Assembly (NCBI RefSeq): GCF_014206975.1
Contig: NZ_JACHOU010000003.1
Location: 186,001-250,000 of the forward strand
Length of the DNA stretch: 64,000 nucleotides
From: Aminobacter aganoensis
GTDB lineage: Bacteria > Pseudomonadota > Alphaproteobacteria > Rhizobiales > Rhizobiaceae
Direction: 5' to 3'
Part shown: positions 1-64,000 of the stretch, piece by piece
Position numbering within the stretch: the first letter of the stretch is position 1
Layout: each line of letters begins with the position of its first letter
Notes under the pieces: generated by a model
The model's input: only the letters and a program-made list of their open reading frames with translations
Told to the model about the DNA's origin: nothing
Databases searched by the model: none
Program-made: the position numbers and the translations under genes

Positions 1-768
1 ATCGAACGCATCCAGCTCGTCGCCGACGTCGACCGTGCCAGGCTCGCCGTCGAGGCCGACCGGCTGCGCTCGGCGCTGCTCACCTCGATCTCTCACGACC
101 TCAAGACGCCGCTCGCCGGCATCATGGGGGCGGCGGGTGCACTGCGCGAATTCGGCGGTTCATTGCCGGAGGAGGGCAGGGTGGAGCTGGTCTCGACTGT
201 CGTCGACGAGTCCGAGCGGCTCAATCGCTTCATCGCCAATCTGCTCGACATGACCAAGCTCGAATCGGGCGCGATGGAGCCCAACTACGCACTGCATTAT
301 GCCGGCGACATCGTCGGCTCGGCCCTGCGTCGCGCTGCCAAGATCACCGCCAACCACGAGACCGAAATCGACATGCCGGCCGACCTGCCGATGCTGAAGG
401 TCGATCCCGTCCTGTTCGAGCAGGTGCTGTTCAACCTGCTCGACAACGCCGCCAAATACGCCCCCGAAGGCTCGTTGGTCCGCATCCGCGGCTGGCCCGA
501 CCACGGCTCGGTGGTGCTCCAGGTCATGGACGAAGGCCCTGGCATTCCGCAGGCCGATCTGGAACGGATCTTCGATACGTTCTATCGCGTGCGCAAGGGC
601 GACCATGTCCGCGCCGGCACCGGCCTCGGCCTGTCGATCTGCCGTGGCTTCGTTGAGGCCATGGGCGGCACCATCGTCGCTTCCAACCGGACGGATCGGC
701 CGGGCGCCGTGTTCACCATCACCATGCCGGTGCCGCCGGAGGCATCGAAACTTCAGGGATTGGCATGA
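1..768 (+). CDS. kdpD: Sensor histidine kinase KdpD, C-terminal part (5' end outside window)
   Basis: The reading frame is open from base 1, so only the last 255 residues are visible. They carry a complete transmitter: the H-box SISHDLKTPLA with the phosphoacceptor His at visible residue 32, the N-box FNLLDNAAKYAP near 143-154, a G1 loop DEGPGIP near 177 and a G2 loop GTGLGLSICRG near 206. The H-box and the coupling to a KdpE-type regulator (ATGA overlap at 765-768) point to KdpD, the membrane sensor that controls the high-affinity K+ ATPase KdpFABC. The N-terminal KdpD and Usp domains and the membrane segments would lie to the left, so the KdpD assignment rests on the transmitter and on context. 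Confidence 0.85.
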   Translation: MERIQLVADVDRARLAVEADRLRSALLTSISHDLKTPLAGIMGAAGALREFGGSLPEEGRVELVSTVVDESERLNRFIANLLDMTKLESGAMEPNYALHYAGDIVGSALRRAAKITANHETEIDMPADLPMLKVDPVLFEQVLFNLLDNAAKYAPEGSLVRIRGWPDHGSVVLQVMDEGPGIPQADLERIFDTFYRVRKGDHVRAGTGLGLSICRGFVEAMGGTIVASNRTDRPGAVFTITMPVPPEASKLQGLA

Positions 769-1457
769 GCACGTCATCAGTGAAGATTCTCGTCGTCGAC
801 GACGAGCCGCCGATCCGCAAGCTCTTGCGCGTCGGCCTCGGCACCCAGGACTACACCGTCATCGAGGCACCGGCGGCGAAGCCGGCATTGGTCATTGCCA
901 GGGCGGAAAAACCCGACCTTATCCTGCTCGACCTTGGCCTGCCCGACATGGGCGGCCACGATCTGCTCGCTGCCTGGCGGGAGGAAGGGCTTGCGGTGCC
1001 GGTCATCATCCTGTCCAGCCGCACCGACGAGGCCGGCATCGTCAAGGCTTTGGAGCTTGGCGCCGACGACTACGTGACCAAACCCTTCGGCATGAACGAG
1101 CTGATCGCCCGCATCCGCACCGCGCTCCGCCATCGCCTGCAGCAGCAGGGCGAAAAGCCGGTGTTCCAGACCGGCGAGCTGTCGGTCGACCTGGTCAAGC
1201 GCATCGTCAGGGTCGCCGGGCAGGAGGTGAAGCTGTCGCCCAAGGAATACGACATCCTGCGCGCCCTTGTGCAGCACGCCGGCAAGGTGCTCACCCACCG
1301 CTTCCTGCTCGAGCATGTCTGGGGCGGCTCGGCCGACGTGCAATATCTCCGCGTCTATGTCCGCCAGCTCCGCCAGAAGATCGAAAAGACCCCCGACGAG
1401 CCGCAATACATCACCACCGAAACCGGCGTCGGCTATCGCCTGCGAGAGGCCGATTAG
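765..1457 (+). CDS. kdpE: Response regulator KdpE (OmpR/PhoB type)
   Basis: This 230-residue protein has a receiver domain (about 1-120) with the acidic pair in VVDDEPP, the phosphorylatable Asp56 in LLDLGLP and Lys106 in DDYVTKPFG. An OmpR-type winged helix follows, ending RVYVRQLRQKIE...TETGVGYRLRE. The start overlaps the kdpD stop as ATGA, which implies translational coupling. As KdpE it would be phosphorylated by the upstream kinase under K+ limitation or turgor stress and activate kdpFABC. Length and domain order are normal for the family. Confidence 0.9.
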   Translation: MSTSSVKILVVDDEPPIRKLLRVGLGTQDYTVIEAPAAKPALVIARAEKPDLILLDLGLPDMGGHDLLAAWREEGLAVPVIILSSRTDEAGIVKALELGADDYVTKPFGMNELIARIRTALRHRLQQQGEKPVFQTGELSVDLVKRIVRVAGQEVKLSPKEYDILRALVQHAGKVLTHRFLLEHVWGGSADVQYLRVYVRQLRQKIEKTPDEPQYITTETGVGYRLREAD

Positions 1458-1469
1458 CGCGATACCGCA

Positions 1470-1486
1470 GAGGCGCTGGCCGCCTC
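1470..1486. terminator. Small hairpin between convergent kdpE and map
   Basis: GAGGCG and CGCCTC form a 6-bp stem around a 5-nt loop in the 39-bp gap between the kdpE and map stop codons. No T-run follows on either strand, so a bidirectional terminator role is only suggested by position. Confidence 0.3.
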
Positions 1487-1496
1487 CGCGATTGGC

Positions 1497-2273
1497 TCAG
1501 AGCGAAGCGGAGCCCTGCACCTCGTCGGGCCGCAGCGTCAGCACGTCCACGCCCGAAGCCGTCACCGCGACCGTGTGCTCGAACTGCGCCGACAGCGAGC
1601 CGTCCCGCGTCACCACGGTCCAGCCGTCGTCCTCGGTCCGCACGCTGCGCCGGCCGCGATTGAGCATCGGCTCGATGGTGAACACCATGCCTTCGCGCAG
1701 CATCAGCCCGGTGCCCGGCTTGCCATAGTGCAGGACCTCGGGCTCCTCGTGCATCTCGCGGCCGATGCCGTGGCCGCAAAAGTCGCGCACCACCGAATAG
1801 CCGTTGCGCTTGGCATGGCGCTCGATCGCCCAGCCGATGTCGCCCAGCGTGGCGCCCGGGCGTACCGCCCGGATGCCCTGCCACAGCGCTTCCTGAGTGG
1901 TCTCGACCAGCCTCCGGGCGGCAGGGTTCACCTCGCCGACGAGATAGGTCTTGCTGGAATCGGCGATGTAGCCGTTCTTCTCCAGCGTGATGTCGAGATT
2001 GACGATGTCGCCGTTCCTGAGCACGTCCGATGGCGAGGGTATGCCGTGGCAGACCACCTCGTTGATCGACGAGTTAAGTACGAAGCCATAGCCGTACTGG
2101 CCCTTGCTCGCGGGCCGGGCCTGGAGCTCGTCGACGATGAAGCGCTCGACCATGTCGTTGATCTCGAGCGTCGATCGGCCTTCGAGCGGGGTTCGGTCGA
2201 GAAGCGTAAACACCGATGCCAGCAGCCTGCCGGACTCGGCCAGCAGCAGCAGTTCCTCGGGCTGCTTGGTCAT
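1497..2273 (-). CDS. map: Type I methionine aminopeptidase
   Basis: The 258-residue product is a type I MetAP that removes the N-terminal Met from nascent proteins in the cytosol. The metal-binding set is visible in order: VCHGIPS, NLDIT, ADSSKTY, GHGIGREMH, FTIEPML and QFEHTVAV, giving the usual His/Asp/Asp/His/Glu/Glu ligands. I placed the start at the ATG at 2273 because it overlaps the stop of the upstream ParD-like gene as ATGA and gives a normal N-terminus (MTKQPEELLLL). A longer frame exists but runs through the ParD-like gene. The gene is convergent with kdpE. Confidence 0.93.
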   Translation of the reverse strand: MTKQPEELLLLAESGRLLASVFTLLDRTPLEGRSTLEINDMVERFIVDELQARPASKGQYGYGFVLNSSINEVVCHGIPSPSDVLRNGDIVNLDITLEKNGYIADSSKTYLVGEVNPAARRLVETTQEALWQGIRAVRPGATLGDIGWAIERHAKRNGYSVVRDFCGHGIGREMHEEPEVLHYGKPGTGLMLREGMVFTIEPMLNRGRRSVRTEDDGWTVVTRDGSLSAQFEHTVAVTASGVDVLTLRPDEVQGSASL

Positions 2274-2482
2274 GCCTGGATCGCTGCCAGCGACTGGGCC
2301 GAAACGCCCGCCGAACTCAGCTCGCGCTCCATGATCTCGTTGAAGCTCAGCGTCGGATTGGTCTCGCACAGCATGCCGACCTTGATCCAGAACGCCGCCT
2401 GCGCGTTGATCGAGCGGCACGATACCTTGCTCGCCCTGCGCAGTTGCTCGTGCAGTTCGTCGTCTATGTTCACAATGCCCAT
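2270..2482 (-). CDS. ParD-like antitoxin-family protein upstream of map
   Basis: This 70-residue protein begins MGIVNIDDELHEQLRRASKVSCRSINAQA, which looks like the ribbon-helix-helix DNA-binding fold of ParD-like antitoxins. The start at 2482 is supported by GGAG eight bases upstream; two upstream in-frame ATGs lack such a site and the nearer one lies in the palindrome at 2491-2522. Its stop overlaps the map start (ATGA). No ParE-like toxin lies beside it; the coupled partner is map, so it may be an autoregulator of this pair. The family call is from sequence pattern only. Confidence 0.7.
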   Translation of the reverse strand: MGIVNIDDELHEQLRRASKVSCRSINAQAAFWIKVGMLCETNPTLSFNEIMERELSSAGVSAQSLAAIQA

Positions 2483-2490
2483 CGGGGTCT

Positions 2491-2522
2491 CCATATATGG
2501 TTCATATATAGAACGTATATGG
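2491..2522. promoter_or_regulatory. AT-rich interrupted palindrome upstream of the ParD-like/map pair
   Basis: A run of CCATATATGG, GTTC-ATATATA-GAAC and GTATATGG forms an imperfect inverted repeat of about 30 bp in otherwise GC-rich DNA. It sits directly upstream of the ribbon-helix-helix gene, where autoregulatory operators of ParD/CopG-type proteins usually lie. Operator function is inference. Confidence 0.5.
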
Positions 2523-2561
2523 AAAAGCCAACCCCGCAGGCTTTTTGCCCACGCAAACCCC

Positions 2562-2599
2562 AAAAACACAATCGCCCCCTCCGCTGGGCAAAGGGGGCG
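2562..2599 (-). terminator. Rho-independent terminator of gyrB
   Basis: Read on the minus strand downstream of the gyrB stop, CGCCCCC and GGGGGCG form a stem (2573-2599) and a short T-rich tract with five consecutive T (2562-2566) follows a few bases later. This is a typical intrinsic terminator, separating gyrB from the ParD-like/map pair. Confidence 0.7.
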
Positions 2600-2627
2600 A
2601 AATGAACCAGAGCGGAAAAGGCCGCGG

Positions 2628-5389
<2,762 letters not shown>

Positions 5390-7288
5390 ATGCCCACAAC
5401 CCTGCCGTCCGGAGCCGATCCCGCGGGTCTTCATCCCACCCTCGAGGGCGAGATGAACGGCCGCATCGCCGCAATGGATTGGGCGGCCACCCCGCTCGGC
5501 CCGATCAGCTCGTGGCCGTTGGTCATCCGCATGAGCGTCCGCATCATGCTGTCGTCGGCGGTGCCGATGTGCCTGATGATCGGGCGCCAAGGCATCATGA
5601 TCTACAACGACGCCTACATTCCGATCGCCGCCGGCCGCCATCCCGCCTGTTTCGGCAGTTCCGTCTTCGACAGCTGGCCCGAGGTCGCCGACTTCAACCG
5701 CACCATCGTGACCAAGGTGCTCGAAGGCGATACCGTCACCTTCGAGGATCAGGAGTTCGTGTTCCGTCGCAACGGCCTGCCCGAGCGCGTCTGGCTCGAC
5801 CTTGACTACAGTCCGCTGCTCGATGACGACGGCAGGGCGGTGGCGGCATTCGCCATCCTCGCCGAGACGACCAAGCGTGTCCGCGCCGAAAAGGCGCTTG
5901 CCCGCAGCGAGGAGCGCTTGTCGCTGGCGCTGGCCGCCTCGGGCATCGTCGGCGCCTGGGACATGGACGTCTCCAGCCGTTGGGTCACTGCCGATGCACG
6001 TTTCGCCCAGATGTTCGACCTCGACGCCGCTGATGCCGAGCGCGGCATTCCGCAGGCACGCTTCCTCGATCGGATCCACGAGGCCGACCGCGACCTGGTA
6101 CTGAACGCCCTCGAACAGGCGATTGCCGAACGCGGCGACCTGCGCGTCGAATATCGCCTGCCGGGTGCCGATGGCACGCTGCGCTGGATATTGGCCACCG
6201 GCCGGGTGGTCGGCGACGCCGAGGGCGGCGAGCGTCTGCCCGGCGTCGTCATCGACATCACCGAGCGCAAGGCATTCGAGGCGGCGCTCGCGGCCAGCGA
6301 GGCCGGCTTCCGCACGCTCGCCGACACCATGCCGCAGATGGTCTGGTCGACCCGCGCCGACGGCCACCACGACTACTACAACGCCCGCTGGTACGAGTTC
6401 ACCGGCATGGCGGAAGGCACCACCGACGGTGCCGGCTGGAACGGCATGTTCCATCCCGACGACCAGCAGCGCGCCTGGGAGCTCTGGCATCGTTGCCTGG
6501 CCACGGGCGAGCCCTACCAGATCGAATACCGCCTGCGGCACCACAGCGGCGAGTACCGCTGGACGCTCGGCCGCGCCTTGCCGATCCGCAACAAGGCCGG
6601 CGACATCATCCGCTGGTTCGGCACCTGCACCGACATCCACGAGACCAAGCTGGTCGCCGAGGAGCGCGAGGTGGTGGCCCACGAACTCAGCCACCGCATC
6701 AAGAACATCTTCTCGGTCCTCAACGGCATCATCGGCCTGTCGGCGCGCTCCTATCCCGATCTCAAGCCGCTGGCCGACGAACTGCGCCAGCGTATCGTCG
6801 CCATGGGCAAGGCGCATGATTTCGTCAGGCCGCACAGCGCCGCCTCGCGTCCGGCCGACAACAATTCGTCGCTGCAAGCGCTGGTCACGCTTCTGCTCGC
6901 ACCGCATGTCGGTGGCGACAGTGGCCGCTTCGTCTTCGAGGGCGACGATGCCGTCATCGACGATGCGGCGGCCACGCCGCTGGCCCTTCTCATCCACGAA
7001 CTCGCCACCAACGCGGCCAAATACGGCGCGCTCGCCAGCCCCCGCGGCAGGGTCGTGCTGAGTTCGGCAAGGTCCGGCGACGATTACCGCCTGGTCTGGA
7101 AGGAGACCGGCGGGCGGCCGCTCGAAGGCGAGCCGCAGGCCGAAGGCTTCGGCAGCCGCCTGGTCAAGCTCAGCGTCGAAGGCCAGCTCGGCGGCAGGCT
7201 GGAGCGCAGCTGGCAGGCTGAGGGCCTCGAAGTGTCGATCGTCGTGCCGAAGACGCAGCTCAGCCGGTCGTCGACCTTGCGGCGCTGA
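5390..7288 (+). CDS. HWE-family sensor histidine kinase with PAS domains
   Basis: This 632-residue soluble kinase has three PAS-like sensor regions (about 20-180, 190-300 and 315-430); the last two end in the PAC-type phrases VVIDITERK and TCTDIHETK. The kinase core is of the HWE type: H-box HELSHRIKNIFSVLNGIIGLSAR in the 430s, N-box IHELATNAAKYGAL, and the family signature W-x-E in LVWKETGG. No membrane segment or signal peptide is evident, so a cytosolic signal such as light, redox or a ligand is likely. I preferred the ATG at 5390 over the TTG at 5378, which has no usable ribosome site. A stand-alone receiver gene lies convergently just downstream and may be its partner. Confidence 0.85.
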   Translation: MPTTLPSGADPAGLHPTLEGEMNGRIAAMDWAATPLGPISSWPLVIRMSVRIMLSSAVPMCLMIGRQGIMIYNDAYIPIAAGRHPACFGSSVFDSWPEVADFNRTIVTKVLEGDTVTFEDQEFVFRRNGLPERVWLDLDYSPLLDDDGRAVAAFAILAETTKRVRAEKALARSEERLSLALAASGIVGAWDMDVSSRWVTADARFAQMFDLDAADAERGIPQARFLDRIHEADRDLVLNALEQAIAERGDLRVEYRLPGADGTLRWILATGRVVGDAEGGERLPGVVIDITERKAFEAALAASEAGFRTLADTMPQMVWSTRADGHHDYYNARWYEFTGMAEGTTDGAGWNGMFHPDDQQRAWELWHRCLATGEPYQIEYRLRHHSGEYRWTLGRALPIRNKAGDIIRWFGTCTDIHETKLVAEEREVVAHELSHRIKNIFSVLNGIIGLSARSYPDLKPLADELRQRIVAMGKAHDFVRPHSAASRPADNNSSLQALVTLLLAPHVGGDSGRFVFEGDDAVIDDAAATPLALLIHELATNAAKYGALASPRGRVVLSSARSGDDYRLVWKETGGRPLEGEPQAEGFGSRLVKLSVEGQLGGRLERSWQAEGLEVSIVVPKTQLSRSSTLRR

Positions 7289-7309
7289 TCCGGGCGACCC
7301 GCACAGCTG

Positions 7310-7741
7310 TCAGGATTTGTCGGCGTGCTCGTTGGAATTGTCGGCGAAGAGCTTCAGCCGCACCGGCGGCTCTGCCTCGACGCGATGGCGCCGCGCCGCC
7401 GCATAGGCGATGGCCTGCCGCAACTCCTCGTCCATGACGGGCTTCGGCATCACCCCGAGCGTCCCGGGAATGCCGTCGCCCAGTTGCGAGGGATTGGCGG
7501 TCATGTACAGCACCGTCACCCCGAACTGCTCGGCCAGGACATGTCCGAGATGCGAGCCCGTCGGCCCGTCGCGCAGGTTGAGGTCGACAAGCGCGATCTC
7601 GGCCATGTGCGCGAGGTCGAGCGCCGTCGCGGCGTCCATTGCGATGCCGACGGGGTGGTGCCCCAGTTCCTCGAGTACGCTTTCGATTTCGGTGGCGACG
7701 AAAATCTCGTCCTCGACCACCATCACCTTGCAGTTCGTCAT
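7310..7741 (-). CDS. Single-domain response regulator
   Basis: This 143-residue protein is essentially one receiver domain: acidic pocket VVEDE (residues 9-12), phosphoacceptor Asp53 in ALVDLNLRDG and the conserved Lys in GVMPKPVMDEEL. There is no output domain, so it probably acts by protein contact or as a phosphate sink, as often seen for receivers next to HWE kinases. It ends 21 bp from the HWE kinase gene on the opposite strand. The ATG at 7741 starts right at the fold (MTNCKVMVVEDE); a longer frame to 7801 adds unlikely residues. Confidence 0.85.
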   Translation of the reverse strand: MTNCKVMVVEDEIFVATEIESVLEELGHHPVGIAMDAATALDLAHMAEIALVDLNLRDGPTGSHLGHVLAEQFGVTVLYMTANPSQLGDGIPGTLGVMPKPVMDEELRQAIAYAAARRHRVEAEPPVRLKLFADNSNEHADKS

Positions 7742-7879
7742 GTGCCTACACGCCGGATCCCTGTTGTCTTTCAACCGGGGTGCCAACGACCCTGGCTGCA
7801 ATAGGTTGCAATCTGGTTGCAGGATTCTGGCGCAGCGGCGGTTTGTCGCCCGCCTGTCTGTCGGGCGACAAGGGGTCGA

Positions 7880-8449
7880 TCAGCCCGCGCGCAGCGGCTT
7901 CAGCGCCTCGCTCCAGCGGTGCAGTTCGTCGAGCATGGAGTTGGCGCTGTCCTTGACCAGTTCGTTGGCCTTGAACTCGCCGTCCTCGTCGAGGTGCTGG
8001 GCAAAGGCCGGAATGGCGATGGCTTCCGGGATCGGCATGATCTTCAGCGTCGTCAGCAGCATCTTTTCGGCCTGCACGGCGCGCAGGCCGGCCGACACGC
8101 CGCCATAGCTCAGGAAACCGGCCGGCTTGTAGTTCCACTCACGCGCCAGGTAGTTCACGGCGTTCACCAGCGCCGGTGCGGCGAAGAAATTGTACTCCGG
8201 TGTCACGAACACGTAGGCGTCGCCGGCCTTGATCGCCTCGGACCATTTCTTGGTGTGCTCGTTCTCGTACTGGCCGAGGCGCGGATGCCTGGGTTCGTCG
8301 AAGATCGGCAGGCCGAAGGCCTCGATGTCGGTGATGACGGGTTCGAATTTGCCGTGCTCGCGCGCATAGGCTTCGAGCCAGCGGGCGAAAACGGGTCCGA
8401 CGCGGCCGGGGCGGGTGCTGGCCACGACGATGTTCAGCTGGTGTTTCAA
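7880..8449 (-). CDS. NAD(P)H-dependent FMN reductase family protein
   Basis: This 189-residue flavodoxin-fold protein begins LKHQLNIVVASTRPGRVG, with the flavin phosphate loop STRPGR, and carries PEYNFFAAPALVNAVNYLAREW and the SYGGVSAG loop typical of the family. Such enzymes reduce FMN, quinones or azo compounds with NAD(P)H in the cytosol. The start is TTG at 8449: AAGGA lies eight bases upstream and the product begins exactly at the fold. A frame open further to 8722 encodes no family residues. It is divergent from the P450 gene, which could hint at a redox link, but there is no direct evidence. Confidence 0.85.
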   Translation of the reverse strand: MKHQLNIVVASTRPGRVGPVFARWLEAYAREHGKFEPVITDIEAFGLPIFDEPRHPRLGQYENEHTKKWSEAIKAGDAYVFVTPEYNFFAAPALVNAVNYLAREWNYKPAGFLSYGGVSAGLRAVQAEKMLLTTLKIMPIPEAIAIPAFAQHLDEDGEFKANELVKDSANSMLDELHRWSEALKPLRAG

Positions 8450-8540
8450 GATTTCAGTCCTTGGGAAGGTATCAAATGGTGACCGGCGGGAAATAGGCGC
8501 CCAAACCCTCCGGTGGCAAGAAGGCACCTTTAGGTGACCT

Positions 8541-8585
8541 ATGCATGGCCCCGAAAATCGGGACCTTTCGGAAGGATCATGCATG
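8541..8585. repeat. Rhizobial-type intergenic palindromic element
   Basis: ATGCATG and CATGCAT flank an inner hairpin CCCGAAAATCGGG and the tail CGGAAGGATCATGC. Elements of this build (gcatg...gatcatgc) are common between genes in Mesorhizobium and relatives. It lies between the divergent FMN reductase and P450 genes. Confidence 0.5.
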
Positions 8586-8725
8586 GATACCAGGTGGACG
8601 GCGCCCTTGGCGCTGCCGGGTGGCCGCGCGGCGCTGCATCTCACATCTGGTTCATCACGCGGTTCGGTCGCATGGACGCATGCCTTCGCCGCGCCTACAT
8701 TCCGGGGGCGATGCAGGAACATCTG

Positions 8726-10096
8726 ATGGACACCAGGCCCGAACCCTTCGTCCCGCCGGCGCCGATACCGCGCACCCGGCCGCCGTCGACGCTGGAGATG
8801 ATGCGCATCGTCTATCGCAACCCGCTCGAGTTGTGGGGCGAGCCGTCATACAACGAGCCGTGGATTTCGGTTTCCGGTATCGGCGGCCCACTGGTCATCG
8901 CCAACGATCCTGGCCTCATCCGCCACGTGCTGGTCGACAACGCGAAGAACTACAAGATGGCGACCGTCCGCCAGATGATCCTGCGCCCGATCCTGCGCGA
9001 CGGACTGCTGACCGCCGAGGGCGACGTCTGGAAGCGGTCGCGCAAGGCCATGGCGCCGGTCTTCACCCCGCGCCACATCTTCGGCTTCGCCCAGCCGATG
9101 CTGGCCCGCACCCTCGACTTCGTCAAACGCTACGACGATGCGTCGGCCCCGGTCGACGTCGCCCAGGACATGACCATGCTGACCTACGAGATCCTGGCCG
9201 AGACGCTGTTTTCGGGCGAGATCGCCGGCGAGGCCGGCAGCTTCGCCCATGAGATCGACCGGCTGTTCGAGACCATGGGCCGCGTCGACCCGCTCGACCT
9301 GCTGCGCGCGCCCGAATGGCTGCCGCGCATCACCCGCATCCGCGGCCGCAAGACCATGGCTTACTTCCGCAAGATCGTCACCGACACGGTTGCGATGCGC
9401 AGCGACAGGCTGGTTCGCGATCCGCAGGGCGTGCCCGAGGATTTCCTGACCCTGCTTCTGCGCGCGGAAGGCCCCGACGGGCTGTCGCGCCAGGAGATCG
9501 AGGACAACATCATCACCTTCATCGGCGCCGGCCACGAGACCACGGCCCGTGCGCTCGGCTGGACCATCTACTGCCTCGCCGAGGCCACCTGGGAGCGCGA
9601 CAAGGTCGAACAGGAGATCGACGCGGTGCTGGCGCGCGAGCCCGACCCGGTGAAGTGGCTCGACGCCATGCCGCTCACCCGCGCCGCCTTCGAGGAGGCG
9701 CTCAGGCTCTATCCGCCGGCGCCCTCGATCAACCGCGAGCCCATCGCCGACGACGACTACAAGGGCCTGAAGATCCCGCGCAAGGCGCAGGTGCTGGTCA
9801 TGCCCTGGACGGTCCATCGCCACCGCAAGCTGTGGGACAGGCCCGAGGCTTTCATGCCCGAGCGCTTCCATCCCGAAAACAGGGACAGCATCGACCGCTA
9901 CCAGTACCTGCCCTTCGGCGCCGGCCCGCGCGTCTGCATCGGCATGAGCTTCGCCATGCAGGAAGCCATCATCGCGCTCGCCATCCTGCTCTCCCGCTTC
10001 CGCTTCGACACCGTCGCCGAAACCAACCCCTGGCCGGTCCAGAAACTCACCACTCAGCCCCAGGGCGGCCTGCCGATGCGGGTAACGCGGCGCTGA
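8726..10096 (+). CDS. Cytochrome P450
   Basis: This 456-residue soluble P450 has the I-helix oxygen-activation motif GAGHETT near residue 267, the ExxR motif EEALR near 322, a PERF-type motif (MPERFHPE) and the heme loop FGAGPRVCIG with thiolate Cys404. It should hydroxylate a small hydrophobic substrate using external ferredoxin and reductase; no such genes lie beside it. The ATG at 8726 was chosen because AGGA sits seven bases upstream; the ATG at 8711 is an alternative. The substrate cannot be predicted from what is visible. Confidence 0.9.
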   Translation: MDTRPEPFVPPAPIPRTRPPSTLEMMRIVYRNPLELWGEPSYNEPWISVSGIGGPLVIANDPGLIRHVLVDNAKNYKMATVRQMILRPILRDGLLTAEGDVWKRSRKAMAPVFTPRHIFGFAQPMLARTLDFVKRYDDASAPVDVAQDMTMLTYEILAETLFSGEIAGEAGSFAHEIDRLFETMGRVDPLDLLRAPEWLPRITRIRGRKTMAYFRKIVTDTVAMRSDRLVRDPQGVPEDFLTLLLRAEGPDGLSRQEIEDNIITFIGAGHETTARALGWTIYCLAEATWERDKVEQEIDAVLAREPDPVKWLDAMPLTRAAFEEALRLYPPAPSINREPIADDDYKGLKIPRKAQVLVMPWTVHRHRKLWDRPEAFMPERFHPENRDSIDRYQYLPFGAGPRVCIGMSFAMQEAIIALAILLSRFRFDTVAETNPWPVQKLTTQPQGGLPMRVTRR

Positions 10097-10105
10097 AGCA
10101 GCTTT

Positions 10106-10160
10106 CCTTCTCCCCGCCTGCGGGGAGAAGGTGCCGGCAGGCGGATGAGGGGCAGCGCGA
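10106..10160. repeat. Palindromic intergenic repeat (CCTTCTCCCCG type)
   Basis: CCTTCTCCCCG-CCTG-CGGGGAGAAGG is a perfect hairpin followed by the tail gccggcaggcggatgagggg. The same unit appears twice at 15176-15301, so this is a dispersed repeat. It follows the P450 stop and may act as a transcript-end structure. Confidence 0.7.
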
Positions 10161-10245
10161 CGGTAGCGGAGATCGCTTCTTCTGACCCGACTTGCGCGAC
10201 CCTCATCCTGAGCCTGTCGAAGGATGGGAAAGCGTGACGCCGACG

Positions 10246-10350
10246 TCTCCCTCCCCCTTGTGGGGAGGGATAAAGGGTGGGGGTATTACGGGGGCACGGG
10301 GCTGCAAGTGGCACCCCCACCCCTAACCCCTCCCCACAAGGGGGGAGGGG
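10246..10350. repeat. Large inverted repeat before acylphosphatase gene
   Basis: The stretch ctccccttgtggggaggg...gggtggggg (10247-10283) is mirrored by cccccacccc...ccccacaagggggg (10310-10350). The arms are nearly 40 nt long, each also self-complementary, so the DNA could form a long cruciform. The downstream arm ends about 30 bp before the acyP start. Confidence 0.65.
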
Positions 10351-10378
10351 AATCTTCGCGCGCCACAGGGAGGTTGAG

Positions 10379-10657
10379 ATGAACCACCGTGCCGTTCTCG
10401 TCCGCATCTCCGGCCGCGTCCAGGGCGTCAGCTTCCGCGTCTGGACGCAGCGCGAGGCAAGGCGCCTCGGCTTGAATGGCTGGGTCCGCAACGAGCGCGA
10501 CGGCTCCGTCACCGCCTTGATCTTAGGCACTGACGAGGCCATGACCTCGATGCTGGATGCGTTCTGGCAGGGACCGCCCGGCTGCGAAGTCCGCAGCGTC
10601 GTCCAGGACGTAGCCGATCCCGCCGACGCGCCCGCTGGCTTCACCATCACTGGCTGA
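10379..10657 (+). CDS. acyP: Acylphosphatase
   Basis: This 92-residue protein hydrolyses acyl phosphates. It has the family signature: GRVQGVSFRVWTQREARRLGLNGWVRNERDGSV, with the phosphate-binding Arg in SFR and the catalytic Asn in GWVRN. Length matches the family (about 90). The start MNHRAVLVRISG follows an AGGGAGG-like site; the open frame upstream runs through a repeat. Confidence 0.92.
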   Translation: MNHRAVLVRISGRVQGVSFRVWTQREARRLGLNGWVRNERDGSVTALILGTDEAMTSMLDAFWQGPPGCEVRSVVQDVADPADAPAGFTITG

Positions 10658-10744
10658 CTGCGCCCGCTCCACGTAGCCTCGCGCGCCTTTCGCCGTCGCG
10701 GCGGGCGGGGAAGCCGGGAGATGCTGCGTTCGCCACTATCGCTT

Positions 10745-10786
10745 CCTCTCCCCCGGGCAGGGGAGAGGTGGTTCGCGCAGCGAACC
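10745..10786. repeat. Two adjacent hairpins downstream of acyP
   Basis: CCTCTCCCC...GGGGAGAGG (10745-10768) is followed at once by GGTTCG-CGCAG-CGAACC (10770-10786). This paired-hairpin form is typical of dispersed rhizobial intergenic repeats. It lies between the convergent acyP and DUF3297 genes and could end both transcripts, though no T-run is present. Confidence 0.55.
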
Positions 10787-10825
10787 GGAGTGTGGGTGCT
10801 TGGCGCCCGTACTACGTAGCCGGCC

Positions 10826-11056
10826 TCACGGCTTCGCGAACGGCTCGACGGTGCCCTTGAGCTTGATGGTGATCGGCTCGCCGAAGCGATCCTTCGATTT
10901 GCCGGCCGGCACGCGGATCCAGCCTTCGCTGACGCAATACTCGCTGACGTCCTGGCGCTCCTTGCCGTTGAACATGATGCCGACGCCCGCTTGCAGCGCC
11001 TCGGCGTTGAAAAAGGGGCTGCGCGGGTCGTTGCTCAGGCGGTCGGGAAGGGACAT
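10826..11056 (-). CDS. DUF3297 family protein
   Basis: This 76-residue protein (MSLPDRLSNDPRSPFFN...) looks like the small conserved proteobacterial family DUF3297, of unknown function. It is polar, with no membrane segment. Two Cys-poor beta-like stretches (YCVSEGWIRVPAG, ITIKLKGTVEPF) are visible. The ATG at 11056 has GGAG six bases upstream; the ATG at 11062 directly abuts that site. Confidence 0.75.
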   Translation of the reverse strand: MSLPDRLSNDPRSPFFNAEALQAGVGIMFNGKERQDVSEYCVSEGWIRVPAGKSKDRFGEPITIKLKGTVEPFAKP

Positions 11057-11210
11057 TGCCATCTCCAGTAACTCGGGCGCCTTCGGGCGCGAACCTCGAT
11101 TGCCCGCAACGCGGGCTTTGCGTGGCCTGTTAGTGGCATTGGCCGCCGAGGTAAAGACGTAGCCGCGTCGGCCAGAAGCCCGGAAACGATTTTCGGAGCG
11201 CGGCTGGAGG

Positions 11211-11582
11211 TCAATTCCGTCCCTGGAATGCGTTCTCGACATGCACCGGCCAGCGCCGCGGCAGCACCGCCACCATGTCGAACCGCACCGACAGCCTGCC
11301 ATAGTCCGGCTGCCGCGAAAGCCACAGGTCGGCGGCCCCCTCGATGCGCCGCTCCGAGCCGTAGGCCACCGCCTCCATCGCCTCGATCAGCGATTTCCTA
11401 GCCTTCACCTCGACGATCAGCACCAGGTCTCCGCGCCGCGCGATCAGGTCGATCTCGCCGAGCTTGGTCTTGTAGCGTCGGGCGACGATCCGGAACCCCT
11501 TGAGCATCAATGCCAGGGCCGCGAGCCATTCGCCGCGATGTCCACGGCCCAGTGCCTTCTGCCGTGCGAGCCGGTCAGTCAC
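11211..11582 (-). CDS. yraN: YraN family protein (UPF0102), endonuclease-like fold
   Basis: This 123-residue protein shows the restriction-endonuclease-like core of the UPF0102 family: [25 protein letters not shown], carrying the E-I-D...E-V-K acidic/lysine set. Its biochemical role is not settled. The start overlaps the end of rsmI by 8 bp, the usual rsmI-yraN order. Confidence 0.88.
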
Positions 11583-12474
11583 CGGCCCCTTCCTTGAGCT
11601 CCAGAAGCCGGCGGTAGAGCGCCGGCTTCTGCTGGCCGGTCATCCTTGCCGCTTCCGCCGCCGCCTTCGACGCCGGCATTTCTCTGGCCAGCGAAACCAG
11701 CAGCCTGTCGATGTCTTCCACGGTCTCGGCCCGCTCCTCCGGCGGCGCCACGCAGATGACGATCTCGCCCTTGGGCGTGTCGGCACTGGCATAATGCGCG
11801 GCGAGCTCGGCCAGCGTGCCGGTGCGGATTTCCTCGAAGGCCTTGGTCAGTTCGCGCCCGATCGCCGCCCTCCGGTCGCCCAGCACCTCGGCCATCGCTT
11901 CCAGCGTGTCGGCCAGCCGGCGCGGCGATTCGAACAGGATCAGCGTGCCGGGCACGGCCTTGACCTCGCCAAGCCGGGTCCGCTTCTGCCCGTCCTTCAC
12001 AGGCAGGAAGCCGGCAAAGAAGAACGCATCCGACGGCAATCCCGAGGCGGTCAGCGCCGCCAGAACCGCCGATGCGCCGGGGATCGGCACCACGCGGATG
12101 CCGTGCGCCTGCGCCTGCTCGACCAGCCGGAAGCCGGGGTCGGAGACCAGCGGCGTGCCGGCATCCGACACCAGCGCCACGCTGCGGCCGTTCTCCAGCG
12201 CCTCGATCAGCCGCGGCCCGGCCTCCGAGGCATTGTGTTCGTGATAGGCGCTCGGCCGCTGGCGGATGCCGTAGCGGTCGAGCAGCACCCGGGTGACGCG
12301 CGTGTCCTCGCAAGCGACATGGTCGGCCGCAGCCAGCGTCTCCAGCGCGCGCAGCGTGATGTCGCCCAGATTGCCGATCGGCGTCGCCACCAGATACAGC
12401 GCCGGATCGAGCGGCCGCGCCGCGATCTCGGTCTGCCCGATCACAAAAACCCGCTTGGTGTCGCCTGTCTGCAC
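11575..12474 (-). CDS. rsmI: 16S rRNA (cytidine1402-2'-O)-methyltransferase
   Basis: This 299-residue SAM-dependent enzyme of the tetrapyrrole-methylase fold methylates C1402 in the 16S decoding centre. Diagnostic stretches are [55 protein letters not shown] and [12 protein letters not shown]. The C-terminus with LYRRLLELK is as in RsmI. It overlaps yraN by 8 bp, suggesting one transcript. Confidence 0.93.
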
Positions 12475-12713
12475 TCAACCCCGCTCGCCGCCCGGTTCGC
12501 GATTGGGCGGCTTTCGCCCTGTTTGGCACGCCGCGCTCCGGCTTGCAAAACATGTGATCGATTCTGCCTTGGCTTTGCCACAGTGCGGGAAGCAAATCCG
12601 GCCGCGGATCGAACCACAGGGATTCGCGGACAACGGCCAAAGCACTCGCCATGCCCCATCGCTTCGACGCCTTCATCTCCCGCCTCGACGCCGCCACCAA
12701 GGCAGCTCCGCCG
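12475..12713. other. Intergenic region between rsmI and the EamA gene
   Basis: The 239 bp contain a short plus-strand frame starting at 12651 (MPHRFDAFISRLDAA) that reads gene-like for about 20 codons and then runs antisense into the EamA gene. It may be the 5' remnant of a gene lost here; I cannot name it. Promoter elements for rsmI were not resolved. Confidence 0.35.
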
Positions 12714-13151
12714 TCACGCCCTGTAGGCGACCAGAACCGCGCCCGCCGCGATCAGCGCGACGCCGAGCCAGTTCGCCGTGCTAAGTCGCTCGCCAAGGAA
12801 AATGACGCCAAACACCGCGACAAGAACGACGCTTAGCTTGTCGATCGGCGCCACCTGCGCCGCATTTCCCAGCTTCAGCGCCCGGAAATAGCACAGCCAC
12901 GACGCCCCGGTCGCCAGGCCCGACAGGATCAGGAACGTGTAGGTCTTGCCCGAAATCGTGCCCAGCGCCTGCGCCTGGCCGGTGGCGGTGACGATGCCCG
13001 CCAGCACCAGCAGGATCACCACGGTGCGGATCAGCGTGGCGAAATCCGAGTTGACGTTCTCGATCCCGACCTTGGCGAAGATCGCCGTCAGCGCGGCGAA
13101 AACGGCGGAAAGTATCGCCCAGAATTGCCAGGTGGAAAATGCCGCAGTCAT
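12714..13151 (-). CDS. Small EamA/DMT-family membrane protein
   Basis: This 145-residue protein has about five hydrophobic segments and the C-terminal EamA signature (NAAQVAPIDKLSVVLVAVFGVIFLGERLSTANWLGVALIAAGAVLV). It is a single EamA repeat, half the usual 10-TM size, so it probably works as a dimer, as small members of the family do. The substrate is unknown. Confidence 0.85.
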   Translation of the reverse strand: MTAAFSTWQFWAILSAVFAALTAIFAKVGIENVNSDFATLIRTVVILLVLAGIVTATGQAQALGTISGKTYTFLILSGLATGASWLCYFRALKLGNAAQVAPIDKLSVVLVAVFGVIFLGERLSTANWLGVALIAAGAVLVAYRA

Positions 13152-13252
13152 GTCTGGCTCCGTGAATGTGATCTGTTGGCTGCTGGAAAGTTGCTTGCGC
13201 CTCTTGTAGCAGTCGCCGGACTTTCGAAAGTCCCAAAAAAGCAGCAGGCAAG

Positions 13253-13732
13253 ATGAAGAACGCCCGGATCCAGAATTATTCCATCTCCGACCTGCGCGAC
13301 AGACCGGAATTCGCCGCCGACGTCGCCGACCGCATCTGGAACGCCTGGTGGCGCGACGAAGGGCATGAACTCGCCTTCATCGCGGGCCTGGTGGACGAGA
13401 ACTTCGCCTCCACCGGCCTGCCGCAGGCGCTCGTAGCCCATGACGGCGACACCTTCCTCGGCACCGCCCACCTGATCGACAACGATCTCGAATCCCGCCC
13501 GCAATATTCGCCCTGGGTGGCGGCCGTCTGGGTCGACGAAGCCGCCAGGAAATCCGGCATCGGCGCAGCCCTCGTGCAGGCCGGCGCGGAAGCCGCGTTC
13601 AGGCAGGGTTTCGACACAGCCTACCTCTGCGCCAAGCCGGCGGTGTCTGCCTTCTACGAACAGATGGGCTGGCAGCGCATCGAGGACGACGTCGACGGCC
13701 TCGTCGTCTTTGCGATGAAGCGCAAGGCTTGA
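13253..13732 (+). CDS. GNAT family N-acetyltransferase
   Basis: This 159-residue protein shows the GNAT core: PWVAAVWVDEAARKSGIGAALVQAGAEAAF, where RKSGIGAAL is the acetyl-CoA pyrophosphate loop (motif A), and a C-terminal AFYEQMGWQRIEDD typical of motif B. It transfers an acetyl group from acetyl-CoA to an amine; the acceptor is unknown. It starts about 100 bp from the divergent EamA gene. Confidence 0.85.
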   Translation: MKNARIQNYSISDLRDRPEFAADVADRIWNAWWRDEGHELAFIAGLVDENFASTGLPQALVAHDGDTFLGTAHLIDNDLESRPQYSPWVAAVWVDEAARKSGIGAALVQAGAEAAFRQGFDTAYLCAKPAVSAFYEQMGWQRIEDDVDGLVVFAMKRKA

Positions 13733-13993
13733 CGGTCGTGTCGGCGCCGTCCGCCGGCATGACGCCGGCGTCTGTTTGCGCGGCCTGGAGAGCAACTTGA
13801 ACCGTTTGGGCCGGCCGTTCGATCACGGCATGCAACGAGACCAAAAACACTTCGCATGAACACAGTTGCCATGCCGTGACGTCGAAACCGGCGCCGCGGT
13901 CAAATGCTACCGTGCCAGGTCGTGACGATAGCTGCTGCCGCGATCGTGCGCGCCGCAGGAGCTGTTGCCGAGGTTAGAGCAAAGAGCGGCAGC

Positions 13994-15151
13994 CTACCGC
14001 GCCAGATCCGCCACCACCGCGTCGAGCACGATCATGCCCTCGGGCGTGGCGCGCAGGCGCGAATTGCCGATCGGGGCCACCAGCCCTTCGCCCTGCAGGA
14101 TCGACAGCCGCGCCGAAGACAGCGACTTGCCCGACAGCTGTTCGTAGCGGGCGAGGTCGATGCCCTCGACCAGCCTCAGGCCCATCAGCAGGAACTCGTC
14201 GGCCTCTTCCGAGCGGTTGAGCGTCTCGCCGCCGGTGACGCCGTGGCCGTGCTGCTCCACCAGTTCGGCCCAGCGCTCCGGCACCTTCTCTGCGATGGTG
14301 ACGACACGCGTGCCGTGCTCCAGGAAGCGTCCATGCGCGCCGGGGCCGACGCCGACATATTCGCCGTAGCGCCAGTAGGTCAAATTGTGCCGGCTCTCGG
14401 CGCCGGGCCTGGCGTGGTTGGAAATCTCGTAGGCCGGCAGCCCGTTGGCCGCCGTCACGTCTTGCGTGATCGCATAGAGCTCGGCCGCATGCTCGCCGTC
14501 GGGAATTTCGAACTTGCCGGCATTGTAGAGCTGGAAGAAGCGCGTGCCCTCCTCGATGGTCAGCTGGTACAGCGACAAATGGTCGACGGCATAGCCGATC
14601 GCCTGCTTCAGCTCCGCCGCCCAGGCATCCGGCTTCTGGCCCGGCCGCGCGTAGATCAGGTCGAACGACAGCCGCGGAAAAATCTCGCGCGCAAGGCCGA
14701 TGGCGTGCAGCGCTTCCTCGACATTGTGCAGCCGCCCGAGGAAGCGCAAATCGGCGTCGTTCAGCGCCTGCACGCCCAGCGACACCCGGTTGACGCCGGC
14801 GGCGCGATAGCCGCGAAAGCGTTCGGCCTCGACCGACGACGGGTTCGCCTCCAGCGTCACCTCGGCGTTGCCGGAAATCGTCCAGTTCTTGGCGATCGCC
14901 TCCAGCACTGCGCTCACCGTCTCGGGCTTCATCAGTGACGGCGTGCCGCCGCCGAGGAACACGCTCGTCACCTCGCGCGGCCCGGTTCGCGCCCGCATGG
15001 TCGCAAGCTCGGTGGCAAAGGCGCGCGCAAAGCGCTCCTGGTCCACCGGCTGATGGCGGACATGGCTGTTGAAGTCGCAATAAGGGCATTTGGCCGCGCA
15101 GAACGGCCAATGCACGTAGACGCCGAAGCCTGGCGAACGGTCGAGCATCAT
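13994..15151 (-). CDS. hemW: Radical SAM protein HemW
   Basis: This 385-residue protein has the radical-SAM cluster motif C18-AAK-C22-PY-C25 after the YVHWPFC phrase, then VFLGGGTPSLM and EVTLEANP. It belongs to the coproporphyrinogen-oxidase-like group, but the ending and length fit HemW, a heme chaperone, rather than HemN (HemN is longer). It lies on the same strand as rdgB, VOC and rph, separated from rdgB by a double palindromic repeat. Confidence 0.88.
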   Translation of the reverse strand: MMLDRSPGFGVYVHWPFCAAKCPYCDFNSHVRHQPVDQERFARAFATELATMRARTGPREVTSVFLGGGTPSLMKPETVSAVLEAIAKNWTISGNAEVTLEANPSSVEAERFRGYRAAGVNRVSLGVQALNDADLRFLGRLHNVEEALHAIGLAREIFPRLSFDLIYARPGQKPDAWAAELKQAIGYAVDHLSLYQLTIEEGTRFFQLYNAGKFEIPDGEHAAELYAITQDVTAANGLPAYEISNHARPGAESRHNLTYWRYGEYVGVGPGAHGRFLEHGTRVVTIAEKVPERWAELVEQHGHGVTGGETLNRSEEADEFLLMGLRLVEGIDLARYEQLSGKSLSSARLSILQGEGLVAPIGNSRLRATPEGMIVLDAVVADLAR

Positions 15152-15175
15152 CGGGCGATCCTCGAAGCCTGATGC

Positions 15176-15301
15176 TGCCCCTCATCCGGCTGCCGCCACC
15201 TTCTCCCCGTGAACGGGGAGAAGGACGATGCGGCGACGTCGCGGTCAGCCCCCTTCTCCCCGCCCGCGGGGAGAAGGTCCCGGCAGGGGGATAAGGGGCA
15301 G
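15176..15301. repeat. Tandem pair of CCTTCTCCCCG palindromic repeats
   Basis: Two hairpins, CCTTCTCCCCG-TGAA-CGGGGAGAAGG (15199-15224) and CCTTCTCCCCG-CCCG-CGGGGAGAAGG (15252-15277), are placed head to head, with outer flanks gcccctcatccggc and ggataaggggcagc complementary. The same unit is at 10106-10160. Confidence 0.7.
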
Positions 15302-15331
15302 CGCAAACGGTGGAAAGTCAAAGACATCTAA

Positions 15332-15979
15332 TCAGGCCGACCCAAGCTTGGCGCGGGCAAATTTCTGGAAGGCGCGCGCCCGGTGCGACAGCGCATCTGC
15401 CTGGCCCGGCTTCCAGCCGTGCTTTTCCGCGGCGCTCATCTCGCCGAAGGTCTTGTCGAAGCCTTGCGGCAAGAACACCGGGTCGTAGCCGAAGCCGTCA
15501 TTGCCACGCGGCGGCCACACCAGCGTGCCTTCGGCCTCGCCGCGGAAATATTCGGCGTGCCCGTCCGGCCAGGCCAGGCAGATCACGGCGACGAAGCGGC
15601 CGCTGCGCTGGTCTGCTGCCACGGCACCGCGCTCCTGCATGGCGTCCTCGGTGCGCTGCATCGCCATGGCGAAGTCGCGCGTGCCGTCTTCCTTTTCGGC
15701 CCAGTTGGCGGTGTAGACGCCGGGTGCGCCGTCGAGCGCGTCGACCACCAGGCCGGAATCGTCCGACAGTGCCGGCAGCTTGGTCGCCTCTGCCGCGGCC
15801 AGCGCCTTGATGTAGGCATTCTGCTCGAAGGTGGTGCCGGTCTCGTCGGGTTCGGGCAGGCCATATTCCCTGGCCGACTTCGCCTCGAAGCCGAACGGCG
15901 CCATCAGGTCGGCAAATTCGCGCAGCTTGCCGGCATTGTGGCTGGCGATCACGATCTTCTTGTCGGCGAGTTCACGCAT
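15332..15979 (-). CDS. rdgB: dITP/XTP pyrophosphatase (RdgB/HAM1)
   Basis: This 215-residue enzyme cleaves non-canonical purine NTPs such as dITP and XTP to the monophosphate, cleaning the nucleotide pool. Family motifs are [48 protein letters not shown] and [12 protein letters not shown] chose the ATG at 15979, which overlaps the stop of the upstream VOC gene as TGATG with GGGG eight bases upstream; the ATG at 15991 gives four more residues. Confidence 0.92.
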
Positions 15980-16407
15980 CAGATACCCCATATCCTCGGC
16001 TCGGCAAACTCGAGCGAATTGCCCGAGGGGTCGCGGAAATAGATGGAGCGGCCACCTCCTGAGCTATTGCCGAAGGGCGGCCACTCGAAATCGGCCTCGA
16101 TGGCAATGCCCGCGCCTTCGAGCCTTGTCTTCCAGTCTTCGATCTCTTCCGCCGTGCCGGCAAAGCAAAGATGCCCCTGGCCGGTCGTGCCATGCGGCGG
16201 CACCGGCAGCCTCGCACCAGGCTTGGGCGGCTGCCGCGTCGCATCGGCGTTGAACAGCAGCAGCACGCCCTGGCCGCAGCGGAAGAACACATGCCGCCCG
16301 TCCACCTTGGCGATCCGCGTCAGCCCCATCACCTCGCCGTAGAATGTTTCCGCCGCATCGAGGTCGGAAACGTAGAGGGCGGATTCGAGGATGGCGGAGG
16401 GCTGCAT
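15979..16407 (-). CDS. VOC-family (glyoxalase/dioxygenase superfamily) protein
   Basis: This 142-residue protein has the paired beta-alpha-beta-beta-beta pattern of the vicinal-oxygen-chelate fold: [22 protein letters not shown] at the start and [11 protein letters not shown]...[17 protein letters not shown] at the end. Metal ligands would be His in GHLCF and Glu in SLEFAE. The reaction is not predictable. Its stop overlaps the rdgB start, so the two are probably co-transcribed. Confidence 0.82.
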
Positions 16408-16437
16408 CTAGGCACCCCCCTCTGAGCATGCCGAGGG

Positions 16438-16473
16438 GCCGGCCATCTCCCCCTCGAGGGGGAGATGGCCGGC
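16438..16473. repeat. Perfect 36-bp palindrome between rph and VOC genes
   Basis: The segment centred on CCCTCGAGGG (core GGCCATCTCCCCCT and its exact complement) is a perfect 36-bp palindrome. It is a variant of the dispersed rhizobial hairpin units elsewhere in the window and may fold in the rph-VOC transcript. Confidence 0.7.
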
Positions 16474-16520
16474 AGGCCGGAGGGGGGCAACGTCGAGCGC
16501 GAACATATCCTTGCGGCGGC

Positions 16521-17237
16521 TTACGCCACCGCCATCTGCTGCAGGCTGACCAGGCGCGAGATGCCTTTGCGGGCGAGGCCCATCAGCTGCTGGAACTCTT
16601 CCTCCGAGAACGGCACGCCCTCGGCGGTGCCCTGGATCTCGACGATGCCGCCCTTGCCGGTCATCACGAAATTGGCGTCGGTGCCGGCAGCGGAGTCCTC
16701 GAGATAGTCGAGGTCGAGCACCGGCTGGCCGTCATGGATGCCGCAGGAGATCGCCGCGATGTGATCCTTCAGCACCTTCTCGACGCTGACCATCTGGCGC
16801 GCTTCCATCCAGCGCAGGCAGTCGTGCAGCGCAATCCAGGCGCCGGTGATCGAGGCCGTGCGGGTGCCGCCGTCAGCCTGGATCACGTCGCAGTCGACGG
16901 TGATCTGGCGTTCGCCCAGCGCCTGCATGTCGACCACGGCGCGCAACGAGCGGCCGATCAGCCGCTGGATTTCCTGTGTGCGGCCGCCCTGCTTGCCTGC
17001 GGAAGCCTCGCGGCGCATGCGCTCGCCGGTCGAGCGCGGCAGCATGCCGTATTCGGCCGTCACCCAGCCCTTGCCGGAGTTGCGCATCCAGCCCGGCACC
17101 TTCTCTTCCAGGCTCGCCGTGCACAGCACATGGGTGTCGCCGAACTTGACCAGGCACGAACCTTCGGCGTGCTTGGAGACGTTACGCTCGAAGGAAACGG
17201 CGCGCATTTCGTCGAATTGGCGTTTGGAGGGGCGCAT
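16521..17237 (-). CDS. rph: Ribonuclease PH
   Basis: This 238-residue phosphorolytic exonuclease trims tRNA 3' ends. It starts [18 protein letters not shown] and contains [40 protein letters not shown] and [28 protein letters not shown], all RNase PH signatures. The ATG at 17237 was chosen over a longer open frame because the family begins here. It is divergent from hrcA, the usual alphaproteobacterial arrangement. Confidence 0.95.
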
Positions 17238-17344
17238 TCGGGTACTTTCTATGGCGAAATCGGAATTGTTGCCGGCTTGTAGCCCCATGCCGGTTGGAGC
17301 GCAAAGGAAAACAGGGGGCAGGCCCATGACCCGGGGGCCGACGG

Positions 17345-17372
17345 TTGTGTTCGCGCCGCCGCTGTCTATATC
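17345..17372 (+). promoter_or_regulatory. Candidate promoter of hrcA
   Basis: TTGTGT and TATATC lie 16 bp apart, 27 bp before the hrcA start. No CIRCE inverted repeat was found in this intergenic region, so HrcA autoregulation is not evident. Confidence 0.3.
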
Positions 17373-17398
17373 ATTTGAGGCGGAGACCACGAACAGAC

Positions 17399-18469
17399 AT
17401 GACCAAAGCGGTTACCGACCCCAGCCTGCAATCCCTCGACATGCGCTCGCGTGACATCTTCCGGCGTATCGTCGATTCTTACCTGCGCGACGGCGAGCCG
17501 GTGGGCTCGCGCAACCTGTCGCGCATGCTGCCATCGTCGCTGTCGCCGGCCACCGTGCGCAACGTCATGAGCGACCTCGAACAGCTCGGGCTGGTCTACG
17601 CACCCCACATTTCCGCCGGCCGCCTGCCGACGCAGAAGGGCCTGCGCTTCTTCGTCGACGCCTTCATGGAGCTCGGCGACCTTTCCGACGACGAGCGCCG
17701 CGTCATCGAGGCCCAGGTCAAGGCGTCGGGCGAGGGCGCCACGCTCGAGCACATGCTGACCGAGGCGAGCCAGATGCTGTCGGGCATGTCGCGCGGCGCC
17801 GGCCTCGTGCTCGCCGCCAAGAACGAGGTCGCGCTCAAGCACATCGAGTTCATCCAGCTCGAACCGACCAAGGCGCTGGCCGTGCTGGTGTCGCAGAACG
17901 GCGATGTCGAGAACCGCGTCGTCGAGCTGCCGATGGGCGTCACCGTTTCGCAGCTCCACGAAGCCTCCAACTTCCTCAACGCCCATATCCGCGGCCGCAC
18001 TCTGGCCGAGGCCCGGCTCGAAATCGCCCGCATCAAGGACGAGACCAAGGCCGCCCTCGATACGCTGTCCCAGGACCTCGTCGAAAAGGGTCTCGCCGTC
18101 TGGGCCGGCGCCGACAGCGGCCTGCCGGCGCGCCTCATCGTCCGTGGCCGCGCCAACCTGCTCGAAAACGTCACCGCCCAGGCCGACATCGAGCTGCTCA
18201 AGCACCTGTTCGAGGACATGGAAACCCAGGACGGGTTGATCCAGCTGCTCGACCTCGCCGAGGAAGGCTCGGGCGTGCGCATCTTCATCGGCTCGGAGAA
18301 CCGGTTGTTCTCGCTGTCGGGCTCGTCGCTGGTCGTCGCCCCCTATCGCGACAAGGATGCCCGCGTCGTCGGCGCGCTTGGCGTCATCGGCCCGACCCGG
18401 CTCAACTATGCCCGCATCGTGCCGATGGTCGACTATACGGCGCAGCTTATTTCGCGCATGCTGCGGTAG
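17399..18469 (+). CDS. hrcA: Heat-inducible transcription repressor HrcA
   Basis: This 356-residue repressor binds CIRCE elements of groESL and similar operons. The N-terminal winged helix is [25 protein letters not shown]...[39 protein letters not shown], followed by a GAF-like middle and the C-terminal VVAPYRD...[24 protein letters not shown]. Length and start are normal. grpE, the usual next gene, is not here; a 65-residue ORF takes its place. Confidence 0.95.
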
Positions 18470-18492
18470 CCGCGCAGCTCCAGGAGGCCCAC

Positions 18493-18690
18493 ATGGCGCT
18501 CGAACAGATCAAGGCCCAGATAGCCGTCCTGTTTCAGGAGATGGTCAACCAACCCGAGGACGCGCATGAGCTGCAGGAGCAGATCCGCGAAAAGCTCGCC
18601 GAGCTGCGCGCCCAGGGCCTGCCGCTGCCCAGGGACCTGGTCGAGCTCGAAAAGCGCCTTGACGAGGACTTCACCGACCCGGACGCCTGA
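18493..18690 (+). CDS. Small conserved-looking hypothetical protein after hrcA
   Basis: This 65-residue, charged protein (MALEQIKAQIAVLFQEMVNQPED...LVELEKRLDEDF) is predicted almost fully helical, with heptad-like Leu/Ile spacing that suggests a short coiled coil. CAGGAGG sits just upstream of the ATG, and the gene begins 23 bp after hrcA in the same direction. I do not recognise a named family. The strong ribosome site makes it a likely real gene. Confidence 0.65.
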   Translation: MALEQIKAQIAVLFQEMVNQPEDAHELQEQIREKLAELRAQGLPLPRDLVELEKRLDEDFTDPDA

Positions 18691-18702
18691 GCGGCAGCGC
18701 CC

Positions 18703-19500
18703 TTATCCCCCCTTCGCAACCTTTTCCTCTTCGCCCCAGGTCACCTGCCTGTAGTCGAAGCCATATTCCAGCGTCGGCTTGACGATGCGGAAGTAGGGCG
18801 ACAGGTCGAAGTCGCGCGGCGTGTACAGCGAGTGGTGGCGGATGTGCATGATCTCCTGGCGCATGTAGCTCGACTGCGCCGAGGCGCGGCCGGGCGCACG
18901 GGTGATTTCCGGCAGGATCGGATAGCGGATCTCGCCATAGGCCTGGGCGATCATCGTCGAGCAGATGGCGCGCGTCGGGTCGCCCGAGCCGAAGGCCAGC
19001 ATGCGGCGGCGCCAGCGCACCGGCACCGGCGGCCTGGGGATGAAATAGCGCAGCATGTCGGTGATGTTCTTGAGGTCGTATTTCAGCCCCAGGCGCTGGA
19101 TCATGAACCTGACGACATGGTCGCGGTCCTCCGGCGACAGCCCGTTGGCGCGGCAGATGCGGGTGTTGTAGGTGCGATACTTCGACAGCGGCACGGCCAC
19201 GCAGCCTTCGCCGAGATTGACCTCGATCAGCCGCGGTCGCTCCGAGCCGTCGGCGGGCTCGGGCAAGGCGTCGCCGACATAGAGTGCCGAATGCGACCAG
19301 GTCGACTGGGTCAGGTACTTGATGACGGCCGAAATCCGCTGGTTGCCCTCGATCAGCAGGATGTCGCCGGGCTCCAGCGTCCGGCGCAGCGTCTCCGGGT
19401 CGGACGGCGTGTAGGGTTCGTAGCCGGAGGATTCGACCTGCAGCCGGGATGCGAGCCAGCGGCCGATGCGGTCGAGCAATGTATCGGTCTTTTGCGTCAT
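18703..19500 (-). CDS. YiiX/YebB-like NlpC/P60-type cysteine hydrolase
   Basis: This 265-residue protein shows the permuted papain-like pattern of the YiiX group: LEPGDILLIEGNQRISAVIKYLTQSTWSHSALYVGD (His in SHSALY), a Glu in RLIEV, and a later Cys in TRAICSTMIAQAYG. Circularly permuted members place the His before the Cys, as here. Substrate could be peptidoglycan-derived or lipid-linked amides. No signal peptide is obvious. It is convergent with the small ORF after hrcA. Confidence 0.75.
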   Translation of the reverse strand: MTQKTDTLLDRIGRWLASRLQVESSGYEPYTPSDPETLRRTLEPGDILLIEGNQRISAVIKYLTQSTWSHSALYVGDALPEPADGSERPRLIEVNLGEGCVAVPLSKYRTYNTRICRANGLSPEDRDHVVRFMIQRLGLKYDLKNITDMLRYFIPRPPVPVRWRRRMLAFGSGDPTRAICSTMIAQAYGEIRYPILPEITRAPGRASAQSSYMRQEIMHIRHHSLYTPRDFDLSPYFRIVKPTLEYGFDYRQVTWGEEEKVAKGG

Positions 19501-19548
19501 GACGCACAGGACGTAACATGAGGCGCCCCGGGGTGGCCAGCCGCCGCC

Positions 19549-20481
19549 TCAGTCCGCTTCGCTCTCCGCCATGCCGTCGTTCAGGTCCTCGCGGGCCTTC
19601 CTGGCGAGCTTGCGCGCGGCCCGTCTGGGCTTGTCCTCGAACAGCTTGGCGGCGTCGGCAAGGCAGAGCTTGCGCAACGCCTTCTCGGCCCGCCTGAGCA
19701 GCCGCACCAGCTGTTTCGGCTCAGGGCCGCCGAAGGGCGCTTGGCGTGCCTCGATCAGCGCGCGCATGACGAATACGTCGTGCAGTTCGCCCAGGCTCTC
19801 GCCCAGTTCTTCGGCCCGTTCGCGCCGCGGCTTGACCGGCGCCGGCCAGAGCTTGCGCAGCAGCGACAGATGCGCGGCATGCGTCTTCACCGCCTTGCGC
19901 AGGTCGTGGAAATCGTTGGGCTCGCCGCGTTCGCGCGCTTGCTGCAGCGCCTTGCGTGCAAATCGCAGCGTTGCCAGCGCCCCGTCGGCAAGCACGTCGG
20001 CCGCTTCCTCCGCATGGTCGGGAAGAACGAGCATGTTGATCGCCGCCATGCCGGCCCGGCATTCGGCGACGGCATGGTCGAGCACCGCGCCGAGCCCGGC
20101 TTCGCCATGGACGCCTTCGCTGCGGTGGCGCGCCAGCATGGCGCGAATGCCGGCAAGGCCGGCGGCATCGGCATGCTCGGGAAAATCGGCGATCAGCCTG
20201 TCGATGGTCTCGATCAGCGCCGTCGCCTGGCGCGCGCCGGCGATCGACAGCGCGATGTTCCGGTAACGGTCGTTTTCGGCGCGGCAGAAGGCGTCGTCGC
20301 CGGGCCGCACGAGGCGCAGCAGCGCGCGCAACGCCTTGATGCGCTTGCGGGCGCTGTGCAGCGATCTTTCCGGGTTGTCGCGGGCGGCGTTCAGATGCGC
20401 GACGATCTTGTCGATCTCCCCGCCGGCAATCCGGCGAACCTCTGCGGTCAGCGCCAGCCGGGGATCGATGCGAAAGCTCAT
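19549..20481 (-). CDS. CHAD domain-containing protein
   Basis: This 310-residue all-helical protein has repeated conserved His and Lys/Arg patches (LHSARKRIKALRALLRLVR, FHDLRKAVKTHAAHLSLLRKLWPA), typical of the CHAD domain, which binds polyphosphate. Its start overlaps the stop of the CYTH gene as ATGA, so the two proteins are made together. A role in polyphosphate binding or metabolism follows from family knowledge. Confidence 0.88.
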   Translation of the reverse strand: MSFRIDPRLALTAEVRRIAGGEIDKIVAHLNAARDNPERSLHSARKRIKALRALLRLVRPGDDAFCRAENDRYRNIALSIAGARQATALIETIDRLIADFPEHADAAGLAGIRAMLARHRSEGVHGEAGLGAVLDHAVAECRAGMAAINMLVLPDHAEEAADVLADGALATLRFARKALQQARERGEPNDFHDLRKAVKTHAAHLSLLRKLWPAPVKPRRERAEELGESLGELHDVFVMRALIEARQAPFGGPEPKQLVRLLRRAEKALRKLCLADAAKLFEDKPRRAARKLARKAREDLNDGMAESEAD

Positions 20482-20951
20482 GCAACGGCTTCCGGAACGT
20501 CGCTCAGGGCCAGGGACGCGTTGTAGTAACGCGCGTCGCCGGTTACCTCCTGGCCGAGCCAGGCCGGCAGTTCGGATGCCGGCACGTCCTCCGGCGTTTC
20601 CAGTTCCGCAATCACCAGTCCGCTCAGCTCCCCGCCGAATACGTCGATCTCGTAGAGACGCCCGCGATGGCTAACATGGTGGCGTGTCTTCTCGATGACA
20701 CGGCCGATGGCGAACTCCGCCATCTCCTCGGCCTCGGCCAGCGGCACCTGGTACTCGAACTCGTCGCGCTCGCGGCCGCGCGAGCCGAACTTCAGCGTCA
20801 GCGTCGCCATTTCGCCGTTGGCGATGCGCAGCCGCACCGAGCGGCCGGTGTTCGCCGCGAGGTAGAACTGCCGGATCCGGATCCTGTCTTCGACAAGGCT
20901 CCGCCACTCCGGTCCCTTCACCAGGAATTTGCGTTCGATTTCCTTTGCCAT
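20478..20951 (-). CDS. CYTH domain protein (triphosphate tunnel metalloenzyme)
   Basis: This 157-residue protein begins MAKEIERKFLV, the ExExK signature of the CYTH/triphosphate-tunnel fold, followed by alternating charged beta strands (SVRLRIANGEMATLTLKF, EFEYQVPLAEAEEM). Members hydrolyse inorganic triphosphate or act as adenylate or thiamine-triphosphate enzymes. Here the CHAD partner (ATGA overlap) points to triphosphate or polyphosphate chemistry. The start at 20951 puts the signature at the N-terminus, as in the family. Confidence 0.87.
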   Translation of the reverse strand: MAKEIERKFLVKGPEWRSLVEDRIRIRQFYLAANTGRSVRLRIANGEMATLTLKFGSRGRERDEFEYQVPLAEAEEMAEFAIGRVIEKTRHHVSHRGRLYEIDVFGGELSGLVIAELETPEDVPASELPAWLGQEVTGDARYYNASLALSDVPEAVA

Positions 20952-20994
20952 GGCGCCAATAAAGCGCGGCACGGCACGCCGCGCAACAATTCAC

Positions 20995-21023
20995 TTGACT
21001 TTAATCAATCGATTGATTAAATA
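20995..21023 (+). promoter_or_regulatory. Candidate promoter of the CecR-like operon
   Basis: TTGACT (20995-21000) and an AT-rich -10 (TTAAAT/TAAATA near 21017-21023) with 16-17 bp spacing lie just before the start at 21030. The palindrome at 21000-21021 fills the spacer, so a bound repressor would block RNA polymerase. Confidence 0.45.
21000..21021. promoter_or_regulatory. Perfect 22-bp palindromic operator of the TetR/CecR-like regulator
   Basis: The half-site TTTAATCAATC is followed by its exact complement, giving a 22-bp perfect palindrome ending 8 bp before the regulator start. Position and symmetry fit an autoregulatory TetR operator. It is also in front of the divergent CYTH-CHAD operon. 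Confidence 0.75.
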
Positions 21024-21029
21024 ACTGGC

Positions 21030-21707
21030 ATGAGCAAGACACAGACCCCGCAGACGACCACCGCAGCCGACGCCACCCGCATGGCGCTGGTGATGGCGGC
21101 GCTTCAACTGTTCGGCCGCCAGGGCTTCGACGGTACCTCGACCCGCGAGATCGCCGCCGCCGCCAATGCCAACATAGGCTCCATCGCCTATCACTTCGGC
21201 GGCAAGGAGGGGCTCCGCCTCGCCGCCGCCGACTACATCGTCGAGACGATCCAGGCCATTGCCGCCCAGGCCTTCGGCAGCGCCGCACCGGCATTGCCGA
21301 CAGGCGCCGAGCAGGCCGAGGCGCTGCTCGACGCCACCGTCGAGCGCATGGTCGGCTTCATCGTCGCGCGTCCCGAGGCTGGCGAGATCGTCCAGTTCGT
21401 GCTGCGCGAGCTATCGACCCCCACCGACGCGCTCGACCGCATCTACAGCGGCGTCTTCGAGCCGGTTCACCGCAGGCTGTGCCACCTCTGGGCGACCGCC
21501 ACCGGCGAGGATGCCGACAGCGAAAAGACGCGCATCAGCGTGTTCATGATGATCGGCCAGGTCGTCTATTTCCGCATCGCCCGTGCCGCCGTCATGCGGC
21601 GCATGGACTGGACCGACATCGGCCCCGCCGAAGCCGCCAAGGTCATCGGCATAGCCAAGGAAAACGTCGCGGCCATCATCGCCGCGCGAAAGGCAGGAAA
21701 GCCATGA
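21030..21707 (+). CDS. TetR-family regulator, CecR-like
   Basis: This 225-residue protein has a TetR helix-turn-helix (ALQLFGRQGFDGTSTREIAAAANANIGSIAYHFGGKEGLRLAAADYI) and a C-terminal ligand domain of the CecR (YbiH) kind (FVLRELSTPTDALDRIYSGVFEPVHRRLCHLWATATG). In E. coli CecR controls the ybhGFSR exporter. Here the next genes are an HlyD protein, an ABC ATPase and an ABC-2 permease, the same set, and the stop overlaps the HlyD start as ATGA. It likely represses its own operon through the palindrome at 21000-21021. Confidence 0.85.
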   Translation: MSKTQTPQTTTAADATRMALVMAALQLFGRQGFDGTSTREIAAAANANIGSIAYHFGGKEGLRLAAADYIVETIQAIAAQAFGSAAPALPTGAEQAEALLDATVERMVGFIVARPEAGEIVQFVLRELSTPTDALDRIYSGVFEPVHRRLCHLWATATGEDADSEKTRISVFMMIGQVVYFRIARAAVMRRMDWTDIGPAEAAKVIGIAKENVAAIIAARKAGKP

Positions 21708-22654
21708 GCATCCTTTGTTCGATACCTTTCGCAGCATCGCTGTTTTCGGCCTGCGCCGCTCCCGCGCCGCTCGCTGTCGGCTATGTCGAGGGCGACTATG
21801 TCCTGCTCGCCCCCATCGAGGTGGCGCAGGTCGAGACGGTGGCCGTCCGCCGCGGCGACCGCGTCCAGGCCGGCAGGCCGATCGCTACGCTAGAAAGCGG
21901 CGACGCCAGGATCGCGGTCACCCAGGCCGAGGCGGCACTTGCCCAGGCAAGGGCCGAACTCGCCGACCTCAAGGTCGGCAAGCGCCCGGAAGAGATCGCC
22001 GCACTCGAGGCGACCGTGCGCTCCGCCAGGTCCCAGGCCGAGGAAGCGAGCCGCGTCCGGGCACGCACCGAGGATCTTTTGAAGCGCGGCATCGCCACCC
22101 AGGCCCAGATGGACGAGGCGAGGACCCAGGTCGAGGTCTCCGAGGCCGCCATAGGCCTCGCCGAAGCCAACCTGAAGGTCGCCGGGCTGCCCGCCCGCGA
22201 AGACGCGATCAGGGCGGCGGAGAAGAAGGTCGAGCAGGCCGAATCGACCCTCGGCCAGGCCCGCTGGCGGCTGTCCAAGCGCGCGCTCACCGCGCCCGCC
22301 GACGGTCGCGTCGACGACGTCATCCGCAATGCCGGCGACACCGCCGGCCCGTCGTCCCCGGTGGTCTCGGTGCTGCCCGACGGTGCGGTCAAGCTGACGC
22401 TGTTCATCCCCGAGACCGCCTTCTCCTCGGTCCGGGTCGGCACCCGCTTGGCGGTGCGCTGCGACGGCTGCGCCGAAGGGCTGACGGCCAAAATCAGCTA
22501 CGTCTCGCCCGATCCCGAATTCACCCCGCCGGTCATCTACTCGCTCGAGAACCGGCAGAAGCTCGTCTACCTCGTCGAGGCCCGGCCCGAAGACGCCAAT
22601 TCGGCGCTACAGCCGGGACAGATCGTCGATGTGGCGCTGGAAGAGAGCGAATAG
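21704..22654 (+). CDS. HlyD-family periplasmic adaptor of ABC exporter (YbhG-like)
   Basis: This 316-residue protein has a hydrophobic N-terminus (SIPFAASLFSAC, with a weak lipobox-like end), a lipoyl half-motif (VETVAVRRGDRVQAGRPIATLES), a long coiled coil (about 70-180, rich in AEAALAQARAEL-type heptads), the second lipoyl half and a beta barrel (DGAVKLTLFIPE). It would bridge the inner-membrane ABC unit to an outer-membrane channel. It overlaps the regulator by ATGA. Its last three codons (AGC GAA TAG) lie inside a heptamer repeat, so the stop codon is supplied by the repeat. Confidence 0.87.
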   Translation: MSILCSIPFAASLFSACAAPAPLAVGYVEGDYVLLAPIEVAQVETVAVRRGDRVQAGRPIATLESGDARIAVTQAEAALAQARAELADLKVGKRPEEIAALEATVRSARSQAEEASRVRARTEDLLKRGIATQAQMDEARTQVEVSEAAIGLAEANLKVAGLPAREDAIRAAEKKVEQAESTLGQARWRLSKRALTAPADGRVDDVIRNAGDTAGPSSPVVSVLPDGAVKLTLFIPETAFSSVRVGTRLAVRCDGCAEGLTAKISYVSPDPEFTPPVIYSLENRQKLVYLVEARPEDANSALQPGQIVDVALEESE

Positions 22655-22777
22655 CGAATAGCGAATAGGGAGTAGCGAATAGCGAATAGCGAATAGGGCA
22701 GTATCCGCGCGCTACTCACTACTCACTACTCACTACTCACTACTCACTATTCGCTATTCGCTATTCCCTATTCGCTC
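22647..22777. repeat. Heptamer repeat array with inverted arms inside an operon
   Basis: Copies of GCGAATA (22647-22698) are followed by copies of TACTCAC and then TATTCGC (22712-22777). The two GAATA-type blocks are inverted copies, so the RNA can fold into a long hairpin. The array fills the gap between the HlyD stop and the ABC ATPase start. Confidence 0.8.
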
Positions 22778-22798
22778 TTTATACCCGAGGCAGCCGCA

Positions 22799-23716
22799 AT
22801 GAACGCCATCGAAGTCACCAATCTCGTCAAGCGCTTCGGCGACAAGACCGTCGTCGACCACGTCACCATGACCGTCGCCGAGGGCGAGATCGTCGGTTTC
22901 CTCGGGCCCAACGGCTCGGGCAAGACCACCACCATCCGCATCATGTGCGGACTGCTCACCCCCGACGAGGGCGAGGGCCAGGTACTCGGCCACGACCTGC
23001 GCACCGACGGTCTCAAGATCAAGCGCGAAGTCGGCTACATGACGCAGAAGTTCTCCTTCTACGAGGACCTGACGATCGGCGAGAACCTCGAATTCGTCGC
23101 CCGCCTCTACAAGCTCCGGCCGGTCGAGGAACATGTCGCCAGGACCCTCGACGAGCTCGGCCTGACCAGCCGCCGCGACCAGCTCGCCGGCACCCTGTCG
23201 GGCGGCTGGAAGCAGCGCCTGGCGCTTGCCGCCTGCATCATGCACAAGCCCAAGCTGCTGCTGCTCGACGAGCCCACCGCCGGCGTCGATCCCAAGGCGC
23301 GGCGCGAGTTCTGGGACGAGATCCACCGGCTGGCGCGCGGCGGGCTCACCGTGCTCGTCTCGACCCACTACATGGACGAGGCCGAGCGCTGCCACCGCAT
23401 CAGCTACATCTCCTATGGCAAGATGCTGGCCTCGGGCACCGTCGCGGAGGTGGTGCGCAATGCCGGGCTGACCACCTTCGTCGTTTCGGGCCCGCGCCTC
23501 GACCAGATCGCCGAGGCACTCGAGGGCCGCCCCGGCGTCGAGCAGGTCGCGCCGTTCGGCGCCACGCTCCACGTCGTCGGCTCCGACCGCAACAAGCTCG
23601 AAGCGGCACTTGCCGACATCCGCGGCCGCAAGGACGTCACCGTCGAACCGGGCGAGACCAGCCTGGAAGACGTGTTCATCCAGTTCATGGCCGGCTCCAG
23701 GGACAACATGTCATGA
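22799..23716 (+). CDS. ABC transporter ATP-binding protein (YbhF-like)
   Basis: This 305-residue ATPase has Walker A GPNGSGKTTT, Q-loop TQKFSFYEDLT, signature LSGGWKQRLALA, Walker B LLLLDEPTAGVD and the switch His in VSTHYMDEAERC. The C-terminal 80 residues resemble the tail of ABC-2 drug or NodI-type ATPases. E. coli YbhF carries two nucleotide-binding domains, this one only one, so it would act as a homodimer. The stop overlaps the permease start (ATGA). Confidence 0.92.
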   Translation: MNAIEVTNLVKRFGDKTVVDHVTMTVAEGEIVGFLGPNGSGKTTTIRIMCGLLTPDEGEGQVLGHDLRTDGLKIKREVGYMTQKFSFYEDLTIGENLEFVARLYKLRPVEEHVARTLDELGLTSRRDQLAGTLSGGWKQRLALAACIMHKPKLLLLDEPTAGVDPKARREFWDEIHRLARGGLTVLVSTHYMDEAERCHRISYISYGKMLASGTVAEVVRNAGLTTFVVSGPRLDQIAEALEGRPGVEQVAPFGATLHVVGSDRNKLEAALADIRGRKDVTVEPGETSLEDVFIQFMAGSRDNMS

Positions 23717-24861
23717 AAAACGTCACCAACGGGCTGTTCTCCTTCGCCCGGCTCGGCGCCTTGCTGACCAAGGAGTTCATCCAGATGCGGCGCGACCGCA
23801 TCACCTTCGCCATGATGCTGGGCGTACCGCTGATGCAGCTCGTGCTGTTCGGCTTTGCCATCAACAGCGATCCCAAGAGCCTGCCGGCGGCGCTCGTCGC
23901 CACCAGCAACGACCCGTACACCCGCGCCATGGTCTCCGCGCTGCAGAACACCAACTACTACCGCTTCGACCACATCGCCGAGACCGCCGCCGAGGCCGAG
24001 CAGCTGATGGCCAGCGGCGAGGTCGCCTTCGTCGTCACCATCCCCGCCGATTTCGGCCGCCGGGTGGCGGCCGGCGAAGCGCCCCAGATCCTGATCGAGG
24101 CCGACGCCACCGACCCGTCGGCGTCCAGCGGGGCGGTGTCGACGCTCGGCACCGTCGCCAGCAAGGCGCTGCTGCGCGCCCAGGGCATGGAAGCGGCATC
24201 CGCCGAGCAGGCGAAGGGCCAGCTCGAGGTCGTCGTCCACCGCCGCTACAATCCCGAGGGCATCTCGCAATACAACATCGTGCCTGGCCTGCTCGGCGTC
24301 ATCCTGCAGATGACCATGGTGATGATGACCTCGATGGCGCTGACCCGCGAGACCGAGCGCGGCACCATGGAAAACCTGCTCGCCATGCCGGCCAGCCCGG
24401 CCGAGATCATGCTCGGCAAGGTGCTGCCCTATCTCGTCGTCGGCGCCGTCCAGGTAACCGTCGTGCTGGTCGCCTCCAAGCTCCTGTTTGCCATCCCCTT
24501 CATCGGCTCGCTGTCGCTGCTGCTGTCGGCGATCCTGGTCTTCGTGCTGGCGCTGGTGCTGCTCGGCTACACCATCTCGACCATCGCCCGCACCCAGATG
24601 CAGGCGATGCAGCTGACCTTCTTCTTCTTCCTGCCGTCGATCCTGCTGTCGGGCTTCATGTTCCCCTATCGCGGCATGCCCGGCTGGGCTCAGGCCCTGG
24701 GCGAAGTCCTGCCGCTGACGCATTTCCTGCGCATCATCCGCGCCGTCATGCTGAAGGGCGCCGAGTTCCCCGCCATTGCCGTCGAGGTCGGCGTGCTCGG
24801 CCTGTTCGTCGCGCTCTTCGCCGGCCTGGCGCTGTTCCGCTTCCGCCGCACGCTGGACTGA
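23713..24861 (+). CDS. ABC-2 type permease (YbhS/YbhR-like)
   Basis: This 382-residue protein has one N-terminal membrane helix after KEFIQMRRDRITFAMM, a large periplasmic domain (about 55-190), and five or so C-terminal helices with the ABC-2 phrase ETERGTMENLLAMPASPAEIMLGKVLPYL. The E. coli system has two permeases; only one is found here, so it presumably homodimerises. With the HlyD and ATPase genes it forms a complete efflux unit, likely for drugs or hydrophobic toxicants. Confidence 0.9.
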   Translation: MKNVTNGLFSFARLGALLTKEFIQMRRDRITFAMMLGVPLMQLVLFGFAINSDPKSLPAALVATSNDPYTRAMVSALQNTNYYRFDHIAETAAEAEQLMASGEVAFVVTIPADFGRRVAAGEAPQILIEADATDPSASSGAVSTLGTVASKALLRAQGMEAASAEQAKGQLEVVVHRRYNPEGISQYNIVPGLLGVILQMTMVMMTSMALTRETERGTMENLLAMPASPAEIMLGKVLPYLVVGAVQVTVVLVASKLLFAIPFIGSLSLLLSAILVFVLALVLLGYTISTIARTQMQAMQLTFFFFLPSILLSGFMFPYRGMPGWAQALGEVLPLTHFLRIIRAVMLKGAEFPAIAVEVGVLGLFVALFAGLALFRFRRTLD

Positions 24862-24885
24862 TGCCGCCGGGCGTTGCCCTGCTCG

Positions 24886-24927
24886 CTCCCGGCTCCCGGC
24901 TCCCGGCTCCCGGCTCCCGGCTCCCGG
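24886..24927. repeat. Six tandem CTCCCGG heptamers
   Basis: Six perfect copies of the 7-bp unit CTCCCGG follow the permease stop by 25 bp. This second heptamer array in the same neighbourhood may vary in copy number through slippage. Confidence 0.85.
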
Positions 24928-25076
24928 CCCTCGGCCCCGGCGGAGCGGGCAGGTGCATGCGGGTCTGGCTTCGCGGCTCGATCTGGCCCGGTGAAAATAC
25001 CTCCTGGCGGGCCATCCCGGCGCTTGAGAAGCACGTCCGGCAATGGCAAATGTCTGCCGACAGGGGGGACTACGGA

Positions 25077-25697
25077 ATGTACCAGCTCTACACACGCGCC
25101 GGCAGCGGCGGCTTCGTCGTCGAGGCGGCGCTCGAACTGGCCGGCGTGCCATTCGAATGCATCAATGTCGTCAAGGGCACGGACCCCGACGACAGGTTCC
25201 GCACCGTCAGCCCGCTTGGCCAGGTGCCGGTGCTGGTGCTGCCCGATGGCGGCGCGATGACCGAGTCGGCGGCGATGTGCCAGCTGGTCGCCGAGCGCCA
25301 TCCCCAGGCCGGGCTTGCGCCGGCAGCGGATGCGTCCGGCCGGGCCGACTTCCTGCGCTGGCTCACCTTCCAGTCGTCGGTGATGTATCCGGCGCTGCTG
25401 CGCTACTATTACGCGCAGCGCTACACGGCCGACCCGCAGGGCATCGAGGCAGTGAAGGTCGCCGCCGTCGCCGAAAGCGATCGCGGCTTCGGCATCATCG
25501 ACGCCGCGTTGCGGGGGCGCAGCTGGCTTGCCGGCGACCGCATGTCGATCGCCGACGTCTATCTGCTGATGCTGGCATATTGGCACCCTCAGGCCGGCAA
25601 GGTCGCTGCGACGTGGCCGGAGATCGAGCGCATCTGCGCGATGCTGCGCGACGTGCCTGTCATCAAGGACCTGAACGTCCGCCACGAATTGTGGTGA
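25077..25697 (+). CDS. Glutathione S-transferase family protein
   Basis: This 206-residue protein shows the thioredoxin-like GST N-domain (MYQLYTRAGSGGFVVEAALELAGVPFECINV, then LGQVPVLVLPDGGAMTESAAMCQLVAE with the cis-Pro and the E-S glutathione motif) and a helical C-domain with the N-capping motif SIADVYLLML. A Ser near the start (RAGSGG) could be the catalytic residue, as in beta/zeta-like GSTs. The ATG at 25077 is preceded by a purine-rich GGGGGG site; 25050 is an alternative start. Confidence 0.85.
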   Translation: MYQLYTRAGSGGFVVEAALELAGVPFECINVVKGTDPDDRFRTVSPLGQVPVLVLPDGGAMTESAAMCQLVAERHPQAGLAPAADASGRADFLRWLTFQSSVMYPALLRYYYAQRYTADPQGIEAVKVAAVAESDRGFGIIDAALRGRSWLAGDRMSIADVYLLMLAYWHPQAGKVAATWPEIERICAMLRDVPVIKDLNVRHELW

Positions 25698-25892
25698 GGG
25701 CCGGGCGGGGCGCTCGACCTCTGTGCATGGAACTGTGGGGCGTGAAGCAGCCGGGCTTGCGCCGCCGGCGGGCGTAGCCGCGCCTAGAGGCGGGTCGAGA
25801 CGATCGCCCGGCGTTCGCCGCGCAATGTGGTGGTGCGGTGATCGCTGGTTGGCCGGGCGATGCGGCTTTCGTGGCGTCCGATGACGGTCATG

Positions 25893-26045
25893 TCAGTGGA
25901 ACGTCACGCGCGACTGGAGCGTGTTGCTGCGGCGGGCGCAGGCAGGTCCCGGGCCGCGCATGTAGTGGCGCTCGGGGCGGTAGGTCGGGGCGATGAATTC
26001 GCGAAGCGCCGATGCGGCGTGAGTGATTTGGTTCCAGATAGCCAT
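25893..26045 (-). CDS. Possible small protein (50 aa)
   Basis: The frame MAIWNQITHAASALREFIAPTYRPERHYMRGPG... has an AGGGA ribosome site before the ATG and a plausible amphipathic N-terminal helix. The short, basic C-terminal tail has no recognisable motif. I do not recognise the family; coding status rests on the ribosome site and composition. Confidence 0.4.
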   Translation of the reverse strand: MAIWNQITHAASALREFIAPTYRPERHYMRGPGPACARRSNTLQSRVTFH

Positions 26046-26332
26046 TGTTCTTATCCCTGTCCCTTCGGGGCTCGTCCCGAACGTGGAAGCGACCATAGCC
26101 GGCGGGTGTGAATCTTCGGTGAACGCGATGTTAATCTTCGTGTGAAAATGCGCCCGATCGGGGCCGAATTGCGTTCTTTTCTAGGCATTTAGGCCGGATC
26201 GGGCGGCATTGGTTAAGATGTGTCTTTTGCGCCACGGATGTATCCGCAATTTGCCGTGCGGCTATCCACAGGTTTCAGTCCGCAGTTACATCGAAGCACG
26301 GTGTTGGGCAGGCCCGGCACTGGATTTCGGCC

Positions 26333-27013
26333 TCAGGCGAGGAAGGCTTTCTCGAAGGCGCGCTTGCCCGGGGGCGTGAATTCGACCACCCGGCTGCCGG
26401 CCGGCCGGCGTGCCCATTTCTCGGCGATGATCTTGTCGAGGATGGCGGTGCCCAGCGATCCCGCCAGATGCGCGCGGCGCACGCTCCAGTCGAGGCAGGC
26501 GCGGCACATCGGCCGGCGCGCAGCGCCGAGCCCGGACGTGTCGATGCCTCTGGCGGCAAAGAAGCCCGCGCCCGCCGGGCCGAGCCGAACCGTGTCGTCG
26601 TTCTGGACGATGATCTCTTCGGCCACGAAGCGGTCGAACATCGCCACCGCATGGTCGCCGGCAAGGTGGTCGTAGCAGACGCGGGCTTCGCGCATCGACT
26701 TGTCGCGCGGGCCCGGCCGGGCCCGCTGGGGGCCGGAGTGGGCGGCCACGCCGCTGATCGCCTCGATCATCGCCGCGACCTCGGTCCCGGCCAGCGCGTA
26801 GTAGCGATGCCGGCCCTGGCTCGCCACGGTCAGCAGCCTGCCGTCCATCAGCTTGGCGAGGTGCGAACTTGCCGTGGGCAGGCTGACGCCGGCCTCGAGC
26901 GCCAGTTCGCTGGCCGTCAGCGCACCGCCATCCATCAGCGCGGTCAGCATGTTGGCGCGTGCAGGATCGCCGACGAGGCTGGCGATACGGGCGATGTCTG
27001 GGCCTTCTTTCAT
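26333..27013 (-). CDS. ArsR-type winged-helix transcriptional regulator
   Basis: This 226-residue protein starts with an ArsR-like winged helix (ARIASLVGDPARANMLTALMDGGALTASELALEAGVSLPTASSHLAKLMDGRLLTVASQGRHRYYAL). It has a long C-terminal region with conserved-looking Cys/His patches: ARVCYDHLAGDHAV and MCRACLDWSVRRAHLAGSLG. These could bind a metal or sense thiol state, but the effector is unknown. It is divergent from the DUF1127 gene. Confidence 0.85.
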   Translation of the reverse strand: MKEGPDIARIASLVGDPARANMLTALMDGGALTASELALEAGVSLPTASSHLAKLMDGRLLTVASQGRHRYYALAGTEVAAMIEAISGVAAHSGPQRARPGPRDKSMREARVCYDHLAGDHAVAMFDRFVAEEIIVQNDDTVRLGPAGAGFFAARGIDTSGLGAARRPMCRACLDWSVRRAHLAGSLGTAILDKIIAEKWARRPAGSRVVEFTPPGKRAFEKAFLA

Positions 27014-27098
27014 GGCAGGCTACCTCCATGGTTCGATGGTAATCGAAGCGTTCTCGTCAGGCAATGCGTATTCTGCGTCCATGGAAAGGAGCAATGCC

Positions 27099-27302
27099 AT
27101 GACGCCGAACACCCGATCCGCCACCGCGCCAGGACGCTTGCCGCTCGCTGCATTCGGCCGGGTGCTGGCCTTCCTTGCCCGCGGTTATGACCGGCACCTG
27201 CAACGGCTCGACCTTTCCGAACTGACCGACACCCAGCTCGACGACATCGGTCTCAGCCGCCGCGACGTGACGCGTGAAGTCGCAAGACCCTTCTGGCGCT
27301 AG
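27099..27302 (+). CDS. DUF1127 domain-containing protein
   Basis: This 67-residue protein carries the C-terminal DUF1127 signature (RLDLSELTDTQLDDIGLSRRDVTREVARPFW). Small Arg-rich DUF1127 proteins are common in rhizobia and some act in RNA turnover or phosphate and carbon balance. The ATG at 27099 has AAGGAG seven bases upstream, better than the ATG at 27081. It is divergent from the ArsR-type gene. Confidence 0.85.
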   Translation: MTPNTRSATAPGRLPLAAFGRVLAFLARGYDRHLQRLDLSELTDTQLDDIGLSRRDVTREVARPFWR

Positions 27303-27366
27303 CACGCCGGTTCGGCCGCACGCTTCGATGCCGGTCGAACCATTCCCGCCGCTCATGGAGACGACA

Positions 27367-27672
27367 ATGACCATCACCTGCTTCATCCGCTACCGGATCG
27401 ACCCCTTCGGCAAGGCGGCATTCGAGCAATATGCCCGCAACTGGGGCCAGGCGATCCCGCGCTGCGGTGCCGACCTGGTCGGCTGTTTCGCGCCGCATGA
27501 AGGCTCGGCGACGACCGAATGTGGCGTCTACGACATCGAAAGCCTGGCCGCCTGCGAGGCCTACCGGGCGCGGCTGACGGCAGACCCGCTCGGCCGCGAG
27601 AACTGTTCTCGAAGCGGGAACGGCTCATCCTGAAGGAGGACCGCATCTTCCTGAAGCTGGCATCGGGGCCGC
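27367..27672 (+). pseudogene. NIPSNAP-family gene with frameshift and lost 3' end
   Basis: MTITCFIRYRIDPFGKAAFEQYARNWGQAIPRCGADLVGCF... is a NIPSNAP-type ferredoxin-like protein. After GREN (about 27603) the frame runs into junk and stops at 27633, while the family-like continuation FSKRERLILKEDRIFLKLAS is in another frame from about 27606. A 1-nt deletion explains this. The second frame finds no stop until 28061, because the native end seems replaced by the scpB-like fragment at 27673. A sequencing error could explain the shift but not the lost end. Confidence 0.7.
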
Positions 27673-28035
27673 ATGCTTGTGGCGGTCGCCGGCGGCTGGC
27701 AGCACCGGACGAAAAGGGCCTTTGCCGATGCCATTCGCGCGGCATCCGTCGTGGACGGCGATGTCCGCCCGCTGTCGCAATCGGAGGCGCTGACGCTGAT
27801 GTGCATCGCCTATTTCCAGCCGATCACGCGCAGCGAATTGTCGACTTTTTTCGGCAAGGAGGTGAGCCGCGACCTGATTGCCACCCTGCGTGCCCAGGAC
27901 TTCATCGCATCGGGTCCGCGCGCGCCGCAGCCCGGAGCGCCCTACACCTATGTGACGACCAAAACCTTCCTGTCGGAGTTCGGCTTCGAGACGCTGCAGG
28001 ACCTGCCCGACTTCGCGGCACTGGTGGAAATCTGA
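27673..28035 (+). pseudogene. ScpB-like protein, N-terminal half missing
   Basis: The 120 residues (VAVAGGWQHRTKRAF...LSQSEALTLMCIAYFQPITRSELSTFFGKEVSRDLIATLRAQDFIASGPRAPQPGAPYTYVTTKTFLSEFGFETLQDLPDF) match the C-terminal winged helix of ScpB, the SMC-kleisin accessory subunit. Full ScpB proteins are about 200 residues or more; the first winged helix is absent and the frame starts in mid-domain. It abuts the damaged NIPSNAP gene, so this looks like a deletion junction. It is probably a paralogue remnant and not the cell's working scpB. Confidence 0.7.
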
Positions 28036-28106
28036 CCGGGGACGCGTGCGGTCGCCCCTGAATACGAAGATACGTTTTGGGAGGCCGGTTGAAGAATCTC
28101 TCTACG

Positions 28107-29222
28107 TCAGATGCCTTGCCCAGCGCCACGCATGATGCCGGGAGTATTGTTGTGAGCAAGGCTCTTTCCAAGCGTAGCGAGAAGGTCGGTCTGCGAAATC
28201 ACACCAACGACATGGTAGGCCCGGTCGACCACGATCACCGCATGGGCAACGCCATCGGTGAGGCGCGGAAGTAATCCTACGGCCGGCTCGTCGGGGCCTG
28301 CCGTAACCGCTTCCGAGATTGGAAGCAGTTCCGACGTCTGCCCGTTTGCCAGTTCGCGCAGACCGACCGTTCCCAGCAGGCGCTTCTCGCTGTCGATGAC
28401 AGGGAGCGTGCGAATGTCGTGTTCCAACAGGAGTGCTTTCGCCTGCATCGGGCTGGCGTCCTCGGAAACCGACACGACATCGCTGGACATGATGTCGGCG
28501 CAGGTCAGTTCTCCGTGCACACGAAGCAAGGCTCGCTGCTCGACGTGCCGCAGAAGGGTGTCTATGTCTGCACGGCTAACATCGAGAGTCTCGTTCAGAT
28601 CCGAAATGGCTGCCTCGATGTCTGTTTCGTTGAATCCGACACGGATGGCCGCAGGAGGGTCCGATGTCTTGTGAGTATTGACGGTCGCTATGGTCTGTCG
28701 ATGCGGATATTGGCGACCGGCCAATCGATGAAAGATCGTGCCGAGCACAACCAGGAGCACCGAGTTGATTGCGACCGGCACCAAAGGAAAAAGGAAACCG
28801 GCGCGTGAAACGGCCACGCCGCCTATGACAGCGGTCAACGCGGCGGCGCCTCCAGGCGGATGCAGTGAGCGTGTTAGCGACATTGCCAGTATCGCGAGCG
28901 ATACTGCCAGACCGATTGCGATCATTGGGTCCTTGATGAAGTAGACTACCGTCACCCCGACAAGGGCTGAGATCGTGTTGCCGCCGACAATCGACCAGGG
29001 TTGCGCCAGCGGGCTTGCCGGGACCGCAAATAGCAATACCGCTGACGCGCCGACCGGTGCCACGATCAGCGGGAGTTGGGGATGGTCGCCGAAAACCAGG
29101 CCGCAGACAAACCCCGTAACGCATATGCCGACCAGCGCACCGATACAGCCGAGAACTCGGTCTTTCAGCGTTGCGCCGGCAAGGATCGGAGAAAATACCT
29201 TGAAGGTAAGCTTTTTGCCCAA
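28107..29222 (-). CDS. HPP-family membrane protein with CBS domains
   Basis: This 371-residue protein begins with about five membrane helices carrying the HPP signature SLHPPGGAAALTAVIGG, followed by a cytosolic part with two CBS motifs (TCADIMSSDVVSVSEDASPMQAKALLLEHDIRTLPVID... and ...AHAVIVVDRAYHVVGVISQTDLL). CBS pairs usually bind adenine nucleotides. HPP proteins have been linked to nitrite transport in plastids and cyanobacteria; the bacterial CBS form is not characterised. The start is TTG at 29222, since no ATG precedes the fold. Base use is less GC-rich than in the flanking core genes. Confidence 0.82.
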   Translation of the reverse strand: MGKKLTFKVFSPILAGATLKDRVLGCIGALVGICVTGFVCGLVFGDHPQLPLIVAPVGASAVLLFAVPASPLAQPWSIVGGNTISALVGVTVVYFIKDPMIAIGLAVSLAILAMSLTRSLHPPGGAAALTAVIGGVAVSRAGFLFPLVPVAINSVLLVVLGTIFHRLAGRQYPHRQTIATVNTHKTSDPPAAIRVGFNETDIEAAISDLNETLDVSRADIDTLLRHVEQRALLRVHGELTCADIMSSDVVSVSEDASPMQAKALLLEHDIRTLPVIDSEKRLLGTVGLRELANGQTSELLPISEAVTAGPDEPAVGLLPRLTDGVAHAVIVVDRAYHVVGVISQTDLLATLGKSLAHNNTPGIMRGAGQGI

Positions 29223-29404
29223 AAAATCGATCTCTTCGCTGTCGTGGGATCCGGTTCAGTGCCTGGTTTGCAACTCGCGCTTGGCTGCTTGATGCCTTTA
29301 TGTGTAATATTTTACACCGAGGCAATATTCTTTCATAAGGATAATCGCATCGAGACGGCTTTTCGAGAAGCCCGACTGAGGTTGGTAACGGGATAGGGCT
29401 GACT

Positions 29405-29725
29405 ATGGATCGTCTGGTTGAAGTGCTGGCAACCATCACAGCGATCGCCTTCAGCTGGCCCGATTTTACCCGGATGTTGGAAGTCAAGATCGAACAGACT
29501 CCTTCGACCCTCATGTCTGTTTGTGTGGCAGCGGCGGTCCATCTTGGAGTTATCGGGTATGCCTTCAAGCATATAGGCGCTGGACTTGGCCTCGCAGCTT
29601 GGACCGCAGGCATGGTGACTGCGTTGTCATTCCGCGTACATCGGGTTCCCATCGCCGCAAGGCTTCTTCTGGCTTGCTTGGCCTTTGCAGTGGTTCAAGC
29701 CAGTGCTGAAATTCCGCCCATCTAG
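29405..29725 (+). CDS. Small hypothetical membrane protein
   Basis: This 106-residue frame encodes three hydrophobic stretches (around 8-20, 36-60 and 64-100) with one basic loop (SFRVHRVPIAAR). No family is recognised. It is divergent from the HPP-CBS gene and shares the lower-GC composition of this region. It may be a small transporter or stress protein; coding status is likely but not certain. Confidence 0.5.
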   Translation: MDRLVEVLATITAIAFSWPDFTRMLEVKIEQTPSTLMSVCVAAAVHLGVIGYAFKHIGAGLGLAAWTAGMVTALSFRVHRVPIAARLLLACLAFAVVQASAEIPPI

Positions 29726-29888
29726 GAGCCCATTGGCGGTGGAATGGGCAGCGATCTGGTAGGTGAATTGTTGGCACTGAGAGGCCGGAAATCTGGATCT
29801 GATTTGCTTCACCTCACTGAAAGCTAGGTAGTTCAGGCAAGCGTTTGGCCGAGAGGCAAAAATATGAGTTTTCGCGCTGGCGCTTTTT

Positions 29889-30344
29889 TCAACGCGGTTC
29901 CCGCCTCGAAGCCAAAGTCGTCAGTATGGTGACCAGATCCGGGGACATGGAACTGATTTCGTCGAGGTGCACCTGGGAAAGAGCACGCAGTCGCAACTCG
30001 CTTTCTTCAGTTAGAGTTAGCAGTACACGACGTCCGTCCTCCGGGTCATGATTGCGATGTACCAGTCCCGCATCCTCGAGGCGTTTTGCGAGTTCGGCTG
30101 CGCTGTGATGGCGCACCAGCAGGCGTGACGCCAGATCACCGACGGAGAGCCCGTTGTCTTCGCCAAATCCTTTGATCGTTAACAGTGCCTGGTGCTGCTG
30201 GGCAGTTAGCCCCGCTTCTGAGGCAGCCGCTTCACTGAACCCTAGAAATTTCCTGATGGCATAACGAAACTCCGCAAGCCGACGATAGTCGACCGGCGAG
30301 GCATGTCCTTGAGCGCCTGCTGCACTTTTTTTCACCACGGCCAT
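29889..30344 (-). CDS. MarR-family transcriptional regulator
   Basis: This 151-residue protein has the MarR winged helix: GLTAQQHQALLTIKGF...LSVGDLASRLLVRHHSAAELAKRLEDAGLVHRNHDPEDGRRVLLTLTEESELRLRAL, with the wing DPEDGRRV. The ATG at 30344 was chosen because the upstream frame runs into the divergent ClC gene. The 58-bp gap to that gene carries a palindrome, so it likely controls both. Confidence 0.87.
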   Translation of the reverse strand: MAVVKKSAAGAQGHASPVDYRRLAEFRYAIRKFLGFSEAAASEAGLTAQQHQALLTIKGFGEDNGLSVGDLASRLLVRHHSAAELAKRLEDAGLVHRNHDPEDGRRVLLTLTEESELRLRALSQVHLDEISSMSPDLVTILTTLASRREPR

Positions 30345-30358
30345 TTTCAATCCTGCTA

Positions 30359-30379
30359 TTATATCGTAATACGATATAA
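30359..30379. promoter_or_regulatory. Perfect 21-bp palindrome between marR and the ClC gene
   Basis: TTATATCGTA-A-TACGATATAA lies 14 bp from the MarR start and 23 bp from the ClC start. Size and symmetry fit a MarR dimer operator that covers both divergent promoters. Confidence 0.75.
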
Positions 30380-30402
30380 ATTCCTCAAGCTGCCCCGACA
30401 CC

Positions 30403-32217
30403 ATGCCTATATCGACACAGACCAGTAAGCCAGTCGACGCCATGCTGGGGGGCCGCCATTCATCCCAGCCGCGCGTTGCAGATTTTACTGCTGATGCCCG
30501 CGTGCTGATGCTCATGGCAATCGCAGCGTTGGTGGGCGCTGTGGCCGTCGGGGCCGCCTGGGTCCTTCTTCGACTTATCGCGCTCTGCACCAACCTTGCC
30601 TATTTTGGGCGGGTTTCCTTCGAAGACGTGGTCATCGCGAATTCACCCTTGGGCTGGTGGATGGTCCCAGTGCCTGTGATCGGCTGTCTCATCATCGGGT
30701 TGATGGCACGTTTCGGTTCGGAGAAAATCCGGGGTCACGGCATCCCGGAAGCCATAGAAGCGATCCTCATCGGCAAAAGCCGCATAAGCGCCAAAGTTGC
30801 GATCCTGAAGCCTCTGTCCTCAGCGGTCTCGATCGGAACGGGTGGTCCCTTTGGTGCCGAGGGTCCGATTATCATGACCGGGGGTGCCATCGGGTCGCTG
30901 ATTGCGCAAACAGTCCATCTCAGTTCTGTCGAACGTAAGGCGCTGCTTGTCGCAGGCGCTGCCGCTGGCATGACCGCAATCTTCGGCACCCCATTGGCGG
31001 CGGTGCTGCTGGCGGTTGAGCTGCTGCTTTTTGAGTGGAAGCCCCGTAGTTTCCTGCCTGTGGTCATCGCTGTCGCTGTAGCCGCATCGGCTCGCACCTT
31101 GTTGCTGGATCCAGCGCCGCTGTTTGCGTATGCCGGACAAATGGGGCCATCGCTCGGCAATTTTTTGTCCTGGGCAGCAGTGGGAGTGATCTCGGGTCTG
31201 GCGTCTGGCTTGTTGACTGCGATGGTCTACGGTTCAGAGGATCTGTTTCAGAAGCTGCCGATCCACTGGATGTGGTGGCCCATGATAGGGGGCCTCGTAG
31301 TAGGCCTCGGAGGTTTGATGGAGCCAGCGGCTCTTGGCGTTGGTTATGACAACATCCGCCATTTCCTGACGGGCGATCTCAGCTTCAACGCCTCTCTGAT
31401 GTTGCTTGTGGTCAAGGCTGTCATCTGGGCCGTCGCGCTTGGTTCCGGCACATCCGGCGGCGTACTCGCGCCCCTTTTGATCTTCGGCGGCGCCATTGGC
31501 GCCTTGCTCACTCCGGTTTTGCCAAGCGCAGACACTGGCTTCTGGTCGCTTCTGGGCATGGCAGCGATGATGGGCGGAACCATGCGTTCACCGCTGACGG
31601 CCACCCTCTTTGCAATTGAACTTACCGGGGACCAGCATGCATTGCTGCCGCTGCTCGTTGCCTGCACGATCGCCTATGCCACGACCGTGCTTCTCCTCAA
31701 ACGTTCGATACTGACCGAAAAGATCGCCCGCCGCGGCCTCCACATCACCCGCGAGTACCAGGCCGATCCCTTCGAGCAGTCCTGGGTTCGGGACGTAATG
31801 GTCAAGGAACCGGATGCCATAGACACGTCGTGGACGATCGGTCGAACCATCGACCATTTCATGAGTTTGGAGCATCGCCATAAGAGCTATCCGGTCGTTG
31901 ACGCCAGCAAGATTGTGGTTGGCATGGTGTCACGCGGGGACGTGCTCGAGTGGATGAGTGACTCCGATGGCCCAGATCGCGAGAGCACGCTCGCACAGGC
32001 TATTGCGCCCGATCTCTTGTTGGGACGGCCGGATGAGCTTGTCAGTCACCTCGCGGATCGGATGACTGCATCTGGAATAGGACGCGTCCCCATTGTTGAT
32101 GCCGAAGGACGACTGGTCGGGCTTGTAGCCCGCAAGGATCTCCTCTCCGCAAGGGCGAGGCGCACTGCGGAAGAGCGTGACCACGCGAGGCTTCTGGGCC
32201 CGAAAGCCCAGCCTTAG
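30403..32217 (+). CDS. ClC-family chloride channel/transporter with CBS domains
   Basis: This 604-residue protein has the ClC fold: selectivity motif RGHGIPEA (about 110-117), the gating glutamate Glu153 in GPFGAEGP, and GTSGGVLAPLLIFGGAIGA, followed by two CBS domains (about 455-595: VRDVMVKEPDAIDTSWTIGRTIDHF and RVPIVDAEGRLVGLVARKDLL). Aligning FGTPLAAVLLAVELLL with E. coli ClC puts Leu where the internal proton glutamate (E203) sits, while the preceding Glu is kept; this may mean channel rather than exchanger activity. A linked MarR regulator probably controls it. Confidence 0.9.
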   Translation: MPISTQTSKPVDAMLGGRHSSQPRVADFTADARVLMLMAIAALVGAVAVGAAWVLLRLIALCTNLAYFGRVSFEDVVIANSPLGWWMVPVPVIGCLIIGLMARFGSEKIRGHGIPEAIEAILIGKSRISAKVAILKPLSSAVSIGTGGPFGAEGPIIMTGGAIGSLIAQTVHLSSVERKALLVAGAAAGMTAIFGTPLAAVLLAVELLLFEWKPRSFLPVVIAVAVAASARTLLLDPAPLFAYAGQMGPSLGNFLSWAAVGVISGLASGLLTAMVYGSEDLFQKLPIHWMWWPMIGGLVVGLGGLMEPAALGVGYDNIRHFLTGDLSFNASLMLLVVKAVIWAVALGSGTSGGVLAPLLIFGGAIGALLTPVLPSADTGFWSLLGMAAMMGGTMRSPLTATLFAIELTGDQHALLPLLVACTIAYATTVLLLKRSILTEKIARRGLHITREYQADPFEQSWVRDVMVKEPDAIDTSWTIGRTIDHFMSLEHRHKSYPVVDASKIVVGMVSRGDVLEWMSDSDGPDRESTLAQAIAPDLLLGRPDELVSHLADRMTASGIGRVPIVDAEGRLVGLVARKDLLSARARRTAEERDHARLLGPKAQP

Positions 32218-32677
32218 CGAAATCTGGGAAGGTGGTCGCCGCACCTACCGGGCTCGATCGTCACCATCGAACTCGCGACCATGCAGGGATTGGCATTCGC
32301 GGCGGTTCAAATCCTGGCAATCGTTACCGAGGGTTCGCTTCCGGATTGGCAGCCGGCCTTTCCCGCATGAGATCGCGCGACGTGGATTGCTTCCTGACCA
32401 CTGTCCGCCGAAGTTACCGTCGAGGCCATGACAGACAACTTCTCATGACGCGAACGATCAAGGTCGCGACGGTTGTGTTGGTTAACAACACAGCTCGCAT
32501 AGTGTGGGCATTGATGACCGGCGGTGCGCATCACAGGGTTGCCGCACCGATGAAAAATTCTAAGTCATTGTCTTTGTATTGAAAAATGCCAATGAGAAGA
32601 GAATAAAAAATATTTTCAAAAAAATTGCATAAAGGGTACAGCTGACGTTAGCCTTAGTCAGCAAGGAGACCTCGCGA
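32218..32677. other. Intergenic region before bhcA
   Basis: These 460 bp contain no convincing gene. Short frames at 32232-32582 have no recognisable product. The last 110 bp are AT-rich and should hold the bhc promoter; AAGGAG at about 32661 is the bhcA ribosome site. No IclR-type regulator gene precedes bhcA. Confidence 0.5.
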
Positions 32678-33868
32678 ATGAGCAGCCAGAACCCGATTTT
32701 CATTCCCGGCCCAACAAACATCCCGGATGTGTTGCGCAAGGCCGTGGACATGCCGACCATCGATCACCGCAGCCCGATTTTCGGAAAGATCCTTCATCCT
32801 GCTCTGGACGGGGTGAAGAAGGTGCTGAAGACGACGCAGGCAGAGGTTTTCGCATTCCCGTCGACGGGAACGGGCGGCTGGGAAACGGCTATTTCAAATA
32901 CTCTTTCGGCCGGGGACAAGGTTCTCGCCACGCGCAACGGCATGTTCAGCCATCGCTGGATCGACATGTGCCAGCGTCACGGCCTCGATGTCGCGGTCGT
33001 TACCCAGAACTGGGGCGAAGGCATTCCGGCGAACATCTTCGAGGAAATGCTCGTGGCCGACAAGGCGCACGAGATCAAGGCGGTCCTGGCCACGCACAAC
33101 GAAACGGCCACGGGCGTTCGTTCGGATATCGCTGCAGTTCGCCGTGCCCTTGATGCGGCCGGCCACCCAGCCCTGCTTTTCGTCGACGGCGTCAGCTCGA
33201 TCGGTTGCATGGATTTCCGGATGGACGAATGGCGGGTAGACGTCGCCGTTGCCGGCAGCCAGAAGGGGTTCATGCTGCCGCCGGGCCTCGCGATCGTTGC
33301 CTGTTCGCCGCGCGCACTTGCAGCCGCCGAAACCGCAGGCTTGCACCGGACGTTCTTCGACTTGCGCGACATGGCCAAGGGCTATGCCAACAATGGCTAC
33401 CCCTACACGCCGCCGGTCGGACTGCTGAACGGACTGAAGCTCTCGACCGAGATGCTCCTGGAAGAGGGAATGGAAAACGTGTTCGCGCGACACCACCGCA
33501 TCGCGAGTGGCGTGCGGGCGGCCGTGGCGGCCTGGGGACTGCGCCTGTGCGCTGCACGCCCCGAGCTCTACTCCGACACGGTCAGCGCAATTCGTGTCCC
33601 GGACGGTTTCGATGCCAACAAGATCGTCTCCCATGCCCTCAACGCATATGGCGTGGCTTTCGGCACGGGTCTTGGCGATGTCGCCGGCAAGGTCTTCCGC
33701 ATCGGCCACCTCGGCAGCCTGACCGACGTGATGGCCCTTTCCGGAATAGCCACGGCCGAGATGGTCATGGTCGACCTCGGCCTCCCCATCACGCTTGGTT
33801 CGGGCGTGGCCGCGGCGCAGCAGTACTATCGCCAAAGCATCGGCTCGCCGCAACAAAAGGCGGCCTGA
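32678..33868 (+). CDS. bhcA: Aspartate-glyoxylate aminotransferase BhcA
   Basis: This 396-residue class V PLP enzyme begins NPIFIPGPTNIPDVLRKAVDMPTIDHRSPIFGKILHPALDGVKKVL and has the PLP Lys in AGSQKGFMLPPG. In the beta-hydroxyaspartate cycle it transfers the amino group of aspartate to glyoxylate, giving glycine and oxaloacetate. Serine-glyoxylate aminotransferase is the nearest alternative, but the following bhcBCD genes fix the role. It is the first gene of a tightly packed operon. Confidence 0.93.
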   Translation: MSSQNPIFIPGPTNIPDVLRKAVDMPTIDHRSPIFGKILHPALDGVKKVLKTTQAEVFAFPSTGTGGWETAISNTLSAGDKVLATRNGMFSHRWIDMCQRHGLDVAVVTQNWGEGIPANIFEEMLVADKAHEIKAVLATHNETATGVRSDIAAVRRALDAAGHPALLFVDGVSSIGCMDFRMDEWRVDVAVAGSQKGFMLPPGLAIVACSPRALAAAETAGLHRTFFDLRDMAKGYANNGYPYTPPVGLLNGLKLSTEMLLEEGMENVFARHHRIASGVRAAVAAWGLRLCAARPELYSDTVSAIRVPDGFDANKIVSHALNAYGVAFGTGLGDVAGKVFRIGHLGSLTDVMALSGIATAEMVMVDLGLPITLGSGVAAAQQYYRQSIGSPQQKAA

Positions 33869-33881
33869 AGGAGCCTGGAAG

Positions 33882-34829
33882 ATGTACATCCCGACCCTGA
33901 ATGACATGCTCGCGGCGCGCGAGCGCATCTCTCCATTCGTCCATCGCACGCCGGTGTTGACCTCGCGTATCCTCAACGAGCTTTCCGGCGCCGAGCTCTT
34001 TTTCAAATGCGAGAACCTGCAGAAGGCAGGGGCGTTCAAGGCACGAGGTGCTTCCAATGCCGTTTTCGGCCTGTCCGAGGAGCAGGCACGCAGGGGCGTT
34101 GCAACCCATTCGAGCGGCAATCACGGAACATGCCTGAGCTACGCGGCAGGTCGGCGAGGTATTCCCTGTACGGTGGTGATGCCACGCACGGCGCCACAAG
34201 CGAAGAAGGACGCGGTCAAGGGCTATGGCGGCACGGTCGTCGAGTGCGAACCCTCGACGACGAGCCGTGAAGCCGTGTTTGCCGAAGTGGTTGCCAAGAC
34301 CGGGGCTGAGTTTGTCCATCCCTACAACGATCACCGCGTCATTGCCGGGCAAGCGACGTGCTCGGCCGAGCTGATCGAGCAGGTTGAAAACCTGGATGCC
34401 GTCGTGGCGCCGATCGGTGGGGGCGGGATGGTCTCGGGTACGTGCCTGACCCTCTCCAGCCTTGCGCCGCATCTCAAGATTTATGCCGCGGAGCCGGAAC
34501 AGGCGGACGACGCCTACAGGAGCTTCAAGGCAGGCCACATCATCTCTGACGATGCGCCCGATACGGTTGCCGACGGACTCAAGGTACCTCTCAAGGACCT
34601 CACCTGGCACTTTGTCAGAAACTTCGTCACCGACATCCATACCGCCTCGGAACACGAGATAGTCGATGCGATGAAGCTGATCTGGAAGCGATTGAAGATC
34701 GTCATGGAACCGTCGAGCGCCGTTCCATTGGCAACTATTCTGAAGAATCGGGAAATCTTCGCCGGCAAGCGCGTCGGCGTCATCATTACTGGCGGCAATG
34801 TCGACGTCGACAAGCTGCCGTGGAACTAA
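33882..34829 (+). CDS. bhcB: Beta-hydroxyaspartate dehydratase BhcB
   Basis: This 315-residue fold-type II PLP enzyme of the threonine dehydratase/serine racemase group has Lys53 in KAGAFKARGASNAV as Schiff-base residue, the SSGNHGTCLSYAAG loop and the glycine-rich PIGGGGMVSGT phosphate site. In the cycle it converts beta-hydroxyaspartate to iminosuccinate with loss of water. It lies 13 bp after bhcA, with AAGGAG before its start. Confidence 0.9.
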   Translation: MYIPTLNDMLAARERISPFVHRTPVLTSRILNELSGAELFFKCENLQKAGAFKARGASNAVFGLSEEQARRGVATHSSGNHGTCLSYAAGRRGIPCTVVMPRTAPQAKKDAVKGYGGTVVECEPSTTSREAVFAEVVAKTGAEFVHPYNDHRVIAGQATCSAELIEQVENLDAVVAPIGGGGMVSGTCLTLSSLAPHLKIYAAEPEQADDAYRSFKAGHIISDDAPDTVADGLKVPLKDLTWHFVRNFVTDIHTASEHEIVDAMKLIWKRLKIVMEPSSAVPLATILKNREIFAGKRVGVIITGGNVDVDKLPWN

Positions 34830-34839
34830 GGAGAAGACG

Positions 34840-36003
34840 ATGAACGCATCTGCAAGCTTTGCCGGTCTCGAGGTCGGTTTCGACGTGCCTGCGCTGCCGG
34901 GCATGAATGAAGCGGACATCCAGACGCCTTGCCTGATCCTGGACCTGGACGCGCTCGAGCGGAATATTCGCAAGATGGGCGACTATGCGAAGGCCCACGG
35001 CATGCGCCATCGCGCTCACGGCAAGATGCACAAGTCAGTCGACGTGCTCAAGTTGCAGATGGAGATGGGCGGGGCCATCGGAGTCTGCTGCCAGAAGGTA
35101 TCCGAGGCGGAGGTATTCGCCCGCGCCGGCATCAAGGACATCCTGGTTTCGAACCAGGTCAGGGACGCCGCCAAGATCGACCGCCTTGCCAGGCTGCCGA
35201 AGCTGGGAGCCCGCATCATCGTGTGTGTCGACGACCGGGCCAATGTCTCCGATCTTTCCGCTGCTGCGCAAAGGCATGGGACGACGATCGAGTGCTTCGT
35301 CGAGATCGATTGCGGTGCCGGCCGCTGCGGCGTGAAAACGACCGAGGAGGTGGTCGACATTGCACAGGCAATCGCCGCCTCGCCAGGATTGTCGTTCGCC
35401 GGCCTCCAGGCATATCAGGGCGCGATGCAGCATATGGACAGCTATGAGGCGCGAAAGGCCAAGCTCGACGCTGCAATTGCGCAAGTGGCTGATGCAACAG
35501 CGGGCCTCAAAGCTGTCGGCCTCGATCCGGCACTGGTGTCCGGCGGCGGCACCGGCTCCTACTATTTCGAGTCGGGCTCGGGCGTGTACAACGAACTCCA
35601 ATGCGGCTCGTATGCCTTCATGGACGCGGACTACGGACGTATCCAGGACAAGGACGGCAAGCGCATCGATCAGGGCGAGTGGGAGAACTCGCTGTTCATC
35701 CTGACATCCGTGATGAGCCACGCCAAATCCCACCTGGCCGTCGTTGACGCCGGCCTCAAGGCCCAGTCCGTCGATAGCGGACTGCCCTTCGTCTACGGGC
35801 GCGACGACGTCAAATACATCAAATGCTCGGACGAGCACGGTGTGGTCGAAGACCCGGACGGCGTGCTCAAGATCAACGAAAAGCTCAAGCTGGTGCCCGG
35901 GCACTGCGACCCGACCTGCAACGTGCACGACTGGTACGTCGGCGTGCGCAATGGAAAGGTCGAAACGTTGTGGCCGGTTTCGGCCCGCGGCAAGGCATAT
36001 TGA
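34840..36003 (+). CDS. bhcC: Beta-hydroxyaspartate aldolase BhcC
   Basis: This 387-residue protein is of the D-threonine aldolase-like, alanine-racemase-fold family: IQTPCLILDLDALERNI at the start, the PLP Lys62 in RAHGKMHKS, and metal-ligand motifs near the C-terminus (LVPGHCDPTCNVHDWYVGV, with His and Cys). It condenses glycine and glyoxylate to beta-hydroxyaspartate. It sits 10 bp after bhcB, with AAGGAG before the ATG. Confidence 0.92.
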   Translation: MNASASFAGLEVGFDVPALPGMNEADIQTPCLILDLDALERNIRKMGDYAKAHGMRHRAHGKMHKSVDVLKLQMEMGGAIGVCCQKVSEAEVFARAGIKDILVSNQVRDAAKIDRLARLPKLGARIIVCVDDRANVSDLSAAAQRHGTTIECFVEIDCGAGRCGVKTTEEVVDIAQAIAASPGLSFAGLQAYQGAMQHMDSYEARKAKLDAAIAQVADATAGLKAVGLDPALVSGGGTGSYYFESGSGVYNELQCGSYAFMDADYGRIQDKDGKRIDQGEWENSLFILTSVMSHAKSHLAVVDAGLKAQSVDSGLPFVYGRDDVKYIKCSDEHGVVEDPDGVLKINEKLKLVPGHCDPTCNVHDWYVGVRNGKVETLWPVSARGKAY

Positions 36004-36049
36004 GCAATTCCCCGGGGGCTTGGCCCGGTTTTTCTGAGGATGAGATTTG

Positions 36050-37015
36050 ATGATCATCGTACCCGAACGAGAGATCGCCCGGCTTGTTTCGGCCGTTGAT
36101 TGTTTTGCAGCGGTCGAGAGGGTCTTCGCCTCCATGGCAAAGAAGTCGGCCTCGAACCTCCCGGTCGTTCGCGAAGCGATCGGTCATGTCGATGCCATCT
36201 ATGGCGTCAAGTCGGGCATCGATCGCGGCGGCCTCGTGCTTGGTTTGAAATCGGGCGGTTTCTGGCCGAACAACGCTTCCAGGGGGCTCACGAACCATCA
36301 GTCGACCATCATGCTGTTCAATGCCGATACTGGAGAGTGCCGGGCCGTAGTCGGCGCCAATTTATTGACCGCCTTGAGGACAGCCGCCGCGTCGGCGATC
36401 TCCATCAAGTATCTGTCTCGTCCGGACTCCAAGGTCCTGGGGATTGTTGGAGCGGGCCATCAATCGACTTTCCAGCTTAAAGCGGCGTTGCAGCAGCGCG
36501 CGTTCGAAAAAGTGGTGGGATGGAACATCGTCCCGCAGGATCTGGTCCGCCTCGAAGCTGTGGCTGCAGAGCACGGCCTGCCATTTGAACGTGTCGATCT
36601 CGATACGCTAGGAGCCCAGGCTGACGTCATCATTACGATCACGTCCTCGTTTGATCCGATTCTGCGGGCAGGGCAGGTGCGGCCAGGAACGCATCTGGCG
36701 TGCATGGGGACCGACACAAAGGGTAAGCAGGAGGTCGACGCGCGACTGCTGGCCAATGCAACTGTGTTCACGGACGAAATCGCGCAGGCGGTCACGATCG
36801 GAGAAACCCAGCACGCCGTTGCCGAGGGGCTCGTGGACGCCAGCGCCATCATCGAGATCGGTGCCGTCATCAACGGGGATCATCCCGGGCGCGTCAGCGC
36901 GGAGGAAATTACCCTTTTCGACGGAACCGGCGTTGCGTTGCAGGATCTTGCAGTGGCGTCAGTTGCCGTCGAGCGGGCGGTTGCCACGGGGGTGGCCACC
37001 ACGGTCGACTTCTAG
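36050..37015 (+). CDS. bhcD: Iminosuccinate reductase BhcD
   Basis: This 321-residue protein belongs to the ornithine cyclodeaminase/mu-crystallin family: the Rossmann loop VLGIVGAGHQSTFQL and GTHLACMGTDTKGKQEVDARLL are visible. In the cycle it reduces iminosuccinate to aspartate with NAD(P)H, closing the loop. I chose the ATG at 36050; a TTG codon directly before it is not needed. It is convergent with the LysR gene. Confidence 0.9.
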   Translation: MIIVPEREIARLVSAVDCFAAVERVFASMAKKSASNLPVVREAIGHVDAIYGVKSGIDRGGLVLGLKSGGFWPNNASRGLTNHQSTIMLFNADTGECRAVVGANLLTALRTAAASAISIKYLSRPDSKVLGIVGAGHQSTFQLKAALQQRAFEKVVGWNIVPQDLVRLEAVAAEHGLPFERVDLDTLGAQADVIITITSSFDPILRAGQVRPGTHLACMGTDTKGKQEVDARLLANATVFTDEIAQAVTIGETQHAVAEGLVDASAIIEIGAVINGDHPGRVSAEEITLFDGTGVALQDLAVASVAVERAVATGVATTVDF

Positions 37016-37045
37016 AGCCGGGACAAGCAACCGATCTTAGCTCAG

Positions 37046-37079
37046 CTGTCAGCTGCTGGCCGATGTTGGCAGCTGACAG
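37046..37079. terminator. Hairpin between convergent bhcD and lysR
   Basis: CTGTCAGCTGC and GCAGCTGACAG form a perfect 11-bp stem with a 12-nt loop. No T-run is seen on either strand, but placement between convergent genes suggests a bidirectional transcript end. Confidence 0.5.
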
Positions 37080-37142
37080 GGGCTGATGGCAGCCTAGCTT
37101 CCTTGAACAGACCAAGCCGCGGTTTGTCGATCTGACCAGTCA

Positions 37143-38030
37143 TTAACACAGTTCACGTTGGCAGTAGTCCCAGAACTTCTCCGCCGCTGCGCTCGGTTTC
37201 CGGTTTGCCAGCCGCACCAGCATGATGCTCCGGTGCGTCTGGGGCTTGACCATGATCCGGGGGACGCAACGAAAGGACTGTGCGTTCCGCATCGCATTCG
37301 CGGGCAGGATGGCGATGGCAAGTCCTTGTTCCGCCAAGGCAAGCGCGGTCGTTCCGAATGTGACTTCATAGCGGGTGTTGAGCGGTATTCCCAGTTGACC
37401 CGCCGTCCTGTCGACGATGTGGCGAAGCGGGCTGTTGCGATCCAGCAGCGCCAGCGGCGCGTTTCCCAATTGCCGCCAACTGACGGATTCAGCGGCGGCG
37501 AATGGATGATCCGGTGCGACATATGCCGTCATCTGATCGGTTTGAACCATTTCCTGATAGATTCTCGGATCGGCCTCCACCTTCGTCGCAATGGCGAAGT
37601 CGACCGCGTCGTTGCGCACCAATTCGACCAGATTCTGCTCCGCCGTATCGCGGATGACGACGCGTATGCCAGGAAAGTCGGCATCGAACTTCCGGATTGC
37701 GGTTGGCAGGTGCCCGGAGGCCAGCACCGAGGAACAGGCCACCCGGCATTCGCCGAGTGCCAGGCTCGACAAATCGCCGGAGGTTTCCTCCAAACGCTGG
37801 AGATCCGACATGATGCGCTCCGCAATCGGCAACAGTTCCAGCCCGGCCTGCGACAGCCGGACACCTCGCGTATTGCGGTCGAAGAGAGAGACCGACAGCG
37901 TTAGTTCGAGGTCGCGGATCAACATGCTGAGCGAGGGTTGCGTCACGCCGAGCACGTTCGCCGCCTGTGAGAAACTCTGCTGCCAGGCGATGGTGACAAA
38001 GGCTTGAATCTGTCTGTTCGTGATCTTCAT
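37143..38030 (-). CDS. LysR-family transcriptional regulator
   Basis: This 295-residue protein has the LysR helix-turn-helix (RQIQAFVTIAWQQSFSQAANVLGVTQPSLSMLIRDLELTLSVSLFDRNTRGVRLSQAGLELL) and a substrate-binding-type effector domain (about 90-290). It is convergent with bhcD and divergent from the reductase gene at 38144, so its main target is probably the oxygenase gene set. Its effector is likely a pathway intermediate. The ATG at 38030 matches the family start. Confidence 0.9.
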   Translation of the reverse strand: MKITNRQIQAFVTIAWQQSFSQAANVLGVTQPSLSMLIRDLELTLSVSLFDRNTRGVRLSQAGLELLPIAERIMSDLQRLEETSGDLSSLALGECRVACSSVLASGHLPTAIRKFDADFPGIRVVIRDTAEQNLVELVRNDAVDFAIATKVEADPRIYQEMVQTDQMTAYVAPDHPFAAAESVSWRQLGNAPLALLDRNSPLRHIVDRTAGQLGIPLNTRYEVTFGTTALALAEQGLAIAILPANAMRNAQSFRCVPRIMVKPQTHRSIMLVRLANRKPSAAAEKFWDYCQRELC

Positions 38031-38055
38031 CACCTGCCCTAGCTTATAAAAAAAT

Positions 38056-38071
38056 CTTATTTCTCCATAAG
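38056..38071. promoter_or_regulatory. Candidate LysR binding site
   Basis: CTTAT-TTCTCC-ATAAG is a perfect interrupted palindrome, containing a T-N11-A LysR box, in the 113-bp gap between the divergent LysR and reductase genes. An additional CTTATA...ATCTTAT direct repeat lies beside it. Confidence 0.5.
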
Positions 38072-38143
38072 GATTAATCCAATTTAGCTTGCATTCACAA
38101 CCCTTTCGGCTGGTCCGCAAAGGAAGCTAGGAGAACCCCAGCT

Positions 38144-39088
38144 ATGCAGGCTGTCATCGAGGCCATTCGCCCTGTTGCAACGGGGATCGTGCAGCTCAGC
38201 CTGAAGCCTGAGGCGGCCAGCCAGGCGCTCGAGGTCACGCCAGGGGCGCACATCGACCTGCACTTGCCGAACGGTCTTGTCCGACAGTATTCCCTGATCA
38301 ATCCTGCCGCCGGCGAAACGCTCGATGTTGCGGTTAATCTCGATCCGCATAGCCGCGGCGGCTCGCGTTGCGTTCATCAGGATTTGAAGGCCGGTGACCG
38401 CATCGAGATCAGCCCGCCACGCAACAATTTCCCTCTCGACGAATCCGCGCATCAGTCGATCTTCATCGCTGGCGGGATAGGAATTACACCCATCCTTGCG
38501 ATGGTCCGCCGCTTGAGCGAGCTTGGCCGTGCCTGGACGCTTTATCACTGCGCCCGAACCCCCGAGCGCACGCCCTTCATGGCGGAGTTGCGCATCCTTG
38601 CCGCGCGCGTCGGGGCAAGCCTCGTCCACGTCCATGACGGCATGCCGGGTATCGCACCGCTAGACATTGCGGCGGTTGTCGATGCCGCGCAGGACGACGC
38701 CCAATTCTATTGCTGCGGACCGAAGCCGCTCATGGCGGCTTTCGAGGCAGCCACCGCGAAATTGCCGCCAGCCCGCGTCCATGTCGAGTATTTCGCCAAC
38801 GATGCCGTGCGGGCAAAGGGCCACGAGTTCGAACTGGTCTGTGCCCGCTCCGGTATGACGCTCACGATACCGGCAGGATGCTCGGTACTTGAGGCGCTCG
38901 AGGCACGGGGCATGGCGCCGCTTTGTTCGTGTCGCGAAGGCGTTTGCGGCACCTGCGAGACCGCCATCCTGGCCGGAGAAGCCGACCATCGCGATCTCGT
39001 CCTCAGTCCCGACGAACGTGCCTCGAACGCAACCATGATGATTTGCGTGTCCCGGGCCAAGACCCCCTCGCTCACTCTCGATCTCTAA
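38144..39088 (+). CDS. PDR/VanB-type oxygenase reductase
   Basis: This 314-residue flavoprotein combines a flavin domain (PNGLVRQYSLIN, about 45-55), an NAD-binding domain (IFIAGGIGITPILAMVRRL, and YCCGPKPLMAAFEA) and a C-terminal plant-type [2Fe-2S] domain with Cys in CSCREGVCGTC near 261 and a fourth Cys in MMICVSRA. It would pass electrons from NAD(P)H to the Rieske oxygenase encoded two genes downstream. It is the first gene of the set divergent from lysR, with AGGAG before its start. Confidence 0.92.
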   Translation: MQAVIEAIRPVATGIVQLSLKPEAASQALEVTPGAHIDLHLPNGLVRQYSLINPAAGETLDVAVNLDPHSRGGSRCVHQDLKAGDRIEISPPRNNFPLDESAHQSIFIAGGIGITPILAMVRRLSELGRAWTLYHCARTPERTPFMAELRILAARVGASLVHVHDGMPGIAPLDIAAVVDAAQDDAQFYCCGPKPLMAAFEAATAKLPPARVHVEYFANDAVRAKGHEFELVCARSGMTLTIPAGCSVLEALEARGMAPLCSCREGVCGTCETAILAGEADHRDLVLSPDERASNATMMICVSRAKTPSLTLDL

Positions 39089-39099
39089 AGGAAATCAAC

Positions 39100-39849
39100 A
39101 TGAGCCTCTTGAAGAACAAGACCATCATCGTCACTGGAGCCGGCGGCAACATTGGTCAGGCCTACTGTCGGGGCTTCCTCGCTATGGGAGCAAATGTCGT
39201 CGCTGCCGACCTGGTGGATATCAGCCGGGAAGCTGCAGCCTGGGGCTCCGCCGACCGGGTGCTGGTCGTCACGGCTGATGTCGTGAGGCAGCAGGATTGC
39301 GACGCTATGGCTGCTGCGGCGGTCTCGAAGTTCGGCCGGATCGACGGGCTGCTCAACAATGCCGGTTTCTTCAAGTCGGCGAGTTTTGGCTCATTCCTCG
39401 ACATACCCGCTGATGAATGGAACCTCTGCTATGAGGTCAACGTCAAGGGGTCATGGCAATGCATCAAGGCGGTTCACGCCCAGATGAAGCTGCAGGGCCA
39501 GGGCAGCATCGTCAACGTCTCGTCGAACACGCCATACAAGGGCGTCCCTAATTTCCTGCACTACGTCTCCTCCAAGGCGGCCATCGTCGGCCTGTCACGT
39601 GCGTTGGCGCGCGAGGTCGGGGGCGATGGCATCATCGTCAATACGCTCTGCCCCGACTTGATCCCTGATGACGACATCATCGCGCGGCAGGGCACCATCG
39701 CCGACGAACGCATCATCGCCGGGCGCTGCATCAGGCGCACGCAGCTTCCCGAGGACATGGTTGGAGCTGCCGCATTCCTCTTCAGCGATCTCGCTGGTTT
39801 CGTCACCGGCCAGAGCCTTCTGGTCAACGGTGGCGCCCACTTCAATTAG
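39100..39849 (+). CDS. SDR-family oxidoreductase
   Basis: This 249-residue classical short-chain dehydrogenase has the cofactor loop TGAGGNIGQ, the NNAG motif and catalytic Tyr-x3-Lys in HYVSSKAA, with the Ser in VNVSSNTP. An acidic residue after beta-2 (AADLVD) favours NAD. It sits between the reductase and the Rieske oxygenase, so it probably oxidises a hydroxylated product. Start at ATG 39100 after AAGGA. Confidence 0.9.
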   Translation: MSLLKNKTIIVTGAGGNIGQAYCRGFLAMGANVVAADLVDISREAAAWGSADRVLVVTADVVRQQDCDAMAAAAVSKFGRIDGLLNNAGFFKSASFGSFLDIPADEWNLCYEVNVKGSWQCIKAVHAQMKLQGQGSIVNVSSNTPYKGVPNFLHYVSSKAAIVGLSRALAREVGGDGIIVNTLCPDLIPDDDIIARQGTIADERIIAGRCIRRTQLPEDMVGAAAFLFSDLAGFVTGQSLLVNGGAHFN

Positions 39850-39858
39850 GAGACAGCC

Positions 39859-40905
39859 ATGCTCAACAACGAACCCAGGTCGCCCGCACCGCACGAAAAC
39901 CCCACCTATCGGGCACTCCGCCATTTCTGGCATCCGGTCTGCTATTCGCACGAGATCGTAGACAAGCCGCATGGTGTCCAACTGATGGGCGAGAAGATCG
40001 TGGTTGCGCGCCTTGGCTCGGACCTTGTCGCCATGCAGGATCGCTGCCCGCACAAGGGGGCGGCACTGTCATTGGGACAAGTGGTCGATTGCAAGCTGGA
40101 ATGTCCATATCACGGCTGGCAGTTCGACCAGCAGGGCGACTGCGTGCGCATCCCTGCGCGCGAGGAGATGGCATCGGTGATGAACCGCAAGGTGCGCAAG
40201 TACCATGCGACGGAGTCGGCCGGAATGATCTGGGTCTGCCTCGCAGACGAGCCGAAATATGCACCGCCCGAATTCTCGGAACTGGACGATGGCGAATATC
40301 GCGTGCTTCGGGGCAATTCCTACGACTGGAGCACCTCGACGCCGCGCCGTCTGGAGAATTTCGTCGATTTCGCGCACTTCGCCTTTGTCCACGACGGCAC
40401 GATCGGTAGCCGCGAAAATCCGCGCGTCGAGGCTGTGAAGGTTTGGCGCGAGGATAACGTCATGCGCTTCGACCGCAGTGGCGTAAAGGAGCCGGGCGTC
40501 GGCAAGAAGAAGGAGCTTCTCGGCCTGACGGACGACTGGATCGAGCCCACCAATGTCTATCACGTCACCATGCCGCATACCGTCCATCTCAAGCGGATAT
40601 TCCCGAACGGCAAGCGCTATGTCCTGTTCATGGCGGCTTCGCCGGTCGACGCCACAACGACCCGCAGCTTCTGGTGGCAGGCACGCGACTTCGGCACTGA
40701 AGCAGAGCACGATGCCTTCTTCATGGATTTCGAAGACGAAGTCCTGGCGGAGGACAAGCCAATCATCGAGTCTCAGACCCCGATCCAGATGGATTTGGCC
40801 GGTGAACTGGCGCGGCAGGAAATGCCGGTCCGTCACGCCGACATCGTCAGTGTGGAATACCGCCGTTGGCTGCTGGAACTGACGAACGAGTTGGCCAATG
40901 TCTGA
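39859..40905 (+). CDS. Rieske non-heme iron oxygenase (VanA-like)
   Basis: This 348-residue oxygenase alpha subunit has the Rieske site C63-P-H65 and C82-P-Y-H85, and the mononuclear iron site N167-x2-D170-x2-H173-x4-H178 (ENFVDFAHFAFVH). Size and PDR-type partner match the VanA/dicamba demethylase/NdmA group, which does O- or N-demethylation or ring hydroxylation. With the nucleobase permease and amidohydrolase nearby, a purine-like N-heterocycle is a reasonable guess at substrate. It overlaps the hydrolase gene by 8 bp. Confidence 0.92.
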   Translation: MLNNEPRSPAPHENPTYRALRHFWHPVCYSHEIVDKPHGVQLMGEKIVVARLGSDLVAMQDRCPHKGAALSLGQVVDCKLECPYHGWQFDQQGDCVRIPAREEMASVMNRKVRKYHATESAGMIWVCLADEPKYAPPEFSELDDGEYRVLRGNSYDWSTSTPRRLENFVDFAHFAFVHDGTIGSRENPRVEAVKVWREDNVMRFDRSGVKEPGVGKKKELLGLTDDWIEPTNVYHVTMPHTVHLKRIFPNGKRYVLFMAASPVDATTTRSFWWQARDFGTEAEHDAFFMDFEDEVLAEDKPIIESQTPIQMDLAGELARQEMPVRHADIVSVEYRRWLLELTNELANV

Positions 40906-41713
40906 TGGCGGTCCGACGTCCATTTTTGTCGACGGCGCCGGAGTTCCGCTGCATGTGGCCGACTACGGTGGTTCCGGCCCCGTCATCCTCGCTCTGCACG
41001 GCGTCACCGGTGGCGGCTTTCTGTGGTCCGGGGTGGCACGTGAATTGGCGGGTCTGGCACGGATCGTCGCGCCTGATTTTCGCGGTCACGGCCGAAGCGG
41101 CTGGTCGGCGGACGGGGCCTATGGAACCGCCGACCATGTTGCAGATGTGCGCAGGATTCTGGATCAGGTCGACCTGGGCCCCGAGCCGCCGGTGATCATG
41201 GGATCGTCATGGGGCGCTCTGGTCGCCATCAGGCTTCTGGCCACGAGCCCGGACATTGCGCGCCGGCTGATCATCGTCGACGTCGAACCCTCGTTTGACG
41301 CGGCCGAAACCGATGTACTGCCGCGGCCCTACCGTTTCGCCTCCCTGGAGGAGGCCCTTGCCTGGGAGCGGCACCCGAACCGTCACGCATCCGAGACCGA
41401 TCTGGCCAGCTTTACCCGCGCCTCGCTGGTTGAAAGCCAGGAAGGCCAATGGCTGCGGCGGCATGATCCCTTCTTCCTCACCCGCTGGCCTTTCCGTAAC
41501 GACAATCTCTGGGAGGAGCTTGGCAGTCTTGGTCAGAAAGTGAGGATCATTCGGGGTTCAGAAAGCTTCGTGCGACGCGAGGTCTGCCTGCGCATGGCCG
41601 CCATGGGCAAGGAATGGGATCTGTCGGAGATCGCGGCGAGCGGCCATCTCGTGCCGCTCGATCAACCCCGAGCCCTGGCGAAGGAGGTCGCGCAGTTCAT
41701 CGGAGGCGCCTGA
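40898..41713 (+). CDS. Alpha/beta hydrolase
   Basis: This 271-residue protein has the alpha/beta-hydrolase fold: oxyanion region ALHGVTGGG, APDFRGHGRSGWS, nucleophile Ser104 in GSSWG, and the catalytic His in ASGHLVPLDQP near 254. Such enzymes cleave esters, lactones, amides or C-C bonds. It overlaps the Rieske gene by 8 bp, so it should act on the oxygenation product or a later intermediate. Confidence 0.87.
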   Translation: MSDGGPTSIFVDGAGVPLHVADYGGSGPVILALHGVTGGGFLWSGVARELAGLARIVAPDFRGHGRSGWSADGAYGTADHVADVRRILDQVDLGPEPPVIMGSSWGALVAIRLLATSPDIARRLIIVDVEPSFDAAETDVLPRPYRFASLEEALAWERHPNRHASETDLASFTRASLVESQEGQWLRRHDPFFLTRWPFRNDNLWEELGSLGQKVRIIRGSESFVRREVCLRMAAMGKEWDLSEIAASGHLVPLDQPRALAKEVAQFIGGA

Positions 41714-41781
41714 ACAGGCGGCTCCGATGCTTCGGGGAATAAAGACAATCGTATAGCAGCTAGGTCCTAGGGAGGAGCCCC

Positions 41782-43161
41782 ATGCAGAATGCTAGTCAAG
41801 AGGCCAACGCCACACAATCGAAAGCCGCGCCGGCAGTTGATCCTGTCGATGAGATGCCTGCCCCGCCGCGGCTCGCCGCGCTTGGCCTTCAGCACGTTCT
41901 GGTCATGTATGCAGGGGCCATCACCGTCCCGCTCATCGTCGGCGGCGCGCTTGGCCTGAGCAAGCAGGACATTGCAACGCTGATAAATGCCGATCTTCTG
42001 TGTTGCGGCATCATCTCGATCATCCAGTCGCTTGGCATCGGCAATAAGATAGGTATCCGCCTGCCAGTCATGATGGGTGTCTCCTACGCCGGTTTCGCTC
42101 CGATGATTGCGATAGGTCTGACCCCTGACGTTGGCATGACAGGGCTCTATGGGGCGATCATCGCGGCAGGGGTGATCTGCTATCTCGCGACGCCGCTGAT
42201 CGCCCGGGCGCTTGTCCTGTTCCCGCCGGTCGTGACCGGCACCACCTTGGTCAGCTTGGGGGTAGGGCTGCTGGGCGTCGCCACCACATGGATTGGCGGA
42301 GGCTTCGGAAGCTCCGAATTCGGGCGGCCGCTCTATCTTCTCATTGGCGCCTTCGTGGTGCTTTCGATCCTGCTGATAGCCCGCTTTGCAAGAGGCTTCC
42401 TCGCCAACATATCGGTGCTGGTCGGAATTGTGCTGGGTTATGCCGTCGCCTATCTCTTGGGGCTGGTGGACTTCTCGGGCGTGAGCGAGGCGCCGCTGAT
42501 CGGCTTTGTCCAGCCGTTCCATTTCGGCCTGCCGACCTTCCATGTCATTCCGATCCTCACCATGACGCTGGTCGTCCTGATCGCGATGGTCGAATCGATC
42601 GGTCTCTTCTTCTCGCTGGGTGAGATCCTCGAGCGCGACCTGACCCGGGACCAGTTCCGTCGCGGTCTTCGTGCCGACGCGCTGGGGGCGGTGATCGGCG
42701 GCATCTTCAATGCCTTTCCCTATACCTCCTATGCTCAGAATATCGGTCTTGTCGGCATCACCGGTGCGCGCAGCCGCTTCATTTGTGTCGCTGGCGGCGT
42801 GATCCTGATCGTCCTGGGCTTCTTTCCCAAGGTTGCCAGCGTCGTCGCTTCGGTTCCGAGCTTCGTCCTTGGAGGTGCGGCACTGGTGATGTTCGGTCTG
42901 GTTGCCTGTTCTGGCATCCGCATCCTTTCGCGCGTCGATTGGCAGGGGAACCGCTACAACGCGTTCATCGTGGCCATCAGCATGGGCCTCGGCATGATGC
43001 CCAACATGTCGGCCAAAATATTCCACCAGCTCCCGTCTTCGCTCGAGCCTCTGCTTGGCAGCGGAGTGATCCTGACCGCAGTGTCGGCGGTTGTCCTCAA
43101 CATCGTGTTTAACGGCACCCGGCCCGCCGCCAGCCGAGCGCCGGCTGTGCATTCAATCTGA
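41782..43161 (+). CDS. Nucleobase:cation symporter-2 family permease
   Basis: This 459-residue protein has 12-14 membrane helices and NCS2 features: GLQHVLVMYAGAITVPLIVGGALGL at the start, the substrate motif region LIAMVESIGLFFSLGEIL, and NAFPYTSYAQNIGLVGITGARSR. NCS2 members import xanthine, uric acid, uracil or related bases by proton symport. It should bring in the substrate of the adjacent oxygenase set. A family-level call only; the exact base is not predictable. Confidence 0.9.
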   Translation: MQNASQEANATQSKAAPAVDPVDEMPAPPRLAALGLQHVLVMYAGAITVPLIVGGALGLSKQDIATLINADLLCCGIISIIQSLGIGNKIGIRLPVMMGVSYAGFAPMIAIGLTPDVGMTGLYGAIIAAGVICYLATPLIARALVLFPPVVTGTTLVSLGVGLLGVATTWIGGGFGSSEFGRPLYLLIGAFVVLSILLIARFARGFLANISVLVGIVLGYAVAYLLGLVDFSGVSEAPLIGFVQPFHFGLPTFHVIPILTMTLVVLIAMVESIGLFFSLGEILERDLTRDQFRRGLRADALGAVIGGIFNAFPYTSYAQNIGLVGITGARSRFICVAGGVILIVLGFFPKVASVVASVPSFVLGGAALVMFGLVACSGIRILSRVDWQGNRYNAFIVAISMGLGMMPNMSAKIFHQLPSSLEPLLGSGVILTAVSAVVLNIVFNGTRPAASRAPAVHSI

Positions 43162-43170
43162 CATCCTCCT

Positions 43171-43192
43171 CCTGCGCCCGGTCGGGCGCAGG
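43171..43192. promoter_or_regulatory. Strong hairpin between permease and amidohydrolase genes
   Basis: CCTGCGCCCG-GT-CGGGCGCAGG forms a perfect 10-bp stem with a minimal loop, 22 bp before the amidohydrolase start. There is no T-run. It may trim or attenuate the transcript within the operon. Confidence 0.5.
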
Positions 43193-43213
43193 ATCGAACC
43201 TCGAAGGCTTGCC

Positions 43214-44644
43214 ATGACCGACGCTGTATCCAGCACGAACGACGACATCTCCCTCTACGAAGGGGCCGACTTGCTGACCCTTGATCCTGCTCAACCCCTG
43301 ATCCGCAATGGCGCGATTGCCGTATTCGCCGACAGGATCCTGGAGGTCGGCCCCGCGGGAGACATGGCAAAAATTTACGGTGCCAAGGCGCGGCGGATCG
43401 ACTGGTCGGGGCGCGTCGCCATGCCAGGCCTGGTCGACGGCCACACGCATCTGTTCCAGAGTCTCGGGCGGACGCTTGGGGACGGACTCTCGCTGCTGCC
43501 CTGGCTCGAGAAATTCATGCTGCCGCTTGCCGCGAACGTACAGCCCCAGGATGCGCTGGCCATCGTCCGGCTGGCGGCACTGAATTCCCTGCTCAACGGC
43601 ACCACCTCGATCGTCGACAATCACTACGCCCCAGTCGATGCCGAAACGGTGGTGACCCTTGCCCGGGAGATGACCGCGATCGGCGTCCGCGGCGTTGTCG
43701 CGCGCGGCATCTTTGGGCCGATGGTCGAAGGCGGGCGGCGCATGAACTGTGATCCACGTCTCTTTCGCCACTCCTCGAAAGAGGAGATCGCCATCATGCG
43801 CGAATGCCTGGCCACGCATCCGGCAGGTGGGTTGGTGGAGATCTGGCCAATGCCGGAAAACATCGTCTATCTCGACCCGGACCTGATCGTCGCCTGTTCC
43901 GAATTTGCCCGGGATCACGGCATCGGCTGGCAGGCCCATTGCAGCGAGTCGAAATTCGAAGTCGAGATATTCGAGGCGATTCACGGCATGCGACCGGCAA
44001 TCTGGATGGCGCGCGAAGGCGTGCTGTCGGAGCGGGCTTCCTTCGCGCATGGCATCTGGTACGACGATGCCGAAGTCGAGATCCTGGGTGAGGCACGCGC
44101 GAACGTCGTCCACAATCCGGTCTGCAACCAGTATCTTGCCTCCGGCATCATCCGGCTCGAGCCCTTGCTCAAGGCCGGTGTCAATGTCGCGCTTGGGAGC
44201 GATGGTGTGGCCGTGGGTGGCCTGAGCATCTTCGAGGCCATGAAGGCCGGCCTGTTGCTCCAGAGAATCCGCGAGTTCGATCCGCTTGCGACCACTGCCG
44301 AGCTGATGCTGGAACTCGCGACCCGTCGCGGTGGTCGCCTCTTGCGCCGCAACGTCGGGCAATTGCGCACAGGTTGCCTGGCCGACATCGTCGCGCTGGA
44401 TATGGGAGGCCTCGCGCATCAGCCCGTCACGCGTCTCGCGAGCTCGGTGGTGATGGCCGGATTGCCGCCTGTTCGTGATGTTGTGGTAAATGGCGACATG
44501 GTCGTCAAGGACGGGAAGTCCACCCGGATCGATCAGGAGCAAGTTGTCGCAGATGCGCTGCAGGCAACGGCCGGCCTTATCGATCGGGCTGCGCTGCGAC
44601 CGCTGGTCAAGGACTGGGTCGCGCCCCGCTTCAGCCTTGGCTGA
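43214..44644 (+). CDS. Amidohydrolase (guanine/8-oxoguanine deaminase or ATZ/TRZ type)
   Basis: This 476-residue metal-dependent deaminase of the amidohydrolase superfamily has the H-x-H pair H77/H79 in GLVDGHTHLFQS, a later His in GWQAHCSES, another in SFAHGIW, and the catalytic Asp in ALGSDGV. These match the ATZ/TRZ and guanine-deaminase subgroup with one zinc or iron. It probably deaminates or dechlorinates/demethoxylates a ring compound. Start at ATG 43214 matches the fold start. Confidence 0.87.
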   Translation: MTDAVSSTNDDISLYEGADLLTLDPAQPLIRNGAIAVFADRILEVGPAGDMAKIYGAKARRIDWSGRVAMPGLVDGHTHLFQSLGRTLGDGLSLLPWLEKFMLPLAANVQPQDALAIVRLAALNSLLNGTTSIVDNHYAPVDAETVVTLAREMTAIGVRGVVARGIFGPMVEGGRRMNCDPRLFRHSSKEEIAIMRECLATHPAGGLVEIWPMPENIVYLDPDLIVACSEFARDHGIGWQAHCSESKFEVEIFEAIHGMRPAIWMAREGVLSERASFAHGIWYDDAEVEILGEARANVVHNPVCNQYLASGIIRLEPLLKAGVNVALGSDGVAVGGLSIFEAMKAGLLLQRIREFDPLATTAELMLELATRRGGRLLRRNVGQLRTGCLADIVALDMGGLAHQPVTRLASSVVMAGLPPVRDVVVNGDMVVKDGKSTRIDQEQVVADALQATAGLIDRAALRPLVKDWVAPRFSLG

Positions 44645-44815
44645 AGGGGAATAGAATCGGCAACAGCAGGCAAGCGCGATGAGAATTGATGACGCTCAGG
44701 TTCCAGGGCGCCGAAATACCTCAGAGCGAAGGTGTGGTTGAAGGGAGGGTCCAATCCGAGCTTGCTTCCTGCATTTGCCGAAATGTGATTTCAAGCCTTG
44801 GAGATGGAGGCCTTG

Positions 44816-45582
44816 ATGAAGCAGCGGCAATTGACCTGGTTTGAGCGATGCGGAATGGGCTCGGATCGAGCCGTTGCTGCCGCAAGGACGCACGGGCGCG
44901 CACCGGGTTGATGACCGCCGGGTGATCTCCGGCATCGTGCACATGCTCAGGAGCGGTGCCTGCTGGCGCGACTGTCCTCCGGAGTATGGGCCCTACACGA
45001 CCATCTACAATCGCTTCAACCGCTGGAGCCGACAGGGTATCTGGCTGGGCATGTTCGAGGCGCTGACCGGTAACAACGGCATCTGGGGAACGGTGGCGAT
45101 GGATGCCACCCATATCAAGGCGCACCGCTCTGCTGGCGGCGCAAAAGGGGGGCCTTCGCGCAGGCCATAGGTGTTTCGCGTGGCGGCCGCACCAGCAAGC
45201 TGCACGGACTGAACGACGCCCAGGGTCGGCCAAGGCTGCTCATGCTGTCGGCAACATCAACGACATGAGCATGGCAGGCGCACTGATCGAGCAGGATGCA
45301 GGCCGCTTCGATCGACTCATCGCCGACCGCGGCTACGACACCAACGCCATCCGGGCCGCCATTGCAGCCAACGGCGCCACCGTGGTCATTCCCTCAACCA
45401 TGAGCCGACGAACACCGATCCCCTACGTTCGCGATGCATACAAGGCCCGAAACCTCGTCGAGCGCCTCCGGTGCAGGCTCAAGGACTGGCGGCGCATCGC
45501 CACGCGATACGACAAGCTGGCAAGGAACTTCCTCGCATCGCTGCAACACTCACTTACTGGTGCAATTGAGTCCGGATCCTAG
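44816..45582 (+). pseudogene. IS5-family transposase remnant with several frameshifts
   Basis: The IS5-type signature appears in pieces: LSDAEWARIEPLLPQG...VHMLRSGACWRDCPPEYGPYTTIYNRFNRW (frame from 44841), a short piece AIGVSRGGRTSKLHGLNDAQGRP in another frame (about 45165-45240), then MSMAGALIEQDAGRFDRLIADRGYD...YKARNLVERLRCRLKDWRRIATRYDKLARNF (45265-45550). The expected start lies out of frame near 44816 and the end (AATLTYWCN) is also shifted. At least three indels, so the element is dead. It marks the boundary between two catabolic islands. I did not find its terminal repeats. Confidence 0.85.
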
Positions 45583-45614
45583 CGCGTCAGCTTACCATGA
45601 CCGAGCAAGGTCGC

Positions 45615-46382
45615 TCATACGATCTCGGCCGCGGCCGAAGCACCCGGCCGGGGGCCACAGAGATAGCTCAGCACGACGTCGACGACATGCTGCCGCCGTG
45701 CTTCCAGCCAGTCGGCGTCGGTCAGGTCGACCTGCAAAGTCCATGACATTGTGTGTTTGTTGGCCAGGTGCACCCAGCACAGGGCGAAGATCGTCAACCA
45801 GAGTTGCGTTGGGTCGGGATTGCGGATGAATACGCCGGATTCCACGCCCTTCTTTAGCATGGTGCTCACCGAACTCGACAATCGCGAAGTCATCGTCGGC
45901 ACCAGTTCCGACTGTTTCAGGAACTGCGCGCGCAGGATGTTCTCATTCATGACGATGCTGATCAGGTCGGGATTGTCGGCGAAATGCTTGAAGGTGAAGT
46001 CGACTAGCCGTTCGAGGCCAAGACGGGGGTCCTCTTCGTCGAAATGCAGGTCCTGCTCGGCAGCGCGGACGGCGCGGTACACCTCCTCAATGGTGGCGAT
46101 GTAGAGCTGCTCCTTGTCGGTAAAATAGTGGTAGAGCATGCGCATGTTTGCGTTCGCGGTCTTGGCGATGTTTTCGACGCGCGCGCCGCTGAATCCCTTG
46201 TCGGCGAATTCGTTCACCGCCGCGTCGAGGATACGGCGGCGCGTGGCCGCTGGGTCGCGCGGGACATAGGTGTGCTTTCGCCCAGCGGCGGCGCGCTTGC
46301 GGGGCGTCTTTTTATTCTCCGCCCCGTTCGCCTCACCGTCTTGCTCGGTGGCAGCAGGTGTAGATGGATTGCGTTTATCCAT
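45615..46382 (-). CDS. TetR-family regulator of the right-hand catabolic island
   Basis: This 255-residue protein has a long basic, low-complexity N-terminus (about 1-40, KKTPRKRAAAGRKH), then the TetR helix-turn-helix (TRRRILDAAVNEFADKGFSGARVENIAKTANANMRMLYHYFTDKEQLYIATIEEVY) and a ligand domain resembling TetR_C_7/TetR_C_33-type members. It lies 52 bp after the acyl-CoA ligase gene on the same strand. Five promoter regions nearby share a palindrome (see 53282-53299), which makes it the candidate repressor of the whole island. The effector is unknown, perhaps an acyl-CoA. Confidence 0.87.
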   Translation of the reverse strand: MDKRNPSTPAATEQDGEANGAENKKTPRKRAAAGRKHTYVPRDPAATRRRILDAAVNEFADKGFSGARVENIAKTANANMRMLYHYFTDKEQLYIATIEEVYRAVRAAEQDLHFDEEDPRLGLERLVDFTFKHFADNPDLISIVMNENILRAQFLKQSELVPTMTSRLSSSVSTMLKKGVESGVFIRNPDPTQLWLTIFALCWVHLANKHTMSWTLQVDLTDADWLEARRQHVVDVVLSYLCGPRPGASAAAEIV

Positions 46383-46434
46383 TTCGATGCCCCTTGCGGC
46401 CTTTTGTTATTGAAATCGCCGTGTTCGATCGGCC

Positions 46435-48084
46435 TTAGGATAATTCATCGGCGCCGTTCAGACCGCGCGCCCGGGCGCGCAGCAGATGTTTCTGCACCTT
46501 GCCGGTGGATGTCTTGGGAAGCGGGCCAAACACAAAGGTTTTAGGGATTTTGAAGCGCGCCAGATTGTTGCCGCAATATTCGGTGAGTTCGGCGGCGCCG
46601 ATAGCAATCTCGCGGTCTTTGAGGTCGATGAAGGCGCAGGGGTGTTCGCCCCACTTCTCGTCCGGCCTGGCAACGACGGCCGCTTCGTGGATTGCCGGAT
46701 GGCGGTACAGGATTTCCTCGATCTCCACCGAGGAAATGTTTTCGCCACCGGAGATGATGATGTCCTTGGCGCGGTCCCTGATCTCGATGTAGCCGTCTGG
46801 GTGGCGCACGGCGAGGTCGCCTGTGTGGAGGCGGCCGCCGGCCAGCGCCGCCGCCGTCGCGTTGGGGTTCTTCAGATAGCCCATCATCACGGTGTTGCCG
46901 CGCAACTGGATCTCGCCCATCTCGCGGCCGTCCCAGGCGACTTCGCGGCCGGTTGTCGGGTCGGCTACCACCGCCTCCTGCATGGTCACGAGGTTGACGC
47001 CTTGGCGCGTCTTCAGCGCTACCCGCTCTTCTTGCGGCAACGCGTCCCAGTCTTCGTGCCATTCGCAGATCAGGCTCGGCCCCGTCGTCTCGGTGAGGCC
47101 GTAGATGTGCATGACAACGAAGCCAATGCGTTCCATCGACGATATTACCGGCGTCGGCGGCACCGAGCCGCCGGTGAGTATGCGCACCGGCCGGCCGAAA
47201 CCGCCCTCGATTTTTTCGGCCGCGCTTGCGATCATGTTGAGCACCACCGGCGCGGCGCTGAGATGCGTCACCTTTTCGCGCTCGATCAGCCTGTAGATCG
47301 CTACCGGGTCGATCTTGCGCAGGCAAACATGGGTGCCGCCGGCGGCCGTGACCGCCCAAGTGTGGCTCCAGCCGTTGCAATGGAACATCGGCAGCGTCCA
47401 CAGATAGACCGAGCGGTCGTCGAGATGGGCGGCAAGTGCGTTGCCGAGCGCGTTGAGATAAGCGCCCCGGTGGTGACAAACGACGCCTTTCGGATCGCCG
47501 GTTGTACCGGAGGTGTAGCCGAGGCTGATCGGCGCCCATTCGTCGCTTATGCCTGCGGGCGCCATAGACGGCTCGCCAGAGTTCAGGAAATCCTCGTAGT
47601 CCTCTTCGCCGGCGGAGGGGGCGCCATCCGTGCTATGCTCGTTGGCAATGATCACCAGTGGCACGCCGATGCCGGCGCTCGCCATCGCGGCCTTCATCAA
47701 CGGCAGGTATTCGGCGTCGACCAGCACAAGTTTCGCCTCGCCATGGCTGAGGCAGAAGCCGAGTGCCGCTGCATCGAGCCGCGTATTGAGAGCGTTGAGC
47801 ACTGCACCAGCCATAGGCACGCCGTAGTGCGCCTCCAGCATGGCGGCGACATTGGGCGCCAGCACGGCGACCGTGTCGCCGTCGCCGACACCACGCGCGG
47901 CGAGCGCAGCCGCGAAGCGACGGCAGCGCTCGTGCATTTGCCGATAGGTGAAGCGACGGTCGCCGTCCACCACCGCCACTTTGTCGGGATAGGCGACCGC
48001 CGAACGGGCCAGAAAGGCGACGGGCGTCAGCGGCAGGTAATTGGCCGCGCAGCGCTGCAAGTAACTGTAGCTGTGACCTCCCAC
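46435..48084 (-). CDS. Acyl-CoA synthetase (AMP-binding superfamily)
   Basis: This 549-residue ligase has the P-loop GYTSGTTGDPKGVV near 190, the A5-type YGLTETTGP, the hinge motif DRAKDIIISGGENIS and the catalytic Lys in PKTSTGKVQK near the C-terminus. It activates a carboxylic acid to its CoA thioester. I set the start at GTG 48084 because GGGAG lies six bases upstream and the protein then matches typical length; upstream residues look non-coding. The TetR gene follows on the same transcript. The substrate could be medium-chain or aromatic. Confidence 0.9.
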   Translation of the reverse strand: MGGHSYSYLQRCAANYLPLTPVAFLARSAVAYPDKVAVVDGDRRFTYRQMHERCRRFAAALAARGVGDGDTVAVLAPNVAAMLEAHYGVPMAGAVLNALNTRLDAAALGFCLSHGEAKLVLVDAEYLPLMKAAMASAGIGVPLVIIANEHSTDGAPSAGEEDYEDFLNSGEPSMAPAGISDEWAPISLGYTSGTTGDPKGVVCHHRGAYLNALGNALAAHLDDRSVYLWTLPMFHCNGWSHTWAVTAAGGTHVCLRKIDPVAIYRLIEREKVTHLSAAPVVLNMIASAAEKIEGGFGRPVRILTGGSVPPTPVISSMERIGFVVMHIYGLTETTGPSLICEWHEDWDALPQEERVALKTRQGVNLVTMQEAVVADPTTGREVAWDGREMGEIQLRGNTVMMGYLKNPNATAAALAGGRLHTGDLAVRHPDGYIEIRDRAKDIIISGGENISSVEIEEILYRHPAIHEAAVVARPDEKWGEHPCAFIDLKDREIAIGAAELTEYCGNNLARFKIPKTFVFGPLPKTSTGKVQKHLLRARARGLNGADELS

Positions 48085-48138
48085 GCGGTTCTCCCTTCTC
48101 GACCGGTTCGGCAGCAGGATATCAGAGCCGATCACGAA

Positions 48139-48156
48139 TAAGTAAGAAATTTTTTC
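48139..48156. promoter_or_regulatory. Shared island palindrome, copy upstream of acyl-CoA ligase
   Basis: TAAGTAAGAAATTTTTTC lies 55 bp before the ligase GTG. The left half-site TAAGT and AAGTAA core match the other copies; the right half is degenerate, so this is the weakest site. Confidence 0.45.
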
Positions 48157-48370
48157 AATCGGTGGAGTGGCATCCTCGGTGCCATACCTCGAGCTGTGTG
48201 GGTCCTGTTCGCACGTTTCCGTCAAATTGATGAGAAAATTCAAACGCGCAGCGCCTTCAGGCGCAATTCCGTAGGGGTTGTCGGAGGTGTTTTCGCGACC
48301 TTCCAGAGGGCCATTCGCTGCACCGGAAATCCCGCCTCCACACGCAGCAGGCGATTGACACAATTTTTTG

Positions 48371-48388
48371 TAAGTGTTTTATTACTTA
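48371..48388. promoter_or_regulatory. Shared island palindrome, copy upstream of first binding-protein gene
   Basis: TAAGTGTTTTATTACTTA (read on the opposite strand TAAGTAATAAAACACTTA) is a TAAGT-N8-ACTTA inverted repeat, 25 bp before the ATG at 48413. It is one of five matching sites in the island. Confidence 0.65.
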
Positions 48389-48412
48389 GCGAATGCAGGG
48401 AGGAGAAACCGC

Positions 48413-49567
48413 ATGGCTACACTGAAAAGATTGGCGCTTGCCGCCTCTATGTTGGCGTTGTCGGGCATGGGTGCGTTTGCCGACACGATCAAGATCGGCA
48501 TCAACCAGCCGCTCACCGGCTCGGTTGCTGCGTCCGGTACATTCATTACCGATGGCGCGAAGCTCGCCGCTCAGGCGGTCAACGAAAAGGGCGGCGTACT
48601 CGGTGGCAAGCAGATCGAGTTGGTCATCGAGGACAACAAGAGCAATCCGAGCGAAGCCGCCGCCGCCGCCGAGAAGCTGATCTCGCGCGACGAGGTGGTG
48701 GCGATGATGGGGGCCTGGGGCTCGACCTTCACGCTCGCCGTCATGCCCAAGCTTGAGGAATACGGCGTGCCCATGGTGGTCGAGACTGCGTCCTCGTCCA
48801 AGGTCACGTCAGCCGGAAACCCATGGGTGTTCCGCATCGCGCCGACCTCCGAAATGGAAGCCAAAGCGTTCGGGCGGCTGGTGCCGAAGTTTGAGGTCAA
48901 GAAGGCCGATTTCCTCGTCGTCAACAACGACTGGGGTCGCGGCGCCGCCGATGAGTTCGGCAAGATGCTGAAGGCCCAGGGCGTCTCTGTCGGCCTGGTC
49001 GAGACCATGGACCCGGCGGCGCAGGACGTCTCGGCGCAGCTCGCCAAGATCAAGGCCTCCGATGCCGACACACTGTTCGTCACCACTGGCTTCGAACAGC
49101 TTAGCCTCGTGTTCAAGCAGGCAAAGGCGCTAGGCATCGATCGCCGCACCATCACCACCGGCGGTTCGCAGTTTCCAGACCGGCTTGCCGAGCAACTGGG
49201 CGGTGCGGCCGACAACAGCTACCACATTCTGTTCTTCGCGCCGTGGTTCCCGGAGGCCGCCGCCAACCCTGACGTCGCTGGCCAGTACATCGACATGTGG
49301 AACAAGAGTGGCTTCGACAAGTCCGGCCTCTCCGACGGTTTCCGCGGCTTCGATGCCGTGACGACTATCGCCGCGGCCATCGACAAGGCCGGCAGCGCCG
49401 ACCCGAAGGCCATCCGCGATGCGCTGTGGGCGGTGGACGTGAAGGGTGTGAACGGCAACATCAAGTTCGATAAGGTGGGGGTCGAGGGTAGCGAAAGCGG
49501 CCAGAGCTCGCCCAACGTCTATGTCATCGAGATCAAGGACGGCAAGCTGGCGCTGCCGCAGATCTGA
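48413..49567 (+). CDS. ABC transporter substrate-binding protein (LivJ/K-like), first copy
   Basis: This 384-residue periplasmic binding protein of the Leu/Ile/Val type has a signal peptide cut after AFA (residue 23), then DTIKIGINQPLTGSVAASGTFITDGAKLAAQAVNEKGG and VAMMGAWGSTFTLAVMPKLEEYGVPMVVETASSSK. It is highly similar to the second copy at 61175-62335, so one membrane unit may serve two receptors. Ligand unknown; family members also bind urea, amides and aromatic acids. AGGAG precedes the ATG. Confidence 0.9.
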   Translation: MATLKRLALAASMLALSGMGAFADTIKIGINQPLTGSVAASGTFITDGAKLAAQAVNEKGGVLGGKQIELVIEDNKSNPSEAAAAAEKLISRDEVVAMMGAWGSTFTLAVMPKLEEYGVPMVVETASSSKVTSAGNPWVFRIAPTSEMEAKAFGRLVPKFEVKKADFLVVNNDWGRGAADEFGKMLKAQGVSVGLVETMDPAAQDVSAQLAKIKASDADTLFVTTGFEQLSLVFKQAKALGIDRRTITTGGSQFPDRLAEQLGGAADNSYHILFFAPWFPEAAANPDVAGQYIDMWNKSGFDKSGLSDGFRGFDAVTTIAAAIDKAGSADPKAIRDALWAVDVKGVNGNIKFDKVGVEGSESGQSSPNVYVIEIKDGKLALPQI

Positions 49568-49642
49568 CGCCCTGCCTCGAACCGGGTTGATGCGCCGTCT
49601 CCGCGTTGCTTGTGCGACGAGGCGGCGCTCATCCTCCCACGA

Positions 49643-49683
49643 GCATGATTCCAGAAGGCGCTGCCTTCGGAGAGGGATCATGC
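49643..49683. repeat. Nested palindrome between binding-protein and livH genes
   Basis: GCATGAT...ATCATGC encloses GAAGGC-GCT-GCCTTC, giving a nested hairpin in the 201-bp gap. It resembles the rhizobial element at 8541-8585. In an mRNA it could stabilise the upstream message and lower livHMGF expression relative to the binding protein. Confidence 0.55.
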
Positions 49684-49768
49684 GCAACCAGAACAGAGCG
49701 GAATGATCGGATCGATCCGTTCCTGATCGAACTCCCGCTCCAGACTTTCACCAGAGGAAGCAGGCAGC

Positions 49769-50641
49769 TTGGACCAGTTGTTGCAGCATCTGTTGAACGC
49801 GTTGATCCTGGGCTCAACCTATGCCCTGCTCGGTATCGGCCTGACGTTCATCTTCGGCATCATGCGCGTCGTGAATTTCGCGCATGGCGAACTCTACACC
49901 TTCGGCGCCTACATGGTTTACCTGTTCTCGGTACTGCTCGGCGTCAATTTCCTGCTCTCCATCGTCATTGCCATCGTGCTTGGCATAATGCTCGGCGCCC
50001 TGCTTGAATGGGTGCTGCTAAGCCGGCTGCGCGGTGCCGACATCGACACCACCATGCTGGTGATGATCGGAGCCTGGATCATCATGCAGAATGCCGAGCA
50101 GCTGATCTGGTCGGGCGTTGCCAAATCGATCCCGATGCCGTTCCCCGAGGAGCCGCTGTCGGTCGGTGGCGTGTCGGTGGCGTGGTCACGCGTGTTCGTC
50201 TTCGCCGTCGCCATCCTGCTGATCGTCGGCTCGCAGACGCTGATCCAGCGCACCCGCCTCGGCAAGGCGATGCGCGCCACGTTCCAGGATCGCGACACAG
50301 CCTCGCTGATGGGCATCAACATCAACATGATCTACCTCGCCACCTTCGCGCTCGGCTCAGGCCTTGCCGCGGCGGCCGGCGCGCTGCTCGGCCCGATCTT
50401 CATCGTCATGCCGACCATGGGCAATCTTGCCGTGGTCAAGGCGTTCGCCATCGTCATCCTGGGCGGGCTGGGCAACATGAAGGGTGCCGCACTTGGCGGC
50501 TTCGTGCTGGCGCTGGTCGAGGAGTTAGGCGCTGGCTACATCTCGTCCGGCTACCGCGACGCGATGGGCTTCCTGCTCATCATCCTCGTACTCATGGTCA
50601 AGCCGACAGGTCTCTTTGCCAGGACGGAGCGCATCGGATGA
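49769..50641 (+). CDS. livH: Branched-chain amino acid-type ABC permease LivH
   Basis: This 290-residue permease has about eight membrane helices and LivH phrases: LILGSTYALLGIGLTFIFGIMRVVNFAHGELYTFGAY, TRLGKAMRATFQDRDTASLMGIN, VKAFAIVILGGLGNMKGAALGG. The start is TTG at 49769, after an AGAGGAAG site; no upstream ATG is in frame. The stop overlaps livM as ATGA. Confidence 0.92.
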   Translation: MDQLLQHLLNALILGSTYALLGIGLTFIFGIMRVVNFAHGELYTFGAYMVYLFSVLLGVNFLLSIVIAIVLGIMLGALLEWVLLSRLRGADIDTTMLVMIGAWIIMQNAEQLIWSGVAKSIPMPFPEEPLSVGGVSVAWSRVFVFAVAILLIVGSQTLIQRTRLGKAMRATFQDRDTASLMGININMIYLATFALGSGLAAAAGALLGPIFIVMPTMGNLAVVKAFAIVILGGLGNMKGAALGGFVLALVEELGAGYISSGYRDAMGFLLIILVLMVKPTGLFARTERIG

Positions 50642-51690
50642 ACACCTTGGCGAAATGGCTCATCGTGGCCTTCCTGGTGACTGTGCCGCTGTGGCTCGGC
50701 AACCAGTACCAATATCACGTGCTCATCATGATGGGCATCTTCACCATCGGGGCGATGAGCCTCAACCTGCTGCTCGGCTACACCGGCCAGCTCAGCCTCG
50801 GCCATGTCGCCTTCTTCGGCATCGGCGCCTACACCAGCTCGCTGGTCTCCCTGGGCTTCGACCTGCAGCTGACGGACAGCTACACCTTCGTGGTCGAGCC
50901 GAAGCCTGTGTGGTTTGCCTTCTTCTGCGCACTGATCGTTTCTGGGCTCTGTGGCTGGTTCGTCGGCAAGCTGTCGTTCCGGGTGCGCGGTGCCTATTTC
51001 GTCATCGTCACCATCAGTTTCGCCGAGGTTGTGCGGTTGGTGGCGCTGAATTGGGTCGACCTCACCGAAGGCCCGATGGCGCTCAACAACATTCCGCCGC
51101 TCGCCTCCGGCGTGCCGTGGATGGAAGCCGGTGCGCTTTCTCGCCGGGTCGCCAACTACTACATGGTGCTGGCCGTAGGCCTCGTAGCCTTCCTCATCAT
51201 CCAGCGGTTGGTGCAGTCGAGGGTCGGCCGCGCCATGATTGCGCTGCGTGAGAATGAGTCGCTGGCGAAGTCGGTCGGCGTCGACGTCACCCGCTACCTC
51301 GTTCTGGCGGCCATCACCTCGGCGGCGATCGCCGGGGCGGCTGGCGCGCTTTACGCACACTATGTCCGTATCGTCGATCCGGACGTGTTCTTGTTTATTT
51401 ACACGGTGACGATGGTGATCATGGTGATTTCCGGCGGCAAGGGCACGCTTGCAGGGCCGCTGGTCGGCGGTCTCATCTTTGGCATCCTGCCGGAGTTGAC
51501 GCGCGGTCACATGCTGCCGGAGGTGCAGTGGATTGTCTACGGTGCACTGATGATCCTGATCGTGTTCTTCCTGCCGCAAGGCATCGTTCCGGCGGTGCAG
51601 CGCGGATGGGCAACTTGGCAGAAGCGGCGCGACCAATCTGCAAGGGACACGTCGGCCAGCAACGGACGGCGGCAGGAGGTGGCGCGATGA
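50638..51690 (+). CDS. livM: Branched-chain amino acid-type ABC permease LivM
   Basis: This 350-residue permease has about ten membrane helices with LivM signatures: MSLNLLLGYTGQLSLGHVAFFGIGAYTSSL, SFRVRGAYFVIVTISFAEVVRLVALNW, RVGRAMIALRENESLAKSVGVDVTRYL, and VISGGKGTLAGPLVGGLI. A hydrophilic tail follows (about 325-350). It is coupled to both neighbours by ATGA overlaps. Confidence 0.93.
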   Translation: MNTLAKWLIVAFLVTVPLWLGNQYQYHVLIMMGIFTIGAMSLNLLLGYTGQLSLGHVAFFGIGAYTSSLVSLGFDLQLTDSYTFVVEPKPVWFAFFCALIVSGLCGWFVGKLSFRVRGAYFVIVTISFAEVVRLVALNWVDLTEGPMALNNIPPLASGVPWMEAGALSRRVANYYMVLAVGLVAFLIIQRLVQSRVGRAMIALRENESLAKSVGVDVTRYLVLAAITSAAIAGAAGALYAHYVRIVDPDVFLFIYTVTMVIMVISGGKGTLAGPLVGGLIFGILPELTRGHMLPEVQWIVYGALMILIVFFLPQGIVPAVQRGWATWQKRRDQSARDTSASNGRRQEVAR

Positions 51691-52493
51691 CCTTACACAT
51701 GACGACGCCTGCGACGACGCGCCAGACGGTGCTCACCGTCGACAATCTCGCAGTGCATTTCGGCGGGCTGGTGGCGATCTCCGACGCCAGCTTCAAGGTC
51801 GACGAAGGCGAAGTGGTCAGCCTGATCGGCCCGAACGGCGCCGGCAAGACCACCGCCTTCAACGTGATCTCCGGCTTTCTCGCCGCCACCAAGGGCGTCG
51901 TGGCTTACAAGGGCAGGAGGTTGAACGGGCTGAAGCCGCACCAGATCGCCGATGCCGGCCTGGTGCGCACGTTCCAGAAGACCAGCGTCTTTGGCAACGA
52001 TACCGTGATCGACAACATCATGATCGGCCTGCACAGGCGCGGCGACGCCTCGATCTGGCAGACACTGCTGCTGACACCGAAGGTGCGCCGCCAGGAACAG
52101 GCGTTGCGCGAGGCGGCGGCGGAAATCCTCGACTTCGTCGGCCTCGGTCACCGCTCGAACGAGCTGGCGGGCGCACTCGCTTATGGCGAACAGCGGCTCC
52201 TTGAAGTGGCGGTGGCGCTGGCGGCTAAGCCATCGCTGCTTCTGCTGGACGAGCCGGCCTGCGGCATGAACCCCACCGAAGCGTTGAATTTCCGCAACCT
52301 GCTCGGCGAAATCGGCAGGAAAAAGATCACCGTGCTGCTTGTCGAGCACAACATGCGCATGGTCATGGGCGTATCGGACCGCGTGGTGGTGCTCAACCAT
52401 GGCCGGATCATCGCGGACGGTCCGCCGACGGAAATACAGCAGAATCCAGAAGTCATCCGCGCTTATCTCGGACACGGGCCGAAACATGCTTGA
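51687..52493 (+). CDS. livG: ABC transporter ATP-binding protein LivG
   Basis: This 268-residue ATPase has Walker A GPNGAGKTT, the LivG-type TFQKTSVF region, the signature LAYGEQRLLEVAVALA, Walker B LLLLDEPACGMNP and the switch His in VEHNMRMVM. A short N-terminal extension precedes TVLTVDNLAVHFGG. It overlaps livM (ATGA) and livF (8 bp). Confidence 0.93.
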   Translation: MTLHMTTPATTRQTVLTVDNLAVHFGGLVAISDASFKVDEGEVVSLIGPNGAGKTTAFNVISGFLAATKGVVAYKGRRLNGLKPHQIADAGLVRTFQKTSVFGNDTVIDNIMIGLHRRGDASIWQTLLLTPKVRRQEQALREAAAEILDFVGLGHRSNELAGALAYGEQRLLEVAVALAAKPSLLLLDEPACGMNPTEALNFRNLLGEIGRKKITVLLVEHNMRMVMGVSDRVVVLNHGRIIADGPPTEIQQNPEVIRAYLGHGPKHA

Positions 52494-53196
52494 AGTAGAC
52501 AACATCGAATGCCGCTACGGCAAGGTTGACGTGCTGCGGAAGGTTTCGCTTAGCGTTGGCAAGGGCGAGTTCGTGGCTCTGATCGGCGCCAACGGCGCCG
52601 GTAAAAGCACAACCCTGAAGGCGATTTCCGGCCTGCTGCCGCCGGTCGGAGGCCGTATCACCTTCGAAGGCGAGGACATCACCAGGGCGTCGGCACGGCG
52701 AATACTGGAAATGGGCATCGCCCATTGCCCGGAGGGCAGGCGGGTGTTCCCCTACATGACCGTCCAGGAGAATCTGGAGATGGGCTGTTACCGCCGTCGC
52801 GACTGGAAGCATATGAGCGACGACATGGACGCGGTGTTCGACCGCTTCCCGGTGCTCGGCGAACGGCGCGCCCAGGCGGCCGGCACGCTGTCGGGCGGCG
52901 AGCAGCAGTTGCTGGCGATCGGTCGGGCACTGATGTCGCGGCCGAAGCTGGTGCTGTTCGATGAACCGTCGCTGGGGCTTGCGCCCAACAACGTGCAGAA
53001 GACCTTCGAATACATCATGGAAATCAACCGGCAGGGCACGACCGTGCTGATGGTCGAGCAGAACGCCTACGCCGCGCTCGAGATGTGCGACCGCTCGTAT
53101 TTGCTGGAATCCGGCCATGTCTCCCTCGAAGGCAGGGGCGACGACATGATCCACAATCCGCACGTGCAGCAGGCTTACCTCGGCATGGAAGTCTGA
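52486..53196 (+). CDS. livF: ABC transporter ATP-binding protein LivF
   Basis: This 236-residue ATPase has Walker A GANGAGKST, the LivF phrase GIAHCPEGRRVFPYMTVQENLEMG, the signature LSGGEQQLLAIGRALM, Walker B LVLFDEPSLGLAP and VEQNAYAALEMCDR in place of the His-containing switch, as normal for LivF. It is the last gene of the transporter operon; a hairpin follows at 53203. Confidence 0.94.
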   Translation: MLEVDNIECRYGKVDVLRKVSLSVGKGEFVALIGANGAGKSTTLKAISGLLPPVGGRITFEGEDITRASARRILEMGIAHCPEGRRVFPYMTVQENLEMGCYRRRDWKHMSDDMDAVFDRFPVLGERRAQAAGTLSGGEQQLLAIGRALMSRPKLVLFDEPSLGLAPNNVQKTFEYIMEINRQGTTVLMVEQNAYAALEMCDRSYLLESGHVSLEGRGDDMIHNPHVQQAYLGMEV

Positions 53197-53202
53197 CCTT
53201 TC

Positions 53203-53224
53203 GGAGGGCGCGATAGCGCTCTCC
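53203..53224 (+). terminator. Hairpin after livF
   Basis: GGAGGGCGC-GATA-GCGCTCTCC forms a 9-bp stem with one mismatch, 6 bp after the livF stop. No clear T-run follows, so termination may be partial. Confidence 0.4.
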
Positions 53225-53281
53225 ACATCCTCCCTCTCTTTGGGCCAGATAACGAAAACCGGGTTGACTTCGAGTGCTAAG

Positions 53282-53299
53282 TAAGTAAGTTATTACTTA
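53282..53299. promoter_or_regulatory. Shared island palindrome, best copy, upstream of DUF1445 gene
   Basis: TAAGTAAGTTATTACTTA is TAAGT-N8-ACTTA, 30 bp before the ATG at 53329. Aligned with the other four sites the shared part is TAAGTAA plus a right-hand TT-rich half, with AAGTAA invariant in all five. Confidence 0.7.
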
Positions 53300-53328
53300 T
53301 TACGAACGACGAAAGCGAGGCTAAAGAA

Positions 53329-54159
53329 ATGACGATCGTGACGAAGGTTCAGCAGCAGCCGGAAGTGTCCAAGGCGGAGCTCGAGGGGCTTCACCCCAGG
53401 GAGCTTCGCAAGATCGTCCGCGAAGGCCGCTGGACCGGCGGAACCGAGGGCCTGGCTCGCGGTTACGCGCAGGCCAACCTGATCATCCTGCCGAAGGAGG
53501 TTGCGCTCGACTTCCTCATCTTCTGCCAGCGCAACCCGAAGCCGTGCCCCATCGTCGAGATCACAGATCCCGGGAGCCCGATGATCACGCAGGTCGCCAA
53601 TGCCGACCTTCGGACAGACCTGCCGCGCTACAGCGTGTACAAGGAAGGCAAGCTGGTCGACCAGCCAAGCGACATCACGTCCTATTGGCGCGACGACCTG
53701 GTCGGGTTCCTGATCGGCTGCAGCTATTCGTTCGAGGAGGCGCTGCTCAATGCGGGCATTCCGCTGCGCCATCAGGAAGAGAACAAGATCGTATCGGTCT
53801 ACACGACCAATGTGCCTTGCGTTCCCGCTGGTCGTTTTGCCGGGCCGATGGTGGTGAGCATGCGTCCAGTCAAGCGCGACCAGCTGGTGCGTGCCGTGCA
53901 GGTCACCTCGCGGTTCCCTGCCACCCACGGGGCGCCAGTCCATATCGGCGATCCGTCGTTGATCGGCGTCGACCTTGAGAAGACCGATTTCGACACAGGC
54001 GTGTTTGAGCTCGCCGAGGACGACGTTCCGGTTTTCTGGGGCTGCGGCGGCACTCCGCAGGCTGTCGCGCTGGCGTCCAAGATCGACTTCATGATCACCC
54101 ACAAGGTCGGCCACCTGTTCGTCACGGACAAGTTGTCCGAGGCGATCGCCGCGATCTGA
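53329..54159 (+). CDS. DUF1445 protein (D-glutamate cyclase / putative hydro-lyase family)
   Basis: This 276-residue protein has the family phrases LARGYAQANLIILPKEVALDFLIFCQRNPKPCPIVEIT, RFAGPMVVSMRPV, THGAPVHIGDP and VFWGCGGTPQAVA. A member has been assigned D-glutamate cyclase (D-glutamate to 5-oxo-D-proline); most are annotated as hydro-lyases. Next to a hydantoinase/oxoprolinase-type gene, a lactam-related step is plausible. It starts a new transcript downstream of the shared palindrome. Confidence 0.83.
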   Translation: MTIVTKVQQQPEVSKAELEGLHPRELRKIVREGRWTGGTEGLARGYAQANLIILPKEVALDFLIFCQRNPKPCPIVEITDPGSPMITQVANADLRTDLPRYSVYKEGKLVDQPSDITSYWRDDLVGFLIGCSYSFEEALLNAGIPLRHQEENKIVSVYTTNVPCVPAGRFAGPMVVSMRPVKRDQLVRAVQVTSRFPATHGAPVHIGDPSLIGVDLEKTDFDTGVFELAEDDVPVFWGCGGTPQAVALASKIDFMITHKVGHLFVTDKLSEAIAAI

Positions 54160-54198
54160 CGGGGTCGCCGACTATCCTTTTTTGTTCTGGAGGAATAC

Positions 54199-55236
54199 GT
54201 GAAAGCAGCTCTTTTCCACGAATATGGCGGGCCTGAAGTGCTCAAATACGAGGACGTGGATCCGCTTCCTGTCGGTCGCAGCGACGTCCTGATCAAGGTG
54301 CGCGCCACCTCGGTGAACTGGTTCGACATCATCGGCCGCAAGGGCGACTACCGTCCCAACGCGCGTTTTCCGCACATCCCCGGTGGTGACATCGCCGGTG
54401 AGGTGGCCGAGATCGGCTCGGAGGTCACCAACGTCAAGGTCGGCGATCCGGTCGTCGTCTACGCCACCGTCGGCTGCGGCCATTGCGAATCCTGCCGCCG
54501 CGGCGAACCCAATGTGTGCCTGAATTACAAGTATTACGGTTCGGCACTGTGGGGCGGCTACGCCCAATACGCCACCGTGCGCTCGCAGAACGTGCTGCCG
54601 CTCTACAAGGGCCTCGACTTCGCCGAATGTGCAGCCACCAACATCACCTTCCTCACTGCCTGGCACAAGTTGGCGCGCGCCAACATCCGCGCCGGCGAAG
54701 ACATCCTGATCCACGCCGTCGGTTCTGGCATCGGCCTTGCCGCGCTCCAGATTGCCAAGCTGCACGGCCTGCGTGTGTTCGGCACCGCCAGCTCGGACGA
54801 GAAATGCGAGAAAGGCCTGGAGCTCGGCGCCGACTACATGATCAACTACAAGAAGCAGAATTTCCGCGAGGAGATCCGCAGGCTCACCGGCAAGCGCGGC
54901 GTTGACGTGGTGTTCGAGCACATCGGCGCCGACGTCTGGGAAGACAGCGTCATGAGCCTGACGCGCTTCGGCCGCCTCGTCACTTGTGGCGCCTCGTCAG
55001 GCTACCGGGTGAGCATGAACGCCGCCCATATCTGGCACAAGCAGCTCTCCATCATCGGCTCCAACCACGGCACGATGAACGAACTGGCGACCATCGTGAA
55101 GCTGCTTGAGGCCAAGAAGCTGCGGCCGGTCATCGGCGCCAAGCTGCCGCTCAAGGATGCCGCCGAGGCTCACCGGCTGGCCGAAGGCCGCAGCATCTTC
55201 GGCAAGATCGTGCTCGAGCCAGAGCATCTGAACTGA
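54199..55236 (+). CDS. MDR-superfamily dehydrogenase/reductase with structural zinc lobe
   Basis: This 345-residue medium-chain reductase has the structural-zinc Cys set in GCGHCESCRRGEPNVC, and the cofactor-loop phrase IHAVGSGIGLAALQIAKLHG. The catalytic-zinc ligands are absent: SVNWFDIIGRKG and IPGGDIAGE stand where Cys and His-Glu would be, as in quinone reductases. So it is probably a zinc-independent reductase of an enone or quinone with a zinc-stabilised lobe. The start is GTG at 54199 with GGAGG just upstream. Confidence 0.87.
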   Translation: MKAALFHEYGGPEVLKYEDVDPLPVGRSDVLIKVRATSVNWFDIIGRKGDYRPNARFPHIPGGDIAGEVAEIGSEVTNVKVGDPVVVYATVGCGHCESCRRGEPNVCLNYKYYGSALWGGYAQYATVRSQNVLPLYKGLDFAECAATNITFLTAWHKLARANIRAGEDILIHAVGSGIGLAALQIAKLHGLRVFGTASSDEKCEKGLELGADYMINYKKQNFREEIRRLTGKRGVDVVFEHIGADVWEDSVMSLTRFGRLVTCGASSGYRVSMNAAHIWHKQLSIIGSNHGTMNELATIVKLLEAKKLRPVIGAKLPLKDAAEAHRLAEGRSIFGKIVLEPEHLN

Positions 55237-55374
55237 CACAGCGCCGCCAAGCCGGAAAAGTTGCAGGCTTTTCGGGTCATGCGGCCGAACAAGGAGACAG
55301 AGCGGGATGCCGATTTGACCTGATCGCGTTCCGCTCTAGTGTGACGGCCGGCCCGGGACCGGTGGGGAGGAAAT

Positions 55375-56595
55375 ATGTCCGACAATCGTATCGTCAAGGT
55401 GAAGGGCCGGTTCGACGCCGAGGTCTTCCTGAATCCCGGCAAGGTCGACGCCGGCAAGCGCCAGACTTGCTATGGGCAGGCGCAGGCCGAAGAGGCGCGC
55501 GCCCGGATCTCGTCCTGGGCAGACTATGCAGTGACGCCGCTCAGAGCTCTGCCCGGCGCGGCTGCCGAGCTCGACCTCGGTGGGCTGTGGTGCAAGGATG
55601 AGAGCCGGCGTCTAGGCCTCGCCAGCTTCAAGGCGCTCGGCGCCGTCTACGCCGCCGTCAGCGAGGTCTCGGCTCTGTTGGAGAAGCGGCTTGGCCATCC
55701 CGTGTCCGACCGCGATTTGCTCGACGGCAAGTACCGCGAGGCGCTTGTCGACAATTTCCTGATCTGCTGCACCGATGGCAACCACGGCTTCTCGGTCGCC
55801 CACGCCGCGCGCCGAATGGGGATGCGGGCGATAATCTACATCCCGAGCGGTGTCAGTGCCGGCCGCGAGCAGGCATTGCGGCGCGAGGGCGCCGAGGTGG
55901 TGAGAATCGACGGCATCTATGACGAGGCCTATGCTGCGGTCGAGCGGGTCGCGCATGTCGACCCGGGGGCGCTGCTCATCTCCGATTCCGCCACGCCCTA
56001 TTACCAGGACATCCCGGTCCGTTGCATGGCCGGCTATTCAGTAATGGCGCATGAGATTGTCGAGCAGCTAGGCGGCGAGCTGCCGACCCACGTTATGTTG
56101 CCAGCCGGTTGCGGGGGCATGGCGGCGGCTATGTTGTCGGCCTTCCACCACCTGCTCGGCGCGCGCGCGCCGCAGGCGATCATCGTCGAGCCGGTCACTG
56201 CCGACTGCGTCTTCGCCAGCGCACTCGCCGGCGCGCCGGTGGTCGTTGAAGGCGACCTCGAAACCATCATGGGCGGCCTGTCCTGTGCGGCGGTCTCGCA
56301 TGTTGCGTGGCCGACCATCGACACCGGCACGACGGCGTTCCTGCGCATGAACGACCAGGCTGCGGTGGAGGGGATGCGGCTTTTCGCCAACCCCCGCGGG
56401 CGCGATCCGCGCGTCGTCGCCGGCGAAACCGGTGCTGCCGGCCTCGCCGCAGTAATTGCCATCTGCGCCGACCCGGAGGCGCGCGCGCTCGTCGGCCTCG
56501 ACGACAAGGCAAAGGTGCTGGTCATCAATTGCGAGGGCGCCACCGATCCTGCCGCCTTCCAGCAACTCACGGGGCAACGGCCCGAGGCAGCCTGA
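55375..56595 (+). CDS. dpaL: Diaminopropionate ammonia-lyase
   Basis: This 406-residue fold-type II PLP enzyme has the Schiff-base Lys near residue 86 in LASFKALGAVYA, the CCTDGNHGFSVAHAARR loop, and the glycine-rich AGCGGMAAAML phosphate site; the phrase TPLRALP and the long insert fit DpaL over threonine dehydratase. It splits 2,3-diaminopropionate to pyruvate and two ammonia. Its stop overlaps the molybdenum hydroxylase start (TGATG), so the enzymes probably act in one pathway. Confidence 0.85.
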   Translation: MSDNRIVKVKGRFDAEVFLNPGKVDAGKRQTCYGQAQAEEARARISSWADYAVTPLRALPGAAAELDLGGLWCKDESRRLGLASFKALGAVYAAVSEVSALLEKRLGHPVSDRDLLDGKYREALVDNFLICCTDGNHGFSVAHAARRMGMRAIIYIPSGVSAGREQALRREGAEVVRIDGIYDEAYAAVERVAHVDPGALLISDSATPYYQDIPVRCMAGYSVMAHEIVEQLGGELPTHVMLPAGCGGMAAAMLSAFHHLLGARAPQAIIVEPVTADCVFASALAGAPVVVEGDLETIMGGLSCAAVSHVAWPTIDTGTTAFLRMNDQAAVEGMRLFANPRGRDPRVVAGETGAAGLAAVIAICADPEARALVGLDDKAKVLVINCEGATDPAAFQQLTGQRPEAA

Positions 56596-58967
56596 TGGCG
56601 GCAGGGGAGCAAAAGGCCGGCAAGGGCATCGGCGTCCGCCTCCCGCGCAAGGAGGACGAGCGCTTCATGCGCGGTCGCGGCAGCTATGTCGGCGACATCA
56701 AGATGCCGGGCCTCACCGACGTCGCTTTTTTGCGCAGCCCGCTGGCGCATGGCCGCATCGTCTCGGTCACCGCGCCTGATGAGCTCGCCGGCCGCTTCTT
56801 CACCGCCGCCGACATTGCTGCTTCGGTCAAGCCGATCCGCGCCGTCTCCGGCCTGCCGGGTTTCAAGCCGTCCAGTCAGCCGGCGCTTGCCGACGGCAAG
56901 GTGCGGTTCACCGGCGAGTTGGTCGCCATGTGTCTGGGCCGCACGCGTGCCGAGGCCGAGGACGCGGTCGCGCAGGTGGTGGCCGAGATCGAGCCACTGC
57001 CGCCGCTCGCCGATTTCGCCGTGGCCGAGCAGCCGGACGCCATCTGCGTTCACGAGGAGTGGAGCGACAACATCTATCTCGAGACCAGGATCGAGAAGGG
57101 TGATCGGTCGCGGATCGACGGTGCGGCGATCGAGGTCGAGCGCGAAATCCGTCTCAGCCGTCAGTGCATGGTGCCGCTCGAAGGCAAGGGAACCATCGCT
57201 TGGTGGGATACCCGGCTCGACCAGCTCGTGGTCTACACCTCGACCCAGTTGCCGCACATGATGCGTACCGGGCTTGCCGAATGTCTCGGGCTGGAGGAGC
57301 GGCAGGTGCATGTCGTTGCGCCCGATGTCGGCGGCGGCTTCGGCTTCAAATGCGTGCTGCAACCGGAGGAGCTTTGCGTCGCCTGGCTAGCGCTGACGCG
57401 AAAGAAGCCATTCCGCTGGATCGAGGATCGCCGCGAGCATCTCGTAGCCGCTGCGAACACCCGCGAGCACCACTATCGCATCAAGGCCTTCGCCGATGCC
57501 GAAGGCCGGCTGCTCGGCATCGAGGCAGACGTTGCCGTCGATGTCGGCGCCTATTCGGTGTGGCCGTTCTCTGCCTGCCTGGAATCGGCGCAGATCGCCA
57601 GCATCCTGCCCGGCCCCTACCAGATGCCGTTTTATGCCTGCCGTACCCGCTCGGTCGCCACCAACAAGCCGCCCTTCATGCCGTATCGCGGCGTCGCCCG
57701 CACCGGCGTCTGCTTCGCGCTGGAGCTGATGATTGACGCCATCGCTCGGCAAGCCGGGCTGGAGCCCGCCGACGTGCGGCTGAAGAACCTGGTGCTGCCC
57801 GAGCAGATGCCATTCACCAACATCACCGGAAAGCTGTTCGACAGCGGGGACTATCCCGAGAGCGTGCGCCGCGCCGTCGAGACGATCGACCTGGCATCGT
57901 TTCGCGCCAGGCAACGCGAGGGAAGCGACGATGGCCGGCTGCTCGGCATTGGCTTTGCCACATATTGCGAGCAGGCCGCGCACGGCACCACCGTCTACGC
58001 CGCCTGGGGCATACCGATGGTGCCGGGTTTCGAACAGGCGACGGCGCGGGTCACACCCGACGGCGGGCTGGAGCTGCGCATCGGCGTGCATTCGCACGGG
58101 CAGGGCATGGAGACCTCGATGGCGCAGGTCGCCAACCAGGTTCTAGGCATCGACACCGACCGTATCAATGTCGTGCACGGCGACACGGCGCTGACGCCGT
58201 ATTCGACCGGCACCTGGGGCTCGCGCTCGATGGTGATGGCCGGCGGCGCGGTGTCGCGCGCCTGCGAGATCATCCGCGAGCGGGCGCTGGCGATCGGCGC
58301 GCATCTCTTGCAGACGGGCAAGGACGAGGTCGAGCTGGTCGGCGGTCGCATCCAGGGGCAGGGCGGCAGTGTCGGTTTTGCCGACATCGCCCAGGCCTGG
58401 TACAAGTCGCCGGAAACGCTGCCGGCCGACGTCGCACCGGAAGGGCTCGAGGTTACGGCGGGCTACAAGCCCATGGTTGATAGCGGCACCTTCAGCTATG
58501 CCACCCATGCGGCCGTCGTCGCCGTCGATCCGGATTTCGGTTCGGTCGAGATCCTCGACTACGTCGTGGTCGAGGATGGCGGCACGCTGGTCAACCCCCT
58601 TATCGTCGACGGCCAGATCATCGGCGGCGTGGCGCAAGGTATCGGCACCGCGCTCTACGAGGAGTCGCCCTACAGCGCCGACGGCCAGCCGCTCGCCTCG
58701 ACCTTCGTCGACTACATCATTCCAGGTCCTTGCGAGGTGCCAGACATCCGTATCGTCCACATGGAAACGCCGTCGCCGTTCACAGCGCACGGTATCAAGG
58801 GCGTGGGCGAGGGCGGGGCCATCGCCCCGCCGGCGGCGATCGCCAACGCCGTCAACGATGCGCTGCGGCCGCTCGGCGCCGAGGTGGCGATGACGCCGGT
58901 GACGCCGCACCGGCTGCTCGCGGCGATTGCCGCCGGCAGGAACGGCAGGCAGCCGGTCCAGTCATGA
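56595..58967 (+). CDS. Molybdenum hydroxylase large subunit (xanthine dehydrogenase family)
   Basis: This 790-residue molybdopterin-binding subunit has the VGGGFGFKCVLQPEE region, the loop PYRGVARTGVCFALE, and the catalytic Glu in KGVGEGGAIAPPAAIANAV near 737. The active-site loop lacks the Cys of CO dehydrogenase (CoxL AYRCSFR), so it is not a true CO oxidiser. With the next two genes it forms the L-M-S trimer of a hydroxylase for an N-heterocycle or aldehyde. Caffeine dehydrogenase has a similar trimer layout. Confidence 0.9.
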   Translation: MAAGEQKAGKGIGVRLPRKEDERFMRGRGSYVGDIKMPGLTDVAFLRSPLAHGRIVSVTAPDELAGRFFTAADIAASVKPIRAVSGLPGFKPSSQPALADGKVRFTGELVAMCLGRTRAEAEDAVAQVVAEIEPLPPLADFAVAEQPDAICVHEEWSDNIYLETRIEKGDRSRIDGAAIEVEREIRLSRQCMVPLEGKGTIAWWDTRLDQLVVYTSTQLPHMMRTGLAECLGLEERQVHVVAPDVGGGFGFKCVLQPEELCVAWLALTRKKPFRWIEDRREHLVAAANTREHHYRIKAFADAEGRLLGIEADVAVDVGAYSVWPFSACLESAQIASILPGPYQMPFYACRTRSVATNKPPFMPYRGVARTGVCFALELMIDAIARQAGLEPADVRLKNLVLPEQMPFTNITGKLFDSGDYPESVRRAVETIDLASFRARQREGSDDGRLLGIGFATYCEQAAHGTTVYAAWGIPMVPGFEQATARVTPDGGLELRIGVHSHGQGMETSMAQVANQVLGIDTDRINVVHGDTALTPYSTGTWGSRSMVMAGGAVSRACEIIRERALAIGAHLLQTGKDEVELVGGRIQGQGGSVGFADIAQAWYKSPETLPADVAPEGLEVTAGYKPMVDSGTFSYATHAAVVAVDPDFGSVEILDYVVVEDGGTLVNPLIVDGQIIGGVAQGIGTALYEESPYSADGQPLASTFVDYIIPGPCEVPDIRIVHMETPSPFTAHGIKGVGEGGAIAPPAAIANAVNDALRPLGAEVAMTPVTPHRLLAAIAAGRNGRQPVQS

Positions 58968-59782
58968 AGCCAAGTGCTTACAGATATGCCCGCCCGTCGA
59001 GCGTGGCCGAAGCGGTCCGGCTGCTGGCCGATTCCGATGGCGGCGGCAAGGTGATGGCCGGCGGCCAGTCGCTCGGGCCAATGCTCAACCTGCGCCTCGC
59101 CCAGCCCGAACTTGTCGTCGACATTACCGGTATTGGCGAGCTCGCCAGCGTGCGTGAGGACAAGGACGGCATCGTCTACGGCGCCTGCGTCACCCACGCT
59201 GCGGTGGAAGACAACCGCGTACCCGACGCCGCCAATGGTTTCCTGGCAAGGGTGGCAGCCGGCATTGCCTATCGTGCGGTGCGCAACCGCGGCACCATGG
59301 GCGGCAGCCTGGCGCATGCAGATCCTTCCGCCGACTGGATGACCACGCTGACCGCCGTCGACGCCGAGATGCTGATCGCCGGCGCCACCGGCGAGCGCCG
59401 TGTTGCCCTTGCCGAGTTCATGACGGCGCCGTTCTCCGTGGCGCTCGACGAGGCGGAGTTCATCGTCGGCATCCGCATCCGCCGCCATTCGCCGGCCGCT
59501 CGCTTCGGCTATTTCAAGTTCTGCCGCAAGCGCGGCGAGTTCGCCGAGGCGATGGCGGCGATCGTCGTCGACCCCGCCGCCGGCGTCAGCCGCGCGGTGA
59601 TCGGCGCTACCGATTCCCGGCCGATCGTCCTGCCCGACATCTCCGCCTACCTGCCGCTTTCTCCGGAACGGCTGGAAGCGGCGAAGGCCATGGTCGAGGG
59701 GCTGGGCATCGCCGGCGAGCCGATCAAGGATGCGATGCACGCAAATGCCTTCGCGCGAGCACTGCAACAGGTGAAGCCATGA
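58964..59782 (+). CDS. Molybdenum hydroxylase FAD-binding subunit
   Basis: This 272-residue protein has the FAD motifs KVMAGGQSLGPMLNLRLAQPELVVDI and RNRGTMGGSLAHADPSADW, typical of the CoxM/XdhB-type medium subunit. It relays electrons between the [2Fe-2S] centres and an acceptor. It overlaps both neighbours by ATGA. Confidence 0.92.
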   Translation: MKPSAYRYARPSSVAEAVRLLADSDGGGKVMAGGQSLGPMLNLRLAQPELVVDITGIGELASVREDKDGIVYGACVTHAAVEDNRVPDAANGFLARVAAGIAYRAVRNRGTMGGSLAHADPSADWMTTLTAVDAEMLIAGATGERRVALAEFMTAPFSVALDEAEFIVGIRIRRHSPAARFGYFKFCRKRGEFAEAMAAIVVDPAAGVSRAVIGATDSRPIVLPDISAYLPLSPERLEAAKAMVEGLGIAGEPIKDAMHANAFARALQQVKP

Positions 59783-60987
59783 GCGAACTGTCTCTGACCG
59801 TCAATGGCGAGAAGGTGACCGTTGCTGTCGAGCCGCGCACCAGCCTCGCCGACCTCGTACGCGAAAACCTCAACCTCACTGGTACGCATCTCGGCTGCGA
59901 GCAGGGCGTGTGCGGCGCCTGCACAATCCTGGTCGATGGTGTGCCGGTGCGCTCCTGCATCGGCAATGCAACCGCCTGCGACGGCGCCAGCGTTCGCACC
60001 ATAGAGGATTTCGACGCCGACCCGTTGATGACCGAGTTGCGCGCCGCCTTCAACGCGCATCACGCTCTCCAATGCGGGTTTTGCACGCCGGGCATGCTTG
60101 TCATGGCGCGCGACATCGTCTTGAGGCTTGGCGAAGCCGACGAGCAGCGCATCCGCATCGAACTCGCCGGCAATCTCTGTCGTTGCACCGGCTATTCCGG
60201 CATCGTCAAGGCGATCCGTTGGGTCATCGTGGCCCGCCAGGGCGCCAGGGGCGAGCTTGAGCAGCGGCCCGCATTGCCACTCGGGCCGGCCGGGTCGGGC
60301 CATGCAAAGACCGGCACGGATGTTAGCGGTGCGACAAAGGCGACTGCTTCATCCTTGCGTCCGGACGCTGAATTGGCGGCCCGTAAACCCGCGCCTGCGC
60401 CGCTTGGCGCCAGCGGCAAGAAGGCATCGGCGGTCAGGCAGAGTTTTTTGCTCGACGCGCCGCTGCCGGTCGTCTGGCAACGTTTTGGCGAGGTGCCGGC
60501 CATGGTGCGCTGCATCCCCGGCGCCAGCCTCGTCTCTGAGGCAGCCGACGGAACCTACGACATCAAGATGCGCATCAAGATGGGGCCGATCGGCGCGGAA
60601 TTCGCTGGAACGGCGAGCCAACGACGCGACGACGCGATGATGGCTGGCGTGATCCACGGTGCAGGCCGCGACACCAAAAGCGCCACACTCGCCGAAGGCG
60701 AACTGAACTATAGGCTCACGGCTGAAGGTGAGGGGACCCGCGTTGACATCGAGGTCAGTTACCTGCTCTCGGGGGCGCTGGCGCAGTTCGCACGTGCCGG
60801 CATCGTCACGCATTTCATCGGCGCCATCACCGCACAATTCGCCGCCAATCTGGGCCGCTCATTGTCACCGGAGGGCGCGGTAGGCCCCATCGAGGACGCC
60901 GGCGAACTGCGTGTCGCGGGCAGCCTTGGGGTCGCCCTGAAAGCCTGGCTCAGCGAGCTTTTTCGCAATCCGTTCCGGCGCGGATGA
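59779..60987 (+). CDS. Molybdenum hydroxylase [2Fe-2S] subunit fused to a CoxG-like domain
   Basis: This 402-residue protein has a plant-type [2Fe-2S] domain (1-75, GCEQGVCGACTILVDG...SC) and an alpha-helical [2Fe-2S] domain (78-150, QCGFCTPGM...CRCTGY), which together are the usual full-length small subunit of about 160 residues. After an Ala/Pro-rich linker (about 150-215) comes a CoxG-like SRPBCC domain (about 218-395, RQSFLLDAPLPVVWQRFGEVPAMVRCIPGASL...). CoxG usually anchors CO dehydrogenase to the membrane, so the fusion may tether this enzyme to the membrane. Confidence 0.9.
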   Translation: MSELSLTVNGEKVTVAVEPRTSLADLVRENLNLTGTHLGCEQGVCGACTILVDGVPVRSCIGNATACDGASVRTIEDFDADPLMTELRAAFNAHHALQCGFCTPGMLVMARDIVLRLGEADEQRIRIELAGNLCRCTGYSGIVKAIRWVIVARQGARGELEQRPALPLGPAGSGHAKTGTDVSGATKATASSLRPDAELAARKPAPAPLGASGKKASAVRQSFLLDAPLPVVWQRFGEVPAMVRCIPGASLVSEAADGTYDIKMRIKMGPIGAEFAGTASQRRDDAMMAGVIHGAGRDTKSATLAEGELNYRLTAEGEGTRVDIEVSYLLSGALAQFARAGIVTHFIGAITAQFAANLGRSLSPEGAVGPIEDAGELRVAGSLGVALKAWLSELFRNPFRRG

Positions 60988-61012
60988 TCAGACCCTTCTC
61001 TTCCATGATGTG

Positions 61013-61047
61013 AAAGCCAGCGGCACTCGTGTGCGGCTGGCTCTTTT
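61013..61047 (+). terminator. Terminator after the molybdenum hydroxylase genes
   Basis: AGCCAGC (61015-61021) and GCTGGCT (61036-61042) form a stem with loop, followed by CTTTT. It ends the plus-strand operon before the convergent binding-protein gene. Confidence 0.6.
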
Positions 61048-61174
61048 AGCCATCTCCGGTCCGGACATGCTCGTCGGAATGGATCGGCAGCCAAGCCCCG
61101 AAGGGCATGGCTGACTGACCTTGAGCTCTTCGTGCCTGCCGTGATCGACGGTGCCGGACAGCGGGCAACGACGC

Positions 61175-62335
61175 CTATTGGGCTGCGAAGTCGGGCCGCA
61201 CCACCTTGCCGTCCTTTACCTGGACCACGAAGACGTTGGCGGTGTTCTGGCCGCTTTCGGCGCCTTCCGGCCCTTGCTTGTTGAAGTGGATGTTGCTGTT
61301 TACGCCCTTCACCTCGACCTCCCACAGCGCCTGGCGGATGGCGTCCGGCTCGGCCTTGCCGGCCTTTTCGATTGCTGCGGCAATGCTCAGGATGGCGTCG
61401 TAGCCGCGCTGGCCCTCGATGCGACCGGCAAAGACGAGACCTTTGCGCTCCCATGCTTCGGCGAAGAACTTCGCCACCTCCGGGTTGGGCGCCATGTCGG
61501 GAAACCAGGGGGCGAAAAGCACGGTGAAATAGGCGTTGTCGGCAGCGCTGCCGGCATGCTCGATTGCCTGGTCGGGTGTGGACGAGGTGGTGGTGGCGAT
61601 AATGCGCTGCGGCATCTTGAGCGCATGCGCCTGCTTGAACACCAGCGTGAGCTGCTCGATCTCGGTCGTCACCAGCAGCACGTCGGCGTCGGACGCCTTG
61701 ATCTTGGCGAGCTGCGCCGAAAGATCGACGGCGGCGGCATCCATCGTTTCGCGTAGTGTCGTCGGCACGCCACGCTTGTCCAGCATTGCCGAATACGCGT
61801 CGGTGTTGCTCTTGCCCCAATCGTTGTTGACCGCCAGGAACGCTGCCTTCTTCATCCCGAATTTTTCGACGAAAGGCGAGAAGGATTCTGCCAGCATGTC
61901 GCTGGTCGGTGCTGTACGGAAGATCCACTTGTTGCCTGAGTTGGTGACCTTGCCGGACGATGCCGTCTCCACCACCATGGGCACGCCGTATTCCTCGAGC
62001 TTAGGCATGACGGCGAGCGTCATCGTCGAGCCCCAGGCGCCCATCATAGCGCAGACCTCGTCGCGCATGATCAATTTCTCGGCGACCGCCGCAGCTTCAG
62101 TCGGATTGCCCTTGTTGTCCTCGATTATCAGCTCGATCTGCTTGCCGAGAAGGCCGCCCCTGGTGTTGATCTCCTCGACGGCGATGCGTGCGCCGTCGGT
62201 GACGTAGTTTCCGGACGCCGCCACTGGTCCGGTCAGCGGCTGGTTGACGCCGATCTTGATCGTGTCGGCGAAGGCCGCCGAGACCGACAAGGCGAGCGCC
62301 GCGACTGCGCCCACAATCATACCCTTTGCGTTCAT
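61175..62335 (-). CDS. ABC transporter substrate-binding protein (LivJ/K-like), second copy
   Basis: This 386-residue periplasmic protein has a signal peptide cut after AFA (residue 23) and is strongly similar along its length to the first copy at 48413-49567 (shared phrases DTIKIG, MMGAWGST, LAVMPKLEEYGVPMVVETASS, LAKIKASDAD). No permease genes sit beside it, so it probably feeds livHMGF with a second ligand. It is convergent with the hydroxylase operon and divergent from hyuB. Confidence 0.9.
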   Translation of the reverse strand: MNAKGMIVGAVAALALSVSAAFADTIKIGVNQPLTGPVAASGNYVTDGARIAVEEINTRGGLLGKQIELIIEDNKGNPTEAAAVAEKLIMRDEVCAMMGAWGSTMTLAVMPKLEEYGVPMVVETASSGKVTNSGNKWIFRTAPTSDMLAESFSPFVEKFGMKKAAFLAVNNDWGKSNTDAYSAMLDKRGVPTTLRETMDAAAVDLSAQLAKIKASDADVLLVTTEIEQLTLVFKQAHALKMPQRIIATTTSSTPDQAIEHAGSAADNAYFTVLFAPWFPDMAPNPEVAKFFAEAWERKGLVFAGRIEGQRGYDAILSIAAAIEKAGKAEPDAIRQALWEVEVKGVNSNIHFNKQGPEGAESGQNTANVFVVQVKDGKVVRPDFAAQ

Positions 62336-62490
62336 CAAGTTCCTCCCGTTGAAGATACCGAAGGAGACGTTCCGGAGCACAGAATGACGCGATGCCGCAA
62401 CTGCGCTTCCGCCGTTGCGACCGGTCGTTGCCGATGGGTTTTGCTTGCCTGTGGTTCTCCAGAACGGCTCTGTCGTCAGCCGATGCTGCA

Positions 62491-62508
62491 GAAGTAATTA
62501 AGTGCTTA
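62491..62508. promoter_or_regulatory. Shared island palindrome, copy upstream of second binding-protein gene
   Basis: GAAGTAATTAAGTGCTTA keeps the AAGTAA core and the 8-nt spacing (GAAGT-N8-GCTTA). It lies about 155 bp before the start at 62335 and on the other side faces hyuB. Confidence 0.5.
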
Positions 62509-62632
62509 CTAAGGTGCGCTGTCAAGCGGCGCGCGCCGGCGACGATTTATTTCGCCTGCCGAAAATTGCCGGCCCTGTCGGCGGGGAGAAGTCGCACAAA
62601 ATGACGGTCAAGGGCATTGACAGCCGCCGTTG

Positions 62633-62650
62633 TAAAAGAATACTTACTTA
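62633..62650. promoter_or_regulatory. Shared island palindrome, copy upstream of hyuB
   Basis: On the minus strand the site reads TAAGTAAGTATTCTTTTA; its left half and the preceding GC match the copy at 53282 closely. It lies 30 bp before the hyuB start. Confidence 0.6.
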
Positions 62651-62679
62651 GCATCGATCACATGCGGAGGAACACCGGG

Positions 62680-64000
62680 ATGGCGGCAACAGCCATGGTT
62701 CGGGCCGAGGACAGCGGCTTTATCGAGTTCGAGTTGTTCAAGAACGAGCTCTTCTCGATCGCGGACGAGATGGCCGTCACCATCTGCCGCACGACATATT
62801 CAGGCGTCTTGCGCGACAACATGGATTTTTCCACCGGCATCGCCGATGCCGAGGGTCGCCTGGTGGCGCAGGGCTTAACCTTGCCGGTGCATCTGGGTTC
62901 TATCCGCACGGCGCTGCAGGCGGTGATGAAGAAGTTCGCCGGAAGCATCGAAGAAGGCGACGTGTTCGTCCTCAACGACCCGTTTGAAGGCGGCATGCAC
63001 CTGCCCGATATCTTTATTCTGAAGCCAGTGTTCGCGGCCGGAAAGCTGATCGCCTTCGCTGCGACCACTGCCCACCACGTTGATGTCGGGGGCCATGTGC
63101 CCGGCTCCAATTCGGTCAACTCGACCGAGATTTTCCAGGAAGGGCTGCGCATTCCGCCGCTCAAGCTGGTGGCTGCCGGCCAGCATGACGAGGCGCTGTG
63201 GACGTTGATCCGCAGCAATGTCCGGCTGCCCGTCCAGCTCTGCGGCGACCTGCGCGCGCAACTCGCCGCTTGCGAGATCGCGCAACGCAAGATCCTGGCG
63301 TTGGTCAACCGCTACGGCATCGATGCCTCGACCGTTCATATGCGCGAGATCATCGACTATACCGAACGCCTTGCGAGGGCGGCGGTGAAGGAACTGCCGG
63401 ACGGGGAGTTCTCGTTCGAGGACTGGATCGACGACGACGGCATGGACATCGGTCAGCCGATCCGGCTGTTCGTGACGGTGCGCAAGCAGGGCGAAGCGGT
63501 CGAATTCGACTGGACCGGCAGCGCCCCGCAGGTGAAGGGCGCCATCAACTGCACGCTCTCGGTGACCGAGGCCGCTTCCTACACCGCACTGCGCTCGATC
63601 CTGCCGGGCGGAATCCCCAACAATGACGGCATATTCCGCATCATCAAGACAGTCGCGCCGGAAGGCACGATCGCCAACGTCGCCATGCCCGGCGCCTGTG
63701 CCGCCCGTGCGCTGACGGGCTTCCGCATGGTCGACTGCGCCTTCGGCGCGCTGGCGCGCATGGTGCCCGATCGGGTGTTCGCCGCTTCCGACGGCGGCAA
63801 TGTCGGCGTCACCATCGCGGGCTTCGCGCCATCGGGAGAACGTTTCGTCTATGTCGATTTTTCCTGCGGAACCTGGGGCGGCCGTCCCTGGGCCGACGGT
63901 ATCGACGGCATTTCCAACATCTTCGTCAACATGGCCTCGCAGTCAGTGGAGCAGATCGAATCCGAGCATCCGGTCGAGATTCTCGCCTACGAATTCGCGC
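62680..64000 (+). CDS. hyuB: Hydantoinase B/oxoprolinase family protein (3' end outside window)
   Basis: The visible 440 residues start MAATAMVRAEDSGFIEFELFKNELFSIADEMAVTICRTTYSGVLRDNMDFSTGIADAEGRLVAQG and continue GDVFVLNDPFEGGMHLPDIFILKPVF, the HyuB signature. These enzymes with HyuA open hydantoins, 5-oxoproline or related lactams using ATP, or are part of acetone/acetophenone carboxylases. GGAGG lies nine bases upstream. HyuA is expected to the right. The shared palindrome sits just upstream. Confidence 0.9.
   Translation, partial: MAATAMVRAEDSGFIEFELFKNELFSIADEMAVTICRTTYSGVLRDNMDFSTGIADAEGRLVAQGLTLPVHLGSIRTALQAVMKKFAGSIEEGDVFVLNDPFEGGMHLPDIFILKPVFAAGKLIAFAATTAHHVDVGGHVPGSNSVNSTEIFQEGLRIPPLKLVAAGQHDEALWTLIRSNVRLPVQLCGDLRAQLAACEIAQRKILALVNRYGIDASTVHMREIIDYTERLARAAVKELPDGEFSFEDWIDDDGMDIGQPIRLFVTVRKQGEAVEFDWTGSAPQVKGAINCTLSVTEAASYTALRSILPGGIPNNDGIFRIIKTVAPEGTIANVAMPGACAARALTGFRMVDCAFGALARMVPDRVFAASDGGNVGVTIAGFAPSGERFVYVDFSCGTWGGRPWADGIDGISNIFVNMASQSVEQIESEHPVEILAYEFA

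Follow-up and report, generated by a model that had tools for sequence, protein, structure and literature searches.

Genes and palindromic sites of the island

The window analyzed here, a 64-kb stretch of Aminobacter aganoensis DNA, together with the sequence just past its end, carries an island of genes encoding two LIV-type binding proteins, one importer, a CoA ligase, a molybdenum hydroxylase, a hydantoinase-type enzyme and a PLP lyase, in addition to a TetR-family protein (Table 1). A preliminary description of this DNA had pointed to five 18-bp sites (starting at 48139, 48371, 53282, 62491 and 62633) in which AAGTAA is invariant; all five read as claimed, and the invariance is true in the orientations chosen. 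The promoter distances given there are 25–155 bp; measured to the gene starts, they are 24–155 nt. The site lies 24 nt upstream of the start of binding protein 1, 29 nt upstream of both DUF1445 and hyuB, 155 nt upstream of binding protein 2, and 54 nt upstream of the ligase gene if this starts at the GTG at 48084.

Table 1. Genes and predicted operators of the island, with positions in the window.
Feature	Position	Strand	Remarks
TetR repressor, proposed reader	45615..46382	-	TetR_N and TetR_C_29; recognition helix TANANMRMLYHYF
Acyl-CoA synthetase (AMP-binding), first of ligase-tetR unit	46435..48084	-	Probable GTG start
Operator (predicted), ligase-tetR	48139..48156	-	TAAGTAAGAAATTTTTTC on + strand; one strong half-site; no clear -35
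Operator (predicted), binding protein 1-livHMGF promoter	48371..48388	+	10 bp past TTGACA (48355-48360)
LIV-type periplasmic binding protein 1	48413..49567	+	
livH, livM, livG, livF transporter genes	49769..53196	+	Names from sequence and position only
Best operator (predicted), DUF1445-adh-lyase-coxLMS promoter	53282..53299	+	0 mismatches; 12 bp past TTGACT
DUF1445 / D-glutamate cyclase family, putative hydro-lyase	53329..54159	+	
Zinc-binding alcohol dehydrogenase family	54199..55236	+	
Diaminopropionate ammonia-lyase family PLP enzyme	55375..56595	+	
Molybdenum hydroxylase subunits coxL, coxM, coxS-coxG fusion	56595..60987	+	
LIV-type periplasmic binding protein 2	61175..62335	-	
Operator (predicted), binding protein 2 promoter	62491..62508	-	11 bp past TTGACA on - strand
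Operator (predicted), hyuB-hyuA-CoA-transferase promoter	62633..62650	+	10 bp past TTGACA
hyuB	62680..64000	+	Continues past window end; name from preliminary description and sequence resemblance
hyuA and two CoA-transferase-like genes, after hyuB	Beyond window		Names from preliminary description and sequence resemblance

Matches to TAAGTANNNNNNTACTTA with up to 3 mismatches numbered 8 in the window against 0.76 expected, a count reached in 0 of 100 shuffles. These matches are the five sites, three of them counted in two registers 4 bp apart (the second register of 53282 is at 53278 and that of 62491 at 62495). Sites 48139 and 62633 each have one good and one poor half. At four of the five promoters a TTGAC-type -35 box was found 10–12 bp before the start of the site, a spacing with p of about 2e-5 relative to AT-rich 18-mers of the window. 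A palindromic operator at a regulator's own and neighboring promoters is a trait of TetR-type regulators, and the predicted sites have this arrangement.

Conservation and genomic distribution of the motif

The full cluster was found in only three related genomes, the home strain included, the other two being P. arsenicus CB3 and P. soli HC19. The preliminary description had named a comparison of orthologous clusters and a whole-genome scan as checks on the motif, and both came out in its favor. In both relatives the predicted operator sits upstream of the orthologous genes at every one of the five promoters, with some drift at two of them. Of the 15 pairwise site comparisons, 10 gave 94–100% identity, and the ungapped flanks were 12–76% identical (mostly 20–65%). 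Site 62633 has the same sequence in all three genomes, site 62491 is 67–78% identical to its counterparts, and site 48139 shows 94% identity to P. arsenicus and 50% to P. soli. The gene order livH-livM-livG-livF is common to both relatives. In P. soli, tetR faces away from the ligase gene and carries its own copy of the site. For a motif place at C11:11703 in P. arsenicus, no link was found.

The home genome (5.76 Mb) was scanned with a matrix built from the 11 sites of the relatives, without the window's own sites. At E<=10 this matrix returned four rows, all inside the island, and missed sites 48139 and 62491. The pattern with up to 2 mismatches occurred at 14 places, five of which (corresponding to three sites) were in the island; there was no genome-wide enrichment, with 42 places for the reversed control. 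Similarly, TAAGTAAG occurred 8 times in the 5.76 Mb, 4 of them in the island, and its reversed control 36 times. The distinctive feature is the concentration of the pattern within the island relative to the remaining genome, and not its genome-wide abundance. With up to 1 mismatch the pattern was found at three places, two in the island and one at C28:17361. This last place, between open reading frames and 1.3 kb from a DUF4747 gene, was not counted as a regulon member. A similar CG-centered palindrome was observed in another genome (locus L101), also with a DUF4747 gene nearby, and the place at C28:17361 was taken as an unrelated element.

The TetR protein and the motif in other genomes

The island TetR matched the TetR_N helix-turn-helix domain (PF00440) with 50 bits (cut-off 24) and the ligand-binding C-terminal domain TetR_C_29 (PF17938) with 118.5 bits (cut-off 26.2). 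Its best NCBIfam match was RutR (51.3 bits, equivalog cut-off 368), a protein of TetR fold also among the PDB matches, followed by Bacillus-type FadR (49.1 bits, equivalog cut-off 200). RutR is the TetR repressor of pyrimidine utilization, which locally controls the breakdown of a nitrogen compound, but the TTGACCA arms of its operator are unlike the island motif. Bacillus-type FadR is a TetR repressor of fatty acid breakdown whose operator has 7-bp arms around a 4-bp center, a layout like that of the island motif, with the arm TGAATGA where the island has TAAGTAA. The best solved relative by sequence, a TetR family regulatory protein (PDB 3npi, E=1.6e-20, residues 37-243), differs from the island TetR in its recognition helix, SGMSKRMIHYHF. 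The TetR-family protein CasR (Rv1776c) is reported to have a footprinted stretch that includes TAAGTAAG; its 20-bp site, AGTAAGGCTTGTGTCTCACT, is a palindrome other than the island motif, half of the palindrome sufficed for binding, and its targets are CRISPR-associated genes (PMC9953421). All 32 first-look candidates of the home genome were scored, and none but the island TetR passed E<=1e-40. At that threshold, no TetR of >37% identity turned up in nine other genomes of the genus, and the 541 plasmid records with a TetR match were all at <60% identity (one Rhizobium plasmid locus was inspected, for gene context only).

Leaving the three islands aside, a survey of 394 genomes of the same family, sampled from a larger group so that its counts are lower bounds, located the exact motif at 17 loci. 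At 9 of these 17 a homologous TetR (phmmer E of at most 4e-45) was encoded within about 6 kb, a raw count of loci that are not independent, since four are from one genus and the surroundings seem to be of two kinds; at six of the nine it was right beside the motif. These nine loci (L100, L104, L105, L107 and L111-L115) were found via the motif and so give no evidence on frequency. The other eight (L101, L102, L103, L106, L108, L109, L110 and L116) were without a homologous TetR.

TetR proteins were also picked by protein score, and the motif was sought within about 10 kb of their genes. With up to 1 mismatch it was present at 5 of 10 loci whose recognition helix reads N-x-R (Markov expectation 0.0) and at 0 of 10 others; some of the stretches examined were under 20 kb due to contig ends, the shortest being 9.8 kb in the N-x-R set and 7.4 kb in the comparison set. 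The ten N-x-R loci leave out the nine motif-found rows and the three orthologues, and include two (L185, L186) whose site was already known beforehand. At two of the five motif-bearing loci the site separates tetR from a divergent LIV-type transporter. All five proteins with C-N-x-R helices had the motif, a subset picked out post hoc, and none of five with A/S/V-N-x-R helices outside the orthologues had it at 0–1 mismatch; the helix of the island TetR reads A-N-M-R. Six N-x-Q proteins had the variant operator TAAGYRAATTTTTACATA or a sequence near it. AACC-GGTT-like arms were noticed in passing at a few N-K-R loci.

Upstream regions of tetR homologues were surveyed with identical DNA counted once and repeat loci of the same genomes left out; this set held 17 N-x-R rows, nine of them motif-found, and one N-K-R row with only 56 bp upstream. 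As controls, three patterns of equal composition were sought in front of 88 tetR homologues, and none had a match with up to 3 mismatches. Class-wide sampling covered more than 150 places, 30 with loci (one being the window's own) and 40 more that were fetched; its counts are lower bounds, as genomes were sampled and at most 9, 6 or 8 candidates were scored per genome. The link between the motif and the island protein's TetR subclass is shown at 0–1 mismatch. As to what it means, the chances appear about even that a subclass with a (C/A)-N-x-R-(M/L) helix has kept TAAGTAA-N4-TTACTTA across six or more families of the class (f1, f31, f38, f131, f133 and f144), on differing importer-plus-enzyme modules of which several include amidase, hydantoinase-type, molybdenum hydroxylase or AllH-like genes, and that a change of one or two residues in the helix alters the operator that is read. 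This reading is weakened by the counts at up to 2 mismatches, where 6 of 10 N-x-R loci and 3 of 10 others had the motif.

A predicted regulon and its probable reader

The TetR protein at 45615-46382 is very probably an autoregulated local repressor of the five promoters, acting via TAAGTAA-N4-TTACTTA. The earlier proposal that it reads the shared motif and ties the units into one regulon is supported by the protein's own site in P. soli, by motifs beside homologous tetR genes elsewhere and by the correlation with the recognition helix at 0–1 mismatch. The site accompanying the detached tetR of P. soli and the correlation with the recognition helix make it very unlikely that the TetR is a passenger and that a regulator encoded elsewhere reads the sites, e.g., a LysR-like gene (named by sequence alone) about 4.7 kb past the window edge. 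No match to that gene was obtained in the DNA retrieved for the other two clusters (E<=1e-20, >40% identity), and the view of the TetR as the only regulator in the island holds for the shared cluster, where gaps between matched genes in P. arsenicus are at most about 340 bp. The eight exact-motif loci without a homologous TetR nearby do favor another reader, and indicate that other proteins or elements can use the palindrome.

The predicted operator overlaps the -10 region at most of the five promoters, as would be expected if the shared sequence were a plain AT-rich core promoter. We regard this as extremely unlikely and rejected AT-rich promoter sequence alone as an explanation, given that what is conserved is an 18-bp palindrome, each arm of which has strong positions, that matrix matches in the home genome at E<=10 were confined to the island whereas promoters are everywhere, and that the same-composition controls were null. 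Some TetR-family proteins act as activators, and the ligase site, with no clear -35 box before it, differs in geometry from the others; activation or a dual role at some sites is nevertheless very unlikely, as four of the five sites are embedded in the core promoter, a position from which a bound protein would obstruct polymerase.

In the proposed repression, a TetR dimer would bind at the ligase-tetR, binding protein 1-livHMGF, DUF1445-adh-lyase-coxLMS, binding protein 2 and hyuBA-CoA-transferase promoters. At four of them it would occupy the spacer and -10 region just past the TTGAC box and should therefore exclude RNA polymerase. TetR would be released by a small molecule, probably either the substrate brought in by the importer or a product of it such as its CoA thioester, and genes for import, for substrate binding (both proteins) and for the enzymes would be switched on together; the whole pathway is probably induced as a single unit. 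We infer that the inducer is a nitrogen-containing ring or amide.

The predicted island regulon is new and of a kind already known. Among the open-license PMC papers listed for the motif, the TetR code, the cluster, the pathway and overlapping operators, none was found to describe this operator together with this TetR, part of the search being swamped by unrelated words. A 20-kb uncharacterized catabolic island would be tied into one switch, which makes its substrate findable, since the inducer of the five promoters would be the substrate or derived from it. Related clusters can be sought with the operator as a handle. The way in which helix residues go with the operator amounts to a recognition rule for TetR proteins that can be put to the test; if it is true, part of a very large family of repressors would have a recognition code of practical use.

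Proposed operator sites in the window and the home genome

The preliminary description had placed one 18-bp palindrome (best copies TAAGT-N8-ACTTA) at five promoters of the catabolic gene island at the right of the window. This observation is right, and re-reading the window returned the same coordinates and letters for all five sites (Table). Eight matches to TAAGTANNNNNNTACTTA with up to three mismatches were found in the window against 0.76 expected, a count reached in none of 100 shuffles; they correspond to the five sites, of which three can be read in two registers offset by 4 bp. A stricter 14-base pattern, also with up to three mismatches, gave seven places in the window and a Markov mean of 0.0 (15 rounds). 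Two-register operators (TAAGTAAGTAAG...) were also seen at a fetched locus, L072, and the double register of several operators might allow sliding or two dimers.

The home genome was scanned whole (5.76 Mb, 52 contigs). A 12-base pattern was present at 14 places with up to two mismatches, five of them (three sites) inside the island, and at three places with up to one mismatch (2/3 in the island), while TAAGTAAG occurred eight times, four of these in the island. Because a reversed control pattern gave 42 places, there is no genome-wide enrichment of the motif, which is concentrated in the island. In addition, a sequence-only model was built from 11 sites of two relatives carrying the orthologous cluster, Pseudaminobacter arsenicus CB3 and P. 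soli HC19, with none taken from the window. Run on the entire home genome, this model gave four rows at E≤10, namely the DUF1445 site (both strands), the binding protein 1 site and the hyuB site, and no row outside the island. The genome scan proposed earlier thus placed every row in the island, but the ligase-tetR and binding protein 2 sites were not recovered at this threshold.

Coordinates of sites and associated features
Feature	Source	Gene or element	Site or palindrome
ligase-tetR	window		48139
binding protein 1-livHMGF	window		48371
DUF1445-adh-lyase-coxLMS	window		53282; two-register 53278-53299
binding protein 2	window		62491; two-register 62491-62512
hyuB	window		62633; two-register 62629-62650
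Two-register operator	L072		10541-10562
TetR protein	window	45615-46382 (-)	
IS element remains	window	about 44850-45582	
ORF with transposase DDE domain	window	45103-45582	
[2Fe-2S]-CoxG-like fusion	window	59779-60987	
DUF4747 gene/look-alike palindrome	L016 (home genome C28:8001-27000)	7198-8070	9361
DUF4747 gene/look-alike palindrome	L101	11795-12667	10001

Orthologous clusters and promoter architecture

The window TetR protein, the proposed reader of the palindrome, contains TetR_N and TetR_C_29 domains, both above Pfam cut-offs; among all 32 candidates scored in the home genome, none but itself was found at E≤1e-40. A genome-collection scan with this protein recovered two close orthologues, one at 80% in P. 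arsenicus CB3 and one at 75% in P. soli HC19. Both relatives have the cluster, its gene blocks rearranged among the genomes: ligase, tetR, two LIV-type binding proteins, livHMGF, DUF1445, dehydrogenase, diaminopropionate-lyase-like enzyme, coxLMS, hyuBA and two CoA-transferase-like genes. Of 394 sampled genomes of the same family, seven had a TetR at E≤1e-52, and beyond the home genome only two of these exceed 45% identity (80% and 71%), with contig positions that agree with those in the Pseudaminobacter pair. None of nine further genomes from the genus had a TetR above 37% identity (E≤1e-40), indicating that the island is patchy.

Conservation upstream of orthologues, to which the preliminary description had looked, was observed at all five promoters in each relative. 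The 18-mers were 94-100% identical in 10 of 15 comparisons between orthologous promoters, with drifted sites at binding protein 2 (67-78%) and the P. soli ligase (50%); site flanks, compared without gaps, were 12-76% identical. Genome-wide, with up to one mismatch, all four places in P. soli and three of the four in P. arsenicus fell in the cluster.

Four of the five window sites start 10-12 bp past TTGACA or TTGACT in the direction of transcription (p about 2e-5, at the rate from AT-rich 18-mers of the window), and over the three genomes TTGAC or ATGACA lies 10-13 bp from the site in 13 of 16 sites. At boxed promoters the site overlies the spacer and −10 region, a classical location for TetR-type repressors. 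The ligase promoter stands apart as the weak one, since it has a single good half-site and lacks a clear −35; its site has no TTGAC or ATGACA box in either the window or P. arsenicus, and in P. soli such a box lies at 5 bp.

In the window and P. arsenicus, tetR lies downstream of the ligase gene, presumably on a common promoter. In P. soli it runs opposite to the ligase gene and so must have a promoter of its own, and at that position there is a sixth site (one mismatch); the operator has moved along with the repressor gene. In the window, remains of an IS element reach to about 30 bp from where tetR ends and may mark the left edge of the island.

TetR homologues and their recognition helices

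Two lines of evidence outside the island point to a link between this TetR subclass and the motif. Exact TAAGTAANNNNTTACTTA was found at 23 places in 19 of the 394 genomes, and its reversed control at 5 places in 5 genomes. With the three islands excluded, 20 exact places remain, at 17 loci. Nine of these loci have a TetR homologue (E 4e-45 or lower) within about 6 kb, but they are not independent cases: four belong to a single genus, and the neighbourhoods appear to be of two kinds. At the other eight loci no such TetR was found within that distance. The TetR start is directly beside the exact site in six of the nine; the other three (L104, L105, L111) have two exact sites beside a molybdenum-hydroxylase-like gene, and L104 also encodes TRAP transporter and 2-oxoacid oxidoreductase domains.

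Ten homologues with an N-x-R recognition helix, chosen by protein score alone and excluding orthologues, were compared with nine N-K-R proteins and one N-K-N protein. The motif with up to one mismatch occurred within about 10 kb, where the contig extended that far, in 5/10 vs 0/10 (Fisher p=0.016); with up to two mismatches the counts were 6/10 and 3/10, so the helix contrast depends on the better sites. Each of the five positives is C-N-x-R, a split chosen post hoc with the data already seen (5/5 vs 0/15, p=6e-5), and the window TetR helix, A-N-M-R, falls outside this subset. A set of 88 distinct homologues was examined over the 400 bp before the DNA-binding domain, and the motif with up to two mismatches was present in 9/17 N-x-R (six of the nine had been picked up via the motif), 3/6 N-x-Q, 1/46 N-K-R and 0/19 other proteins. 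At three mismatches it reached 6/6 N-x-Q and 3/46 N-K-R, and three control patterns were absent from all 88 regions even at that level.

The sites of the N-x-Q group follow a variant of the present operator, with TAAGYRAATTTTTACATA or a close match upstream of six homologues that have an N-V-Q-M helix (L018-L023). In two genomes, DUF4747 genes lie 1.3-1.8 kb from CG-centred look-alike palindromes (TAAGTAAACGCTGACTTA, TAAGTAAGCGTTTACTTA), which may represent a distinct mobile or phage element.

The TetR-regulon interpretation is supported as far as sequence evidence reaches, and binding and repression by TetR are predicted. TetR repressors with several operators are a known kind of system; no description of this operator, its link to the TetR subclass or the regulon was found in the literature searched, which held few subscription journals.

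Gene neighbourhoods and possible inducer class

In L185 and L186, two distant positives (tetR 43-45%), the site is flanked by tetR and a divergently oriented LIV-type binding protein, after which come livHMGF relatives; L185 additionally has relatives of DUF1445 (47%), HyuA (36%) and HyuB (30%). Positives L178 and L180 adjoin amidase genes, and L180 and L181 a TRAP binding protein, the L181 site being within the first bases of an ORF's longest reading. A weaker site, with 2 mismatches, was seen in L183 at about 150 bp past an AllH-domain gene. Such neighbours suggest that the inducer may belong to the nitrogen-containing amides, ureides or rings.

In the window molybdenum hydroxylase, the [2Fe-2S] subunit carries a fused CoxG-like domain (PF06240), and the fusion seems to be retained in both relatives, which gave near full-length matches. 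Judging from their families, the window enzymes (CoA ligase, molybdenum hydroxylase, HyuAB-type ATP-dependent ring-opening enzyme, PLP lyase and CoA-transferases) would, at a guess, be suited to activating, hydroxylating and opening a nitrogen heteroaromatic carboxylate.
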